DNA from: Loripinus fragilis
Taxonomy: Eukaryota; Mollusca; Bivalvia; Lucinida; Lucinidae
Assembly (NCBI GenBank): GCA_964019695.1
Contig: OZ026518.1
Span: 111,520,145 to 111,584,144 of the forward strand
DNA length: 64,000 nt
Direction of reading: 5' to 3'
The position numbers and the translations under genes were made by a program. The notes below the pieces were generated by a model that saw nothing but the letters and a program-made list of their open reading frames with translations, searched no databases and was not told where the DNA came from. This document shows, in pieces, positions 1-64,000 of the stretch. Numbering within the stretch: position 1 is the stretch's first letter; each line of letters opens with the position of its first letter.

Positions 1-59
1 TTGATTCAAGGATACATTCTGTGAGTATAAGTGCTGCATTTACAGATGAACAACCCTGA

Positions 60-1500
60 GTAAAACCCCTCTGAAGTCTGGACTGGACTTATCGAACTCA
101 TCCTCAACTTAGCCAACTCATCCAACTTACATTACAACTTAGCCAACTCATCCAACTTACAGTAGAACTTATCCAACTCATCTTCAACTTATCCAACTCA
201 TCGAACTTACATTCCAACTTAGCCAACTCATCCAACTTACAGTACAACTTATCCAACTCATCGAACTCATCCTCAACTTAGCCAACTCATCGAACTTACA
301 TTCCAACTTAGCCAACTCATCGAACTTACATTCCAACTTAGCCAACTCATCGAACTTACAGTCCAACTTAGCGAACTCATCGAACTCATCCTCAACTTAT
401 CCAACTCATCCAACTTACCCACCTCATCGAACAGCTCAACTCATCCAACTCATCGAACTCATTCTCAACTTATCCAACTCATCGAACTTACCCAACTCAT
501 CCAACTTATCGAACTTATCTTTTAACTTATCGAACTCAGCTTGCTTAGCTTACTCAACTCATCGAACTTAGCTTGCATCTTGCTGCATATAATGGTCCAA
601 TGCTATACTCATGACCAACTCATCCTAACATATGTGCAGCTATTATAACTTACCGAACTTAGCTCAGCCATTGAAGTATCTGGACACATATCACCAACTC
701 ATCCAACTTACAGTACAACTGGACTGGACTTATCGAACTCATCCTCAACTTAGCCAACTCATCCAACTTACATTACAACTTAGCCAACTCATCCAACTTA
801 CAGTAGAACTTATCCAACTCATCTTCAACTTATCCAACTCATCGAACTCATCCTCAACTTAGCCAACTCATCGAACCTACAGTCCAACTTATCCAACTCA
901 TCGAACTCATCCTCAACTTATCCAACTCATCGAACTTACATTCCAACTTAGCCAACTCATCGAACTTACATTCCAACTTAGCCAACTCATCGAACTTACA
1001 GTCCAACTTAGCGAACTCATCGAACTCATCCTCAACTTATCCAACTCATCCAACTTACCCACCTCATCGAACAGCTCAACTCATCCAACTCATCGAACTC
1101 ATTCTCAACTTATCCAACTCATCGAACTTACCCAACTCATCCAACTTATCGAACTTATCTTTTAACTTATCGAACTCAGCTTGCTTAGCTTACTCAACTC
1201 ATCGAACTTAGCTTGCATCTTGCTGCATATAATGGTCCAATGCTATACTCATGACCAACTCATCCTAACATATGTGCAGCTATTATAACTTACCGAACTT
1301 AGCTCAGCCATTGAAGTATCTGGACACATATCACCAACTCATCCTAACATATGCGCAACTATTATAACTTACCGAACTTAGCTCAGCCATTGAAGCATCT
1401 GGATACATATCATTGTTTAACGACCCAACTTACCGAACTCATCGGCTATAATGGACAGCTATGGCAACTTACTCAACTTAGAACTTAGAATATAGGGACC
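60..1500. repeat. CCAACTCATC minisatellite with 640-bp higher-order unit
   Basis: The stretch is built from short variants of CCAACTCATC, CGAACTTA and CCAACTTA. On top of this is a long period: the block that includes GACTGGACTTATCGAAC at about 81 recurs at about 722, and ACCTCATCGAACAGCTCAAC at 421 recurs at 1061, giving a shift of 640-641 bp. A further partial copy follows at about 1320-1480. The short open frames here are by-products of the repeat; no gene is seen. Confidence 0.9.
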
Positions 1501-1576
1501 TATCACATGTATGTTTGTTATAGTTATATATATATTATAAATATACTGACCGCTGACTTACAGTTCAACTTATCCA

Positions 1577-1740
1577 ACTCAACTTAGGTAAGTTAAGTAG
1601 CATAAGTTGTAAGCTGAGCTGGATGAGTTGAGTAACCTGAGCTCGGTGGCATGGTTAATTTCACTCCAAAAAAGGGCGAAAAATGCTTATTTTGCTCAGC
1701 TTGATGAGTTGAGTAAGCTGAGCTGAGTTGAAAGATCATG
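1577..1740. repeat. Inverted segment of the upstream minisatellite
   Basis: Motifs such as GATGAGTTGAGTAAGCTGAG are the reverse complement of the CTTACTCAACTCATC motif seen at about 548 and 1189. The array therefore turns round here and could fold back on itself. The following 300 bases up to the first P4HTM exon are plain AT-rich DNA with an inverted CCAAT box (GATTGG) near 2032. Confidence 0.6.
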
Positions 1741-2094
1741 CATATCTTATAGAAGGGTAGGAGGGAGGATAGGCGCACGGAGTATCAATATATATGTAGG
1801 CTACATGCTGGCGAATTTCGGGACCGGGAGTATGAAGTATAAGCCAGATTTTGTTGTGTCTTTTGCTGAGAATATGCTCAAGTATTTTGAGTAAGACGGG
1901 TGTGACAGTTATACCCCTGTAATTCCCAGGGTCCGTGTCATCACCCTTCTTAAATATGGGGGTAACAATACCCTCCTTTCCGTGACTATCCGTGTTTATC
2001 CGTATCGATATCGGGAATGTAACAACACATTTGATTGGACATTATAATTTACCGGTACTTCCGGAAACTACCGAATTATTGTAAACAAGAAATA

Positions 2095-2274
2095 ATGACA
2101 CGCCACGAGCAGCGCTGCATCTGGGTTTTAATTGTGTTTTTATCTCTAAAAACTGTCAGATGTACTGAAGGATCAGAACAGAACGATGATGACGGGTTTT
2201 GTACAAAGTCTGAAGATGGAATAAGGTGCACATCACTCACAGACATGGGTTTGACACGTCTTGAAAGCCAGCGG
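2095..2274 (+). CDS. P4HTM: P4HTM exon 1: membrane anchor or signal segment
   Basis: Encodes 60 residues: MTRHEQR, then the hydrophobic stretch WVLIVFLSL, then an acidic luminal stalk ending LTRLESQR. In the family this hydrophobic part is a type II anchor; a cleaved signal peptide is also possible here. The donor is GTATGT, phase 0. An upstream in-frame ATG (2035) leaves the true start open. Confidence 0.8.
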
Positions 2275-5200
2275 GTATGTGCGCGTAATTGAAAAGCAAG
2301 TATTGATTTTTCTAAAAAAAAACCCCAAAAAACACAAAGCGGACTCAACTTTTCAGCATCAATATATTAGTATATGGGCTTGAAGTACATTTGTTATTTT
2401 ATATATAAGCAGTGTCCTAGTGAAAAAAATGGTACTTAGCATTGCACAAAACTTGTCAAAAGACAATTTAGCTAAATGGTTAACCTGTTAACCAGACGCC
2501 CTCAAAGGACCCTCAAATTGGCACTGGCTTCTGCATTACAGTTCAGCACCTATAATAGCCCTTTCTTCATCATCAAGGGGAGGACAGAAGTATCTTTTCT
2601 TTGTTTAGAGACAAGTATGCTTTATTTCAAGTGAAGTAGACAAATAACTGTTATGGCACTTTGATTAAAGTATCAACTTAACTGATTACAGCACATAACA
2701 CACTTTCACACATCCAAATAATCACAGGTTTTACTGAATTTCTAAGTTCGACACAACCTGTTACTAAGGCTTGAAGCTGGCCAACCCACAAGAGAATATC
2801 GCACACAGAATCAAGAAGCATCTTTGCAAGTCTGATGACTTAATTACTCAGGTGTTGAGTATGGTACCCGTGAGATATTACCCTGTATATTTAAGCCCAG
2901 TGTTTGGATAGTTCTTATAACTGGATACACCAATTTTTTGACAGAACTTTTTGTTTGTTCTGGGGCAATCAACACGGATTCCGGAAAAGGAGATCATGTG
3001 AGACACAGCTCCTGCTCACAATACAGGATCTAGCCAGCACCATTGATGTAATGGGACAGACTGATGTAATCCTCCTGGACTTCTCCAAGGCCTTCGATAA
3101 GGTTCCGCACCTACGACTATTATCGAAGATCAGATACTATGGGATACGAAACAACCTCAACAGATGGATCAGCAGCTTCCTGGAAGGTCGCATCCAACAA
3201 GTACTGCTAGATGGATCATCATCTACTTCTTCCCCGGTGGAGTCAGGTGTTCCACAGGGGAGTGTCCTCGGCCCATTGTTGTTCCTTCTGTACATTAACG
3301 ACCTCCCAAAGTACATATCGCCAGAATCCGTCGCTCGACTTTTTGCTGACGACTGTGTGTTGTACCGCCGTATTAACTCTGAGGAAGACGCCCACAAGCT
3401 GCAGAAAGACCTTGATGGCCTCCAGAAATGGGAGAGAGACTGGCTCATGGAATTTCACCCGCAGAAGTGTCAGACTATGCATATCACCAACAAAAGGAAG
3501 CCCGTAACAGTACCATATACCATACATGGACATGTACTAGAAGAAGTCGACACAGCAAAGTATCTTGGGGTCAACATACACAAACAACTCAACTGGAACC
3601 ACCATATCAGCTCTGTCACAAAGAAGGCCAACAACACACGTTCGTTCCTCCAGCGTAACATCAGCCAGTGCCCAAAGAAGACCAAGGAGCTATGCTACAG
3701 AACCCTTGTGAGGCCCTTAATGGAATATGCCACTGTTATCTGGGATCCGTTCACAGAAGCAAATATACGGAAATTGGAAATGGTGCAGCGTAGATCAGCA
3801 AGAATGGTTTGTTCTGACTATCGGAGAACCAGCAGCGTCTCATCTATGTTGCAGCAACTCCAGTGGCCGACCCTTCAGGAACGTAGAGCACAGGCGAAGG
3901 TCACCATGATGTACCGGATTGTGTACCAGCTAGTTGACGTACCAACCACTTACCTCATACCAATCAGCTCTATTCGAGGCCATGGACTCAACTACCTTGT
4001 ACCTTATGCCAGAACCCAGATCTACCAGAGATCCTTCTTCCCTGACACCATCCGACTCTGGAACAGCCTTCCCCAGTCAGTAGTAAGCTGCCCTACCATC
4101 GACAGCTTCAAGAGGGAAGTCCAGCCAGTCGTCATGAGATAGAAAGTACTGGATGTTTTTAACTGCACTGTACATACACTCTGGTCAAGTTTTTAGATTC
4201 ACTGTAGATAGCTCTTGCACCGCGCTGCGCCAGTACGAGTATACGCCGGAAGGTGTCTGTACTATATAGGAAGAAGAAGAAGAAGAACTTATTAAATAGT
4301 CTACCCAGGTTTAAAAATGCAAAAATTTTCAGCGTAAAATTGTAAATATTTTCTTACCTATAATATTTAGCATGTGTTTTGTGTGCTCAAAAGAACTGTC
4401 TCATTGAGGCGATACTTTTGAGTACCCACAACATATGTTTTAGATGAGAAATAAGAAAATTATTTGTTCTATGTACTCTTATTTTATGCCCTGTTATTTT
4501 GTATTTTAACTAATAGAGCATCACTAAGGACCTCTGACGCTTTGATAGGGTATATGCCTTTTTAGACGCTTCCCAAAACTTCCCTATGCATAAGATATCA
4601 CTGGTAACCTTTTGAATAGGATGATTGATGTATTAGGAATGATTTAAGGTTATAATTAGATAGGCAGATCTCTACGGCAAACCGTGAGACGCTACCAAAG
4701 GGGGTAGGGGTTGCAAAAGTTGACTTCACCAAAACACTTAGAAATCAATTATTTTCATGTGTAAGGGTATAATATCATCAATGCTTGATTACAAATCACA
4801 GTGAAAGTATTTTTAAGTCCAAAATCATGAGCATTTTAATGATTATTTTTGCTGTTTTTTCTATCTGATTTGTTAAGAAATATTTTGAAGTGCAAGTGTA
4901 ATCCATATTCAACCTTGATGACAATGTATTTACCTGGTGCAATATTATGCAGCAATGTACTATAACCATTCATCCATGAGTAAAGTACACCTAAGCAATG
5001 ACCATGTAGTTTATGTGTATTAGATAGATACAGTATATGTGCAAAATAATCTACCAACTTAATTTAGCAAAAGGACAATTTTCATAATATAAAGATAAAT
5101 ATGTTAAAACTTTGTAATATTTCATGACTTATGGGTTATGAAAAGGAAGCTTACTTATACTAATAATTTCATTATACTGGAAAAAAGATTTTCAAGAGAA

Positions 5201-8200
5201 CACAACAAAAATCCAAATGCCAATGTCCGGGCTCGCCCAGACGTCACAGTTTGGGCTGTGGGATGTGTGTGTGTGTGTGTGGGGGGAATGATGTTTTAAA
5301 AATATTTTTCTATTTCCTATATGTACAATACAAAAAGTGACCATTTAAGCCCCAAAATAAAGCGGTACTTTTATGGAAATAGGAAATCAAATGCAAAATC
5401 ATAAACTAAAGACCAACAGTGAGCTTATATATGAAGATGGAAGCATTTGATCGACTTTAATTTTTATCACAATTATAGGCAGCAATACACTGTGATTCCC
5501 ATCCACCGTCAGAGGTCCTTTCAACAAGATGACCAATCTCTTAACTTTGAAGTATCGATTCATTTTTTGTACTCTCATTCAATTACCTGCTGCAGTTAAA
5601 TTCTCAAAAGAATTGTTTATGATAAATTATCTGCATCTATGGCTTAAATCCGTCATTTTCAGGAAGGAGAAATCAAAGACATCGAAGTGGATGGAAAACA
5701 GCTGCAACTTGAAACAGTTAATCTGAAGCCATTAGTGTTCGGTAATTTGTTTGTTATTAAGACCAGTCCTATTTCATAAGTCAATTAAGTCATTCCATGT
5801 GCGGATCCAGAGGGGGGGCGGGGTCCGGACCCCCCCCCCCCCCCCTGAAAAATCACAAAAATATAGGGTTTCCTAGCAATACTGGTCCGGATCCCCTGTA
5901 AAACCACAAAGCTACCAAGCCAGCATTCAATGTTGGGCCATTTAAATGGCATTTCGCTGGCTGGCCAATGATGGCTCACTTATAGTGGTATTTGGATCTC
6001 CTCTGCCCTCATCAATTAAAAAACAAACAAAAAAAAATGTCAAAGTTGGACCCCCTCTGAAAAAACTTTCTGGATCCGCGCAGGCATTCTATATAGTATA
6101 ACCATATTTTTGTATACTGATGGATTCTCCCGTCTGGTTCATTTTACACTTTACTTAGGATTGTCCGTAATTCAGGCAAAAAATGTACGTATGCATGTTT
6201 CAGGTTTCAGTCTGAAAAAAATGCTCTAAAATTTCGAACACTATTGACTTTCATTTCACTTATAAAACATTGGTATTCAGAGCTGGAACTTACAAAATGC
6301 TTATAAGAATAGTAAACAGAGAAGGCCCTTATCAGCTTCTTCAGAAACAGTCTGATCTTGAGACTGCCCAGTTTGTCTAGGCCTTTTTTGGCAGGCAACT
6401 AGTTTTCGAAATTTTAGAACATTTACCATAGGGTTGGTTGGATTAATATTTTATCATTAATCTTTTTTACTGAAGTATATGAGCTAACATATTAGTTCTT
6501 AGAGTTCTATTCTTCTGGAACTGAAGAAAGGTGACACGTAAGATTTTTTTCTTTCTTTTTCCTCTCTTTTTTCAAACTTTGGCCAAAAAATTAAGTAGGG
6601 GATGGGTTTAACCTGAAACACACATACTTTTTATGGGCCGAATTGTACAGATAAAGGTAGAGTTTAGAATTTCCAAATAAAGATATATTTCAGTTCCTGA
6701 AGATTGTTTTGAGCAAATATTGCAGGCATTGATGAATTGCAGCAATAAATAAGTTAATCTGCTGTATTTCATCTTGGTCTGTTTTCCAAAGTACCAGGAA
6801 TTTTCCTACTTTTCTGGAGTTGGGGCCAGGGGCCTGTTGAATTTGGGAAAATATCATTTGAGCCATCAAAATTGGGAATTTTGATACAGTCTAATAGAAC
6901 TGGACTGCCATTTTAAATAGATTAAACACCATGTACAGTGATTTTATTTGGGCCATTTTTACAGCCTTATATGGGAGTCATTCCCAATCCAAAAATGGCA
7001 TTTATTTTCCCAATTTCGTGTATTTTAGTACTTATTTTCCCAATTTTTGTGAAAATTTTTCCCAAATGTGAAGGAAAAGGTAGCTTCCCAAAATCCCAAA
7101 TAAAATCACTGATGTAAGAAACTAGCAGTGTAAAGCTGTACCATATGCCCACCATAAATACTCGTGAACATTTGCACAAAAATGTGAATGAAAACATGTT
7201 TTCATTCACATTTTTATGCAAATTTTCATGCACCTGTAACTTAGCTATTATTGTTCAGATTTTCATGAAATGTTTACCAAAATGCAGAACTAAGAAATTG
7301 GGCATGATATACACCATTTTTGAATTGGGAAGGGGCCTATATTCGGCCCCAAACCAGGCCTAGGAAATTCCCTGAGTACCCATCCACAATTTTCTAGTAT
7401 ACAAAGGGTTAGACATGCTTGCATAGCTGTATTATAATGGGTGAAGAGGTATACTTATTTTATTCCTCCCCTTCTGCATCCGTATTTTGAGCAAGCAAAA
7501 ATAGGCCCTTGTGAGACTATGTATTTGCACAGACTCATCTTAGCCTTCTCTGCTTGTCTCTGCTTTAACCCTTTGTATACTTATGGATTCTTCCTTCTGG
7601 TTTAATACAGTAAGCTTGGGATAGTCCATTGTACATATTTAGGGGTGTCAGATTATACAAAATATCATATTCATTTGTCTGAACAGTGAAGATCTTTTTT
7701 ACCATTACAAACAGTGTAGACCCTGATGAAATGCCGCATTATGTGGCATTTCATCTGGGTCTACACTGCTTGCCAAAGTACCTATATAGGGGGTTTCTGG
7801 TCCTCAAAGAGTTAACACAGTCTATTTATACATCACCTTCATGGTATAATTTAGTCATTTAATAAGAGAGTAATTTGTATCCATGTGAATAGAATGAAAG
7901 GAGTTCCAAAAGAACACACATGTACCATATATATTTTGAATTTAACTTTATTTTTCAATTTGATTTAGACCATTCAGTTCTCCTTTTCATACAATGACAT
8001 CACCATATCCATTGTAAGGTCACAAGGGACCAGTCCAATAATATTGCATCAAAAGCCATGCTTGAACTTGTGTAGTATTTTATCCTGTTATTTTATATAT
8101 ACATGGGTGAAAGTTTTCAGGATTATTCCTGAATTATGGATTTTGAGGCTGACTTTCCAAAGAAAGTCAGCCTCAAAATCCTGAATTAGAAGAATTATAA

Positions 8201-11200
8201 TATTTATATTTTATTCATATGTATACAGTCTGTCTGAAGACAACTGGCCATTTAAACTTGAAATTGTGAATATTTAGTGGGCATACTGCAAGTTATAAGA
8301 TTTAAGTTTCAAAAATTCAGGATTTTGGAAAGTTTGAACTTTCACCCATGTGTATATTAGTATCTTGAATTTATCATATACATATGCATGATACCACTTT
8401 AGAACTGTCTGTTTTGTGGCCATCTGATACAGAAAGCCGGATCAATGAACTGAGGTTTTCTGAATCCATATCACTATCCTGCTTTTGCGGCGACGTTACA
8501 TAAAGTAAATTTCAAGCATGGAACCAGAGATGGAAAACATAATGACGTAACGTCATATTATATGACGTGACAAAACTTAATGGCAAACGTTCCAGCAATT
8601 TTTCTGGATTAAAGACCAAAACAATTTATAAAATCAAAATTAATGTCAGAAAAAGGTTTATGATAAACATATTATTATAAAAGTAACTTGATCTTGCGTA
8701 CAGTATCACGTTTCGTCTATTGGATCACACTCAACGCTTCGCGTCTCAGGTGATCAGATGGTATGACCTCATCCACTCGACGTGATACAGTACGCCAGAT
8801 CAAGTTACTATTATAATAATGTGTATTTATTTATTTGATAGAAGTGAAAAATTTCCTGAGTGAGGAGGAGTGTGTTCATCTCATCTCTGCAGCAAAGACA
8901 GAAGGGTTGATTGACAGTGCCACAGAAAAAAACAGTGATACTAGAGATCCTAAAAACTTTGTACTCATGGACGTTAATGAGGATAAACAACTGAGTATAG
9001 AGGAAGTGAGTTATTGTTTTTTTACCTAATGAGTGCATATGTACTGACTACTTTATCCATGGTTTGGTCGCACCATATAAAGTTTGTTTATATGATGGAG
9101 ACTCAAACCAGTTTGCTGAGCTACAGAGACTAGCTAAAAAATGAAATTTCGCTTGTAGCAAGTTGAGATATACTTTCTAATAAGCAAATAACGAAGGTGC
9201 TGATCAGACTCCATGGATGTTGACTGGTCTGCGCCTTTGTTGTTTGAAAACCTGAAGAAAGGTTTTCTTGCGTCCAGGCCCATATGTACGAGGGTCATCC
9301 AATAAAGAATGAGACTTTCTTCATAGTCTAAAAATCTGTGTGTGCATTTAGTTAAAATTCACCATAATGATAGTATGACATCTTAGCAATTCAGGAATAT
9401 AAACTATATGTTTGTAATTGATCAGTTGCCATAGCAATAGGGATGTTTTGTGGAAGTACTTGAAGATGCATGGCCGCGTTTATATCATTTTTTGCATACC
9501 TATGGTCATTCAAAGTCGTTTATTTTTGATCACCTATAGAATTTAACCTCTGTATATCATTTCTTCAACTGAACAGTCTTAGTGTTACATAACATTCTGT
9601 AAAAGTAGAACCAAACATGCATATACTTTATTTTGGTTGCCTAGCAACCAATTTACTCATTTTTTTATAAACACACTACTTTGCGTTGCTATGGTAACTA
9701 TGTAAGCAATGTATATCCTACAAAAGGTATGTTTATGTGCAGCAGATTGTAATTTAGGTTACATGAACAAAACCTGTTCACTTTAATTGCATTTGACTAT
9801 TTGATATTAACGTTTAAAGTCGAGAGGTCAGCAAAAATACCAGATATTTCTTGGAAACTTGATTTTTAAGCTTTGTTTCCATGGTAACAGCTGAAGACTC
9901 TGGAGCATTACTTTTCCCTATTGGTTATAGACAGATTGCACGAGCATATACAAGTATTACTAGAAAAATAAACTATACATCTTAATCTGTTGCCAAGGTG
10001 ACCACCTATAGTGAGCTGGCCACGCGTGTTCACCTAGTCTTCTTATGTTGCCTAGCAACATAAATTGAAACTATGTAACACGTCGAATATGGTACATGTG
10101 AATAGCCAAAAAGACGTGCTAGCTTTGAATGAGATTTCATAAGTCTAGCATGTAAATTCACTGCACTATAGCAAAAGTCTCATTCTTTATTGGATGACCC
10201 TCATAGTTTTATTCTTGTCTTGTTTTTGGTACTCTTAGTCTCTCTTGAAAGGCTATTAGGGCCAAAGGTATATTTGGATGAGGATATTAATTAGCCATGG
10301 AGATGAATTGCATAATAACATTATTAATTTTTTTTATACAAACATTGATTTATACATACTTCAGGCATCTTTCCTCGCTAATAAAGAAATCCTGCCTTTA
10401 ACATGTCTATTTTTAAGTGAGACTTGATTTTTTACCGAAATTGTTTTTATTGGCTACTGTTTAATTTTACAAAATTCTTATTTTTTGGCTATTGTATAAT
10501 TTACTGAAAATGCTTTTATTGGTGATTGTATAACTTACAGAAACTGTTTTATTGACTATTGTATAATTTACCAAAACTGCTTTTATTGGCTACTCTATTA
10601 TTTACCAAAAAATTGTTTTTATTGGCTATTGTATAATTTACTGAAACTGCTTTTATTAGCTATTGTATCATTTACCAAAACTGCTTTTATTGGCTACAGA
10701 ATAATCTACCAAAAAGTAAGTGAGTATGATCAGGAAATACCACAATCACCCACTGCAGACCAACCCATGGCACAGTGAGGAAGAGCCACAGAACTTTTAT
10801 ATCAACACTACATCTGTAAGACAATAATAGCAAAGCAACCAGCTTTCTCTTTCTCTTCAAGATGATTGCAAAACTAGAATGGACTCAAAGTAATGCATAA
10901 CAAAACAAACACAGAACTCCCACAAACAATGGGAAGTACATTAAACAATAGATCAACAACAACAGAACCAGCGCCTTAGAACGGACAGCAGCCTAAGCCA
11001 CCGGGGGGCTTAAATGCATTTTACTAGTGCTAAATAATTTACACACACAATTTTTATTGGCTAGATGAAGCTGACCTTGGAGAATGCTAAAGATGTTTAC
11101 CTTGACACAGAGGATGTTCTGAAAATGTAAGTGTTCAGACCTTTTTTCTTGATATGTAACAGTTTAAAGAATAAAAACCAATCAACAGCTATACAGTAGA

Positions 11201-14200
11201 TGAAGAGGAGTGGTGCAGTGGCGGATCCAGAGGGGGTTCAGGGGATTCGATTGAACCCCTCCCTGCCCCCTTTTTAGCTCACCTGAGCCAAAGGCTCATG
11301 GGTGAGCTAATAGTATGCCAGTCACTCCGGCGTCCGTCCGTCTGTCAACATTTTCAAACATCTCCTCTGAAACCACTGGGCCAATTAAACTCAAATTTCA
11401 TATGGAGTCTCCTTAGGACCCGGAAACAAAAGTGTGTTCAAATGGTCCTGGTCACATGACCAAGATGGCCGCGACCCCCATATATGGTAAAAACCCTTTA
11501 AAAATCTTCTTCAGAACCAGAAGGCTGATGACCTCAGGACTTGGTATGTAGCATTAGGGATGTGGGGCCTACCAAATGTGTTCAAATGATGATCCTAGGT
11601 TGACCTTGACCTACTAAACGTCAAGGTCAAATTTCTTCCTAATGCATTTTAATGGGAATTTTTTGAAAAGTTGATTTATTTTAAAAACTTTAGAAGACTT
11701 AGTCATTATTCTCTCTTGATATGTTAAACCTAATGAGACAATGGCTATAAATAAGTTCCAAAGGGCAAGGTTGACCTTTCAGCTAAGTCGCTCATATTTG
11801 AGTCCCATCAATACATTAAAACATAGTTTTCTCACAAACAATTTGTCCAATTGAACTCAAATTTTATGTGAAGACTCCTTATGCTAAGTTAGCCAAAATT
11901 AATACAATATATTTTGGTCACATGACCAAGATGGCCGCCATGCCCATATATGGTAAAAACCCTTTAAAAATCTTCTTCTCCAGAACCAGAAGGCAGGCGA
12001 CCTTGGGACTTGGTATGTAGCATTGGGGATGTGGGGCCTACCAAGTTTGTTCAAATGATGAGCCTTAGTTGACCTTGACCTACTTAACGTCAAGGTCAAA
12101 TTTGCTTCCAAATTCATTTAAATAGGATTGTTTTTGAAAAATTGTTTTTTTGAATACTGTTGAAGCCAAAGTCATTATTCTCACTTGATATGTTAAACCT
12201 AATGAAACAATGGCTATAAATAAGTTTCAAAGGTCAAGGTTGACTTTTAACTTTTCAGCCAAGGTCACTCATATTTGAGTCCCATCAACACATTAAAACA
12301 TAGTTTCCTCAGAAACCACTTAGCCAATTGAACTCAAATTTCATATAAAGACTCCTTATGATAGGTTAGCCAAAATTTATACCAATTGTACTGGTCACAT
12401 GACCAATGATGGCCACCACGCCCATATATGGTAAAAACCCTTTAAATATGTTCTCAGTGGAACCAAAAGGCCAATGACCTTGGGACTGGGTATGTAGCAT
12501 TGGGGATGTGGGCCCTACCAGATTTGCACAAATGATGAATCTAGGTTGACCTTGACCTACTTCAAGGTCAAATTTGATTCCTAATGCATTTATATGGGAA
12601 AATCTTGAAATGTTCATTTTTCTATAACTGTTTAATCGGAAATAATAATACTTGCAAGAAATGTGTAACCAAATGAGACAACGGTTTTATATAAGTACCA
12701 AATGTCAAGCTGACCTGTGACATTTTATCCGAGGCCACTCATTTGGCCTGCCACACATCTATCTAAACATCTTTTCCTCAGAAATCACTGGGCTGTATGA
12801 TGGAGTATTCATTAGATTGTTTTATGTCACTTGACCAAAATGTCCGCAACCCCCATAAAACAAAATATGTTTCATTATAAGCCGTAGTTGATCTTGACCT
12901 ATTTTAACATTATTAAGGAGATCAGGTTAGCGCTTCAGGACCGTCAGGTCCTCTAGTTTAAATATCCTATGACAATGAAATAATTAATTAAATAATTAAT
13001 AATGAAATAATGCTGCATTTCATCTGGGTCTCCACTGTTTGCTAAAGTACCCATTTAGGGGTTTACAGTATACAAAGGGTTAGATGGATGCAAATAACTC
13101 TGCATATAAGCATTTTCAGATACAGTATCTGTTGAATTAAATCCAACCTTTAACTTTGGAGAGCACATTGGCTCAGTGGTAGAGTGCTTGACTCAAGACA
13201 GAGGGGTTGCGGGTTCAAGCCTCACCTGCGTCACTGCACTGTTTCCTCGAGCAGGACACAATAATCCTTGCTTAGTACTGGTTCAACCCAGGAAGAGCCT
13301 TCCCAACATTACTGAAAAATTGTTGACATGGACATAAAGAATCAAATAAACAAAAGCAAAGTGGAAAACAGTGTGGATCCTGATCAGCTGGCTTCTCAGA
13401 AGCCAGCTGATCTGGATCCACACTGTTTTCAAAACAGGATACACATGGGTGCAGCATGACAAAGGTTAAGTACATTTTGAAGTACTTTTGTCAATATTTT
13501 GGAGAAACTTGAATAAAAACAATTTTTTTGCAAATTATATATGGGCCAGAACATGACATTTTCACATGATGTCGCATCTTGTAGTGATATACTACCATGT
13601 ATTAAAAGCGATAAACCACTAGTGGTTTACATATTTAGTAACATTATGTAATGTCAGTCATAGCAATGTCAGGTATATTATTATTAGGTTTGCATGCCAA
13701 AAAACATGATTTCAAAGTGTGTTTAGTGTCATGTGATAAATAGTGTCTAATGTCTATTATTGTATTCATGCTTCTGTATCATTGAATTTATTAAACTTGG
13801 TGGGGACAAGCAATAAAATGCTCTTTTCCCTAACTAGTGTTATAATTTTAGTTACAGTAAAACCTGTGTAAAACCACCACTCTTAAAAAGACCAAAAATT
13901 GTTTTTCAGGACTAATTATCGCTTAATGCAGGTCAAAAGTATTGCAGAATGCTCCAAGGGGAGCATTTTGCAATGCTTCTGACCTTCATTACGCTACCAT
14001 TTGTCATAAAGATCTTTGTTTTGTCTATTTTTGAGTGCCATGCCATTTTATTCAGGTTTTATTGTATTCACAAACATGTTAAATCCTCTATATAGTGTCG
14101 AGAGCGCAGTGGCTCAGTGGTAGAGTGCTTAACTTAAGACCGAAGGGCCGTGAGTTTGAGCCTCATCGGCCTCACTGCGTTGTGTCCTTGAGCAAGACAC

Positions 14201-17200
14201 ATTTATCCTTGCTTGGTACTGGTTCAACTCAGGAAGACCAGTCCTAACGTAACTGAAAGATTGTTGACTGGGATGAAAAGAATCAAATCAAACAAAAAAA
14301 TCTGTATAAAGTCATATGTAATTGCCAATACTTACAGGTACAAGGATCTTAAGTTGGATGTCAATGAAGATAGTGAGTTATAAATAGCTCTATTTTAGCT
14401 ATGTTTTTTTAGGGTATAGAATACTCCATATTCTAATTGCAATCATAGCCTTGTATGAGAGGACTATCCATATAACTAGTTTTGCTAATTTTTAACTCTT
14501 TGCCCAGATGGGCCACCATTCGAATGGCATTTCGCTAGAGGGCTGCTCACAGGCAGCCCTCTTTTAGATGTTTACCGGGCACCTACTGGGCAATTTTTCG
14601 TGCTTTTCTGTCATCTATTTTTTCTTTCAAAATCAATTTTTTCAAAATCAATTCAGGAATACCATCAGAGTGTCAAACAGTTTGGAGCCAGATCAGGCCC
14701 GACAAAATGTCCGGCCTGATCTGGGTCCAAACTGTTTGCAAAGGCCATCAGCAGATGACACTAATAGTGACATGTAAAGAGTTAAACAAAAACACATACC
14801 GCACTGTGGGTACCCGTTGAAAGGAGGACCACAGTGGCTCAGGGTTAGAGTGTCAGACTTGGGATTGAAGAGTTGCTAGTTCGAGACTCACCAGAGGCAC
14901 AGGGCACTGTGTTGTATCCTCACAGGCTTAGATAAACAAAAATTTTCTTCGTAAAATTGTAAATATTTTCTTACCCATAATTTCTAGCATAGGTTTTGGG
15001 TGCTCATTGAGACGGTTCTTTTTAGTACCCACAACGTATGTTTTGGTTGATCAATAAGAAAATTATTTTTCTGTTGTGCACTCTTAATTAAAGTCCTGTT
15101 CCACGAGCAAGACACTTTATCCACTGCTTAGAACTGGTTCAAACCAGGAAGACAGGAACACATTTAGACATGACTGAAAAATTGTCTACTGGGATGTAAA
15201 GCATAAACACAATCAAACAATTCCAGTGAGCATCCCCACAATCATTTTCACACAGTGAATAAAATAATCACAATTTTTGGATGTAAAAAGCACTTTTTTT
15301 GAAGGCTATGATAGCACATTTTATCAACCCTAGTTTCTGGAGTTTTTTCCCTGAGGCTAGTTTTATGAAACTTTGCATCATTTCCTAGTTAAATGTGTCC
15401 TTTTGGGAGATGCATCCCTTTAACACAGCACCAATGCAGCTTCTTCATAGCACAGACCAGTTGGATTAAACTTTTCTGTTTCCTAATTTTGAGAGCAAAA
15501 TTTAGAAATAGGGCAATGCTATTTGATGAGACACTCATTCTCTGCTTGACAATTAATCTGTTTTGTAATTTTTTCAATTTCAACACAGATTCTAGAATCA
15601 GTTTATGTGCAAGGGCACACTATTTAAGGTATGTCAATGGTTAACATCAAGGCCATCGAAAAGCATTTTCAGATTTCTAAAATTTTGCATTGATTATAAA
15701 AAATAATGATTTTACTGAATTTAAGGTCCATCTCATTCATAGGGAACAGGTCCTTCTTCTTCATAACACAGTTTTGATTTTATGCAATGAAGCAGCTGGA
15801 TTGGTGGCAGTGCTTTGGATTCGTAGGAAATACTGAGATTAGGCACCTAATTCTGCCTTATGTTATCATCATATAAGCACTTAATGTCAATCAAATCATA
15901 AATATGTTGTGGCTGTCCCTAAAACAATTTTATAACAAATCTGATCAAAATTAGTTGAAAAATCTGTTGTCTTAACCCTTAAAGCACCAAGAAAAAAATG
16001 CATCTGAAAATGTTGTCTGCTAAAGTTGTCTGCTGCAAATAACTGCCTAGCATTACTGATGAATTAAGTATAGAAGCAAACAGCATGGACCCAGAACAGA
16101 CTGCTCCTATAGGAGCAGTCTGATCTGGGTTCACACTGTTTGCCATAGAGGCTTCTTAAACATTTCAACAGACGAGGAATGCAGACGACTTTTTTGCGAT
16201 TGGCGCATTTGTAGCATAAAATGTACCAACATTTTTTATTTGGCTATGTCAAAAAAGTACCAGCCTAGAATGGTTTGCACCTCCCCTCCCCTAGCCCCAT
16301 CTGAACAACAAAGAATGGGCTTTTCTCCCCCTTGAATGGTAAAACACAAGAGTAGTGTCTTTTGCATTCCACCCGCTACGTGCTTAATCCTGGAAAAAGA
16401 GAAATGAGCTGGGACATGAGATTTCCAACAATGTGGTTTGTGAGACCAGCAAAGCCTCAGATCAGCCTGCGCATATGCGCAGTCCGATCAGAGCCTTTGC
16501 TTATGGCTTGAATATTCTATGATTGTTAAGCTACTGACCGAACATCATTTGGAGTACCTAAGCTTAAAGGGAGGCTGCACAGGCTTGTCTGAGTCTACAC
16601 ATGTCAAAATGCCGCATTGTTGGAAATCACATGCCACAGAGAAAATCAAGAATGACTTACCATATTCAGCCTAACAGACGCATATGCTCCAATTAGCAAA
16701 CTCTCAAATGAGTACTTTACTGGTTGTTTACTAAATATGGAATTTTGCTTTTGGGACAACCCAGTGGCGCATTTTCATTATTAATGAGCTGTGACACGTG
16801 ATTTCCAACAATTTGTAATTTTGACGTGTAGACTCGGACGAGCCTCTGCGTCCTCCTTTTAAGCTTAGAAACTCCAAATGGTGTTCGGTCAGTAGCTTAA
16901 TAATCATAGAATACTCAAGCAACTAGCAAAGGTTCTGATCAGACTGCGCGTATGCGCATGTTGATCTGAGGCCTTGCTGGTCACACATTCCAAATTTTCG
17001 GAAATCTAATGCACTGGCTCATTTACCTGAGCCTAAAAGGCAGGGGTTTGAACGACCCCCGATTAGTCTAGCAGATGTTAGTCAATCAGAAAATCATGTT
17101 TGATCGTTATTATTGCATTGTCATTTTTTCACTTGAAAACTTTGGAAAAAACCCTTAGAAAATGTCATTTTTGTATTACCTATAATGGTGCGCAAAAGCA

Positions 17201-20200
17201 TGAAGGATTTATAGGTTTAAAAAACACCTGTTCCAGAGCAAAGACTTACGTCATCCTGACATCACTAAATTATGTTCACTCTTATGCACATTACTATTGA
17301 TGACATCAATTTTTATGATGGCCCTAGAATGTGTATAGGTAAAAAAAGCTGTGCATCAATAGCACATGAATTGCCTGATTAATACATGGGTTTTTTGCCA
17401 GTTAAAATATGACTGTTAATAGCGTGCAACATGGCTTTTTATGCAATATTATGGATTCACTGCATCGATTAAAAAAGTGTGGATCCTGATTAGCTGGCTT
17501 TACAAGAATCCAGATGATCTAGATCTTCACTGTTTTCAAAAAAGGGTTTAGAATTGTGAAAAAGCTATGCACATGGTGCTTTTTTAAATGATAGTGGTAT
17601 TTTCATAATGGATTTTTCTTTGTTTTGACTTTGGTTATGTGTTTCATTATACTGGTTGGTAGTCAGAAGAAATAATTTTATAATATACTGTTTACATAGT
17701 ATTTTAATTTAAATAGTGGGTGTTTAAAAATGCCTATGCAAAGTTTGGAACCTTGAGTTTGATCCCGGCCCTATCCCATACTTTCGTAGAAATTGATCAT
17801 AAAATATCTTCTGCAGTCATTCTCCTCCTTTTGCTGATTCACAAAGGGTTGGTGTCAGTTACAAGTGAAAGTACCGGCACAATGTACTGGTTAGCCACTT
17901 AGTCAAGCATCCCCAGAAAAAAGTGTGGTCAGGTAATAACTGACAATCTCAACATGACCATAGCTGTTGATTAGGACATAAAACCACAAACCAAACAAAG
18001 CCAAAATATCAATATTTTTCTTATTTGCCCACGAAAATATTTGTTTCAGGGCTCATTGGAAGTGTTTCCGTGAGATACTTACTGTGAGTCCTCAAAACAT
18101 ATGAGCCAAGATCTGACAAAAGGGACCTTCTGGCAATAAAAGTCAAAAGTGAGATATTTACAGAGAAAGAAAGACCTAGCTGTTGTGAACAATTACAGAA
18201 AATTTGATGAGATTATCTTTACAAATAACAAAGATATGAGCGTTTAAACTCGTATTTATGATGCCTTTTAAACATGACGTCACTTAACGTTGTTAATAAC
18301 GTTCTGACGTCAACGTCATTGTGTTAACATATGACGCTAATACCAAGACGCTTGAAGCAATATTTCAAAAATGCTTCATGTTTCTGTAAATTTGATGTGT
18401 ATGCAATTGCATAGACTGCACAAATAGCCCACATACGCACATCCCGTGTTTACAAAAACATTTTAAATGAGGTATCCTGTTTTCAAGGAAGTGTGTAGTC
18501 CATACGCACAGCTGTTGCTATGGCAACATAAATTATACGTAACACTTAATTTTATCAGAACTGTTTGCGCCTTTGATTGTATTACATGTTAGAAGCCATT
18601 TGAGTCTATTGTAAGAACATGCAAAATCTTGAAAATGTAGACGTTTTTGAAATTTTAATTACACAAAAAACTGCTAAAATGCCCGAAGGACCCTTTTCTC
18701 AGATCGGCGCTCATATGTTTTCTTTTAACCCTTACTAAATCCATGTAGACAGTGTAGATCCAGATCAGCTGGCTTCTCAGAAGCCAGCTGATCAGGCTCC
18801 ACACTGTTTTCTACTTTGCTTGCAAATACATTCTTATGACTGGAATGCTGCAGGTTAGTAGAGGTGTGTAGTAGATAATGGTTTTCAGCAGGATAAGGGT
18901 TTAAACAGTTCCCCAGCACAGTATTTGTTGTCTGTAGATAATCTTATATCTACTCTGCCCTACCCCCTCCCCCCTTCTGATGATATACAAATTGTTTTTA
19001 CCTTTAGCGAAATGCTAAAGGTATATTCATGAATATCCATGCTAAGCTCCACCCACTATGAATAATTACATGTATATAAATAAGCTTTCATATTTGTACA
19101 TAGAACAAAGAAATTCTTGTCAGGTCCACTAGTGTAGGATCATATTTAATCATATTTCCATAAGCAAACATAATATTCAGGCACCTCTTACATGAGCTGC
19201 CTGATCTGGGTCTGCTCTGCTTGCAAAAGTATTAAAACGCATCTCTATGAGGTAAAGGGTTAATTCATGTTTTGCTTACAAATTTTGGTGATTGTTTTTA
19301 ATTGCTGCTCATATAATTAATTTTAGGATTATTTTAGATATTTTAATATTTATAAATAGGAATGAAATGTTAATTAAAAGGGGTTTTCAAATGATAGATA
19401 TTTAATACAAGTTTTTCTGAGAAAACTTCTCAATTATTGGGAAGCACCATTGTTGGGTAGAGAGCCGGACACGTGACCAAGAGGAAGTGGGCTGATATTC
19501 TACTGGTGGAGTGGTGCTGTTTCATTCAGCAAGATATTTTATCTTCAGTAGTTTATATGGATTCAGCCCAGGAATTACTGGAAAGTTTTCAGGATTTTGA
19601 GGCCGACTTTCCATAGAAAGTCGGCCTCAAAATGCTGAATTAAGCAGATTAAAATAGCTTCCTTGATTTATATCCAGCATGTGCTAAGATGATTGACCAA
19701 TTTAATCTGTAATTGCTCTTGTTTTTAGGCATACCTCATGTTTAAAGTTTGGAATTTCGCAATGTTCAGGATTTTAGAAATTTTGGAGTTTTTTCCCATA
19801 TAAATGGAATGACTGTAAAATTGTAACTCAGGCTTGATAAAAACCACTCATCCACTTGACTATTTCCAATATAATATATTGAATTTACAAACACATAAGG
19901 GCATGTAGGATGAATGGAAGTTTTAAGAATTTTCCACCCCTGATTGTTGACTGGGACATAAAGTATCAATTTAAAAATGATTTAGACCTAGTTTTCTTGT
20001 ACATAACACTATTTGAGCTGAGAACAAAACATTAAAACTTTACCCAGTGGTTTTCTTTTCCCTCTGCTTACAGCCCTTTGCAAACAGTTTGGATCCAGGT
20101 CAGGCTTGACAAATGGTAAATGTTGAGCCTTATCTGGACTCAATTTGTTTGACACTTTGATGGTATTCCTTAAAGAATATTTCAAAAATGTTAATTTTGA

Positions 20201-23200
20201 AAAAAAATCAGCAGAAGACAAAAAAGAAGGCAAAATTACCAAGCATGCAAAGATTTATATTCAGTTTTGACAGTATGCATAGGTGAAAGTTTTCAGGATT
20301 AATCCTGAATTCAAGATTTTGAGGCTGACTTTCCATAGAAAGTCAGCCTCAAAATGCTGAATTAGGTAGATTATAATAGCTTCTCTGATAAGTTTTCAGA
20401 TTATCAAAACACAATTTATCATTTAAACTTGAAATTATTCATTTTTGTAGGCTTCCTGCAAGCTTTAAAATTGGAATTTCTTAAGTTCAGGATTTTGGAA
20501 ATTTTGAACTTTCACCCATGAGTATATCTCTGTTTTGCTTTTATTGTTTAGGTTATATAACACCAGATGAACTTAAGAATGTTAAACCCAACATTCTTTC
20601 ACAGTACATTAAGGAGTTTCTAGAAGAGCATCCGGAGAAACATTCACGCTACAGTAAACAGACTTGGCTGTTTCCAGACCAGTCTAGAGATGAGGTGTTC
20701 GAAAATATTCAACGAAGGTGTGTGTAAACTTGCATGAAAAATATTTATTTTATAAAGGCATATCAGGGGTGTGGAAATAGTAAAATTTTCTGCTTGTAAA
20801 TGGCCATAATGTACTTGTCCAAAGAAAATTTTACTTGTCTGAAAGAACAAACTACCTTATACCTTTCTGTGCTAAAAACAATTTACTTTTTCAAAAACAG
20901 AATGAAACCAGATAACAACTCATGCAAACAGTGTAGATCCAGATCCGCTTGATTTTGAAGAAGACAGCTGATCAGGCTCCACAATGTTTTCAATGCAACA
21001 TGTGAACTTGTAATAATTACTCAAAATATGAAATACAGAATTGTATTAGCTTTATACATTTGTACTTGTTCAAGGATAAGTGAATAGAAATAAAGTTGTC
21101 CTGAGGGAGTGTAAAGGTTCAGTGGTAGAATGCTTGACTCTAGACAGAAGGGCGGGGGGTTCAAGCCTCACCGGTGTCACTGCGTTCAGTGCGTTGTGTC
21201 CTTGAGCAAGACACATTAATCCTAGGTTAGTACTGGTTCAACCCAGGAAGACTTGTCCCTTTATAATTGAAAGATTGTTGATGGGATGTAAAGAATCAAA
21301 TCAAACAAACAACTTATCTTAAATGAAATGGGACCAGGTCAGACAAGTCGGGCATGGTATTTCCACATCATTGAATATGCTTAACTCTTAGCATGCTGAA
21401 CCTGGATATATCTTGTTTTGAAAACAGTGTAGATTCAGATCAGCTGGCTACAGGATCTACACTATTTTCCACTCTGCTAGTAAATGTGGGTTAATAACTG
21501 GGATCCTGTGACTATATTACATGTAGATAAAATTGGGTAAGTCTGTAATACATAATAATACAGCATGGTAAGGGTTGATAATCATGTCTATGATGGAGTT
21601 AAATTGACCCACTTAGGCCCCCAAAAATATTGAATTGTTTCTCAGGCCACTTTTTTGAAAAACAGATGCGGCAGGGCGGGTTTTTATTCATTCAAAAAAC
21701 AGATGTGGGGACTTTTTTTCGAAACTGGCAACGTTTTTTAAAAGTTGTGCTTGTACGGTTATTTCAGTGAACATTATTCAAGTCAGGCCATAAAACTCCA
21801 TAGGAAAAGCATCTGCACATCAAGTAGATTTGATTTCATCACCAATGTATAAAACTTACGCTGGTGGGGCTCGATAACTAACAAAAACATTGTAAACTAG
21901 AGCGCGCAGTTGATGGGGCGCCACTGCAAATCCCCACACTAAAGTTTTTGACTCCCCCCAGCACCTCGAAGTCCCGGGACATGACCCTGGCAACAGAATG
22001 AAAATTCTGTTCAATATGTTTTCTATCTTTTATTTGTGAGAACACACAAAGTTTGGTATAAAAATCTTTGAAATTGACATGTTAATGATATTTGGCCTTT
22101 TGACCTCGCCCCAAGGTCACCAGTTTGACCCTTGGATGAAAATGTTACTTGCATTCTGTTCTTGCTCGTCATCCTCATCGATTTGATATGCTACATGCCC
22201 ATGTTTGAAAAAAAAAATTACCCCCTGGGCACCCCCAGTGCCCCAAAGTCCCACCCCTGGGGCATGACCCAGGCGACAGAATAAAAATCCTGTCTTATAT
22301 GTTTTGTATCTTTCATTTGTGAGAGCACACACAAAATTTGGTATATAAAATCTTTGAAATTGACATGGTAACCGAAATTTAATCATATTTGACCTTTGAC
22401 CTCATCCCAAGGTCACCAGTTTGACCCTAGGATGAAAATTTTACTTGCATTCTGTTCTGCTTATCATCCCCGTCGATTTGATATGCCACATGACCATGTT
22501 TGAAAAAAAAATTTGACCACCTGGGCACCCCCAGCGCCCCAAAGTCCCACCCATGGGGCATGACCTAGGCAACAGAATGAAAATCCTGTCTGATTTTTTG
22601 CCGTTGCACGCCCCATTCTTGTGAGTAACTCACACACCAAATTTGGTTGAATTTCATCCAACGGTTTAGGAGGAGATAGCATAACGGACAGACAGCAGGA
22701 CGGAATTTGATTTTTGACCCCTAAGCACCCCAAGTCCCACCCCTAGGGCATGACCCAGGCGACAGAATAAAATCCTGTCTGATATGTTTTGTAACTTTCA
22801 TTTGTGAGAACACACACAAAGTTTGGTATAAAAATCTTTGAAATTGACTTTGTAATTGAAATTAAATGATATTTGACCTTTTGACCCCTCCCCAGGGCCC
22901 CAGGGGGGGGCGGGCAAAAAAAAGATGCTGTTGCGCACCCCATTCATGTGAGTAACTCACACAACAAATTTGGTTGAATTTCGTCCAATGGTTTAGGAGG
23001 AGATAGCACAACGGACGGAGGCGATAACAATATCCCCTTCTCTTTTTTAAAAAAGTGTGGGGATAAATATCAGCCGCATAAAACCGGAAATGGAGGCAAT
23101 AATATTAATTAACCCGACATTACCCGCAATGGACTACAAGGTCCGAGTGGAACTGCATGGCCATTACCAATAATGATGGATTGAACTGGAAATGTAGTTT

Positions 23201-26200
23201 TTATTTCATTTTTATTTTTTGAAAGCAACAAAAAGACTTAATGCGTGACTTTTAAAACAGATGCGGCAGTGCCTGAGAAACAATTTTTTTTTATTTGGCC
23301 TTAGTGCAATCAATTTAGGGAGTCTGAGTTGGGTTGATAAACTGACTTCTGAATGTAATGGTCTCATGTTTATTTTGTTTGTAGGCTATAAACATTGTTG
23401 TTAATGTGTTATGCTGAATAAATTTATTTGATTGATTTGACTATAGACTCCGAGAGGTGTGTAAGTTATACCCAAGGTCATAAGTATTTGTTTGCAAGTT
23501 AGCTTTTGATTCCCATATTGAATTTCCACTATGGCAGAGTCACTGTGTTGTGTCCTTGAGTTGCTGCTTAGTACTGGTTCAACCCAGGAAGACAGGAAAT
23601 CTTCCCAACATAATTGAAAAACTGTTGACTGGGACTATGGTTTCAAAACAAACAAAATCAACGCTAATTTGTTGCGTTATAAAAGATGCAGAGAATTGAT
23701 ACCTTTTGATTTTTAACAAGCTATGGATATCGCAGTTACTGCATTTAATCTGTGCTTCTCAAAACACCAAAATACCTTTTATTTTACATTGTAAAATGTA
23801 CACGATGATAAAACTTCATAATTGTTCAATATTGCTTTCAGAAACTTAACTAGTATTTGTCATATTCCATATACAAAGGTTGTTTCCATATTCAAAGAAT
23901 CTTTTATTCATAGTACATATAATGTATCCATCATCTTTCTTGTAGGGTTGCAACAGTTGTCCAGTTACCATTGGATCTTGTTAGACTGAGTGATTTTCAG
24001 GTAATTATCATATACAGTAAAACCTGTGTAGAACGGCCACTCAAAAGTAGACAAAACAAAGATCTTGATAATAGTAGCATAATGAAGGTCAATCTTGGAG
24101 CATTCTGCAATACTTGTGACCTGCATTAAGCGATAATTGGTCTTTTCATGTTTTTGTTCTGTCTTGTGTTTGATATGTCTTTGTGCGTGTCTGTTTATAT
24201 GTGCTTTGTGGTCACCTGCTTGGAAAGGGCTGACCTCTTGGCTCTCGTTTGTGGTGTCTTACTGTGAGTTTGTCACTTTCCCATTGGTATCCTGGGTCAG
24301 GTGTGGTACTTGATTGTATCGATTCCTGATCTTTGCACCCTTACTTACTTTGAAAATCAATTTTTGGTCTTTTTGAGAGTGGCCGTTTTACACAGATTTT
24401 AAGGTATATTAAAAATATTCAGACACAGTATCTCGCCACTATAATCATCTGGTCTTATTAGTGTAATCGGTAGGTTGTCAGAATGATAATCTGATTTCTA
24501 TGGACTGAAATAGAGGGGTCATGAGCTCCAACTCAGTCCTGTCACAAACTTTTAAAGAGAATATTCTCTCCGAGGTATAAAACTTTTTCCATTCTCAACT
24601 CAGCTGCATGAGCACAATATTTATCCTGCTCATAAATGTTAAAATGCCAACAATTGTTGGCATTTTAACATTTATTAGCATGATAAATACAACATCTTAA
24701 AGCAAAAAACTTCTTCATTTGTCAGTATTTGAGTTTTTATGAGCAGTTGGAATTTCAGTTGAGTTGAGCATGAAAAAAGTTTTATAACCTCAGGGCCAGA
24801 TCTCTGATTCTATTAGTCTAAGGACAGTTGTACAATGTATGTGTATGCTAAATACGGTAAAACAGCTTAATAGCAGCCTGCTGGGGAACAGTGTAATATG
24901 ACAGTTGTCATGATATAAATGAAAAATTGTTGTTAGCTATTTATCCCACCCATAAAAACATTTGAATGAAGCTGGACCAGGCCCCAAGCTATAAAACTTG
25001 AGTTCATTCTCAAACTCAGAATAAAGCGCACTGATTGACTGCTTGCGGACAAGTGTCCGCAAGCAGTCAATCATTGCACTTTATTTTGAGTTTGAGACTG
25101 TACTCAAGTTTTATAACCTTGGGGCCAGGTTTTTCAATCTTTTGAGTTGGATAAATGGTGGTAATAGAATGGCAAGATCAGATCACTCTCTTATAGGATG
25201 TGGTTTGATTTGGTTTACAATGTTTGCTTATGATTGTCCATCAGAATAGGATAAATATGATATGAAAGTAGAAGTCATAAGACAATTTTAAAGGCAAGAT
25301 TTCTGGGCCATTATAGCAGAGGATTATCTACCTGTATGTAGCAGTTAGTGGGAGGAGCTTAGCTACTGAGTAGATGAGATAAAACCACTGACCTGAGACA
25401 TGAGGCAAGCACTACAAAAGCAAGACCTATTGGGGTTTTTTTTACTATATTTGTACATCATTAACAAATAGGATAAGTTAAATGGCTTTGTCTCTTACCA
25501 TGGTGGATAAGCACCATATCGCCATGGTTTCCACTGCCAACATGTGCTGAAGCAGACAGGGCTAACCCAACGCCACATGCATTTAATGCACCATACGGAA
25601 TTGCTTATCAAGCTGAAATTGGGTCAGAGATGTGTTTGGATTAGACGTCCGTCAACCACAGTCACTTTCCTTATATCAGTAACAAATATGTCCACTTTGT
25701 TTTATTGGTTAGCCCCTATTAAGACTCTCATTGATAAATGAGCCTCAACATGTGATTTCCAACAATGTGGTATTTTGACAAGTGTAGACTCAGACGAGCC
25801 TGTGCAGCCTACTGTTAAGCTTAGAAACTCCAAATGATGTTCAGTCAGTAGCTTAACACTCATAGAATATTCAAGCGACTAGCAAAGACTCTGATCAGAC
25901 TGCGCGTATGCGCAGGCTGATCTGAGGCGTTGCTGGTTGCACGTACCACATTGTTGGAAATCTCATGCCCCGGCTCATATATATTTTTATAGATTGTGGA
26001 TTATGATGTGAATGGTCATTATAATGCTCACTGGGACTCTGCCAAAATTAATCCAGAATTCCCTTGCTGTGACAGAGGCAGGATAAGACGTTGTCGGACA
26101 TGTAGGTTAGTATCAACCAATTATTAATGTACTGATATAAAGGTTAAAGTCACAGAGTAACAGGGAGCGCAGTGGCTCAGTAGTAGAGCGCTTGACTCGA

Positions 26201-29200
26201 GGCTGAAGGGTCGTGGGTCCAAGCCTCACCGGCGTCACTGCGTTGTGTCCTTGAGCAAGAACATTAATCCCCAAGAGATGGTACTCTAATTTGTCCATCA
26301 TGCGTACGCTTGGGCCCAGCATCTACCCTTCACCCCCCAAAAATATCAGGAATTTCAAGCATCCTCAAAAAATATTTGAAATTTTAGCAACCCCTATTCT
26401 GTACCTTGACCTTAAGAAAAAACCCTAAAATGCATAGAGATGACCCCTAAATATAGTCCAATTTTGTGATGACCCCCCAAAAATATCCACAAAATCTTCA
26501 AACCAAAAAAATATTGTTTTTTCTGTAAACCCCATAAAATATTGAAATTCAAAATTTTGAACCCAAAAAATGACCCAAGCCTACTTATGTATGAAAATAT
26601 CAGAGTACCCCCCCTTGGATTAGTCCTAGCTTAGAACTGGTTCGACCCAGGAAGACCCATCCCTGTTTAACTGAAATATTGTTGATGGGACGTAAAGAAT
26701 CAAATCAAACAAATAAAGGCTAAGGTCAAAGAGTAACAGAATCATTTGACTCTGACAGCTGCTAAATTTTACAAAATACCCTTAATGCGCCAATCGCAAC
26801 AAAAATCGTCTGCTTTACTTGTCTGCTGAAATGTTTAAGAAGCCACTATGGCAAACAGTGTGGCACCCAGATCAGACTGCTCCATTAGGAGCAGTCTGGT
26901 CTGGGTGCCACGCTGTTTGCTTCTATACTTAATTTGTCAGTAATGTTAGGCAATGATTTGCAGCAGACAACTTCAGCAGACGACATTTTCAGATGCAATT
27001 TTTTTTTGCGCTTTAAGGGTTAAATACGGTAAAACATTTATATTTGGTGGATATTTTATTTGGCGCTATTGTCGGTATAAATAAATAAAAAATGCCCAAA
27101 TCATAAGACAGCAAAGTACAGTTTGAATTCAGTTACATACAGTAAAACCTGTCTTAAGCAACCACTCAAAAAGACCAAAAAAAGACCGATTATCGCTTAA
27201 TGCAGGTCAAAAGTATTGCAGAATGCTTCCATTGGAGCATTCTGCAATACTTTCTACCTTCATTAAGCTACCATTTATCATTAAGACCTTTGTTTTGATT
27301 GTCGGTATAAACATTGAAAAAACAACCAAAATATGAGACAGCAAAGTTGTTTTCAATTCATTTACATACAGTAAAACCGGTCTTAAGCGGCCACTCAAAA
27401 AGAAGACCAAAAGTTGTTTTTAAGACAGATTATCGCTTAATGCAGGTCAAAAGTTTTGCAGAATGCTCCCATTGGAGCCCAAAATAGGAGACGGCAGAAC
27501 AGTTTTGAATTCAGTTACATAAATAGAGGTTCTTACATGAGTGCTCATGTTTTATGAATTTATCAAACAAGTTGGGGAAAAGAGATAAAATGGGAGGCTT
27601 GCAGAGCATTTTATCTCTTTTTCGCAACAAGTTAATAAATCCAATTATACAAAAGCACAAATGTTAGATCCTATTGATCATATGACATTAAGATTACTCT
27701 GAAATCGCATTTTGCAGTAAAATCGTTATATTCTTTGTCATTATGTATGCAACGTTGTTATGGACATCATAACGTTTCCCGAAAATCTGTAAACCACTAG
27801 TGGTTTATCGATTTTATTGCATGGAGTTATTTCACTTCCAGATGCGACGTCCTATGATAACTAGCTGTCTGAATTTGTTTCTGCCATTTAATTGCAGGTA
27901 CATGACAATACTATTTTATCTCAATGATGTGAAAGGTGGTGGAGAAACAGCATTTCCTGTGGCCAACAATGAAACTCTTGATATTACTGTGAGTATACAA
28001 TCATTAATTGACAGGATCTGTTGCTTAGAAGCATATATAACAGTTGAATAGGAGGGGCAGTATTACTCAACATTAGTGAAAGTTTTCAGGATTAGTCCCA
28101 AATTCAGGATTGTGAGGCGGGCTGCGGGTTCAAGCCTCATCGGCATCACTGCGCTGTGTCCTTGAGCAAGACACATTAATCCTAGCTTAGTACTGGTTCA
28201 ACCCATGAAGACCCGTCCCTAAATAACTGAAAGATTGTTGATGGGGTGTAAAGAATTAAATCAAACAAACAACCAAAGGATTTGTGAGACTGACTTTCCA
28301 AAGAATGCTGAATAAGGGAGATTATAATAGCTTCTCTGATTATTTTTCAGATTAGCTAAACACAATTAATGATTTAAATTATTTATTTTTGTAGGCAAAC
28401 TTCAGGGTTTGGGGATTTTAAACTTCCCCCCATGACTACCTTTTTGTTATGTTTTGCATAGCTTCAATATTTGTGGGCCAGCTGATAAAATTTTGTTACT
28501 TATCTATGAAAGACCGGTGGTGACTTCAAAGTTCAAACTTCACAGTTCATAGTTTTCTAAAACATTATTTTATGGAAGGAGACAATGGAAAGTGACATAT
28601 CAAACTTCACACTTCATGGTTCATACTTCACAATTCAGACTTCATAATACATACTTCACACATCATATTTCACAGTTCAGACTTCACCGTTTTCAATCTT
28701 TAAACATGTGACTGTGACATAATACTGATAAAAATGGTGTGTGTTGGTGTTATGGTACATATTAATTTTAAAGGATATAGTTAAATGAAAAATACTAATT
28801 GCTAATTAACCTCTGATGGGTATGAGCAAAAGGATAACCCAGTTCCTATTCATGGAATAGTTTTTAGGTAAAAATCAATCAATTATGCATCTTTGACTGC
28901 GTTTAGAGTTGAACCATTCATTGTGCAACAGATGCAAGATGCAGATACAGTTCTTGTTTTTTAATTGTGAAATCAAAATGCGGTTTTGTATTATGCATTC
29001 CCCAAATATCATGACAATGCTACTGATTTACATTGATTAAAATCGGCAACTAATAATTAGTATTTTGCATTTAACAATATCCAGTTAAACGTACCATAAC
29101 AACATACACCATTTTTATCAGTAATATGTCACAGTCACATGTCTAAAGATTGGAAACTGTGAAGTATGAACAATGAAGTGTGAAGTATAAGGTGTGAAGT

Positions 29201-32200
29201 ATGAACTGTGTAGCATGAACTGTGAAGTGTGAAATCTGAACTGTGAAGTATGAAGGCTAAACTGTGAAGCATGAAGTCTGAACTGTGAAGTATGATGTCT
29301 GAACTGTGAAGTATGTACCATAAAGTATGAACTGTGAACTTTGAAATATCACTTTCCGTTGTCTTCCATACATTATTTAATGTTTTTTTTTAAAAAAAAC
29401 CACTATGACGTGTAAAGTATGCAGTGTGAAGTTTGAACTGTGAAGAATGAAGTGTGAAATGTCACTTTTCGTTGTCACCCACACATAAAATAACTTTTTA
29501 GAAAATTATGTGAAGTGTGAAGCTTGATCTGTTAAGTCTACACTGGTCTTTCATACTTATCCCATATGCATAAATTCACTTCTGTAAATTCGGAATATTT
29601 TTCGAGGATTTTATTTTTGGCGAATAGCATTAAAAGACATATTTGCCACGTTCAAAATTGGCATGATTTTCCTATCTATCTATCTTCTGATACTCAGGCG
29701 ATCATGTATGATCATTATCTGAGGTGAGTGTTTTTTATAATTTTGAAAAAAACAAACAAAAAAACCCCCCAAAAAGCAAAACTACTTCTGGCTGAGTCAT
29801 TTAAATGAGTGCCCTGAACTCCTCTGTGGTCTCAGCTGCGACCACAGATGGAGCCAGACTATTCCAATGGGGAATAGTCCTTGGGAAAAAGAATACTATA
29901 TGTCTGGGGCCTGCAATACTGTGAGTTGTGTGATGACCTGGTAGATCTTGTACTCTGAGACGGTCAGAAAGTCAGCCTCAAAATCCTGAATTAGGGAGAT
30001 AATCATAGCTTCTCTGATTAGTTTCAAATAATCTAAACACAATTAATCATTTATACTTGAAATTATTCATTTTTGTATCCAGCAAGTTTTAAAATTTGAA
30101 TTTCTAAAGTTCAGGAATTTGAAAAATTCGAACATTCAACATGTATGCATAAAGAGCCAACCAATCATAATTTCCCTCGTCAGCCATGTCATGACACAAC
30201 AAATACAAATCTTACATAAGTTTCCCATAGCCAAATAATGGATGTCTTACAACTTGTATAAGGGCATGTTCAAAAATAATGAAGCCAAAGCGTGACATTG
30301 AGGGTGAAAAATGAAACTTGTCATAGGTGAAATTGTCACTCCAAATGACTTTGGGGTACTTAAAGTTTTCAAATTTGTTTAAGGTCACTACCCATAGCAA
30401 TAACCGTAACTCTAAATCATCAAGGGAGGTAATACTTGGTAGCGTTCGATTATGACAAAGTGTGATTTTACGCAACTATGATATGCTTTCTACCGACAGT
30501 AATGCCCGTTACACTGCACGTTGGTAATCTGAAAGTGATTGATATCACATTAAAATGCAAACACAATTTTAAGTATAATGAACAGCAAAAGTTGGCATTC
30601 TTTACGGATACTAAACGATGGACGCTCAGCTCTGTGAGAAGAAAAAAATCAGTCAGTGTAATGGAACACGCATTATACCAGGGAAATGTCAGTCGACTGT
30701 TCGCGGTTTTTTGACAGTCCACAACAACAATAATGATATAACTACTTGTATATAGATATATACATGACTTTCTGGTTTTATTTTACCTGCATTAAAATTT
30801 CACCAAGACAGACTATCTCGTCACGTTCTCTAGCGTCTACTTTGAACCTGACGTGCGCTAATGACGTCACTTGCTCTTATGACGTCATTATGCGTAAACG
30901 ACAAGTATTGTACTTGACGTTGACGTTGAGAGTCCCTCGCTTTAGTGTGCGTCCTAAACAATTTGCCTTATGTCAAATTAATGCGTTCCAATATTTAGCT
31001 ACAAGGGCTATCTTGGGCTAAGGTTGACTCAAGTATAGTCGTGAGTCCAAATTATAGTTAGGCCTACTCTAAATTTACTAAAGGTACGCGAGGAATTCTG
31101 CCATCAGGGTCTGCAGTCTGCAAACAACAAAGGCACAGACCAGCTTGCGCATCTGCGCAGTCTGATCAGCGCCTTTGCTATTTACAAATTGAATAGTATC
31201 GCATTTAAACTTGCTCCAAGCGAGACTTCAATATTCTATCTAGTCTCTGTGGCTGAGAAGGCTGGTTTTGGTATGATCTTATCGGAAACCCTAAAGACAG
31301 GTTTTGTCGCATCGATGCTCATATATGCATTTATATTCATGTAAATGCGGGCCCAATCCACAAACCTGTTTCGTGTGATATGCACATAGAAAATGTCTAG
31401 CCCCTCTAGACTACTCGTGGCCAATTCCGCCCATGACCAACGCCTACGGGATCCGTACCAAAAATAATACACGCTCCCCCTCCGCGCCAATGAATACCCC
31501 CTTTAGTAGCGGGAGGAGCGTGGGGATAAAAAGAACCTTTTTCATAAAAATGCGGGTCCAACAAAAGCATAGGTAAGTTATAGGTACTCAGTGAGACGGT
31601 TCTTTTGAGCACCCACAGCAAATATAAAAAAAATGAGCAATAAAATATTTACAATATTACGCTAAAATATTTGCTAATCTCCAAGTTTACTTTACATTTG
31701 ACATGTTTCAACCGAAAGATGTCCGTCAAGGGATAAATAGATCATATAGAAATAAACCTCCTCTGGTCAAGCAGTGAAGTGTTAAGGTCTGGCCTTTCGT
31801 CGCGATCGAACATTTGTATGGCGCCCGAGACCGCAACAATGATTTAAAAGCATTTCAAATTTTTGGATGAGTACATGTAGTATATGTATCGATCAATTGA
31901 AGCCATGTATATTAAAACAGCACATTTTTCACCTCATTTAGACATGCAGAGTTACCCTGTGACCTTGAAAAACGGTAAATCTCCCCAAAACATTACATCT
32001 CTATCCTAATGATGTATCTATGCAAATTTGGTCAAAATATATATCGACTAGGTGTTCAGACAAAATGAAGATAGGATTCTTTTTACCGTGGGTGGGGTAT
32101 TTAGGTATCGTTTTTGGTATTGAAAAGTCTTCTCATATATGCATATAAATGTTCCAAGTATTTGAAATACATATAGTTTCATTTGGCAGTTCACAGTGAG

Positions 32201-35200
32201 GTATTTCAATCAATAGTGTTTGGTTTGTAAGGTATTAACATGCTTAGAAATAAGAAAAGCCTGCTTAGTTCATTATTTTGTAGTTTAGGGGGTAGGGATA
32301 CTTATTTTGTAATATCTCACTAATTAGACGGTGAATTTTCTTTAAATTCTGTCATAATGCATCTTATATAATGATCACTTTCCTAAAAAAAATTGAGAAA
32401 AATTTATTTTTTTAAAGTATGTTTAAATATTGAATTATCAGTCAGTAATTGCTGAAAACGAATGCACAAATGTCGGTGAATGCTGGTTTGAAAGCGTGAT
32501 ATGAAGAAAAATACTTGTATAGCTGCAAAAGAATGGTTTGAGAAAAGTTCTTAATTATTAATGGCTTCGCATGCTTGTTTGAAATTACGATTTTCAGATA
32601 CAAAATTGAGTTACAGAATATTTTACTTGTCTTAATGAGTTTCCAAAAAGCTGCGTTAAAAAGCCAACATAGGCCATATAATGAAGAGCTGTAACTTTTG
32701 AACTGGACGGTAAATTTTCTTTAAAATGCGTTATTTTTCTTATAATATGATGTACTACAGAATATCAAAAAATGAAAAAAAATTATTTTTTGGAAAAAAA
32801 AATCGCCCAGGTGTGGGCAGTGACCTTAAGTGTAGAAAATAGCAGCAAAAATATAAATTTTCTGTACATTTTCTTTAGTAGGATTTTTTTTGCAAAAATT
32901 GTTAATTATGGCTATATGCTGTGTAGGTTGTTTTTGTAGGAAATCTTGATGAAATGTCTTGAAATTCCCATTATTTGATGACAAGCACTTAACAGCATGT
33001 GAATGAGTGATTTTTACCAAATTGAATTGCCTAATTGAACAAAAAATTCTCATTTTACTGTCATTTACCTCATTATTTTAGTAGAAGAGCTCTCAAAATG
33101 TTCATATTTTTAAAACAGGTGACTGAATCTCAATAAAATTTGCGTCGAAATGATAACACATGGTAAAAAAACTAAGCTACAAATCAATATGTGATATGTA
33201 AGCATGGATGTAATGGTTATCTATGTACAAAAATGGGCAAAAAATGAAGAAGGTGTGTTACCCTCCTTAGTTTGATTTGTTTATGTGTCAGATTTTGGAA
33301 CTAACAGGGCTAAGCCACATATAGAGTATTGCATACAAAGAAGTGACTTCACTTGCATAGTATTAATATAATTTTATTGCAGATTATTGGCCTTTTTGTA
33401 AGAAATGTCTGATCTAATACTAAGGAGTGTAACATTTTGTACAAATGCTTAGGTCTTCAAAAACCTATGAATTCTAGCTTTAACATTGACACAATTTCCT
33501 TTCTACTATTATATAAGAATCTCATAATCAGTGTTACAGCGCAAACAAAAATTGTCTCCCCAAGATCTTGAATTAGTGTGTTAAGATATGTTGAATGTTC
33601 TTTCTCTAAATGCTTAAACTGATTGCAAATAATATTTTCTTCTCTAATAATTTTAGCAATTGAACACTTCTGTATGTAACACACAATAAATACCATTTTA
33701 CTAGCCGCCAAAGGGAATAAAAAAAGTTTGGTTGCATACCAGTTTCTGATATTGATACTCCATTATGAACCAATAGAAAAGGTCCCTTTATATTTAGTTT
33801 CTCAATGATTTACCCCAAATGCTAATCAAGATTCAAAGAAATGCATCAAAAGAACTGTTCTAAATCTTGGAAATGAATGATCAGAGTCAATTAAAAGTGA
33901 AATATTGCTGGTTTGGAAAAGAAGAAGCTCTTAAATGGCATTACATCAAAAATCACTATGGAGTGTAACGCTTTATGTCGTGATGTCAAAGCAAAATATA
34001 AGCTTGGTTAGAAAATAGGATTATATTGGTCAATTTTATCTTTTTATATTTATCAGAACACATGATTTTCAAGAATAAATGTTGTCCTGAATGCCTAGAT
34101 AGGTAAAATTTCAAGAAAATGGATTGTCAAAATCACCAATTTTTAGGCGATTTCAATGCAGTACAGCTTTTTTTTACACTTTGAACATAAAAATGTGCTA
34201 CTAGAATTGTCTGAGGGACATTGCTCTATAGAAATAATGGTAAATAAATTGAAATTATACTGCTACTGGTATAGAAATAACCCACAGAAGTGTTTTGCCA
34301 TGGAAGCTCTATTATTGCACCCAGAACAGCCAAGCTCCATTATTGGACTCAGAAAGGCCGAACTCCATTATTTGACTCAGAAAGGCCAAGCTCTATTATT
34401 GGACTCAGTAAGACCAAGCTCTATTATTGGACTCAGAAAGGCCAAGCTCTATTATTGCACTCAGTAAGGCCAAACTCTATTATTGGACTCAGAAAGGCCA
34501 AGCTCTATAATTGCACTCAGTAAGGCCAAGCTCTATTATTGCTCTCAGACAGGCCAAGCTATATTATTGCACTCAGTAAGGCCAAATGTTGTCCTGAATG
34601 CCTAAATAGGTAAAATTTCAAGAAAATGGATTGTCAAAATCACCAATTTTTAGGCGATTTCAATGCAGTACAGCTTTTTTCTTACACTTTGAACATAAAA
34701 AGGTGCTACTAGAATTGTCTGAGGGACATTGCTCTATAGAAATAATGGTAAATAAATTGAAATTATACTGCTACTGGTATAGAAATAACCCACAGAAGTG
34801 TTTTGCCACGGAAGCTCTATTATTGCACCCAGAAAGGCCAAGCTCCATTATTGGACTCAGAAAGGCCAAACTCTATTATTGGCCTCAGAAAGGCCAAGCT
34901 CTATTATTGGACTCAGTAAGACCAAGCTCTATTATTGGACTCAGAAAGGCCAAGCTCTATTATTGCACTCAGTAAGGCCAAACTCTATTATTTGACTCAG
35001 AAAGGCCAAGCTCTATAATTGCACTCAGTAAGGCCAAGCTCTATTAGTGCTCTCAGACAGGCCAAGCTATATTATTGCACTCAGTAAGGCCAAATGTTGT
35101 CCTGAATGCCTAAATAGGTAAAATTTCAAGAAAATGGATTGTCAAAATCACCAATTTTTAGGCGATTTCAATGCAGTACAGCTTTTTTCTTACACTTTGA

Positions 35201-38200
35201 ACATAAAAATGTGCTACTAGAATTGTCTGAGGGACATTACTCTATAGAAATAATGGTAAATAAATTGAAATTATACTGCTACTGGTATAGAAATAACCCA
35301 CAGAAGTGTTTTGCCACGGAAGCTCTATTATTGCACCCAGAAAGGCCAAGCTCCATTATTGGACTCAGAAAGGCCAAACTCTATTATTGGACTCAGAAAG
35401 GCCAAGCTCTATTATTGGACTCAGTAAGACCAAGCTCTTGTATTGGACTCAGAAAGGCCAAGCTCTATTATTGCACTCAGTAAGGCCAAACTCTATTATT
35501 GGACTCAGAAAGGCCAAGCTCTATTATTGCACTCAGTAAGGCCAAGCTCTATTATTGCACTCAGTAAGACCAAGCTCTATTATTGCACCAAGAAAGGTCA
35601 AGCTCCATTATTGCACCCAGAAAGGCCAAGCTCTATTATTGAACTTAGAAAGGCCAAGCTCCATTATTGCACTCAGAAAGGCCAAACTCTATTATTGCAC
35701 TCAGTAAGGCCAAGCTCTATTATTGCACCCAGAAAGGCCAAGCTCCATTATTGCACCCAGAAAGGCCAAGCTCTATTATTGGACTCAGAAAGACCAAGCT
35801 CCATGATTGCACTCAGTAAGGCAATGCTCCATTATTGCACTCAGAAAGGCCAAGCTCTATAATTGCATTCAGTAAGGCCAAGCTCTATTATTGCACTCAG
35901 TAAGGCAAAGCTCTATTATTGGACTCAGAAAGGCCAAGTTCTATTATTGGACTCAGAAAGGCCAAGCTATATTATTTGACTCAGAAAGGCCAAGCTCTAT
36001 TATTTGACTCAGAAAGGCCAAGCTGTATTATTGGACTCAGAAAGGCCAAGCTCTATTATAGCACTCAGAAAGGCAGCATCTATTATAGCACTCAGAAAGA
36101 CCAAGCTCTATTATTGCACTCAGAAAGGCCAAGCTCCATTATTGCACCCAGATAGGCCAAGCTCTATTATAGCACTCAGAAAGGCCAAGCTCTATTATTG
36201 CACTCAGAAAGACCAAGCTCTATTATAGCACCCAGTAAGGCCAAGCTTTATTATTGCACTCAGTAAGGCCAAGCTCCATTATTGCACCCAGTAAGGCCAA
36301 GCTCTATAATTGCATTCAGTAAGGCCAAGCTCTATTTTTGCACTCAGTAAGGCCAAGCTCTATTATTGGACTCAGAAAGGCCAAGCTCTATTATTGGAGT
36401 CAGAAAGGCCAAGCTATATTATTTGACTCAGAAAGGCCAAGCTGTATTATTTGACTCAGAAAGGCCAAGCTGTATTATTGGACTCAGAAAGGCCAAACTC
36501 TATTATAGCACTCAGAAAGACCAAGCTCTATTATTGCACTCAGAAAGGCTGAGCTCCATTATTGCACCCAGATAGGCCAAGCTCTATTATAGCACTCAGA
36601 AAGGCCAAGCTCTATTATTGCACTCAGAAAGACCAAGCTCTATTATTGCACCCAGTAAGGCCAAGCTCTATTATTGCACCCAGTAAGGCCAAGCTCTATT
36701 ATTGCACCCAGTAAGGCCAAGCTCCATTATCGCACCCAGTAGGGACAAGCTATATTATTGCACTCAGAAAGGCCAAGCTCTATTATTACACTCAGAAAGA
36801 CCAAGCTCTATTGTTGCACTCAGAAAGACAAAGCTCTTTTATTGCACCCAGTAAGGCCAAGCTCTATTATTGCACCCAGTAAGGACAAGCTCTATTATTG
36901 CACTCAGAAAGACCAAGCTCTATTATTGCACTCAGAAAGACCAAGCTGTTTTATTGCACTCAGTAAGGCCAAGCTCTATTATTGCACCCAGTAAGGCCTA
37001 GCTCTATTATTGCACCCAGATAGGCCAAGCTCCATTATTGCACCCAGTAAGGCCAAATTCTATTAAAGCACTCAAAAAGACAAGCTCTATTATTGCACTC
37101 AGAAAAATCAAGCTCTATTATATCACTCAGAAAGGCCACGCTCTATTACAGCACTCAGAAAGGCCGAGCTCATTTGCACTCAGAAAGCGAGCTTTATTAT
37201 TGCACCACGAAAGGCCAAGCTCCATTATTGCTCTCAGAAAGGCCAAGCTCTATTATTGCACTCAGAAAGGCCAAGCCCTATTAATGCACCCAGAAAGGCC
37301 AAGCTCCATTATTGCACTCAGAAAGGCCAAGCTCTATTAAAGCACTCAGAAAGGCCAAGCTCCATTATTGCTCTCAGACAGGCCAAGCTTTATCATAGCA
37401 CTCAGAAAGACAAGCTCTATTATTGCACTCAGAAAGACCAAGCTCTATTATTGTTCTCAAAAAAGGTCAAGCTCTATTATAGGACTCAGAAAGGCCAAGC
37501 TCTATTATAGCACTCAGAAAGACCAAGCTCTATTAGTGCACTTAGAAAGGCTGAGCTCCATTATTGCACTTTGAAAGCCAAGCTTTATTATAGCACTCAG
37601 ACAGACCAAGCTCTATAATTGCACATCAGAAAAGCCAAGCTCCATTATTGCACTCAGAAAGCCAAGCTCTATTATTGCACTCAGAAAGGTCAAGCTCTAT
37701 TATAGCACTCAGAAAGGCAAGCTCTATTATAGCACTCAGAAAGACCAAACTCTATTATTGGACTCAGAAAGGCCAAGCTCTATTATAGCACTCAGAAAGA
37801 CCAAGCTCTATTATTGCACTCAGACAGACCAAGCTCTATTATTGCACCCAGTAAGGCCAAGCTCTATTATTGGACTCAGAAAGGCCAAGCTCTATTATTG
37901 CACTCTGTAAGGCCAAGCTCTATTATTGCACTCAGAAAGGCCAAGCTCTTTAATTGCACCCAGATAGGCCAAGCTCTATTATTGCATTCAGAAAGGCCAA
38001 GCTCTATTATTGCACCGAGAAAGACCAAGCTCTATTATTGCACTCAGTAAGGCCAAACTCTATTATTGGACTCAGAAAGGCCAAGCTCTATTATTGGACT
38101 CAGTAAGGCCAAGCTCCATTATTGCTCTCAGACAGGCCAAGCTCTATTATTGCACTCAGTAAGGCCAAGCTCTATTATTGCTCTCAGACAGGCCAAGCTC

Positions 38201-39732
38201 TTTTATTGCACCCAGATAGGCCAAGCTCTATTATTGCACTCAGAAAGGCCAAGCTCCATTATACCACTCAGAAAGGCCAAGCTCCATTATTGCACTCAGA
38301 ATGGCCAAGCTCCATTATTGCACTCAGAAAAGCCAAGTTCTATTATTGCACTCAGAATGGCCAAGCTCCATTATTGCACTAGAAAGGCTGAGCTCCATTA
38401 TTGCACTCAGAAAGGCCAAGCTCCATTATTGCACTCAGAAAAGCCAAGTTCTATTATTGCACTCAGAAAAGCCAAGCTTTATTATTGCACCCGGAAAGGT
38501 TGAGCTCTTGTATTACACTCAGAAAGGCCACTCTTTAATTGAATTAATTAAGGCCAAGCCCCAATATAAATATATATCAAGCTGGATTATTGTACTCCAA
38601 AAGACCATGCTCTATTATAGCACATATAAAGGCCAAGCTCTATTATTGCACTCAGAGAGGCCAAGTTCTATTATTGCACTCAGAAAGGCAAACACTCTGT
38701 TATAGAACTCAAAGGGGCCAATCTCTGTATTTTTGCACTTAGAAATTCCATTATTGTGCTGTATGAAAAGCTAAAACTATAAAGAAAACAACTCATATTG
38801 TTTTGGCTTTTCTGAGTGAAGAGAGTTTGGTCTTTATGAGAGTAATAGGGCTGATAAAACACATTTTCCCCAAATACCGTTTACTGCCATATGGGCCATA
38901 GGATTTATGACTGGTAAGGTGTTGATCATCTTGCTCAACTATAGAGACCAGCTAGAATATTGAAATTTTACATAAAGCAAGTTTATATAATTTAGTTTAC
39001 ATGAAAAGAATAATGAAAACAAGGATGCACAGGCTTGTCTTCCTCTTTGTTGTCCAGATGCAACAAAATCAGAATTTCTGGCAATGAGGCCCATTAATAT
39101 GTGATCTTTAAAAGTTACATTGACATTATCTATACGTTCAGACAATGACCTCTTTTTTCATATACATTGGCAAAGCGCCCATTAAGCAGTATACGTGCAT
39201 GGGTAATAATTATAGTAACACTCAAGGGAGCTCACCTAATGTGGTAAAAATGATTTTCCATACCTTAAGGAACGCTCTTAAAGGAAAGAATTCGCTCCCT
39301 CTGGGAGGGAATTTTTTCCTTTAAGAGAAGTTCCCATTTTGAAAAGGGACGCAATTGAAGAGAATCATTGCTTGATACAATAGTCTCCCTTTGATGTGCG
39401 TAGCTTTTTCAGCGTTCTGGCTATGCCATTGATATATATTACATTCTCCTTCACTATTTCAGAAAGCAACCCTCTACAAAGTTGGTAATCTGTACCAGAA
39501 GTGTGATGAAGCAAAGCTTCTCGTGTCCCCTGAGAAAGGGAAAGCAGTGATCTGGTATAACCACTTTGTCGACGCAGAGACAGGCTGGATGGGCGACCTC
39601 GATGAGTACACATTACATGGAGGCTGTCCTGTGACAGAGGGAGAAAAATGGATCGCCAATTTTTGGATTAGAACATCGGACAGTAAAACTGCTGATATTG
39701 AGAGAATGGAGAAGTTTCACTCATCTGGATAA
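2095..39732 (+). CDS. P4HTM: Transmembrane prolyl 4-hydroxylase, 10 coding exons, 404 aa
   Basis: Coding exons: 2095-2274, 5663-5741, 8842-9005, 11065-11126, 14338-14372, 20552-20717, 23946-24000, 25993-26105, 27898-27988, 39463-39732. All introns are GT..AG and the total is 1215 nt, so the reading frame holds to the stop. Family role: an ER-membrane Fe(II)/2-oxoglutarate dioxygenase that hydroxylates proline, with HIF-alpha the substrate reported in mammals. Visible features: an N-terminal hydrophobic stretch (about residues 9-18), two EF-hand loops (130-141 and 169-180), the HxD iron ligands His260/Asp262, distal His367, and the 2-oxoglutarate Lys377, ten residues after His367 as in human P4HTM. 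The segment FYLNDVKGGGETAFPVA is diagnostic. An in-frame ATG at 2035 would add 20 residues. The human protein (about 500 aa) has a longer N-terminus and C-terminus. Introns are full of mobile elements; intron 9 is 11.5 kb. Confidence 0.93.
2904..4142 (+). CDS. Non-LTR retrotransposon reverse transcriptase, 5'-truncated
   Basis: An uninterrupted frame with clear reverse-transcriptase homology from about 2967 (HGFRKRRSCETQLL). It shows DFSKAFDKVPH, the motif GVPQGSVLGPLLFLLYINDL, and the catalytic box FADDCVLYR at about 3345-3371. The C-terminal part has the LGVNIHKQLNWNHHI and LRLWNSLP-type motifs of CR1/L2/jockey-like elements. No ATG fits the start, and the endonuclease domain and ORF1 are absent, so this is a truncated copy. 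It lies in P4HTM intron 1 in the same orientation. The intact frame suggests a fairly young insertion. Confidence 0.9.
   Translation: MDSSYNWIHQFFDRTFCLFWGNQHGFRKRRSCETQLLLTIQDLASTIDVMGQTDVILLDFSKAFDKVPHLRLLSKIRYYGIRNNLNRWISSFLEGRIQQVLLDGSSSTSSPVESGVPQGSVLGPLLFLLYINDLPKYISPESVARLFADDCVLYRRINSEEDAHKLQKDLDGLQKWERDWLMEFHPQKCQTMHITNKRKPVTVPYTIHGHVLEEVDTAKYLGVNIHKQLNWNHHISSVTKKANNTRSFLQRNISQCPKKTKELCYRTLVRPLMEYATVIWDPFTEANIRKLEMVQRRSARMVCSDYRRTSSVSSMLQQLQWPTLQERRAQAKVTMMYRIVYQLVDVPTTYLIPISSIRGHGLNYLVPYARTQIYQRSFFPDTIRLWNSLPQSVVSCPTIDSFKREVQPVVMR
2930..4287 (+). mobile_element. CR1/L2-like LINE, 5'-truncated, with (GAA)n tail
   Basis: It comprises the reverse-transcriptase frame, a 3' UTR of about 130 bp, and a simple tail of GAA units at about 4269-4287, as in LINEs that end in microsatellite tails rather than poly(A). 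The 5' edge is set only by where homology fades. No clear target duplication was found. Confidence 0.8.
4313..4495. repeat. Interspersed repeat, family F
   Basis: The sequence around AAAATTGTAAATATTTTCTTACC through GAGTACCCACAACATATGTTTT recurs at about 14930-15100, inside a SINE, and in part, inverted, at about 31565-31675. It is non-coding and of unknown class. Confidence 0.7.
4496..5662. other. Intron 1 remainder, no recognisable gene
   Basis: AT-rich sequence with a short (TG)n run at about 5261-5282. Nothing further could be assigned before the exon 2 acceptor. Confidence 0.6.
5663..5741 (+). CDS. P4HTM: P4HTM exon 2
   Basis: Encodes EGEIKDIEVDGKQLQL..LKPLVF, matching the family segment LSLKPLLF just before the catalytic region. 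The acceptor is TTTTCAG, the donor GTAATT; one base (g) is left over for the next codon. Confidence 0.88.
5798..6087. repeat. GCGGATCCAGAGGGGG repeat with inverted ends
   Basis: Starts GTGCGGATCCAGAGGGGG and ends CTTTCTGGATCCGCGCA, which are inverted relative to each other. Shorter relatives occur at 11218-11285 and 62583-62762. A long C tract (about 5829-5845) is an assembly-risk site. Likely a non-autonomous DNA element. Confidence 0.6.
6221..6425. repeat. Small inverted-repeat element
   Basis: ATGCTCTAAAATTTCGAACA near 6221 is matched in inverted form by TTCGAAATTTTAGAACATT near 6403. The interior is non-coding. Confidence 0.5.
7171..7212. repeat. Near-perfect palindrome
   Basis: AAAATGTGAATGAAAACATG is followed directly by its own reverse complement, giving a palindrome of about 38 bp that could extrude as a cruciform or fold as a hairpin in RNA. 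Confidence 0.8.
7566..7813. repeat. Interspersed hairpin repeat, family I
   Basis: Begins TAACCCTTTGTATACTTATG and includes the hairpin GATGAAATGCCGCATTATG..GGCATTTCATC flanked by GTGTAGACCC. Relatives: 6113-6180 (part), 13005-13085 (part), 58340-58585 (inverted), 60528-61015 (interrupted by a SINE). Confidence 0.65.
8104..8351. mobile_element. Hairpin MITE, family P6
   Basis: Ends are GGGTGAAAGTTTTCAGGATT and, inverted, TTTGAACTTTCACCC. The core is a hairpin of GAGGCTGACTTTCC and GGAAAGTCAGCCTC. Relatives at about 19580-19795, 20281-20518, 28075-28430, 29960-30145 and 43262-43497. Non-coding, about 245 bp. Confidence 0.8.
8375..8820 (-). repeat. Repeat paralogous to the retroelement insertion site
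   Basis: Read on the - strand, this matches 45717-46133 joined to 57603-57665. It contains a terminal hairpin (AACTTGATCT..GTATCACG and its inverted partner, 8690-8820) and, at 8427-8430, the single copy of the target sequence (GTAT on the - strand) that is duplicated around the LTR element elsewhere in this window. It is non-coding and probably a foldback element of about 450 bp. Confidence 0.8.
8842..9005 (+). CDS. P4HTM: P4HTM exon 3: start of catalytic fold and EF-hand 1
   Basis: Encodes EVKNFLSEEECVHLISAAKT and ends with a complete EF-hand loop, DVNEDKQLSIEE, with Asp/Asn/Asp at positions 1, 3 and 5 and Glu at 12. The acceptor is TTGATAG, the donor GTGAGT, phase 0. Confidence 0.93.
9050..9288. 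repeat. Interspersed repeat, family C
   Basis: Contains GAGCTACAGAGACTAGCT, a GATCAGACT-type core and a GGTTTTCTTGC motif that recur at about 31120-31345, 38920-39115, 58640-58800 and 61015-61320 in either orientation. Non-coding. Confidence 0.6.
9289..10203. mobile_element. Non-autonomous mariner-like DNA transposon
   Basis: About 28-bp terminal inverted repeats: left CGAGGGTCATCCAATAAAGA.., right ..TCTTTATTGGATGACCCTCA. They are flanked on both sides by TA, the target duplication of the Tc1/mariner superfamily. The interior (915 bp overall) holds no transposase frame, so it is a deletion derivative or MITE. It lies in P4HTM intron 3. Confidence 0.85.
10440..10705. repeat. Degenerate tandem repeat, about 35 bp
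   Basis: About seven imperfect copies of a unit resembling TTTTATTGGCTATTGTATAA followed by TTTACCAAAACTG. Confidence 0.75.
11065..11126 (+). CDS. P4HTM: P4HTM exon 4: linker between EF-hands
   Basis: Encodes MKLTLENAKDVYLDTEDVLK, the helix-rich linker between the two EF-hand loops. The acceptor is TTGGCTAG, the donor GTAAGT; two bases carry over. Too short to recognise without the phase match to its neighbours. Confidence 0.82.
11273..12961 (+). mobile_element. Helentron-like element candidate with internal tandem units
   Basis: Opens with a hairpin (TAGCTCACC..GGTGAGCTA with inner TGAGCC/GGCTCA), followed by a CGTCCGTCCG motif. It then has three imperfect units of about 450 bp, each with CACATGACCAAGATGGCC and ATATATGGTAAAAACCCTTT (about 11450, 11920 and 12395). 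It closes with the hairpin AGGACCGTCAGGTCCT and CTAGTTT. A hairpin before CTAG resembles a Helitron/Helentron 3' end. No Rep/helicase coding is present. The class is an inference. Confidence 0.5.
13158..13350 (+). mobile_element. tRNA-derived SINE A
   Basis: Polymerase III boxes are visible: A-box-like TGGCTCAGTGGTAGAG and B-box-like GGTTCAAGCCTC, followed by the family body CTTGCTTAGTACTGGTTCAA and a tail rich in AATCAAA. It recurs at 14099, 14825, 21101, 23530, 26160, 28119 (+) and 45122, 58077, 63873 (-). Confidence 0.85.
13364..13430. repeat. Palindrome, family P1
   Basis: GAAAACAGTGTGGATCC on the left is inverted on the right around GATCAGCTGGCTTCTC/GAGAAGCCAGCTGATC. Arms of about 33 bp are nearly perfect. 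Relatives: 17477-17537, 18747-18812, 20924-20992, 21415-21471. Confidence 0.85.
13853..14066. mobile_element. Hairpin MITE, family P5
   Basis: Ends TACAGTAAAACCTGTGTAAA and its inverse; the core hairpin is GCAGAATGCTCC../..GGAGCATTTTGC. Complete relative at 42146-42358, others at 24013-24405, 27138-27480 and 61384-61824. Confidence 0.8.
14099..14300 (+). mobile_element. tRNA-derived SINE A
   Basis: Full-length copy: CGCAGTGGCTCAGTGGTAGA (A box), GTGAGTTTGAGCCTC (diverged B box), the family body, and a tail AATCAAATCAAACAAA. Confidence 0.85.
14338..14372 (+). CDS. P4HTM: P4HTM exon 5 (35-nt micro-exon, first half of EF-hand 2)
   Basis: Encodes YKDLKLDVNED. The intron splits the second EF-hand loop: DVNED is here and the rest, SYITPDE, is formed with exon 6, giving a complete 12-residue calcium loop. 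The acceptor is CTTACAG, the donor GTGAGT. The perfect loop made by joining is strong support for so short an exon. Confidence 0.88.
14672..14740. repeat. Palindrome, family P2
   Basis: Left arm CAAACAGTTTGGAGCCAGAT with CAGGCC; the right arm is its inverse. Relatives: 20083-20155, 41428-41505, 58813-58878, 60240-60312, 63051-63104, 63589-63642. Usually followed by a segment like ATCAGCAGATGACA. Confidence 0.85.
14825..15220 (+). mobile_element. SINE A interrupted by a family F repeat
   Basis: The SINE head (CACAGTGGCTCAGGGTTAGA) and tail (CACGAGCAAGACAC.. AATCAAACAA) are separated by about 170 bp, at about 14930-15100, that match the family F repeat at 4313-4495. Confidence 0.75.
15221..16076. 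other. Intron 5 segment without recognised features
   Basis: AT-rich. Short open frames on both strands show no family resemblance. No structure beyond local poly(T)/poly(A) runs was seen. Confidence 0.5.
16077..16144. repeat. Palindrome, family P3
   Basis: GCAAACAGCATGGACCCAGA, then CAGACTGCTCC/GGAGCAGTCTG and an inverted right arm ending in CTGTTTGCC. Relatives: 26850-26924, 57953-58022, 60047-60112. Confidence 0.8.
16404..16640 (-). mobile_element. MITE, family P9
   Basis: Ends like GAGCTGGGACATGAGATTTC and its inverse; contains the palindromic core GCCTGCGCATATGCGCAG with GATCAG. Relatives: 16782-17022, 25737-25978, 40491-40711. Lengths are 220-245 bp. Confidence 0.75.
16782..17022 (+). 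mobile_element. MITE, family P9
   Basis: Starts GAGCTGTGACACGTGATTTC, ends with the inverse near CACTGGCTC, and carries GATCAGACTGCGCGTATGCG. It is head to head with the copy at 16404-16640. Confidence 0.75.
17477..17537. repeat. Palindrome, family P1 (diverged)
   Basis: GTGTGGATCCTGATTAGCTG and the partly matching inverse, ending in CACTGTTTTC. Confidence 0.65.
17728..17996 (+). mobile_element. tRNA-derived SINE B (diverged)
   Basis: Carries TTGAGTTTGATCCCGGCCC (B box region), then the SINE B body (GAAATTGATCATAAAATATC, AAGTGTGGTCAGGTAA) and a tail of AAACCACAAACCAAACAAAG. Younger copies lie at 60571-60888 and 61452-61774 on the other strand. Confidence 0.75.
18096..18720. mobile_element. 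Non-autonomous DNA element with about 37-bp inverted ends
   Basis: Left AAAACATATGAGCCAAGATC followed by TGACAAAAGGGACCTTC; the right end is the near-perfect inverse (GAAGGACCCTTTTCTCAGAT..GCTCATATGTTTT). The interior holds GACGTCA/TGACGTCA-like short palindromes and no frame. Confidence 0.75.
18747..18812. repeat. Palindrome, family P1
   Basis: ACAGTGTAGATCCAGATCAG with CTGGCTTCTCAGAAGCCAG at the centre and an inverted right arm. Confidence 0.8.
19580..19795. mobile_element. Hairpin MITE, family P6
   Basis: GAAAGTTTTCAGGATTTTGA, core GAGGCCGACTTTCCATAGAA and its inverse, and an end with TTCAGGATTTTAGAAATTTT. Confidence 0.7.
20083..20155. repeat. Palindrome, family P2
   Basis: TTTGCAAACAGTTTGGATCC on the left and GGACTCAATTTGTTTGACAC on the right. 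Confidence 0.75.
20281..20518. mobile_element. Hairpin MITE, family P6
   Basis: Complete: AGGTGAAAGTTTTCAGGATT at one end, GAACTTTCACCCATGAG at the other, core GAGGCTGACTTTCCATAGAA with its inverse. It ends about 30 bp before the exon 6 acceptor. Confidence 0.8.
20552..20717 (+). CDS. P4HTM: P4HTM exon 6: second half of EF-hand 2 and helical linker
   Basis: Completes the calcium loop (SYITPDE) and continues LKNVKPNILSQYIKEFLEEH to TWLFPDQSRDEVFENIQR, matching the family's [20 protein letters not shown] region. The acceptor is TTGTTTAG, the donor GTGTGT; two bases carry over. Confidence 0.93.
20924..20992. repeat. Palindrome, family P1
   Basis: CAAACAGTGTAGATCCAGAT..AGCTGATCAGGCTCC ending in CAATGTTTTC. 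Confidence 0.7.
21101..21312 (+). mobile_element. tRNA-derived SINE A
   Basis: GGTTCAGTGGTAGAATGCTT (A box), GGGTTCAAGCCTCACCG (B box), the family body and an AATCAAATCAAACAAAC tail. Confidence 0.85.
21415..21471. repeat. Palindrome, family P1 (short)
   Basis: GAAAACAGTGTAGATTCAGA, then GATCAGCTGG and an inverted right arm GATCTACACTATTTTCC. Confidence 0.7.
21905..23062 (-). mobile_element. Helentron-like element candidate, opposite orientation
   Basis: Read on the - strand it opens with a hairpin (TATCCCC..GGGGATA around CTTTTTTAAAAAAG), followed by CCTCCGTCCGT. It has several units of 190-290 bp with AAAGTTTGGTATAAAAATCT and GACCTTTTGACC, and ends GCGCGCTCTAGTTTAC. The start hairpin, CGTCCGT motif and CTCTAGTTTA end mirror the element at 11273-12961. 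Non-coding; class inferred. Confidence 0.5.
23530..23660 (+). mobile_element. SINE A fragment
   Basis: Only the 3' half remains: TCACTGTGTTGTGTCCTTGA, TTAGTACTGGTTCAACCCAG and an A-rich tail. Confidence 0.7.
23946..24000 (+). CDS. P4HTM: P4HTM exon 7
   Basis: Encodes RVATVVQLPLDLVRLSDFQ, the family segment just before the iron-binding strand (human LTRLSPEIVELSEPLQ). The acceptor is CTTGTAG, the donor GTAATT, phase 0. Confidence 0.9.
24013..24405. mobile_element. Hairpin MITE P5 interrupted by repeat family D
   Basis: The ends TACAGTAAAACCTGTGTAGA and TTTACACAGATTTTAAGGTA belong to family P5. About 190 bp between about 24158 and 24350 (GGGCTGACCTCTTGGCTCTC.., ..TGGTATCCTGGGTCAGGTGT) match, inverted, 57655-57830. 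Confidence 0.7.
24563..24797. repeat. Foldback element, family P7
   Basis: Outer arms GAGGTATAAAACTTTTTCCA and its inverse near TTTTATAACCTC; inner palindrome AAATGTTAAAATGCCAACAA/TTGTTGGCATTTTAACATTT. Confidence 0.75.
24976..25130. repeat. Foldback element, family P7
   Basis: Long, almost continuous inverted repeat: CCCCAAGCTATAAAACTTGA.. and ..TCAAGTTTTATAACCTTGGGG, with GACTGCTTGCGGACAAGTGT and its inverse at the centre. Related copy at 43587-43784. Confidence 0.85.
25737..25978 (+). mobile_element. MITE, family P9
   Basis: AATGAGCCTCAACATGTGAT at the start, CATGCCCCGGCTCATAT at the end, core GATCAGACTGCGCGTATGCG. It stops about 15 bp before the exon 8 acceptor. Confidence 0.8.
25993..26105 (+). 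CDS. P4HTM: P4HTM exon 8: HxD iron-binding motif
   Basis: Encodes IVDYDVNGHYNAHWDSAKIN through CCDRGRIRRCRTCR. The HWD triplet supplies the first two iron ligands (human HVD). The Cys-rich end is where vertebrate proteins have a longer loop. The acceptor is TTTATAG, the donor GTTAGT. Confidence 0.95.
26160..26718 (+). mobile_element. SINE A split by a DNA transposon
   Basis: Head GCGCAGTGGCTCAGTAGTAG through CACTGCGTTGTGTCCTTGAG, then an insertion at 26271-26618, then the rest of the SINE (CTAGCTTAGAACTGGTTCGA.. AATCAAATCAAACAAA). Confidence 0.8.
26271..26618. mobile_element. 348-bp non-autonomous DNA transposon with 8-bp target duplication
   Basis: Ends CCAAGAGATGGTACTCT and, inverted, CCAAGGGGGGGTACTCT. 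Flanked by ATTAATCC (26263-26270) and ATTAGTCC (26619-26626), an 8-bp duplication with one mismatch inside a SINE A. Non-coding. An 8-bp duplication fits hAT-like and a few other superfamilies; the class is not certain. Confidence 0.7.
26850..26924. repeat. Palindrome, family P3
   Basis: GCAAACAGTGTGGCACCCAG, centre GACTGCTCCATTAGGAGCAG, right arm the inverse. Nearly perfect. Confidence 0.85.
27138..27480. mobile_element. Two overlapping P5 hairpin MITE copies
   Basis: TACAGTAAAACC appears at 27138 and again at about 27366. The first copy has the full GCAGAATGCTTCCATTGGAG hairpin; the second stops after AGAATGCTCCCATTGGAG. Confidence 0.7.
27524..27850. repeat. Interspersed repeat, family H
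   Basis: GAGGTTCTTACATGAGTGCT.. with the inverted pair GAGATAAAATG/CATTTTATCTC and ACCACTAGTGGTTTATCGAT. Matches 40850-41190 along its length; part also at 13550-13640. It ends just before exon 9. Confidence 0.75.
27898..27988 (+). CDS. P4HTM: P4HTM exon 9: double-stranded beta-helix core
   Basis: Encodes RYMTILFYLNDVKGGGETAF then PVANNETLDIT, nearly the human [20 protein letters not shown]. The acceptor is ATTGCAG, the donor GTGAGT, phase 0, matching exon 10. Confidence 0.95.
28075..28430. mobile_element. Hairpin MITE P6 split by a SINE
   Basis: GAAAGTTTTCAGGATTAGTC at the start, GAGACTGACTTTCC after the insertion and the family's 3' part near 28400. Confidence 0.7.
28119..28277 (+). mobile_element. 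5'-truncated SINE A with target duplication
   Basis: Begins within the B box (GCGGGTTCAAGCCTCATCGG) and ends AATTAAATCAAACAAACAAC. Flanked by GGATTGTGAGGC (28107-28118) and GGATTTGTGAGAC (28278-28290), an imperfect duplication inside a P6 MITE, as expected for target-primed insertion. Confidence 0.8.
28498..29573. mobile_element. 1.07-kb foldback element with minisatellite arms
   Basis: Outer arms: CTATGAAAGACCGGTGGTGA at the left and CTACACTGGTCTTTCATA at the right. Within the arms are repeats like CACTTCACAGTTCAGACTTC (left, 28530-28690), which run inverted as GAACTGTGAAGTATGAA.. (right, 29150-29340). Inside these, CATGTGACTGTGACATAATA is inverted at about 29115-29142. The unpaired centre is about 28800-29050. 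No coding. The right arm carries an extra internal duplication around 29340-29470. Confidence 0.85.
29960..30145. repeat. P6 MITE fragment
   Basis: AAAGTCAGCCTCAAAATCCT through TAAAGTTCAGGAATTTG and a decayed end. Confidence 0.6.
30146..34075. other. Intron 9 segment, few assignable features
   Basis: AT-rich. It holds a family C repeat at about 31120-31345 and an inverted family F fragment at about 31565-31675. The open frames of 75-90 codons on both strands show no family resemblance. No exon with splice sites and homology was seen. Confidence 0.5.
34076..35340. repeat. 507-508-bp higher-order repeat, three copies
   Basis: GTTGTCCTGAATGCC occurs at 34081, 34588 and 35096. Each is followed by the same non-repetitive block of about 230 bp (through AGAAGTGTTTTGCCA) and then by a run of the 28-bp unit, so unique sequence and array were amplified together. 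Confidence 0.9.
34300..38705. repeat. 28-bp minisatellite array, about 4.4 kb
   Basis: The unit is GCTCTATTATTGCACTCAGA followed by AAGGCCAA, 28 bp; about 130-150 copies with variants (ACCCAGTAAGG, GGACTCAG, TATAGCACTC). Because 28 is not a multiple of three and the unit lacks stop codons in the forward frames, all three frames stay open for long stretches and encode the same 28-residue motif (around LLLHSERPSSIIALRKAKLY). It lies inside P4HTM intron 9, so these frames are not taken as genes. Confidence 0.93.
38706..39462. other. End of intron 9
   Basis: Decayed array edge, a family C repeat at about 38920-39115, and a hairpin with GGAAAGAATTCGCTCCCTCT and its inverse (about 39265-39335). 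No exon is seen before 39463. Confidence 0.5.
39463..39732 (+). CDS. P4HTM: P4HTM exon 10: distal His, 2-oxoglutarate Lys, stop
   Basis: Encodes KATLYKVGNLYQKCDEAKLL, GKAVIWYNHFVDAETGWMGD, DEYTLHGGCPVTEGEKWIAN and FWIRT, ending KFHSSG and TAA. His of LHGGC and Lys of EKWIAN are the third iron ligand and the 2-oxoglutarate anchor. The acceptor is ACTATTTCAG. Confidence 0.96.
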   Translation, partial: KATLYKVGNLYQKCDEAKLLVSPEKGKAVIWYNHFVDAETGWMGDLDEYTLHGGCPVTEGEKWIANFWIRTSDSKTADIERMEKFHSSG

Positions 39733-39805
39733 AAACCTTCTTTTTTCCTTAAATTATTGAAATGTCAAACACCAGGAAAAAAATTGGGACAATTTTCTTC
39801 ATTTT

Positions 39806-40155
39806 CTGGATGCTTTTAGAAGATTTGATTTTTCATGTGAATTATCTGCAGACATGCAATATCAAGTCTTCTAAATAATGTTTATTATGTTTAAATTATT
39901 GAAATACTAGTCTAACAGCAGAAAAAATTTGGACATTTTTCGTCACTTTCTGGGTATTTTAGAAGATTTATTTCATGTGATATATCCACAGGCAGATAAT
40001 TCACATGAAATATCATGTCTAAAAATATAGTTAGTCTAAAAGCAGAAAAAATGGGACATTTTTCGTTATTTTCTGGGTATTTTAGAAGATTTGATATTTC
40101 ATGTGAAATATCCGCAGGCAGATAATTCACATGAAGTATGAAGTCTTCGAATAAG
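39806..40155. repeat. Three hairpin-bearing tandem units in the P4HTM 3' UTR
   Basis: The motif TTTTAGAAGATTTGAT.. followed by TTTCATGTGAA and its inverse TTCACATGAAATATCAAG occurs at about 39811, 39957 and 40078. Each can form a stem in the likely 3' UTR. Confidence 0.7.
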
Positions 40156-40445
40156 ATGTTTCTTTTAAGAATTAAAATTTTATTTCTCAATCTTCAAGAT
40201 GTGATGAAATCAGTAGGCGAAACTAAATTCCATTCCACTCTCTTCATCACATCATAAAAGTTGAAAAAAAAATCCATTCTTATATTTACACCAAGTCTTT
40301 ATTTTTAAATTATTATTCAGTGTTATTCAAGATTCCATGTGAAATAAGCGAAAAATGTGGTGCAGAAATGTTATTTTCGACACATCATTAGACAATGCAT
40401 TTCACAAGGGCAAATCTCTTCATTGGTAAATGAAGACAGTTGCTC

Positions 40446-40451
40446 AATAAA
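40446..40451 (+). terminator. Likely P4HTM polyadenylation signal
   Basis: First AATAAA after the stop codon (about 715 bp downstream). Cleavage site not determined. Confidence 0.45.
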
Positions 40452-40490
40452 AGTTCATCAAAGGGAAGACAGCAGCAAGTGTAAATATAT

Positions 40491-40711
40491 ATGAGCCGCG
40501 ACATGTGATTTCCAACAAAGTGGCATTTTGACAAGTGTAGCATTTTAAGCTTAGAAACTTCAAATAAAGTTCAGTCATTAGCTTAACACTCATAGAATAG
40601 TCAAGCGACTAGCAAAGGCTCTGATCAGACTGCGCATATGCGCAGGCTGATCTGAAGCTTTGCTGGTCGCACATACCACATTGTTGGAAATCTCATGTCG
40701 CGGCTCATATG
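40491..40711 (+). mobile_element. MITE, family P9
   Basis: Complete: TATGAGCCGCGACATGTGAT at one end and ATGTCGCGGCTCATA at the other, core GATCAGACTGCGCATATGCG. Confidence 0.85.
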
Positions 40712-40849
40712 CTTAAATTATTGAAATACCAATTACATAGGAAATGTTGAAATCATGGCAATTATCATCAAGTTCTGGGTACATTTAGAAGACTTAAATC
40801 ATGTGAATTATAATTCATAGGAAATATCAAGTCTTCTTAAACAATATAG

Positions 40850-41190
40850 AGGATCTTACATGAGTGCTCATGTTTTATTGAATTTATTAAACAAGTTTGG
40901 GAAAAGTGATAAAATGCGAGGCTTGCTGGCCATTTTATCACTTTTTCACGAGTTTAATAAATTCAATAATACAGGAGCATGAATGTTAGATTCTATTTAT
41001 CATATGACCTTAAAATTATTTTGTAATCCTGTTTTTGTGTGAAAACGTCAACATTTTGCCAAATATAAGGTATGTGTTTTTGAGCGTCATATCATAACCA
41101 AATCTGTAAACGACTAGTGGTTTATCAATTTTAATGCATGGCATTGTATCACTCCCAGATGGGACATCATATGATAAGTTAAAATGAACC
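40850..41190. repeat. Interspersed repeat, family H
   Basis: Matches 27524-27850, including GTGCTCATGTTTTATTGAAT, the stem AAGTGATAAAATG/CATTTTATCACTT and ACTAGTGGTTTATCAATTTT. Confidence 0.75.
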
Positions 41191-41427
41191 TTTTTATTGT
41201 CAAATTGACCAAAGATCAATTAAGCGCCAGTGAAAGAAACTACTAGATTAAGTGTTGTTTTAGATTTATAGTTTGGTGTACAAAAGAGCTGGGAGATTGT
41301 TAGCAAAATGTATAGATTATTTAGAAAAATGAGCATTATTGGTCATAATCTATACAAGTTGCATTGGCAATATTAATTCTTTGACTGCTAGCGGTGAATT
41401 TTGTCATCTGCTGCTGATCTTTGAAAA

Positions 41428-41505
41428 CAGTTTAACCCCTGGAGTTTTGAACCCAGATCAGGCCTGACTTTTTGTTGGGTTTGATTTGGGTCCAGACTGT
41501 TTGAC
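41428..41505. repeat. Palindrome, family P2 (diverged)
   Basis: AAAACAGTTTAACCCCTGGA on the left; GGGTCCAGACTGTTTGACAT on the right. Confidence 0.65.
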
Positions 41506-42145
41506 ATTCTGATGTAATTTCCGAAAGAATATTTTTAAAGAAATTATGTTGAAAAATATCTGCAGGCGACAAAAAAGTTATGAAAAATTACCAAGCATAC
41601 AGAGTTAAAAGGTTTGCAGTGAATACAATTTTGTCTGGATCTTTGCCATAGTGAAGTAATATACCTTGCTCTTTAGATAGAAAGAATAGTTGAATAGATC
41701 ATGGAAACGATTATATACTCATTTGCTCTATTAAACAAGTAATCATCAAGTAACTTGATTAAATGGCAGATATTTTTTGCTTATTACGATGCAAATGGAG
41801 ATTAGTCTACTTTTCAGGTATAGCATCATGGTTATCTTTTTATGAAAGGGGGAAGGGAGTGAATTGCTTTTATTATCAGATTAATCCCAATGATTTGATA
41901 TCTTAGTTATATTTTTGAAGGCAAACGTGCGACAATCAAAATGTAAATACTTGATTTCTTTTGTAACTTGTTAGCATGTGTGTGCATTTATTACAGGGTG
42001 GTGGTCATGTAATTGGATTGTTATTTCCCATCTCAAGACTTTTCATGTTATTGTTCATTGTAAATTTGTACATATCTTACCATAAATCTAGTGATAATTA
42101 AGCAATTGGAACCTAAACTCAGGGCATTATTATTCAAAATATCAG

Positions 42146-42358
42146 TACAGTAAAACCTGTGTAAAATGGCCACTCTCAAAAAGACAAAAAATTGTCTCTC
42201 AAGACTAATTATCGCTTAATGCAGGTCAAAAGTATTGCAGAATCCTCCAAAGGGAGCATTCTGCAATACTTTCGACCTTCATTAAGCTACCATTTGTCAT
42301 AAAAAGATCTTTGTTTTTTTCTATTTTTGAGTGGCCATTTTACACAGGTTTTACTGTA
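42146..42358. mobile_element. Complete hairpin MITE, family P5
   Basis: 213 bp. Ends TACAGTAAAACCTGTGTAAA and its exact inverse, core GCAGAATCCTCC../..GGAGCATTCTGC. Flanked by TATCAG on both sides (42140-42145 and 42359-42364), a candidate 6-bp target duplication. Confidence 0.85.
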
Positions 42359-42644
42359 TATCAGGATACAACATGAAGTATCATAAATGCATGTTTTCTT
42401 TAAAAGTATCAATCAGAACAATGCAGGCCTGCCTAGTCAAGACTTCGTATATGCCGGGACTCGCCTGGATCTCTATTGTTTGTCAAAATTGCTTTTTTGC
42501 TTTATAACAATGGGGATTACTTCCCATCCAAAAATTGAAACTACTGCTTATAACTGTGTTGATTGCTTCCCTTAGATTAACACATAAAGTTGAGTGCTGA
42601 TGAGAAGCAAATTCTACTTGTCAGTTTGTTTAATCAAAATAATT

Positions 42645-43137
42645 TATGTCACCGTTACAGGGCTAGGTATAATATACACACTTCTACTGCCTTGTGGTAG
42701 AAGCCGGCTTTTACAGCGACATGGTAGTGTGTTTGTCTGTAGATCCAGTGACAGAGGTTCAATTCCCGCTTGGGGCAGGTAAAATAATTTCGCTCTATGA
42801 CAATGAGGCCCACCGTAAATGACCCACGTAATTCCCCCGAGTCTCATTAGAAATGATTCTCTATTGCCTGGAACTTGGGGACGAAGTTCAATTTGGTGGG
42901 GGAGAATGTCACAGGGCTAGGTATAATATACACACTTCTACTGCCTTGCGGTAGAAGCCGGCTTTTACAGTGACGTGGTAGAGTTTTTGCCTGTAGATCC
43001 CGCGACCTGGTTTTGATTCCCGAGCAGGGGCAGGTAAAATATTTTCGCTCTACCACATCACTATGCCAACTCTATGCATATTATGTTCCCTGCTTAATGT
43101 TATGTTATATAACCTAAGTATGAATAAAGTTGAGTTG
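42645..43137 (+). mobile_element. Internally deleted gypsy-like element with tRNA-like LTRs
   Basis: Two direct copies of a segment starting near CAGGGCTAGGTATAATATAC (42658 and 42912). Between them is a short remnant ending GGTGGGGGAGAATG, a polypurine tract of the kind that precedes TGTCAC.. 3' LTRs in Ty3/gypsy elements. Each copy contains GTGACGTGGTAGAG and GGTTTTGATTCCC (or close variants), which resemble polymerase III A and B boxes. The right copy continues through TTATATAACC and AATAAAG. Confidence 0.55.
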
Positions 43138-43261
43138 AAAACAATATGGACTGCCCTAGGGTCACGGCATTGACTAAAAGCAGTCCATAAACATTGATAG
43201 TACACAAAGCTGAAGTTTCTTTTGGTCAACCATTGAACTTGATGCTACAACTGTGCAAGTA

Positions 43262-43497
43262 CATGGGTAAAAGTTCAAATTTCCAAAATCCTGAACTTTC
43301 AAAACTCCAGTCTTAAAACTTGCAGTATGCCCAATTAATATTCACAATTTCAAGTTTAAATGGTCAAATGTCCTTAGACAGACTGAAAATAAATCGGAAA
43401 AGCTATTATAATGCCCCTAATTCAGCATTTTGAGGCTGACTTTCTGTGGAAAGTCAGCCTCCTGAATTCTTGAATAATCCTGAAAACTTTCACCCAT
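43262..43497 (-). mobile_element. Hairpin MITE, family P6
   Basis: CATGGGTAAAAGTTCAAATT through CTGAAAACTTTCACCCATG; core GAGGCTGACTTTCTGTGGAA. Inverted relative to the copy at 8104. Confidence 0.8.
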
Positions 43498-43586
43498 GCA
43501 AGTACCAGGCTAGCAAAGGTAGCTTGATGATTTGAGCTGTCAAGTAAATATACACAATTTTGCCATATTGTGACAGGACCTGGTCC

Positions 43587-43784
43587 CAAGGTTATAAAAC
43601 TTAAGTTCATTCTAAAACTCTAAATAAAGCGCAATGATTGGCTGCATGTGTTCGCAAGCAGCCAATCATTATGCCTTATTTGGAGTTTGTTGTTGACTGG
43701 GACGTAAAGAATCAAATCAAACAAACAAAAATTATGTTGAGTTTGAGACTGTACTCAAGTTTTATAACCTCGGGGCCTGGTATT
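43587..43784. repeat. Foldback element P7 with SINE A tail inside
   Basis: The arms match 24976-25130. The right arm is interrupted at about 43690-43732 by TGTTGACTGGGACGTAAAGA..AATCAAACAAAC, the 3' end of SINE A. Confidence 0.75.
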
Positions 43785-43855
43785 AAGCTTGACATGTTAA
43801 GAGGTAAAAGCAATGGGCATGTAAGTGGAAAATTCAGAACTTAGGATATTCTATT

Positions 43856-44400
43856 AGTAAATCCACAATGTATGAGAAAAAAATGAGTAGATCTACCTTA
43901 TGGAAAATAAAGTCCTAGGAAAAGTACTTAGTCAATAATTTACTTGAGAAAATCTAGTCAATAATGTAATTGAAAAAATGAGTACTTAGGAAATTCTAGT
44001 CAATAATGTAATCCACAATGTATGAGAAAAAAATGAGTAGATCTACATATGGAAAATAATTCCTAGGAAAAGAGCACTTAGTTGAAACAAATGAGTACTT
44101 GAGAACATCTAGTCAATAATGTTATTTAAAAAAATGAGTACTTATGAAATTCTAGTCAATAGTGTAATTGGAAAGAGTACTTGTGAAATTCTAGTCGATA
44201 GTGTTATGGAAAAAAATAGCGCACAGGAAAATATAGTCAATAATGTAATTGAAAAAAATGAGTACATAGGAAAATTTGGACATGTACTTGGATAAATGAG
44301 TAATGTCAAAATCAGATTATTTAATTGGATTAGTGAGTACATATAGTAAACCCTGTGATGTAATTTGAGTACATGTAGAAAATCTGGTTATGTATTTGGA
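43856..44400. repeat. Degenerate tandem repeats
   Basis: Imperfect units containing AATGAGTACTTAGGAAATTC and TAGTCAATAATGTAATTG recur about ten times, with a longer repeat around ATGAGAAAAAAATGAGTAGA at about 43872 and 44020. Confidence 0.75.
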
Positions 44401-44433
44401 CAAACTTGCTACTGTAGAAAATCTGTATGTTGT

Positions 44434-44622
44434 TTAACCCTTTACTCCACAGGCTATTTGTGATCATGACATTATTTTCTAGATAACATTGAAGAAATTC
44501 AATAAAAATCTGAGTGAATTTTTGAATACTTTTGAAAATATTATGGACTATTTTCCATAATATTTTCAAATACATGGTATTTCAAAGGCATCAAAAAGCG
44601 CTATTATGGAGTAAAGGGTTAA
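44434..44622. repeat. Hairpin element
   Basis: TTTAACCCTTTACTCCACAG at the left and TATGGAGTAAAGGGTTAA at the right; centre GAAAATATTATGGACTATTT with its inverse. Confidence 0.8.
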
Positions 44623-44639
44623 TTGGATAAATGAGTTCA

Positions 44640-45120
44640 TGTAGAAATCTGGTTTTATAATAGCATGCCTTATCTTTTGCTCAAAAAAGAAATAAATCTT
44701 GTGGGGAGAACTCAATAGCTTCTACAGTGTAAGCCCTCTTTAATGCTATGTTTGGGGTCCATAGGAATGTGCTGTGTTGTAAGTGAATCATGTTATAAAT
44801 GGACAATTGTAAAAAGAAATCACAGGAAAATGAACCATTTTCCTATAATTTCTTTGCGAAATTCCATGGTAAAAAAAATTGGTAGCCACAACATGACAGT
44901 GTTAAATCCAATTCTCTGTTATAATGGTGTGTGTTATAGGCTTCACTGCACTTTGAATAAATGTCATAGTTGTTGTTCTATACCACAGATAATCAAGTTT
45001 TTGAGCAAAAATTTTATTATTAGAAACACTTAAGTTGGAATTTGATTCATGTTCTCTTTTTCATGTAAAATAGTTTCAATATAATAAAACCAGTTAAACT
45101 TTTTGTCTTTTTTTTGTTCT
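44640..45120. other. Intergenic, nothing recognised
   Basis: A 96-codon frame (44743-45033) shows no family features; no other structure was noted. Confidence 0.45.
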
Positions 45121-45121
45121 A

Positions 45122-45333
45122 GTTTGTCTGTGTTGATGCTTTACCTCCCAGTCAACAATTTTTCAGTCATGTCGGTTTGACTGCCTGTCTTCTTGGGTTG
45201 AACCAGTACTAAGCAGCGGATAAATGCCTTTCTCAAGAACACAATACAGTGACTTTGCCGGTTGTGTGGCTCAACATAGCAACTCTTTGATTACCAGTCT
45301 AACGCTATACCAACAGATCCACTGCGCTCCGCA
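45122..45333 (-). mobile_element. tRNA-derived SINE A
   Basis: Reverse orientation: the tail side GATGCTTTACCTCCCAGTCA comes first, and the A-box side (CCACTGCGCTCCGC) is at the right end. Confidence 0.8.
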
Positions 45334-45716
45334 TTTTTTATGTGCTTATGTAGAAAACAAATACTGGGTTTGATGAGGTGGACAAGAAGATACCGGACTT
45401 CCCTACCTGCTTTCCCCACCTAACAAACTTTTTTTCTTCTTTCTCTTATTAATCCAATATGTGCTATTTTCCTTGTTTGTAAATTATAACAAGAGGCTCA
45501 ATGAGCCTATACCGCTCACCTAGGCTGACTATCAATCTGCTTGATATCTGGTGTCCTAATCCAAACAATGTATATTTTATGGTGAGTCTTGAATATTCTA
45601 TTGAATGTTATTTAGGTAACAAATTCAACGGGCAACTATGTCCAAAAAAACCCCCCAATGACCAGAGTGCTAACAAAGTAAGGAAGAAGGCAAAGATCAG
45701 GAATCAATACATACAC

Positions 45717-46133
45717 ATTATAATGGTAACATGATCTGGCGTACTGTATCACCTCCAGTGGATGAGGGTATACCATAGGATAAACCCAGACGTGAAGTGT
45801 TGAGGGTGACCCATTGGTAAAACCTCATCCACTACTAGACGTGATAATGTTCACCAGATCAAGTTATTATTATATGTTTATTATATACCTTTTTTCTCGC
45901 ATTATTCTGATTTTATAGATTGTTTGGTCTTTAATCCAGAAATATTGTGGGAACATTTGCCATTACGCTACCTTTCTTGACGTCATGTCATCAGGTTTTC
46001 TGTCTCTAGTTCCATGCTTGAAATTTACTTTACATAATGTAGCCGCAAAAACAGGTAACCGCTTTAGCCTCGTTTTAAAGGATAGTCATATGAATTTAGA
46101 AAACCTCAGTTTGTTGGACGGACCTTTCTGTAT
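45717..46133 (+). repeat. Host repeat interrupted by the LTR element (left part)
   Basis: Corresponds to the inverse of 8428-8820, including the terminal hairpin (CATGATCTGGCGTACTGTATCAC..). It stops exactly at the LTR with GTAT; the right part resumes at 57603. Confidence 0.85.
46130..46133. repeat. Target-site duplication GTAT (left)
   Basis: GTAT directly before the TG of the 5' LTR; repeated at 57599-57602. The paralogous unoccupied site has it once (8427-8430, - strand). Confidence 0.9.
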
Positions 46134-46825
46134 TGTAAAACAATCATGTCTAAATGATTATTTTTCTATATCAATTTCTTGAGAATTCTTGTTCACTACG
46201 ATACCTTTACTGAATAGATATCTGCAATTGTAATTAACTTTAATATGCCTTTCATGTCTAGTATCGCGAGTATTAATCTCTGTCCGATGTCCATAATGAT
46301 ATGATCAGATCTTTATGCTTCTTGGACATGTGCATACTTACTTTAAGATTCTTTTGAAATATTTAGTTCAAACGCTTTAATAGTGTCTGTTAAGACCATC
46401 AAATTCACATTAGCATGTATCATTATTTATATAGATGGTGTGCCGTTACTTCGTGATGCTAACAAGTATTTTAAAGGCTGTTTGACTGGACGATTAGATT
46501 CTAATTTGATTTTGATTATATTTGTACAACTGCTGTTATGTTATTGTAAATAAAGTTCGTTGCAGATCAAAAATCATATATTACAATTGTCCAGATGGAG
46601 CCAAGAACATCAATCACCTGATAAGATCGAATTACTTTTACAGCATGTTGTCTGCTTTATCAATCAAATGATCTCCGAGTATATAAATGGCAGTTCTCAG
46701 TTGATGGGTAGATTTTGGCTTTAGAATTTGGAACGGAATATTTGGCATATTTGAACAACAAAATTAAATGTATGAAATGTACAACGTCTTCAGTATTTAT
46801 TAAAGAACCTTGTCAGAGTGTTACA
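46134..46825 (+). repeat. 5' LTR, 692 bp
   Basis: Begins TGTAAAACAATC and ends GTGTTACA, so it has the TG..CA termini. It matches the 3' LTR (56120-57598) once the MITE and its TA duplication are removed: both are exactly 692 bp. No mismatch was seen by eye. Confidence 0.93.
46680..46687 (+). promoter_or_regulatory. LTR TATA box
   Basis: TATATAAA in the context CCGAGTATATAAATGG. It puts the transcription start near 46710, leaving a short R-U5 of about 115 nt. A candidate poly(A) signal ATTAAA follows at 46763-46768; an AATAAA at 46549-46554 lies upstream in U3. Confidence 0.6.
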
Positions 46826-46834
46826 ACTCTCTTT

Positions 46835-46852
46835 TGGTGCCGTGACCAGGAT
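46835..46852 (+). other. Primer-binding site, tRNA-His type
   Basis: TGGTGCCGTGACCAGGAT, 9 nt after the LTR. Its complement ends CACGGCACCA, matching the 3' end of metazoan tRNA-His as I recall it (acceptor stem GCCGTGA). A direct check needs this species' tRNA-His. Confidence 0.7.
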
Positions 46853-47042
46853 TATTACACAAATTCGAACGGGTTGAAAAGAACACAAAAACGGAACTAA
46901 CAAAAGTTAAATTTCAAGTGGATTTAATTAAAGATTAGACTTTGTTACTTGGATAATCAAAGAGGACTTGACTAAGTAGGAGCTGAATCGACTGATTGAA
47001 ACAGGTGAGAGTTTAGATTTGGTATTATCTCGATCTGTAAGA

Positions 47043-47990
47043 ATGGCTGAACAACAACCTCAACCAATGCAGCAAGAGGCTGAACTTATACATTTGTTCC
47101 GAAACGTTGCACAAGAAATTTCCGGGGTGCATACAACTATCGGGGCACAGGGGGTGGCAAAAATTATCACATCATACCAGGGCGATCCCAAGCAATGTAA
47201 GGAATGGCTAAAAAGTATAGAAAAATATGCAATTCTCACACAGTTAGGAGAAGATCAAAGGAAATTAGTTGCATATCAGGCTAGTAAGGGGGCAGTGAGT
47301 GATTTCATAAAACGGTATCTGCAAGATCATCCTAGACGTACATGGCAACAGCTACAGGAAGAAATAATTCTTCGATTTTCTGAAGTTACTGATCCGCAAC
47401 ATGCATTAATGCTGCTCAGGAAGGTGCGTCAAAAGGAAGGGGAATCAGTCCAAGTTTATGCTGAAAGAATAATGTCTTTAGCTGAGGATGCTTTTGGGGG
47501 GCAAGGTATGCAAAATCAAGCAATTCAGGATCAGCTGATTGGATTTTTCACTGATGGGCTGTCCCAAGACTTTATGAAAATGAAAGTAATGCGCGATAAC
47601 CCACGCAATTTCCAAGCTGCAGTTGACGTATCCCTAACTGAACAAAACCTACGAAAACGTTTCAATCTAAGGTCTGGTAAAAGTGAAGGTACATGGGGGA
47701 ATTCTTCTGGCCACCAACCAATGGAAGTAGATCACATACGCCCAGCACAACGTTGCTTCAAATGCAATAAAAAAGGCCACATAGCACGGGACTGCAGAGC
47801 TAAACCCAAGGTTAATGTAGTGCAAGGAAATCAACATGCAAGGGCTTCCAATATAATATGTTGGGGGTGCAATAAACGTGGGCATATTCTGCGAGACTGC
47901 AGACAAGAACAAGGCAATGGTTATGGGAACCAGGGACCAAATAGGTGGTACCACGGGTCTTCGGGAAACGCAACCGCTCCTTCCATGTAG
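47043..47990 (+). CDS. gag: Gag polyprotein, 315 aa
   Basis: The ATG at 47043 (MAEQQPQPM) is chosen. Residues 40-190 resemble the retrotransposon Gag capsid domain (YQGDPKQCKEWLKSIEKYAI, RQKEGESVQVYAERIMSLA). Two zinc knuckles of the form C-x2-C-x4-H-x4-C follow: CFKCNKKGHIARDC and CWGCNKRGHILRDC. This gene supplies the particle shell and binds RNA. It ends at a TAG (47988-47990) that falls in the loop of the frameshift stem; pol overlaps in the -1 frame. Confidence 0.93.
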   Translation: MAEQQPQPMQQEAELIHLFRNVAQEISGVHTTIGAQGVAKIITSYQGDPKQCKEWLKSIEKYAILTQLGEDQRKLVAYQASKGAVSDFIKRYLQDHPRRTWQQLQEEIILRFSEVTDPQHALMLLRKVRQKEGESVQVYAERIMSLAEDAFGGQGMQNQAIQDQLIGFFTDGLSQDFMKMKVMRDNPRNFQAAVDVSLTEQNLRKRFNLRSGKSEGTWGNSSGHQPMEVDHIRPAQRCFKCNKKGHIARDCRAKPKVNVVQGNQHARASNIICWGCNKRGHILRDCRQEQGNGYGNQGPNRWYHGSSGNATAPSM

Positions 47991-48006
47991 AGGCCGATGG
48001 GAGGGG
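47963..48006 (+). promoter_or_regulatory. Programmed -1 frameshift signal between gag and pol
   Basis: Slippery heptamer G GGA AAC (47963-47969), set in the gag frame exactly as the X XXY YYZ rule requires. After a 7-nt spacer comes a stem pairing CTCCTTCCAT (47977-47986) with ATGGGAGGGG (47997-48006): 10 pairs, two of them G-U, with a 10-nt loop that contains the gag stop codon. Slippage leads straight into the pol frame (GKRNRSFHVEA). Confidence 0.85.
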
Positions 48007-50842
48007 TAAAAACGTATCAACATACAAAATTTGTCTGGCCGGTAATCCTAATTCTTGCTTAATTAAGGTTGAAAAACAAAAATTTAGGGCCTTAGTAGAT
48101 TCTGGAGCCGATATATCATTGATTAGGCGGGACGTTTATGACTCTTTGAGAAGGAAACCAAAACTGATAAGACAACACACTAATGTTCAATCAGTAAATG
48201 GGGATCCACTGAAAATTGATGGCTACATCTATTTAAAATTTGTTATTGGTGGAACAACTATGACTCAACGATTTTATGTGTCAAGAAATATGAACAGAAA
48301 GGTAATACTGGGAAATGACTGGCTAACTGAAAATGGGGTGCGAACATATCATGACCTTGGGTGCTTAAGGGTCAATGGTACATATGTTCCACTACAAATG
48401 GACATACATGTTACTTCTACACTAAGAGCTAAAAACAAATTTCTTATGAAACCCCAAACAACAATTATATGCCAGTGCAAGGCGAGATCGACCCCTGACT
48501 TACCTGAAAAACAGTTGTATCAGATTGCTCCCACTGAGATTGGTTTTTTGAGCAACGAACCAGGTGTAATGGTATCAAATTCAATAGCAAAATTAGGCAA
48601 GAATAGGAATATATCTGTCATGATCGTAAACAACACAAACAAAACATATAAAATTAGAAAAGGGTGTGTCTTAGCAAAACTAGAAAAAATCGAAGATGAA
48701 CCTGTTATGTCTCTAAATGAAGTTGTTAAGCAGGACAGAAAAGTACAGCCTTTAAGCTTTGAAGAAATTAATGTACCTGAGCAATATGCAGATAAAATAA
48801 AAGAGGTCTTAACAAGAAACTCCGATATATTTGCCGAAAAGGATTCAGAATTAGGTCATACAAATGCCACCAAAATGAAAATAGATACTTCAGACCACCC
48901 TCCAATAAAACTAAGACCATATAGGGCACCCTTGAATAACAGAAGGGTAATTGACGAGGCTATAGATGAAATGCTTTCAGCTAAAGTTATTGAAAGGTCA
49001 AGTTCTCCATGGAGTTTCCCTGTGGTAATTGTTGACAAGAAAGATGGCTCAAAAAGATTTTGTGTTGATTTTCGCAAGTTGAATGCAATCACAAAACCCA
49101 TTTCTTATCCATTGCCTCTGATTGATGATATTCTGGCACAGTTAGGTCAAGCCAAATATTTCACTTCCTTAGATCTTAAAAGTGGATACTGGCAAGTCCT
49201 TATGGACGAAAATGATAAGGAAAAGACAGCATTTGCATGCCACCGGGCTCTGTTTCAATTTAATGTCATGCCATTTGGCCTAACTGCTGCTCCAGCAATA
49301 TTCCAAGAGCTGATGTCAAAGGTGCTGGAAGGTCTGGACCACTTTGCAACGGCATATTTGGATGACATTCTTATCTATTCCTCGACATTAGAGGAACATC
49401 TTAGACACATCCAAGAGGTATTTGATCGTCTCAGACAACATTGTCTTAAGTTGAAGCTTAAGAAGTGTTGTTTCATGAGAGCTGAAACGAGCTATTTGGG
49501 TTTTGTTATTAGTGAAAATGGCATAAAGCCAGATTCAAAAAAAGTTGAGGTTATACAAGCCTTACCTCCTCCAACGTGTGTGCGAGAGGTTCGCAGTTTC
49601 ATCGGTATGTGTAGCTACTACCGGCGCTTCATTCCAGAGTTTTCATCTATTGCTGAGCCCATCATTGCACTTACAAGAAAGTATGCAAAGTTTCATTGGG
49701 ATGCTCGATGTCAAAAAGCATTTGATTTCTTGAAGGGTCAGTTGTCATCTATTCCTATGTTAGCATATCCAGATACAACAAAACCATATGTGCTATATAC
49801 AGATGCTAGTGACCTTTGCATTGGTGCCTGCCTCACACAGCCATGTGATGAGAATATAGAAGAAATCAGGGGTCTGAAAAATGAAAAACCAATCTTTTAC
49901 TTATCTCACAGACTGAGTAAATCACAGGTCAAATGGTCAACTATTGAAAAGGAGGCATATGCAATCCATTTTGCATTACAGAAGTTAGATCATTACTTGC
50001 ATAATTCTGAATTTATCATACGCACAGACCACAAACCCCTGAAGTATATGCTTGAATCCCCAATGCAGAATAAGAAAATACAACTTTGGGCCTTGGGAAT
50101 TTCAGGATACAACTGTAGAGTAGAATACATTGAAGGCTCTTCAAATTCGTGTGCTGATATGTTGTCAAGGGTACCTGAAAATGGTACAACAATTAAAGAT
50201 GAAGGCTTAGATGAGCCTGATGTAAGTGACAATGCTTACGAAATCAATGCATTGAATTCAAACTGCTTTAGACCAAGGGATTTTGCAGTAAGTAAGGCAC
50301 CATTGCCTAAAGAGATTGGAAAGGCAGAACTTGACCCTGATATAGATATAGTTCAGGAGCAGGCTAAGGATGAAGCAATAGTAGCAATTATGAAGACCCT
50401 TAAAAAGGATGAAGTTCCATCCTCAATTGAGAAAAGGCACATTGTGATAGATGGTGTACTGTATTACATATCAAATGTTGATGATGACCCGGCATTGCGA
50501 ATGTACATACCAGAAAATCTAAAAGGTAATGTGGTTACTCAATATCATGACCACAATGGCCATATGGGTATCGATAAAACTTTCGAAACCATAAAGCAGA
50601 AATACTATTGGCCAAATATGTACAAGGAATTGTATGCATATGTAGAAAAATGCATTACCTGTCAGGCACGCAACATGCGGAAAATAAAAGCACCTGTGCA
50701 AGAAACAGGCATACCACCTTATCCGTTTGCAAAAATAGGGCTAGATTTGTCCGGGCCATACCCTACATCTCTGTCTGGAAACAAGTATATAATAGCCTTT
50801 ATTGATCTCTACAGTGGCTATCCAGAAGCTTTTCCCTGTTAA
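47965..50842 (+). CDS. pol: Pol, first part: protease, RT, RNase H, integrase N-terminus
   Basis: Made by frameshift from gag. Protease: FRALVDSGADISLI, with the active-site DSGA. RT: YWQVLMDENDKEKTAFAC, FGLTAAPAIFQ, and catalytic YLDDILIYS (about 49360). RNase H: YTDASDLCIGACL, then HFALQKLDHYLH and RTDHKPL. Integrase: zinc domain H-x-H-..-C-x2-C (HNGHMGIDKT..CITCQ), and the first catalytic Asp in GLDLSGPYP. The frame ends at TAA 50840-50842 because of a one-base change around 50837 in the integrase core; the rest continues in another frame. The lesion could be real or a sequencing error. Confidence 0.92.
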
Positions 50843-51695
50843 AAGTGCTGACAATGTTGTGCACCTCCTAATAGAGGAGATATTTCCAAGACATGGGGCT
50901 GTGCTAGAAATCGTGACAGACAATGGGGGCGAGAATGTGAATCGCAAAATGCAGGAGACCCTTCAGGCATTGAACATAAACCATGTGACAACCTCATTTT
51001 ATCATCCCCAAGGGAATGCTAAGGTAGAAAGATTCCACCGGACTCTGCATGATGTGTTGTCAAAGAAACTAAAAGACAATGTCCAAACCTGGGACCTACA
51101 TCTTAATCAGACACTTGCAGCAATCAGATTCAATGTTAGTGAATCGACAAAATTTTCACCATTCTTTCTGTTATATGCCAGAGATGTTGTTTTGCCTCTA
51201 GATAACATACTCAAACCAAGGAGAAAATACATGGGGGAAGACATGCACCAGATTGCTTTGGAACAGCAGCATAAAGCATTTACTTTAGTGCACAAACATC
51301 TCAGAAGATCCAAAAAGAGACAAGCAAAATATGCAAACAAGCATGCTCAAAACATTGAATATAATGTTGGAGATCCGGTCTTCTACAAAAATTTTGTTGT
51401 AGGAAAACTTGAAGGAAAACGTTGGTATCCTTACTACCGTATCATTAAGAAAACATCACCTGTAAATTTTGTCATTAGAAATCAATTAGATGGGACCACA
51501 GTGGATGTGCATGCCGAGAATATACGGCTGGCACACATTGATGAATGGCCATTGCCTGAGGCTGATACCGAACGACCTGTTCGAAGGACTGCATTTGTTG
51601 TTCCACCAACTGATAGTTCATCAGATTCCAATGATGAATCTTCTGGGGAAGAATCGCCCACTGATAAGATAGCCAAGCGCAATCGTGGAGAATGA
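50838..51695 (+). CDS. pol: Pol, second part: integrase core and C-terminus
   Basis: Continues the integrase one frame over: VTDNGGENV gives the second Asp and KVERFHRTLHD the Glu, with 35 residues between them (D,D-35-E). A GPY/F-like module follows (RWYPYYRIIKKTSPVNFVI). No chromodomain. An acidic Ser-rich tail begins (SSDSNDESSGEESPTDK). It stops at TGA 51693-51695, but the same frame carries on to 52028. It has no start codon of its own, so it depends on the first part. Confidence 0.9.
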   Translation, partial: VKSADNVVHLLIEEIFPRHGAVLEIVTDNGGENVNRKMQETLQALNINHVTTSFYHPQGNAKVERFHRTLHDVLSKKLKDNVQTWDLHLNQTLAAIRFNVSESTKFSPFFLLYARDVVLPLDNILKPRRKYMGEDMHQIALEQQHKAFTLVHKHLRRSKKRQAKYANKHAQNIEYNVGDPVFYKNFVVGKLEGKRWYPYYRIIKKTSPVNFVIRNQLDGTTVDVHAENIRLAHIDEWPLPEADTERPVRRTAFVVPPTDSSSDSNDESSGEESPTDKIAKRNRGE

Positions 51696-52028
51696 ACTGA
51701 GTCTGAAGATGAGGATGACATTCCTCTCATGGAACTTTCAAAGCGCATTAAAAAACAGAAAATAAGAGAAAATATTGGTGGCAAAAGATCACTTCCTGCA
51801 TCAATATCATCGCAAGAGGAAAGTGATATCTCAGACTCTAGGATCAGTGACAAAGAGGAGGACTCAATTTCCAATCAAGAGGATCAGGAAAATCCTGAGG
51901 AAATGTTGATTGATGAAGTCCACGCTTCTCCTCTTGAAAATTTTATTTCACAAGCAGGAAGTCTCAAGCATAAAGATACATCAAGGAAAGTCATAAACCT
52001 ACTGACTGCTGTTGTTGATATGTTATAA
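51696..52028 (+). CDS. pol: Pol acidic tail beyond an in-frame TGA
   Basis: In the same frame as the integrase C-terminus, separated from it by the single TGA at 51693-51695. It continues the acidic, low-complexity composition (TESEDEDDIPLMELSKRIKK) to TAA 52026-52028. Either pol was longer and gained a stop, or the stop is natural and this is relic or read-through sequence. Confidence 0.6.
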   Translation, partial: TESEDEDDIPLMELSKRIKKQKIRENIGGKRSLPASISSQEESDISDSRISDKEEDSISNQEDQENPEEMLIDEVHASPLENFISQAGSLKHKDTSRKVINLLTAVVDML

Positions 52029-52757
52029 AGGCTTCAGAATTTTGGGCGTCATGCATTACATCAAATTGACAAGGCTAATAATATAGCTAATACCTTTCAA
52101 TGTTGAAAGAGAATGTAGAATGTAAGATTACTTGATGGCTAAGCAAACGGTTTAACTTTTCAATGGTTCCTAAATGATTTCCCCCCATAAACATTGATTT
52201 ATTTAACAATGTTCTATACAACTTTTCCTAATTTCTATATATTTCATTGTAGTAACGATTGTTTAACCCAAAATCTAGACTATATGACAATAAAAAATGA
52301 AAACTAACTCCACTATCATCAAGTACTAAATCCAGGAAAGGTAAACTGTGCACAAAAGCACAATTGACCAACTTTTATTTCTTTCTAAAAATAATGGGCA
52401 TTTGCAAATGTAAATAGTCAAAGATCCTTTCGGTATTTTTTTTTCTAAAAATCATGGGCATTTGCAAATGTAAATAGTCAGTGATCCTTTCAGTACTTAG
52501 TGTCTCCGTAAGTCAAAAGCCTACAATACAAGGTGTCTATTCAAATATTAAGAACAATAACGTATGCAGAAAAAGAGTATGAAGCCTCAAATACCTTATG
52601 CGGATAATACATAAATGTGTCTTATACAGCAATGCGTATTATACGTGGTAGCGTGTTATACCGGGTGAAATGTAAACAAAAATAACTAGATAAATAAATA
52701 AATAGTAATGACAATAATAAATTTGGATCGTAAATTATCATAAATTATCTATTTTTC
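52029..52757 (+). other. Gap between pol and env
   Basis: AT-rich, no gene. It contains two head-to-tail copies of a 60-bp unit (52381-52440, 52441-52500; GGGCATTTGCAAATGTAAAT) and ends with a splice-acceptor-like sequence. Confidence 0.7.
52381..52500 (+). repeat. 60-bp tandem duplication inside the element
   Basis: TTTCTAAAAATNATGGGCAT.. occurs twice with a period of exactly 60 and a few differences. ATTTGCAAAT is an octamer-like palindrome. Confidence 0.9.
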
Positions 52758-52759
52758 AG
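52748..52759 (+). promoter_or_regulatory. Candidate splice acceptor for env mRNA
   Basis: TCTATTTTTCAG lies 2 nt before the ATG at 52762. Errantivirus and retrovirus env genes are expressed from spliced RNA. The donor was not identified. Confidence 0.5.
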
Positions 52760-52761
52760 AT

Positions 52762-52941
52762 ATGAAACTGCTGGCGACAATCACACTACTCTTTGGCTTA
52801 ACTAGGTCCTTAATTGTTAAAGACAATGTAGTATTTTACAAAGAAATGATGTTTCGACTACGCGTGCCAAATGGCTGGTCACATTTGTCCTTGATCTATA
52901 CCCATATAGTCAGTTCATCGAACTATATAAGGAAGATATAA
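52762..52941 (+). CDS. env: Env-like N-terminus with signal peptide (frame 1)
   Basis: Starts MKLLATITLLFGLTRS, a typical signal peptide, and continues with FRLRVPNGWSH. The frame then runs out at TAA 52939-52941. The main env body is in the next frame, and the switch falls within about 52884-52900, consistent with loss of one base. This is the N-terminal end of the surface portion. Confidence 0.75.
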   Translation: MKLLATITLLFGLTRSLIVKDNVVFYKEMMFRLRVPNGWSHLSLIYTHIVSSSNYIRKI

Positions 52942-54737
52942 AGAATGCTGCTGTCTTTGCTGAAACGGCCACAGCGTACTACAAACACACTGGTGAAAAA
53001 GAATACAGTGCAATATTTGGGAGTCTGTTTCAGGAAGTGCAGCACTTAAATGAAACTCAGTTGAGCATTCAGAGCAGTTTGATGGAATATAAAAGTCTGC
53101 ATAGTCTTACTAAGCGTTCGATCCTGCCCTTTGTCGGGAAAATACTATCATTTACATTTGGTACCCTGACGTCTCAAGATTTAAGCTCAATTCACAGTGC
53201 AATATCAAGCCTTAATGCCAATCAACAAAACATTTTGCATCTGGTTGAACAAAACTTATCTGTCCTAAACGTTTCTCGCGTTCAAATTGCAGAAAATCGA
53301 CAAGCTATCCTTGAATTGATAAAGAGCTTGCACAAATTGGATATAAAATTGAACAAGGCTGTCGAAATGCTAAATAAGGAAATATTTGGGCTGAAATATT
53401 TCTTGGAAATATACCTTCAGGTTGACGTGATTGTTGAAGAACTCAAAACAATGATGCAACGTGCCATGTTCCATTTAGAAACCCTTCGCATGCATCTTAA
53501 CCTCCTAAGCTTGAACCACTTGTCACCAACGACCGTTAGCCCAAGTAATCTACGGTCCGTGTTAAGTGACGTAAAATCGCATCTTCCTCCCACACTTACC
53601 TTCCCCATTGACCATAATCAAGACATTTGGTCATTTTACAAGAAGCTGTCTTGTAATGCCATATTGGACGGCAACAAGCTAATAATTATCATGGCAATCC
53701 CTCTTCTTGAAGTGAACGACATATTAGAGGTTTACGAGATATTTAATATCCCTTTGCCCGTTTCAGGCGGTTACAATTCAACCGATTTAACAGCACAATA
53801 TTCTCTTGAGGCTCAAGGACTAATGGTCGATAATAAGCGCACAAAATATGCATTACTTTCATCCGAAGAACTGGCTGTATGTGGAAATCCAATGCAAAAT
53901 TATTGTACTCAAAGGAGCCCGATATTTCCAATCAACTTATCCAAATTGTGTGTGGTTAATTTATTCCTTGGAAACGAAAGAAAAATAAAACGATACTGCA
54001 AGGCAATGGTATCTATCAACACTCGCCTTCCTAGCGCACATTACCTATTTAACAGCCAATGGGCAGTTGCGTCTCGAACAAATTTAACTTTCACAATTGT
54101 ATGTCACGGTAAAACCGGAGCAACACCTACGATAACAATAAGGGCACCCTTAGACGTGTTGCATCTAAAACAAACATGTATAGGGTCGAATGAAAACATG
54201 CTGCTTTCGTCATATTTCGATGGACAAAGCAATTACAATGTCGTCAATAAGGAAGCAGAAATCTTGCAGTTATCGAAAATTTCGAAATCTTTGATCTGGG
54301 CGCCTCTAAAAAGGCAACTTCCAAATTTAACGAAAATGGTTCTTCCCGATAGTCTGAGGAAACTTAAGCAAATACCTTTGGGGCAGTTTATTCAAAGTTT
54401 GACTCCGTTGCCTAAGGTTAATACCGAAACTGGGGGTTGGCCTGCATGGGCTATGTTTTCGATCATTACTGGGGTTTGCTTGTTATTGGGGGTAGTAATT
54501 GTAATTATGATACGATACCGGAACTTTTTGAGGTACCCTAGTTGTTTAGCCATTCGAGCTAGTCGTGATTTGAGTCAAATCGAGGCTCAAAACTGTGGAG
54601 AGAGGTCGGTTTCCGCTCAGAAAGGTCTGACTTCGACTGATGGAGGGCAATGTACCCCCGAACCGACGGATGTTCCTAGCGACGACGAAGGGACGAGTAA
54701 CCTTTATCCCAGGCTTGGGATTGTTCTGAAGAAGTAA
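52890..54737 (+). CDS. env: Env-like fusion protein body, F type
   Basis: Reads into QFIELYKEDIKNAA.. and then about 566 residues from 53037. A dibasic site TKR at 53109-53117 is followed by SILPFVGKILSFTFGTLTSQ, which has the shape of the fusion peptide just after the cleavage site in baculovirus F and errantivirus Env proteins. Next come a heptad-rich region, N-glycosylation sites, scattered Cys pairs (CGNPMQNYC), a transmembrane helix at about 54434-54515 (MFSIITGVCLLLGVVIVIMI) and a cytoplasmic tail of about 70 residues. The family role is membrane fusion. There is no ATG at the head of this frame: it is out of frame with the signal peptide. Confidence 0.8.
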   Translation, partial: LDLYPYSQFIELYKEDIKNAAVFAETATAYYKHTGEKEYSAIFGSLFQEVQHLNETQLSIQSSLMEYKSLHSLTKRSILPFVGKILSFTFGTLTSQDLSSIHSAISSLNANQQNILHLVEQNLSVLNVSRVQIAENRQAILELIKSLHKLDIKLNKAVEMLNKEIFGLKYFLEIYLQVDVIVEELKTMMQRAMFHLETLRMHLNLLSLNHLSPTTVSPSNLRSVLSDVKSHLPPTLTFPIDHNQDIWSFYKKLSCNAILDGNKLIIIMAIPLLEVNDILEVYEIFNIPLPVSGGYNSTDLTAQYSLEAQGLMVDNKRTKYALLSSEELAVCGNPMQNYCTQRSPIFPINLSKLCVVNLFLGNERKIKRYCKAMVSINTRLPSAHYLFNSQWAVASRTNLTFTIVCHGKTGATPTITIRAPLDVLHLKQTCIGSNENMLLSSYFDGQSNYNVVNKEAEILQLSKISKSLIWAPLKRQLPNLTKMVLPDSLRKLKQIPLGQFIQSLTPLPKVNTETGGWPAWAMFSIITGVCLLLGVVIVIMIRYRNFLRYPSCLAIRASRDLSQIEAQNCGERSVSAQKGLTSTDGGQCTPEPTDVPSDDEGTSNLYPRLGIVLKK

Positions 54738-55206
54738 ATGCTATATGTACCAATTTGTACCATAACTACGAAATCAGTGACTATGTGTGATTGACTGTTG
54801 CTTGCTAATTGGAGACTTTAATGAAGCTTTCATTGCTTTACCTCGCCGGTTCCCTATCTGTCGAAACAATTTGAGCGGCATTACTTGTTTATATAAACAC
54901 TTTCACAAACAATAATCCACTAACCAGTGGCTGAGATGCTGATTATCGCTAATGATATCCACATCAAGGGACAAGACGAAACTCACTATCTACAAACGAT
55001 CACGAACACTCTGACATCAAAGGAACATTTTCGATTTTGAATCCTAAACTGTTTTGAATCAAAACATTGAAAATTATATGTAAGAACCAAATTATGTGCC
55101 ACACCATTATTCCACCACAACGCCTTAACCGCTTCTACAACGTACACCAAACAGCAGAGAACTTTAAATTATTGGATAACTTTAAATTGTTGGATATCTT
55201 TTTATA
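54738..55206 (+). other. Spacer between env and the 3' ORF
   Basis: Non-coding, AT-rich; no motif recognised. Confidence 0.6.
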
Positions 55207-55698
55207 ATGGATACATTTATCATATATCATGAAGTGTTAATGAGCCTGACAGCACATATGCACAGGGAAACACCAATGAACCCTGAAGCCGTCGCGACTG
55301 AGGTCGCCACCAACCTGGACGCGCTGGGAGCTTTAATGAGCTCTAGAGATAACTCCCACTCCAGTGGACATGTAACTGTTTCGCCAGTGCCTACCAACGA
55401 CGCGGCGACCCAGTACGAAGGGGTGGATGTGGAAATCCAATGCAATCCAGAAAAACAGAAGGAACGGCCTGTTTGTATTGTTACGCCGCTTGGGTTTAGC
55501 GAGAGCTTCGCTAAGCCACAGACCACTTCAAATTCCGCAGCAGCAGCTGGGAACCAGAACCAGAACTTGACGTCACCTGTACCGGGACCAAGCGGAACGA
55601 CCAACGCACAACCAAGCGAGGTGGACAGTAACAGTAACTCTCCTCTTAGTTACAACAGTTATGAAATGATTTCTGACAGTGACGACGATGTGTCGTAA
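55207..55698 (+). CDS. Unrecognised 163-aa accessory ORF of the retroelement
   Basis: ATG at 55207 to TAA. The N-terminus is MDTFIIYHEVLMSLTAHMHR, then a Pro/Ser/Asn/Gln-rich middle (SPVPGPSGTTNAQPSEVDSN) and an acidic end SDSDDDVS. It has no transmembrane helix, zinc motif or family I recognise. Its base composition is richer in G+C than the flanks, consistent with real coding. It sits between env and the polypurine tract, where complex retroviruses keep accessory genes; that parallel is positional only. Confidence 0.6.
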   Translation: MDTFIIYHEVLMSLTAHMHRETPMNPEAVATEVATNLDALGALMSSRDNSHSSGHVTVSPVPTNDAATQYEGVDVEIQCNPEKQKERPVCIVTPLGFSESFAKPQTTSNSAAAAGNQNQNLTSPVPGPSGTTNAQPSEVDSNSNSPLSYNSYEMISDSDDDVS

Positions 55699-56104
55699 GG
55701 ACATGGCATTTACGTATAAATAATTGTGAAATCCGGATTATGTAAATATGTATATAAACAAATCGTATATATTGTGAAAAATGGAATTATACTGCTAACT
55801 GTATTTGAGACATGTGTGATCTGAACTGGATACCGTGCTATATTTATGTTTTAATCATGTATTTGTGTAGGATATTTCAGTGACAATGATTCGTTCGTGA
55901 GGAACGCTTTAAATTAACCTTAATGCATGTAAGATTTTTCAAACTTAATTGCATGCTTTTATTCATAGAAATGTTACGGCAATGTTTAAAATCATCAAAA
56001 AGCAAGGTACAATTTTACAAGTTATGACTGTAAATTATTTCGATACATTTTAGGATATATTATTTTAAATTTTTAAAAGACAAGAAAACGTATCAAGAAT
56101 TCTA
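55699..56104 (+). other. 3' untranslated part of the retroelement
   Basis: AT-rich, no gene, ends at the polypurine tract. Confidence 0.6.
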
Positions 56105-56119
56105 AAGATGGGGAGGAAA
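56105..56119 (+). other. Polypurine tract
   Basis: AAGATGGGGAGGAAA lies directly before the TG of the 3' LTR, the expected plus-strand primer position. Confidence 0.85.
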
Positions 56120-57598
56120 TGTAAAACAATCATGTCTAAATGATTATTTTTCTATACCCAACAAAAAAAGAAACGCACCACTTAGAACTGTTCAACTCTC
56201 AGAAAGATCACAAGTGATAGGCCGGTTTAGTTTATATCAGTGCAAAGGTATGCCAGGTGTTGCTGCGTTACATGTATTTTGCAATCAGGCGTCGAAATTG
56301 TGTTAAAGAAAATTGGCCATGAACCAAGTGGGGGTCAAATTGTAAAGTCACAGGAAATAAGTGTTTTAATTATGCTCTCTTGCTGGATAAGTTCAAGCAA
56401 TGAGAATCATCTCAGTAGGCCAAATTGTACGCAGACACTTCTTCTTTGCAAATTCTATCTTTAAATTCATCTTACGCGATAATTGAACGCTAGGTAGCTC
56501 ATGTATTGTGACTACCCTTTGGATAACGATTCCATACTGGAGATAAACCTTAAAACATTTTAAGATTTCAACATTGTTTTTAATCAATGCAAACGGTCCT
56601 AACTGGTGAAAATGGATTTAGGAATAACAAAAAATGCATCAATAAACACATTGGTTGTCTCACATAACGACAGCGTATCGTTTTCATACTTTGCAAAAGT
56701 GAAACATGCTCGAATTCCATATAGACAGTAGCGTTGAAATACGCTTCAAACACTCGTTTATCATTCGCTTTGATATGTTTTGTGGATACAAATGGAAGGT
56801 ACAGATACTCATCTACGTCACACTCAAGTTTTAGTAAAATTTGCTCAGAAATGAATATTTCATGACAATTAACATTTTCGTATTATAAGGAGATCTTAAT
56901 GGGAAAATCATAGTGGTGCGTTTCTTTTTTTGTTGGGTATATATCAATTTCTTGAGAATTCTTGTTCACTACGATACCTTTACTGAATAGATATCTGCAA
57001 TTGTAATTAACTTTAATATGCCTTTCATGTCTAGTATCGCGAGTATTAATCTCTGTCCGATGTCCATAATGATATGATCAGATCTTTATGCTTCTTGGAC
57101 ATGTGCATACTTACTTTAAGATTCTTTTGAAATATTTAGTTCAAACGCTTTAATAGTGTCTGTTAAGACCATCAAATTCACATTAGCATGTATCATTATT
57201 TATATAGATGGTGTGCCGTTACTTCGTGATGCTAACAAGTATTTTAAAGGCTGTTTGACTGGACGATTAGATTCTAATTTGATTTTGATTATATTTGTAC
57301 AACTGCTGTTATGTTATTGTAAATAAAGTTCGTTGCAGATCAAAAATCATATATTACAATTGTCCAGATGGAGCCAAGAACATCAATCACCTGATAAGAT
57401 CGAATTACTTTTACAGCATGTTGTCTGCTTTATCAATCAAATGATCTCCGAGTATATAAATGGCAGTTCTCAGTTGATGGGTAGATTTTGGCTTTAGAAT
57501 TTGGAACGGAATATTTGGCATATTTGAACAACAAAATTAAATGTATGAAATGTACAACGTCTTCAGTATTTATTAAAGAACCTTGTCAGAGTGTTACA
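56120..57598 (+). repeat. 3' LTR, interrupted by a MITE
   Basis: LTR sequence 56120-56154, insertion 56155-56939, LTR resumes at 56942. Without the 785-bp MITE and one copy of TA it is 692 bp, like the 5' LTR. Confidence 0.93.
56155..56939. mobile_element. 785-bp MITE with 28-bp perfect TIRs in the 3' LTR
   Basis: TIR begins TACCCAACAAAAAAAGAAAC and continues GCACCACT; the right end is its exact inverse. The target duplication is TA (56153-56154 and 56940-56941), as in Tc1/mariner. There is no transposase; the short frames inside are insignificant. It inserted after the retroelement did. Confidence 0.9.
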
Positions 57599-57602
57599 GT
57601 AT

Positions 57603-57830
57603 CAGATGGCCAGAAAACAGACAATTCAAAACTTGTATCATTTATAGGTATATGATAAAATCAAGTACCACACCTGACCCGGAACACCATATGGGAAAGT
57701 GACAAAAACACAACACACAAAAGAGCCAAGAGGTCAGCCCTTTCCCTGCAGGTGATCACAAGGCTGCAAGGAACATACAAGACAGTATAACAAAGACAAA
57801 CACGAAACACAAATAACAAAAAGTCTCATT
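57603..57830. repeat. Host repeat (right part) and family D repeat
   Basis: 57603-57665 (CAGATGGCCAGAAAACAGAC) continues the repeat broken at 46133. From about 57655, CACACCTGACCC..GACCTC matches 24158-24350 inverted. Confidence 0.75.
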
Positions 57831-57952
57831 TTCAAGTGAATTGTCAATGAATGACTTTTAGAAAATCATACCCAACATATATCCCTGGCATGACCCCTCA
57901 AAGTCTTGAATTTGCTACATATATTCAGGTTCACTTCAGACTAGATTTTATC

Positions 57953-58022
57953 ATGGAAGCAAACACAATAAACCCTGATCAGACAGAAGAGCATTCTGAT
58001 CTGGGTCCATATTGTTTGCAAT
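57953..58022. repeat. Palindrome, family P3
   Basis: GGAAGCAAACACAATAAACC with CTGATCAGAC and an inverse right arm ending in CATATTGTTTGC. Confidence 0.7.
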
Positions 58023-58076
58023 ATAGGCTACCTAAGTTCATAAGCAGAAGAAATGGCAGACAACAGACGTCATGTT

Positions 58077-58263
58077 TTGTTTGATTTGCTTCTTTTCATC
58101 CCAGTCAACATTTTTTCAGTCATTTCAGGATGAGTATTCTTGGGTTGAATCAGTTCTAAGCAGCGATTAATGTTCTGCTCAAGAACACAACGCAGTGCCG
58201 CCCGTGAGGCTCATACCCGCAACCCTTATGAAATTGGCTCTACCGCTAAGCCACTGCGCCCCC
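58077..58263 (-). mobile_element. tRNA-derived SINE A
   Basis: Reverse orientation; ends at TAAGCCACTGCGCCCCC, the A-box side. Confidence 0.8.
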
Positions 58264-58339
58264 AACAAAAGATGTATTAGAGGAAAAAGGGTTGAAGAAC
58301 CATCTGTAATTTTTCAGATGACATGAAACTAGTTATACT

Positions 58340-58585
58340 TTAACCCTTTGTATTCGGGAAACCCTTAAACGAGTATGTTTGCAATTAGTGAAGACCTAGA
58401 TGAAATGCAAGATCATGCTGCATTTCATCAGGGTCTACACTGTTTTTAAAGGTAAAAATGATCAGACAAAAACAATCTTTTTTGAAAATAATAACCCAAC
58501 ACCCCTAGATATTTACAATGGACTATCCAAAGTTTATTTGTATCAAACCAGAAGGAAGAATCCATTAGTATACCAAGGGTTAAAG
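58340..58585 (-). repeat. Hairpin repeat, family I
   Basis: TTTAACCCTTTGTATTCGGG..ACCAAGGGTTAAAG, core GATGAAATGCAAGATCATGC and its inverse. Confidence 0.7.
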
Positions 58586-58639
58586 TAATCTGGAGAAAAC
58601 CTGTCTCCCAGGTTAGCAGCCAGGTAAAGGTTCATTTCT

Positions 58640-58800
58640 GCCTACTCAGCTACAGAGACTATCTAGAACATTCAAATTTTGCATGTAGCAAGTTTAGCTA
58701 TTATACTTTCTAGAGAGTAAACAACAAAGGCACTAATCAGACTGCACAGCTGCGCATGCTGACCAGAGCCTACAACAAAATCAGGTTTTCTTGCAATACC
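58640..58800. repeat. Family C repeat
   Basis: CAGCTACAGAGACTATCTAG through CAGGTTTTCTTGC, similar to 9050-9288. Confidence 0.6.
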
Positions 58801-58812
58801 ATCTGAGTGTCA

Positions 58813-58878
58813 AACAGAATGGATCCAGATCAGGCCCGACATTTTGTCGGGCCTGATCTGTGTCCAATCTTTTTGCAA
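58813..58878. repeat. Palindrome, family P2
   Basis: CAAACAGAATGGATCCAGAT, core CAGGCCCGACATTTTGTCGG, right arm the inverse. Confidence 0.8.
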
Positions 58879-59024
58879 AGGTTATGAGCAGACAGCACTA
58901 GTGGGCAATGAGTTAAACATTTTGTTTATATCTATCCACATTTTGTCTCAAGAATAACAGTTTAAACACACAGAATAAGTGGGGGTATATTACAAAAACA
59001 CATTGTATAAAAGGACTAAAAATT

Positions 59025-59171
59025 TTATTCATAGTATACAGCACTTATGTCATAAAAACCTTTATTAGGCATTTTATTTACACTACTATTTACATGTTTA
59101 ACAAACTTTAATGTATCTTTGTCTCTATATACAAGGGCTAATGAATTCTCCTTTGGCTGTACTGTCAATAA
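59025..59171 (-). CDS. OGFOD1: OGFOD1 last exon
   Basis: 49 codons including [42 protein letters not shown]. The acceptor is TTTTTCAG. The stop codon overlaps AATAAA (GAATAAAA), a possible poly(A) signal directly at the end of the gene. It is shorter than vertebrate proteins after KFVKHVN. Confidence 0.92.
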
Positions 59172-62100
59172 CTGAAAAAGACAAAAAAACACTCAAATCA
59201 GTGACATACTCCTACATCTAGATATTATAAAGGAAAAACGTGTGATCGCTTTCTTATACTAGAAATGAGTCCATAGGATACTGATTCCCCCTCCATAGGA
59301 TACTGATTCCCCCTCTGTTGCAAAAAATGCATATTCTCACAAACTAAGCCAAAAATGACATTATTTTGATGAACAAAGGGCAATTACTCTTGCAGCCATG
59401 CGATGATATGGATCATTATGGAACTTGAGCAAGACATTTTGGTGTTAAGCATTATGCCCAAGGTTCGTTAAGTTCCATTTGAAATTACTTGAGTTAGAGA
59501 CCCTACATCACTACATAAAAGGGCAATATCTCATGAAGAAATATTGCAATATAGACCCTTTCAGAACTCAAGAAAGGCTGAGCATTGTGAATAAGTTTCA
59601 AAACTACTCGATTTAGAGACGGAACATCATTAAAATTGTTATTCTTCATCAACAGTTAAGAAATAATTAGATTTTTTGGAATGTTCATGGAATCATGAAT
59701 ACTTCATGAATACTTCAGGTCTTTTGCAAAGTAAGTGAAAGCTGTCAATCAAATTTGTATCTTTCATGAGGCTATGGCAAAAATCTAAAGATTCATTAAA
59801 AGCTTGCTTCGAAAATGTCAATATAGGGCAATAACTCATGATTGCATACGGTGATATGCCACATTATCAAACTAGAGAGATATTTTGGTATTAAACATTG
59901 TGATCAAGATTTGAAATAACTCTATTTGGAGAGCGGACATTATAAAAATGTAAATTTTTGGTGGCACTTTAACTGAAAATGCTGTCTGCTAAGTATGTCT
60001 GCTGCATATATATAAATGCACTCCAGACCAGTTTTATCATGGTATCAAACAATATGAACCCTGATCGGATTTCTCCTAAGGGAGCAGTCTGATCTGAGTA
60101 CATGCTGTTTGCAATTCATGCTGCCAATTTACATCAGTGAACCACGAAGCTGATTGCATTTGTGATGGCATGAAAGGGGTTTTGTGTTTAACTCTTTGCC
60201 TGTCACAGTGATTTTTAATGAATACTGATGATCTTTACAAACAATTTAGATCCAGATCAGGCCCGACAGAATGTCGTGCTCGATCTTGATCCAAAGAATT
60301 TTGACACTCTGATAGTGTTCCTGAAAGATTTTTATTAAAAGTTAGTCGACAACCAAAAAATCACGAAAAACTACCCGACATGCAAAGAGTTAAATATACC
60401 TCTTCATCTTCTCCTTTTGCAATGTAGGATGTAAATCCACCAAAATCAGACTCCCATCCTGTGTTAATAGAAAGAAATAAGCTATTTCACCAGATTTTGG
60501 TATTTGCCATATGTATGTAAAGTCCTTCTTACTGATGGATTCTTCCTTCTGGTTTGATTCAATAAATTTGTTTTTTGGCTTGGTTTGTTGCTTTACGTCC
60601 CAGGCAACAGCTATGGTCATGTGGGGACTGCCAGTTCACCTAACCACACTTTTTTCCTGGGCAAGCTTGAACAAACAGTTAACCAGTACTTCATGCACAT
60701 ACTTTGGCTTGTAACTGACAACAACCCGTCATCAGCGGAAGAGAATGGAGAATGACCATAGAAATTATTTCATGATCAATCTCCACAAAAGTATGGGACC
60801 GGGCCAGGATCAAACTTGCGACCCCTGGTTCTGCAGTCAGACACACATCTGTAGTCAGACACGTTACCAACTGCGCTACGCGGCCCAGTCAATAAACTTG
60901 GGATAATCCATTGTAAATATGATATCGAGAAGACAAAGGCTATGATTTCCAAATAAAATTGTATTTATTTCATTGAAGATCATTTCTACCATAGCAAACA
61001 GTGTCAATACTGTTTGCCAAAGTATGCATTTTATAAGAGACACATTTATATGGGCCCTGGCGGGAGAAACATGTCTTTGGGGGTTGCTAACAATAATGGT
61101 GCATACCAGCCTGCACATCCACCCAGACTGATCAGCAATTTTGATATTCAACTTTTGGAAAGTATCATATCTAGACTTGCTACAAGCAAAATTTCAATTT
61201 TCTAGCTAATCTCTGTAGCTGAGGAGACTGGTTTGAGTCTCACTTTTTCAGAAACTCTGAAGACAGGTTTTGTAGTGTCAAGGCCCATATAAGGGTTGAC
61301 TCTTAATCTGCCAGTGTATGTTGGCTGGTAACCTTTGCCAAAAGTTTTGATGCAGATAAGGCCCAACAAAACATTTGGCCTATCCTGGAGCATTCTGCAA
61401 TACTTTTGACCTGCATTAAGCAATAATTGGTTTTGAAAACCAATGTTTGGTTTGTTTGTTTGTTTTGTTGCTTTACGTCCCAAGTCAACAGTTATGGTCA
61501 TGGCGGGATGGTCAGTTCACCTAACCACACTTTTTCCTGGGCAAGCTTGAACAAGCTGTTAACCAGTACTTCGTGCAATACTTTCACTTGTAACTGACAA
61601 CAACTCTTCTAGAGTGATTCAGCGGAAGGGGGGAGAATGACAGTAGAAATGATTTCATGATCAATCTCCGTGAAAGTATGGGACTGGGCCGGGATCGAAC
61701 TCACGACCCCTGGATCTACAGTCAGACTCACATCTGTTGCCAGACTTGTTACCGACTGAGCCATGCGGCCCGGTCCAATGTTTGGTCTTTTTGAGAATAG
61801 CCGTTTTACACAGGTTTTACTGTAGTACCAAAATCTCATGAACTGAATCAACTATTTACATAAGGTATGGTATGATGGGCCATGGCCTTGTGGACAAACC
61901 CACTTGCCTGTAAACAATGGGATGCAGGTTTGATCTTCAGCTCCTCCAGTCTATTGGAACAAGATTTAACTTGTGGTCCCTTCCCCATATTATCTTATAC
62001 ATTGTGGTGGCCCCTTCCCCATATTATCTTATACATGGTGGTAGCCCCTTCCCCATATTATCTTATACATGGTGGTGTCCCCTTCCCCATATTATCTTAT

Positions 62101-62965
62101 ATATGGTGGTGGCCCCTTCCCCATATTATCTTATACATGGTGGTGGCCCCTTCCCCATATTATCTTATACATGGTGGTGGCCCCTTCCCCATATTATCTT
62201 CTACATGGTGGTGGCCCCTTCCCCTTATACATGGTGGTGGCCCCTTCCCCATATTATCTTATACATGGTGGTGGCCCCTTCCCCATATTATCTTATACAT
62301 GGTGGTGGCCCCTTCCCCATATTATCTTATACATGGTGGTGGCCCCTTTCCCATATTATCTTATACATGGTGGTGGCCCCTTTCCAATATGATCTTATAC
62401 ATAGTGGTGGCCCCTTCCCCATATGATCTTATACATGGTGGTGGCCCCTTCCCCAAATGATCTTATACATGGTGGAATGTTGAAAACAATAGCCACATGT
62501 CATTCTGTTCCAAATTTTGATCTGCAGTCCCTTTTCAACAATTGTTTGTATAAAATCACAAGTTGCCAATGTCAGTTTTATCAATAGCGGATTCAGAAGG
62601 GGTTTGCTTGAACCCCCCTTTGAGACAAAATTATTCCTTTTCATGAAGAATTTTCAGAAAATCAGGAAAAAATAACAAATAATTGGGTATAATTAGCAAA
62701 TCGAACCCCCCCCCTTTGTAAATTTGAACCCCCCTATCAAGAAATCCTGGATCTGCCCCTTGTTTTATAAAGAGCTAGTAAAACAGAAAACTGTTACCTT
62801 GACAACCAACATATAGCACCAGATCTAAGGCAAACTCCAGGCCCTCTGTATCAGTATCGTGAACTAGGGTATAACAGCCGTGCTGCCATCTCCGCACCTC
62901 ACTACGACACCGTGATGTACACTCCTTATCTGTAACATACGTAATTGGTTTTAACACTTCCCATG
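59025..62965 (-). CDS. OGFOD1: OGFOD1, C-terminal three coding exons (partial)
   Basis: Exons on the - strand, in order: 62965-62798, 60458-60400, 59171-59025; phases agree throughout. They encode [33 protein letters not shown], then [20 protein letters not shown], then [20 protein letters not shown] to [10 protein letters not shown] and stop. This closely matches the C-terminal domain of OGFOD1/Tpa1 (human ..[20 protein letters not shown].. ending FIYYE). In the family, OGFOD1 is an Fe(II)/2-oxoglutarate prolyl 3-hydroxylase acting on ribosomal protein uS12. The catalytic N-terminal half is outside the window, so activity cannot be judged. Confidence 0.92.
59180..60046. other. OGFOD1 intron, no recognised features
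   Basis: Contains a short tandem duplication CCATAGGATACTGATTCCCC (59270-59310) and otherwise unremarkable AT-rich sequence. Confidence 0.5.
60047..60112. repeat. Palindrome, family P3
   Basis: AAACAATATGAACCCTGATC, core TTCTCCTAAGGGAGCAGTCT, right arm ending in TGCTGTTTGC. Confidence 0.7.
60240..60312. repeat. Palindrome, family P2
   Basis: AAACAATTTAGATCCAGATC with CAGGCCCGACAGAATGTCG and an inverse right arm. Confidence 0.75.
60400..60458 (-). CDS. OGFOD1: OGFOD1 penultimate exon
   Basis: 59 nt: completes a Gly codon, then [19 protein letters not shown], the most conserved stretch of the C-terminal domain. The acceptor is TTAACACAG, the donor GTATAT. Confidence 0.94.
60571..60888 (-). 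mobile_element. tRNA-derived SINE B with 12-bp target duplication
   Basis: Reverse orientation: the tail side GTTTGTTGCTTTACGTCCC comes first, and the promoter side (CAACTGCGCTACGCGGCCC) is at the right. Flanked by TCAATAAATTTG (60559-60570) and TCAATAAACTTG (60889-60900). It interrupts a family I repeat. Confidence 0.88.
61015..61320. repeat. Family C repeat
   Basis: GGGCCCTGGCGGGAGAAACA.. with TAATCTCTGTAGCTGAGGAG and CAGGTTTTGTAGTGTCAAGG near the end. Confidence 0.55.
61384..61824. mobile_element. P5 hairpin MITE, half, split by SINE B
   Basis: TCCTGGAGCATTCTGCAATA..ATTAAGCAATAATTGG, then the SINE, then TGGTCTTTTTGAGAATAGCC..AGGTTTTACTGTA. Confidence 0.75.
61452..61774 (-). mobile_element. 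tRNA-derived SINE B with exact 12-bp target duplication
   Basis: Same family and orientation as 60571-60888. Flanked by CCAATGTTTGGT (61440-61451 and 61775-61786), an exact duplication inside a P5 MITE. On its own strand the promoter side reads GGCCGCATGGCTCAGTCGGT. Confidence 0.9.
61960..62476. repeat. 34-bp minisatellite, about 15 copies
   Basis: The unit is CCCCTTCCCCATATTATC followed by TTATACATGGTGGTGG, very uniform, with one shortened copy near 62220. As the period is not a multiple of three and has no forward stops, all three frames are open. It lies in an OGFOD1 intron; not taken as coding. Confidence 0.95.
62583..62762. repeat. GCGGATTCAGAAGGGG repeat
   Basis: Ends GCGGATTCAGAAGGGGTTTG and ATCCTGGATCTGCCCC are inverted; a diverged relative of 5798-6087. 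Confidence 0.6.
62798..62965 (-). CDS. OGFOD1: OGFOD1 antepenultimate exon
   Basis: 168 nt: (x)[36 protein letters not shown], then [16 protein letters not shown]. The acceptor is TATTTTCCAG, the donor GTAACA. It corresponds to the human LRHWKTGHYTLIHD segment. The next upstream exon was not found before the window ends. Confidence 0.93.
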
Positions 62966-63050
62966 CTGGAAAATAGTACATGTTTTTTTTGTCTACTATT
63001 TTTTCAAAATCAACATTTTCCAAAAGTTCTTTAAGGAATAGTATGAGTGT

Positions 63051-63104
63051 CAAATAGTTTGGATCCAGATCAGGCCCAAGATTTTGTTGGTCCAAGCTGT
63101 TTGC
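63051..63104. repeat. Palindrome, family P2
   Basis: CAAATAGTTTGGATCCAGAT..GGTCCAAGCTGTTTGC. Confidence 0.7.
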
Positions 63105-63588
63105 AAAGTTTATCAGCAGACAACACCGGCAGGTAAAGAGTTATAGGTCAACTGAGGCCCTAATTAGTTCTGCACATATTCTTAGCAAACTCCATTCCAA
63201 TCATTCAGTGAGTGTATCATGAGCCTTGCTGCCACCAATGATCTTTTGTGACTTCAACATCTTGTAAACATATCATTTGTAATCTTGGTAACAAACAAAA
63301 CACATTTGCCATATGATTGGCTTTCATGTCAATTGAGGCTTTGATCAGTCGGGCAGATAAGGAATGGTGATCAGGATATCTTGTTGTTTGTCCTTATAGA
63401 GGCCTAGACATTTAGAGCAAATTCTGAGCAATTAGTACAATGTATGCTATTTCCTGCCACATCTGAAACTCACCTATGTCTTAATGGTAAACAGCCTTTG
63501 CATGCTGGGTTATTTTGCATGCTTTTTTGTCATCTGCTAATTGTTTTCATTTTTTATTTTTTAAATTATTTCAGGAATACTATCAGTG

Positions 63589-63642
63589 TCAAACAGGTTT
63601 GACCCAGATCAGGCCCTACATTTTGTCCGTCTAAACTGTTTG
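63589..63642. repeat. Palindrome, family P2
   Basis: CAAACAGGTTTGACCCAGAT..CGTCTAAACTGTTTG. Confidence 0.65.
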
Positions 63643-63663
63643 AAAGATTATCAGCAAATTGCA

Positions 63664-63820
63664 AAAGAGCATCAGCAGATGACAAAAGTTTGAAAAGAGT
63701 ATCCTTTAAAAGAGCATCAGCAGATGACAAAAGTTTGAAAAGAGTATCCTTTAAAAGAGCATCAGCAGATGACAAAAGTTTGAAAAGAGTATCCTTTAAA
63801 AGAGCATCAGCAGATGACAA
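63664..63820. repeat. 45-bp tandem repeat
   Basis: AGAGCATCAGCAGATGACAA.. recurs at 63666, 63711, 63756 and 63801, a period of 45. The unit starts from the 3' flank of a P2 palindrome. Confidence 0.9.
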
Positions 63821-63872
63821 AGTCATCATTATTGAGTGAATGACCTAAATATTACCTATATGGAGAAGTGTT

Positions 63873-64000
63873 TTGATTGTTTTGATGCTTAACATCCCAG
63901 TCAACAATTTTTCATGTCAAGACAATTTCCTATCTTCCTGGATTGAACCAGTACTAAGCAGCAGATAAAGTGTCTTGCTCAAGGACACACCACAGTGTCT
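63873..64000 (-). mobile_element. tRNA-derived SINE A, cut by the window end
   Basis: GATGCTTAACATCCCAGTCA..GGATTGAACCAGTACTAAGC..TCAAGGACACACCACAGTGT, reverse orientation. Confidence 0.8.

What the first reader, a model, noticed from the sequence alone, without database searches (positions are those of the whole stretch)
46134..57598. Near-complete env-bearing Ty3/gypsy retrovirus-like element in a probable mollusc
The sequence shows both LTRs with TG..CA ends, a 4-bp duplication, PBS, PPT, gag, pol, an F-type env-like gene and one more ORF. Env-bearing gypsy elements are best known as insect errantiviruses. An entire one in what looks like a bivalve genome, with an extra 3' gene, may be a new lineage able to leave the cell, or recently so.
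Basis: partly seen in the sequence, partly recalled or inferred. Interest (0 to 1): 0.88.

Follow-up and report, generated by a model that had tools for sequence, protein, structure and literature searches.

The report
Bivalve-type retrovirus-like element, extra gene
A recently inserted, now partly broken copy of a Ty3/gypsy retrovirus-like element, probably from a bivalve, whose relatives keep an open membrane-fusion envelope gene and a conserved small extra gene of unknown kind.

Summary
Window 46134-57598 is a Ty3/gypsy-type LTR element with a GTAT duplication, PBS, PPT, gag, pol, an F-type env and a further 3' ORF. The 3' LTR carries a 0.8-kb TA-flanked MITE-like insert; apart from it the LTRs are identical (692 of 692), so insertion was recent. 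This copy is broken: a frame change in the integrase core, a stop near the end of pol, a frame change after the env signal peptide. Open relatives are abundant as predicted proteins: pol P0042 (185 member sequences), env P0004 (141), 3' ORF P0030 (52). 17 of 25 env clusters are 650 aa or longer, down to 28% identity, so env is a maintained gene. Its model matches baculovirus F and pneumovirus F. The 163-aa ORF has three conserved islands in a disordered chain and hit no family searched. Two published errantivirus markers are not met. A tree against named clades could not be made. Envelope-carrying gypsy elements across metazoans are in print; the conserved accessory gene is the part I could not match.

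The parts
46130..46133 (+). target-site duplication GTAT, left
46134..46825 (+). 5' LTR, 692 bp, TG...CA
46835..46852 (+). primer-binding site TGGTGCCGTGACCAGGAT (tRNA-His-like by recall, not tested)
   Evidence: tRNA identity recalled
47002..47010 (+). candidate splice donor CAG|GTGAGA in the leader
   Evidence: home-made consensus score 27.5 of 28.5; a second site at 47424 scored 27.0; inferred, no RNA data
47043..47990 (+). gag, 315 aa, two CCHC zinc knuckles
47963..47969 (+). GGGAAAC slippery heptamer in the gag frame, candidate -1 frameshift site into pol
   Evidence: downstream stem no more stable than shuffles, z 0.07
47945..50842 (+). pol first open part: protease, RT, RNase H, integrase zinc domain and start of integrase core
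50796..51695 (+). pol second part in another frame: rest of integrase core, PYY (GPY/F-like) motif; ends at an in-frame stop
51696..52028 (+). pol C-terminal tail beyond the stop, 110 of 110 residues as in P0042
52378..52497 (+). 60-bp tandem direct repeat in the pol-env spacer
52745..52759 (+). candidate splice acceptor ending in TTTTTCAG, 2 nt before the env ATG
   Evidence: pyrimidine fraction 0.60 against 0.27-0.53 for the other AGs scored; inferred
52762..52842 (+). env signal-peptide part, 27 residues; the frame changes after it
52821..54737 (+). env main part, F-type fusion glycoprotein with KR|S cleavage-like place, hydrophobic fusion-peptide-like stretch, long helix region and TM anchor; tail LYPRL
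55207..55698 (+). 3' ORF, 163 aa, conserved accessory gene of unknown family
56110..56119 (+). polypurine tract GGGGAGGAAA
56120..57598 (+). 3' LTR, interrupted by the nested insert
56155..56939 (.). nested MITE-like insert, 28-bp perfect terminal inverted repeats, TA duplication; longest stop-to-stop frame within it 100 aa
57599..57602 (+). target-site duplication GTAT, right

Best explanation
This is a recent, defective copy of a family of env-bearing Ty3/gypsy retrovirus-like elements (Metaviridae) of bivalve-type animals. Most likely mechanism: the LTR drives a genomic RNA; a host tRNA primes reverse transcription at the PBS; Gag-Pol is made by a -1 frameshift at GGGAAAC; Env is made from a spliced RNA (donor near 47005, acceptor near 52759). 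Env is a class I, F-type fusion protein with a TM anchor, which lets particles of open relatives enter new cells; integrase inserts DNA with a 4-bp duplication. The 163-aa 3' ORF is a small, mostly disordered accessory protein that I think acts through three short conserved motifs on host factors, as accessory proteins of complex retroviruses do. Shown: anatomy, domain content, breakage, conservation of env and of the 3' ORF, predicted fold of Env. Inferred: frameshift, splicing, infectivity, role of the 3' ORF. This copy cannot make full pol or env by itself.
Confidence: 0.83

Rival explanations
1. Env is a passenger: an old capture, no longer used, in an element that now spreads only inside cells.
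For: This copy's env is broken. Clusters are large, as one would expect of env-less superspreaders too (general knowledge; true copy number not measured).
Against: 16 env clusters besides P0004 are 650 aa or longer at 28-74% identity, with conserved cysteines, cleavage place and TM. An unused gene would not stay open that long.
Confidence: 0.15
2. It is a member of the insect genus Errantivirus in the strict sense, moved to a mollusc.
For: Same gene order and F-type env (passages).
Against: Two CCHC knuckles in Gag and a PYY rather than KPT motif, against the markers given for several errantiviruses in PMC2774666 (section 12, parts 1 and 2 of 3 read).
Confidence: 0.07
3. The 3' ORF is not a gene but a chance open frame or a regulatory stretch.
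For: No known family, poor model (pLDDT 43.9), a 140-aa antisense frame overlaps it; 6 of 11 clusters are under 150 aa.
Against: 11 protein clusters at 46-98% aligned identity, five of them full-length with the same start and acidic end (P0029, P0030, P0031, P0033, P0035); conserved islands against variable linkers.
Confidence: 0.07
4. The three lesions are sequencing or assembly errors, and this copy is in fact whole.
For: LTRs identical; the pol and env pieces are 98.6-100% identical to open relatives.
Against: Three separate lesions; one is a stop codon, not an indel. No reads available.
Confidence: 0.2

Closest known systems
Envelope-carrying gypsy elements ('metazoan errantiviruses', Chary and Hayashi 2025; 289 representatives)
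   Same: Ty3/gypsy pol plus envelope gene, outside insects; described as widespread across metazoan phyla (passages in PMC12859917, PMC13172572).
   Different: The paper itself is not held, so whether this bivalve-type lineage or its 3' ORF is in that set is unknown to me.
Insect errantiviruses (gypsy, ZAM; iERVs)
   Same: gag-pol-env, F-type Env related to baculovirus F, env from a spliced RNA, in some from an exon upstream of gag (passages in PMC12992720).
   Different: Here Gag has two CCHC knuckles, the integrase motif is PYY not KPT, and there is a conserved gene after env.
Baculovirus F and pneumovirus F fusion proteins
   Same: Env model matches both by fold; Baculo_F profile. The viral list also holds glycoproteins of chu-related and other insect RNA viruses.
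   Different: Sequence identity in these structural alignments is 7-16%; here the gene is part of a retroelement.
TelKA and Vesta/Juno LTR elements of bdelloid rotifers
   Same: Retrovirus-like LTR elements with a paramyxovirus F-like env or another ORF3 (abstract and passages of PMC5408684).
   Different: In the passages seen, the third ORF is an env or another type by family; here env and a further gene occur together.

Membership tests
Metaviridae (Ty3/gypsy) | domain order protease-RT-RNase H-integrase | tested here: met
Metaviridae (Ty3/gypsy) | RT nearest to Ty3 among solved RTs | tested here: met
   Ty3 1.1e-39, next kind 6e-32, others 8e-16 or weaker
Metaviridae (Ty3/gypsy) | LTRs, PBS, PPT, short target duplication | tested here: met
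Genus Errantivirus (insect) | F-type env gene | tested here: met
Genus Errantivirus (insect) | Gag without CCHC arrays (marker given for several errantiviruses, PMC2774666) | tested here: not met
   two zf-CCHC stretches, 3.6e-9
Genus Errantivirus (insect) | KPT motif in the integrase GPY/F module (same source) | tested here: not met
   WYPYY in P0042 and in the window; module placed by position and a pattern, not by a profile
Genus Errantivirus (insect) | TIHG-type flap motif in protease (same source) | tested here: inconclusive
   by eye the window reads SVNG, nearer the GANG type; position not checked by alignment
Genus Errantivirus (insect) | RT tree places it with named errantiviruses | not testable with these tools
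   no named reference sequences could be fetched; searches found no loci
Mag or CsRn1 clade | RT tree placement | not testable with these tools
   as above
F-type class I fusion proteins | fold like baculovirus F / pneumovirus F | tested here: met
   on a middling model
F-type class I fusion proteins | furin site RX(K/R)R before the fusion peptide | tested here: inconclusive
   15 of 22 scored relatives; window family has LTKR
F-type class I fusion proteins | fuses membranes | not tested
   needs an experiment

The most novel reading that the evidence does not exclude
The open members are true complex retroviruses of bivalves outside Retroviridae: metavirids with an entry protein and a dedicated accessory protein, kept by selection because they pass between cells and perhaps between animals in water.
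Probability: 0.27. Interest if true: 0.75.

Novelty: new variant of a known kind. Interest (0 to 1): 0.5.

Why it matters
Env-bearing gypsy elements are known, but a family with env plus a second conserved 3' gene would show that Metaviridae, like Retroviridae, evolve accessory genes next to env. Recent insertion and open relatives make expression and function testable now in bivalves, where horizontally spreading retroelements are already of interest (recalled).

Tried and rejected
Looked for DNA loci of relatives: viral contigs with env single and alignment, pol alignment and 3' ORF and genome contigs with the pol alignment gave none, so no dN/dS and no direct linkage count were possible. 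The 3' ORF was compared with pol and gag: no relation (probabilities 0.14 and 0.70%); PDB profile search best E 0.53. In one search its piece was cut one base off frame and gave no row; its identity comes. A frameshift-stimulating RNA structure was not supported. Rfam gave no match at gathering score in the window; no tRNA gene. Late-domain motifs in gag and the 3' ORF: none of the patterns tried. In the furin count three of 25 rows were dropped: P0028 (no such region), P0027 (spurious match) and P0026 (pattern failed; the alignment shows RQKR there). Chary and Hayashi 2025 could not be read. The statement that the accessory gene matches nothing known rests on family libraries, one PDB search and one protein search; paper searches were made, none aimed at this gene, and the key paper was not readable, so 'not in print' is not claimed.

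Full report
Observation. The element spans 46134-57598. The 5' LTR is 692 bp (46134-46825). BLAST of the two ends gives identical blocks of 659 and 37 bp, because the 3' LTR (56120-57598) is split by an insert of about 0.8 kb with 28-bp perfect inverted ends and a TA duplication, the mark of a Tc1/mariner-type MITE (established knowledge). With that insert passed over, the LTRs match at 692 of 692 positions. GTAT flanks both ends. PBS, PPT and TG...CA ends are present.

Age. Zero differences in 692 sites gives a 95% upper bound of 0.0043 per site between LTRs. At an assumed rate of 2-4e-9 per site per year (recalled, not measured for this animal), that is about 0.5 to 1 million years at most. 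The MITE came later, since only the 3' LTR has it.

Genes. gag runs from 47043 to 47990, with Retrotrans_gag and two CCHC knuckles. pol overlaps it in the -1 frame; GGGAAAC at 47963 sits in the right frame for a -1 shift, but the following stem is not exceptional (z 0.07). [quoted passage not shown] The RT piece matches Ty3 best among solved structures. In this copy pol changes frame in the integrase core and meets a stop near its end; env changes frame after residue 27. The pieces are 98.6-100% identical to P0042 and P0004, each predicted as one open frame, so open versions exist elsewhere; whether any whole element works is unknown. The mends are not given.

3' ORF. 163 aa, no family in Pfam or NCBIfam. 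11 clusters of relatives, 46-98% identical in the alignment; 5 are full-length with the same start and end, 6 are under 150 aa. Across pairs of four full-length lineages, three islands (residues 1-46, 84-101, 140-163 of P0030) are 82, 88 and 88% identical and the linkers 57 and 53%. The model is poor (pLDDT 43.9) with two N-terminal helices. This is the pattern of a disordered protein that works through short motifs. Env P0007 and 3' ORF P0035 report the same longest contig length, 845,128: probably one element in a sister lineage, with env 86% and the 3' ORF 66% identical to the window family's. I could not test whether more distant env relatives have a 3' ORF.

Expression. A strong donor consensus (CAG|GTGAGA, 47005) lies between PBS and gag ATG, with a second at 47424; a CAG after a T-run ends 2 nt before the env ATG. 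In insect errantiviruses env is spliced too, in some subclades from an exon upstream of gag (passages). This is inference.

Host. 6 of 11 named pol relatives (of 120 listed out of 4981) and the one named env relative are labelled Ca. Thiodiazotropha MAGs; the other named pol rows are a pseudoscorpion, a fish and three JGI hypothetical proteins. Ca. Thiodiazotropha are lucinid clam symbionts (starts of abstracts in the listing), so host DNA is the likely source. The window's own species is not identified.

Known or new. Envelope-carrying gypsy elements are reported from many phyla, so the kind is known. Against the errantivirus markers in PMC2774666 (section 12, parts 1 and 2 of 3 read) it fails two. 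What I could not match to anything known is the conserved gene downstream of env. Hence: new variant of a known kind, interest 0.5.

Noticed in passing
56155-56939: Nested MITE-like insert with 28-bp perfect inverted ends and TA duplication inside the 3' LTR; younger than the element itself, so the MITE family was recently active.
   Followed up: partly
Env model m57433a65d1bd (P0004): Among the 50 viral rows shown, the highest query TM-score (0.46) is an uncharacterized protein of abalone herpesvirus (A0A145VUZ2): a molluscan herpesvirus may carry an F-type glycoprotein related to these retroelement envelopes.
   Followed up: no
52378-52497: Two tandem 60-bp repeats (90% identical) in the noncoding spacer between pol and env.
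   Followed up: no
2895-4142: 415-aa open frame with a reverse transcriptase domain (RVT_1 9.3e-30), by its look from a non-LTR element.
   Followed up: partly
34304-38745: Large 28-bp tandem array, about 123 copies in its main block 35320-38745.
   Followed up: no
Env tails of P0004 and relatives: Conserved (L/I/M)YPxL motif at the tail end in 11 of 25 rows, while gag has no late-domain motif of the patterns tried.
   Followed up: partly
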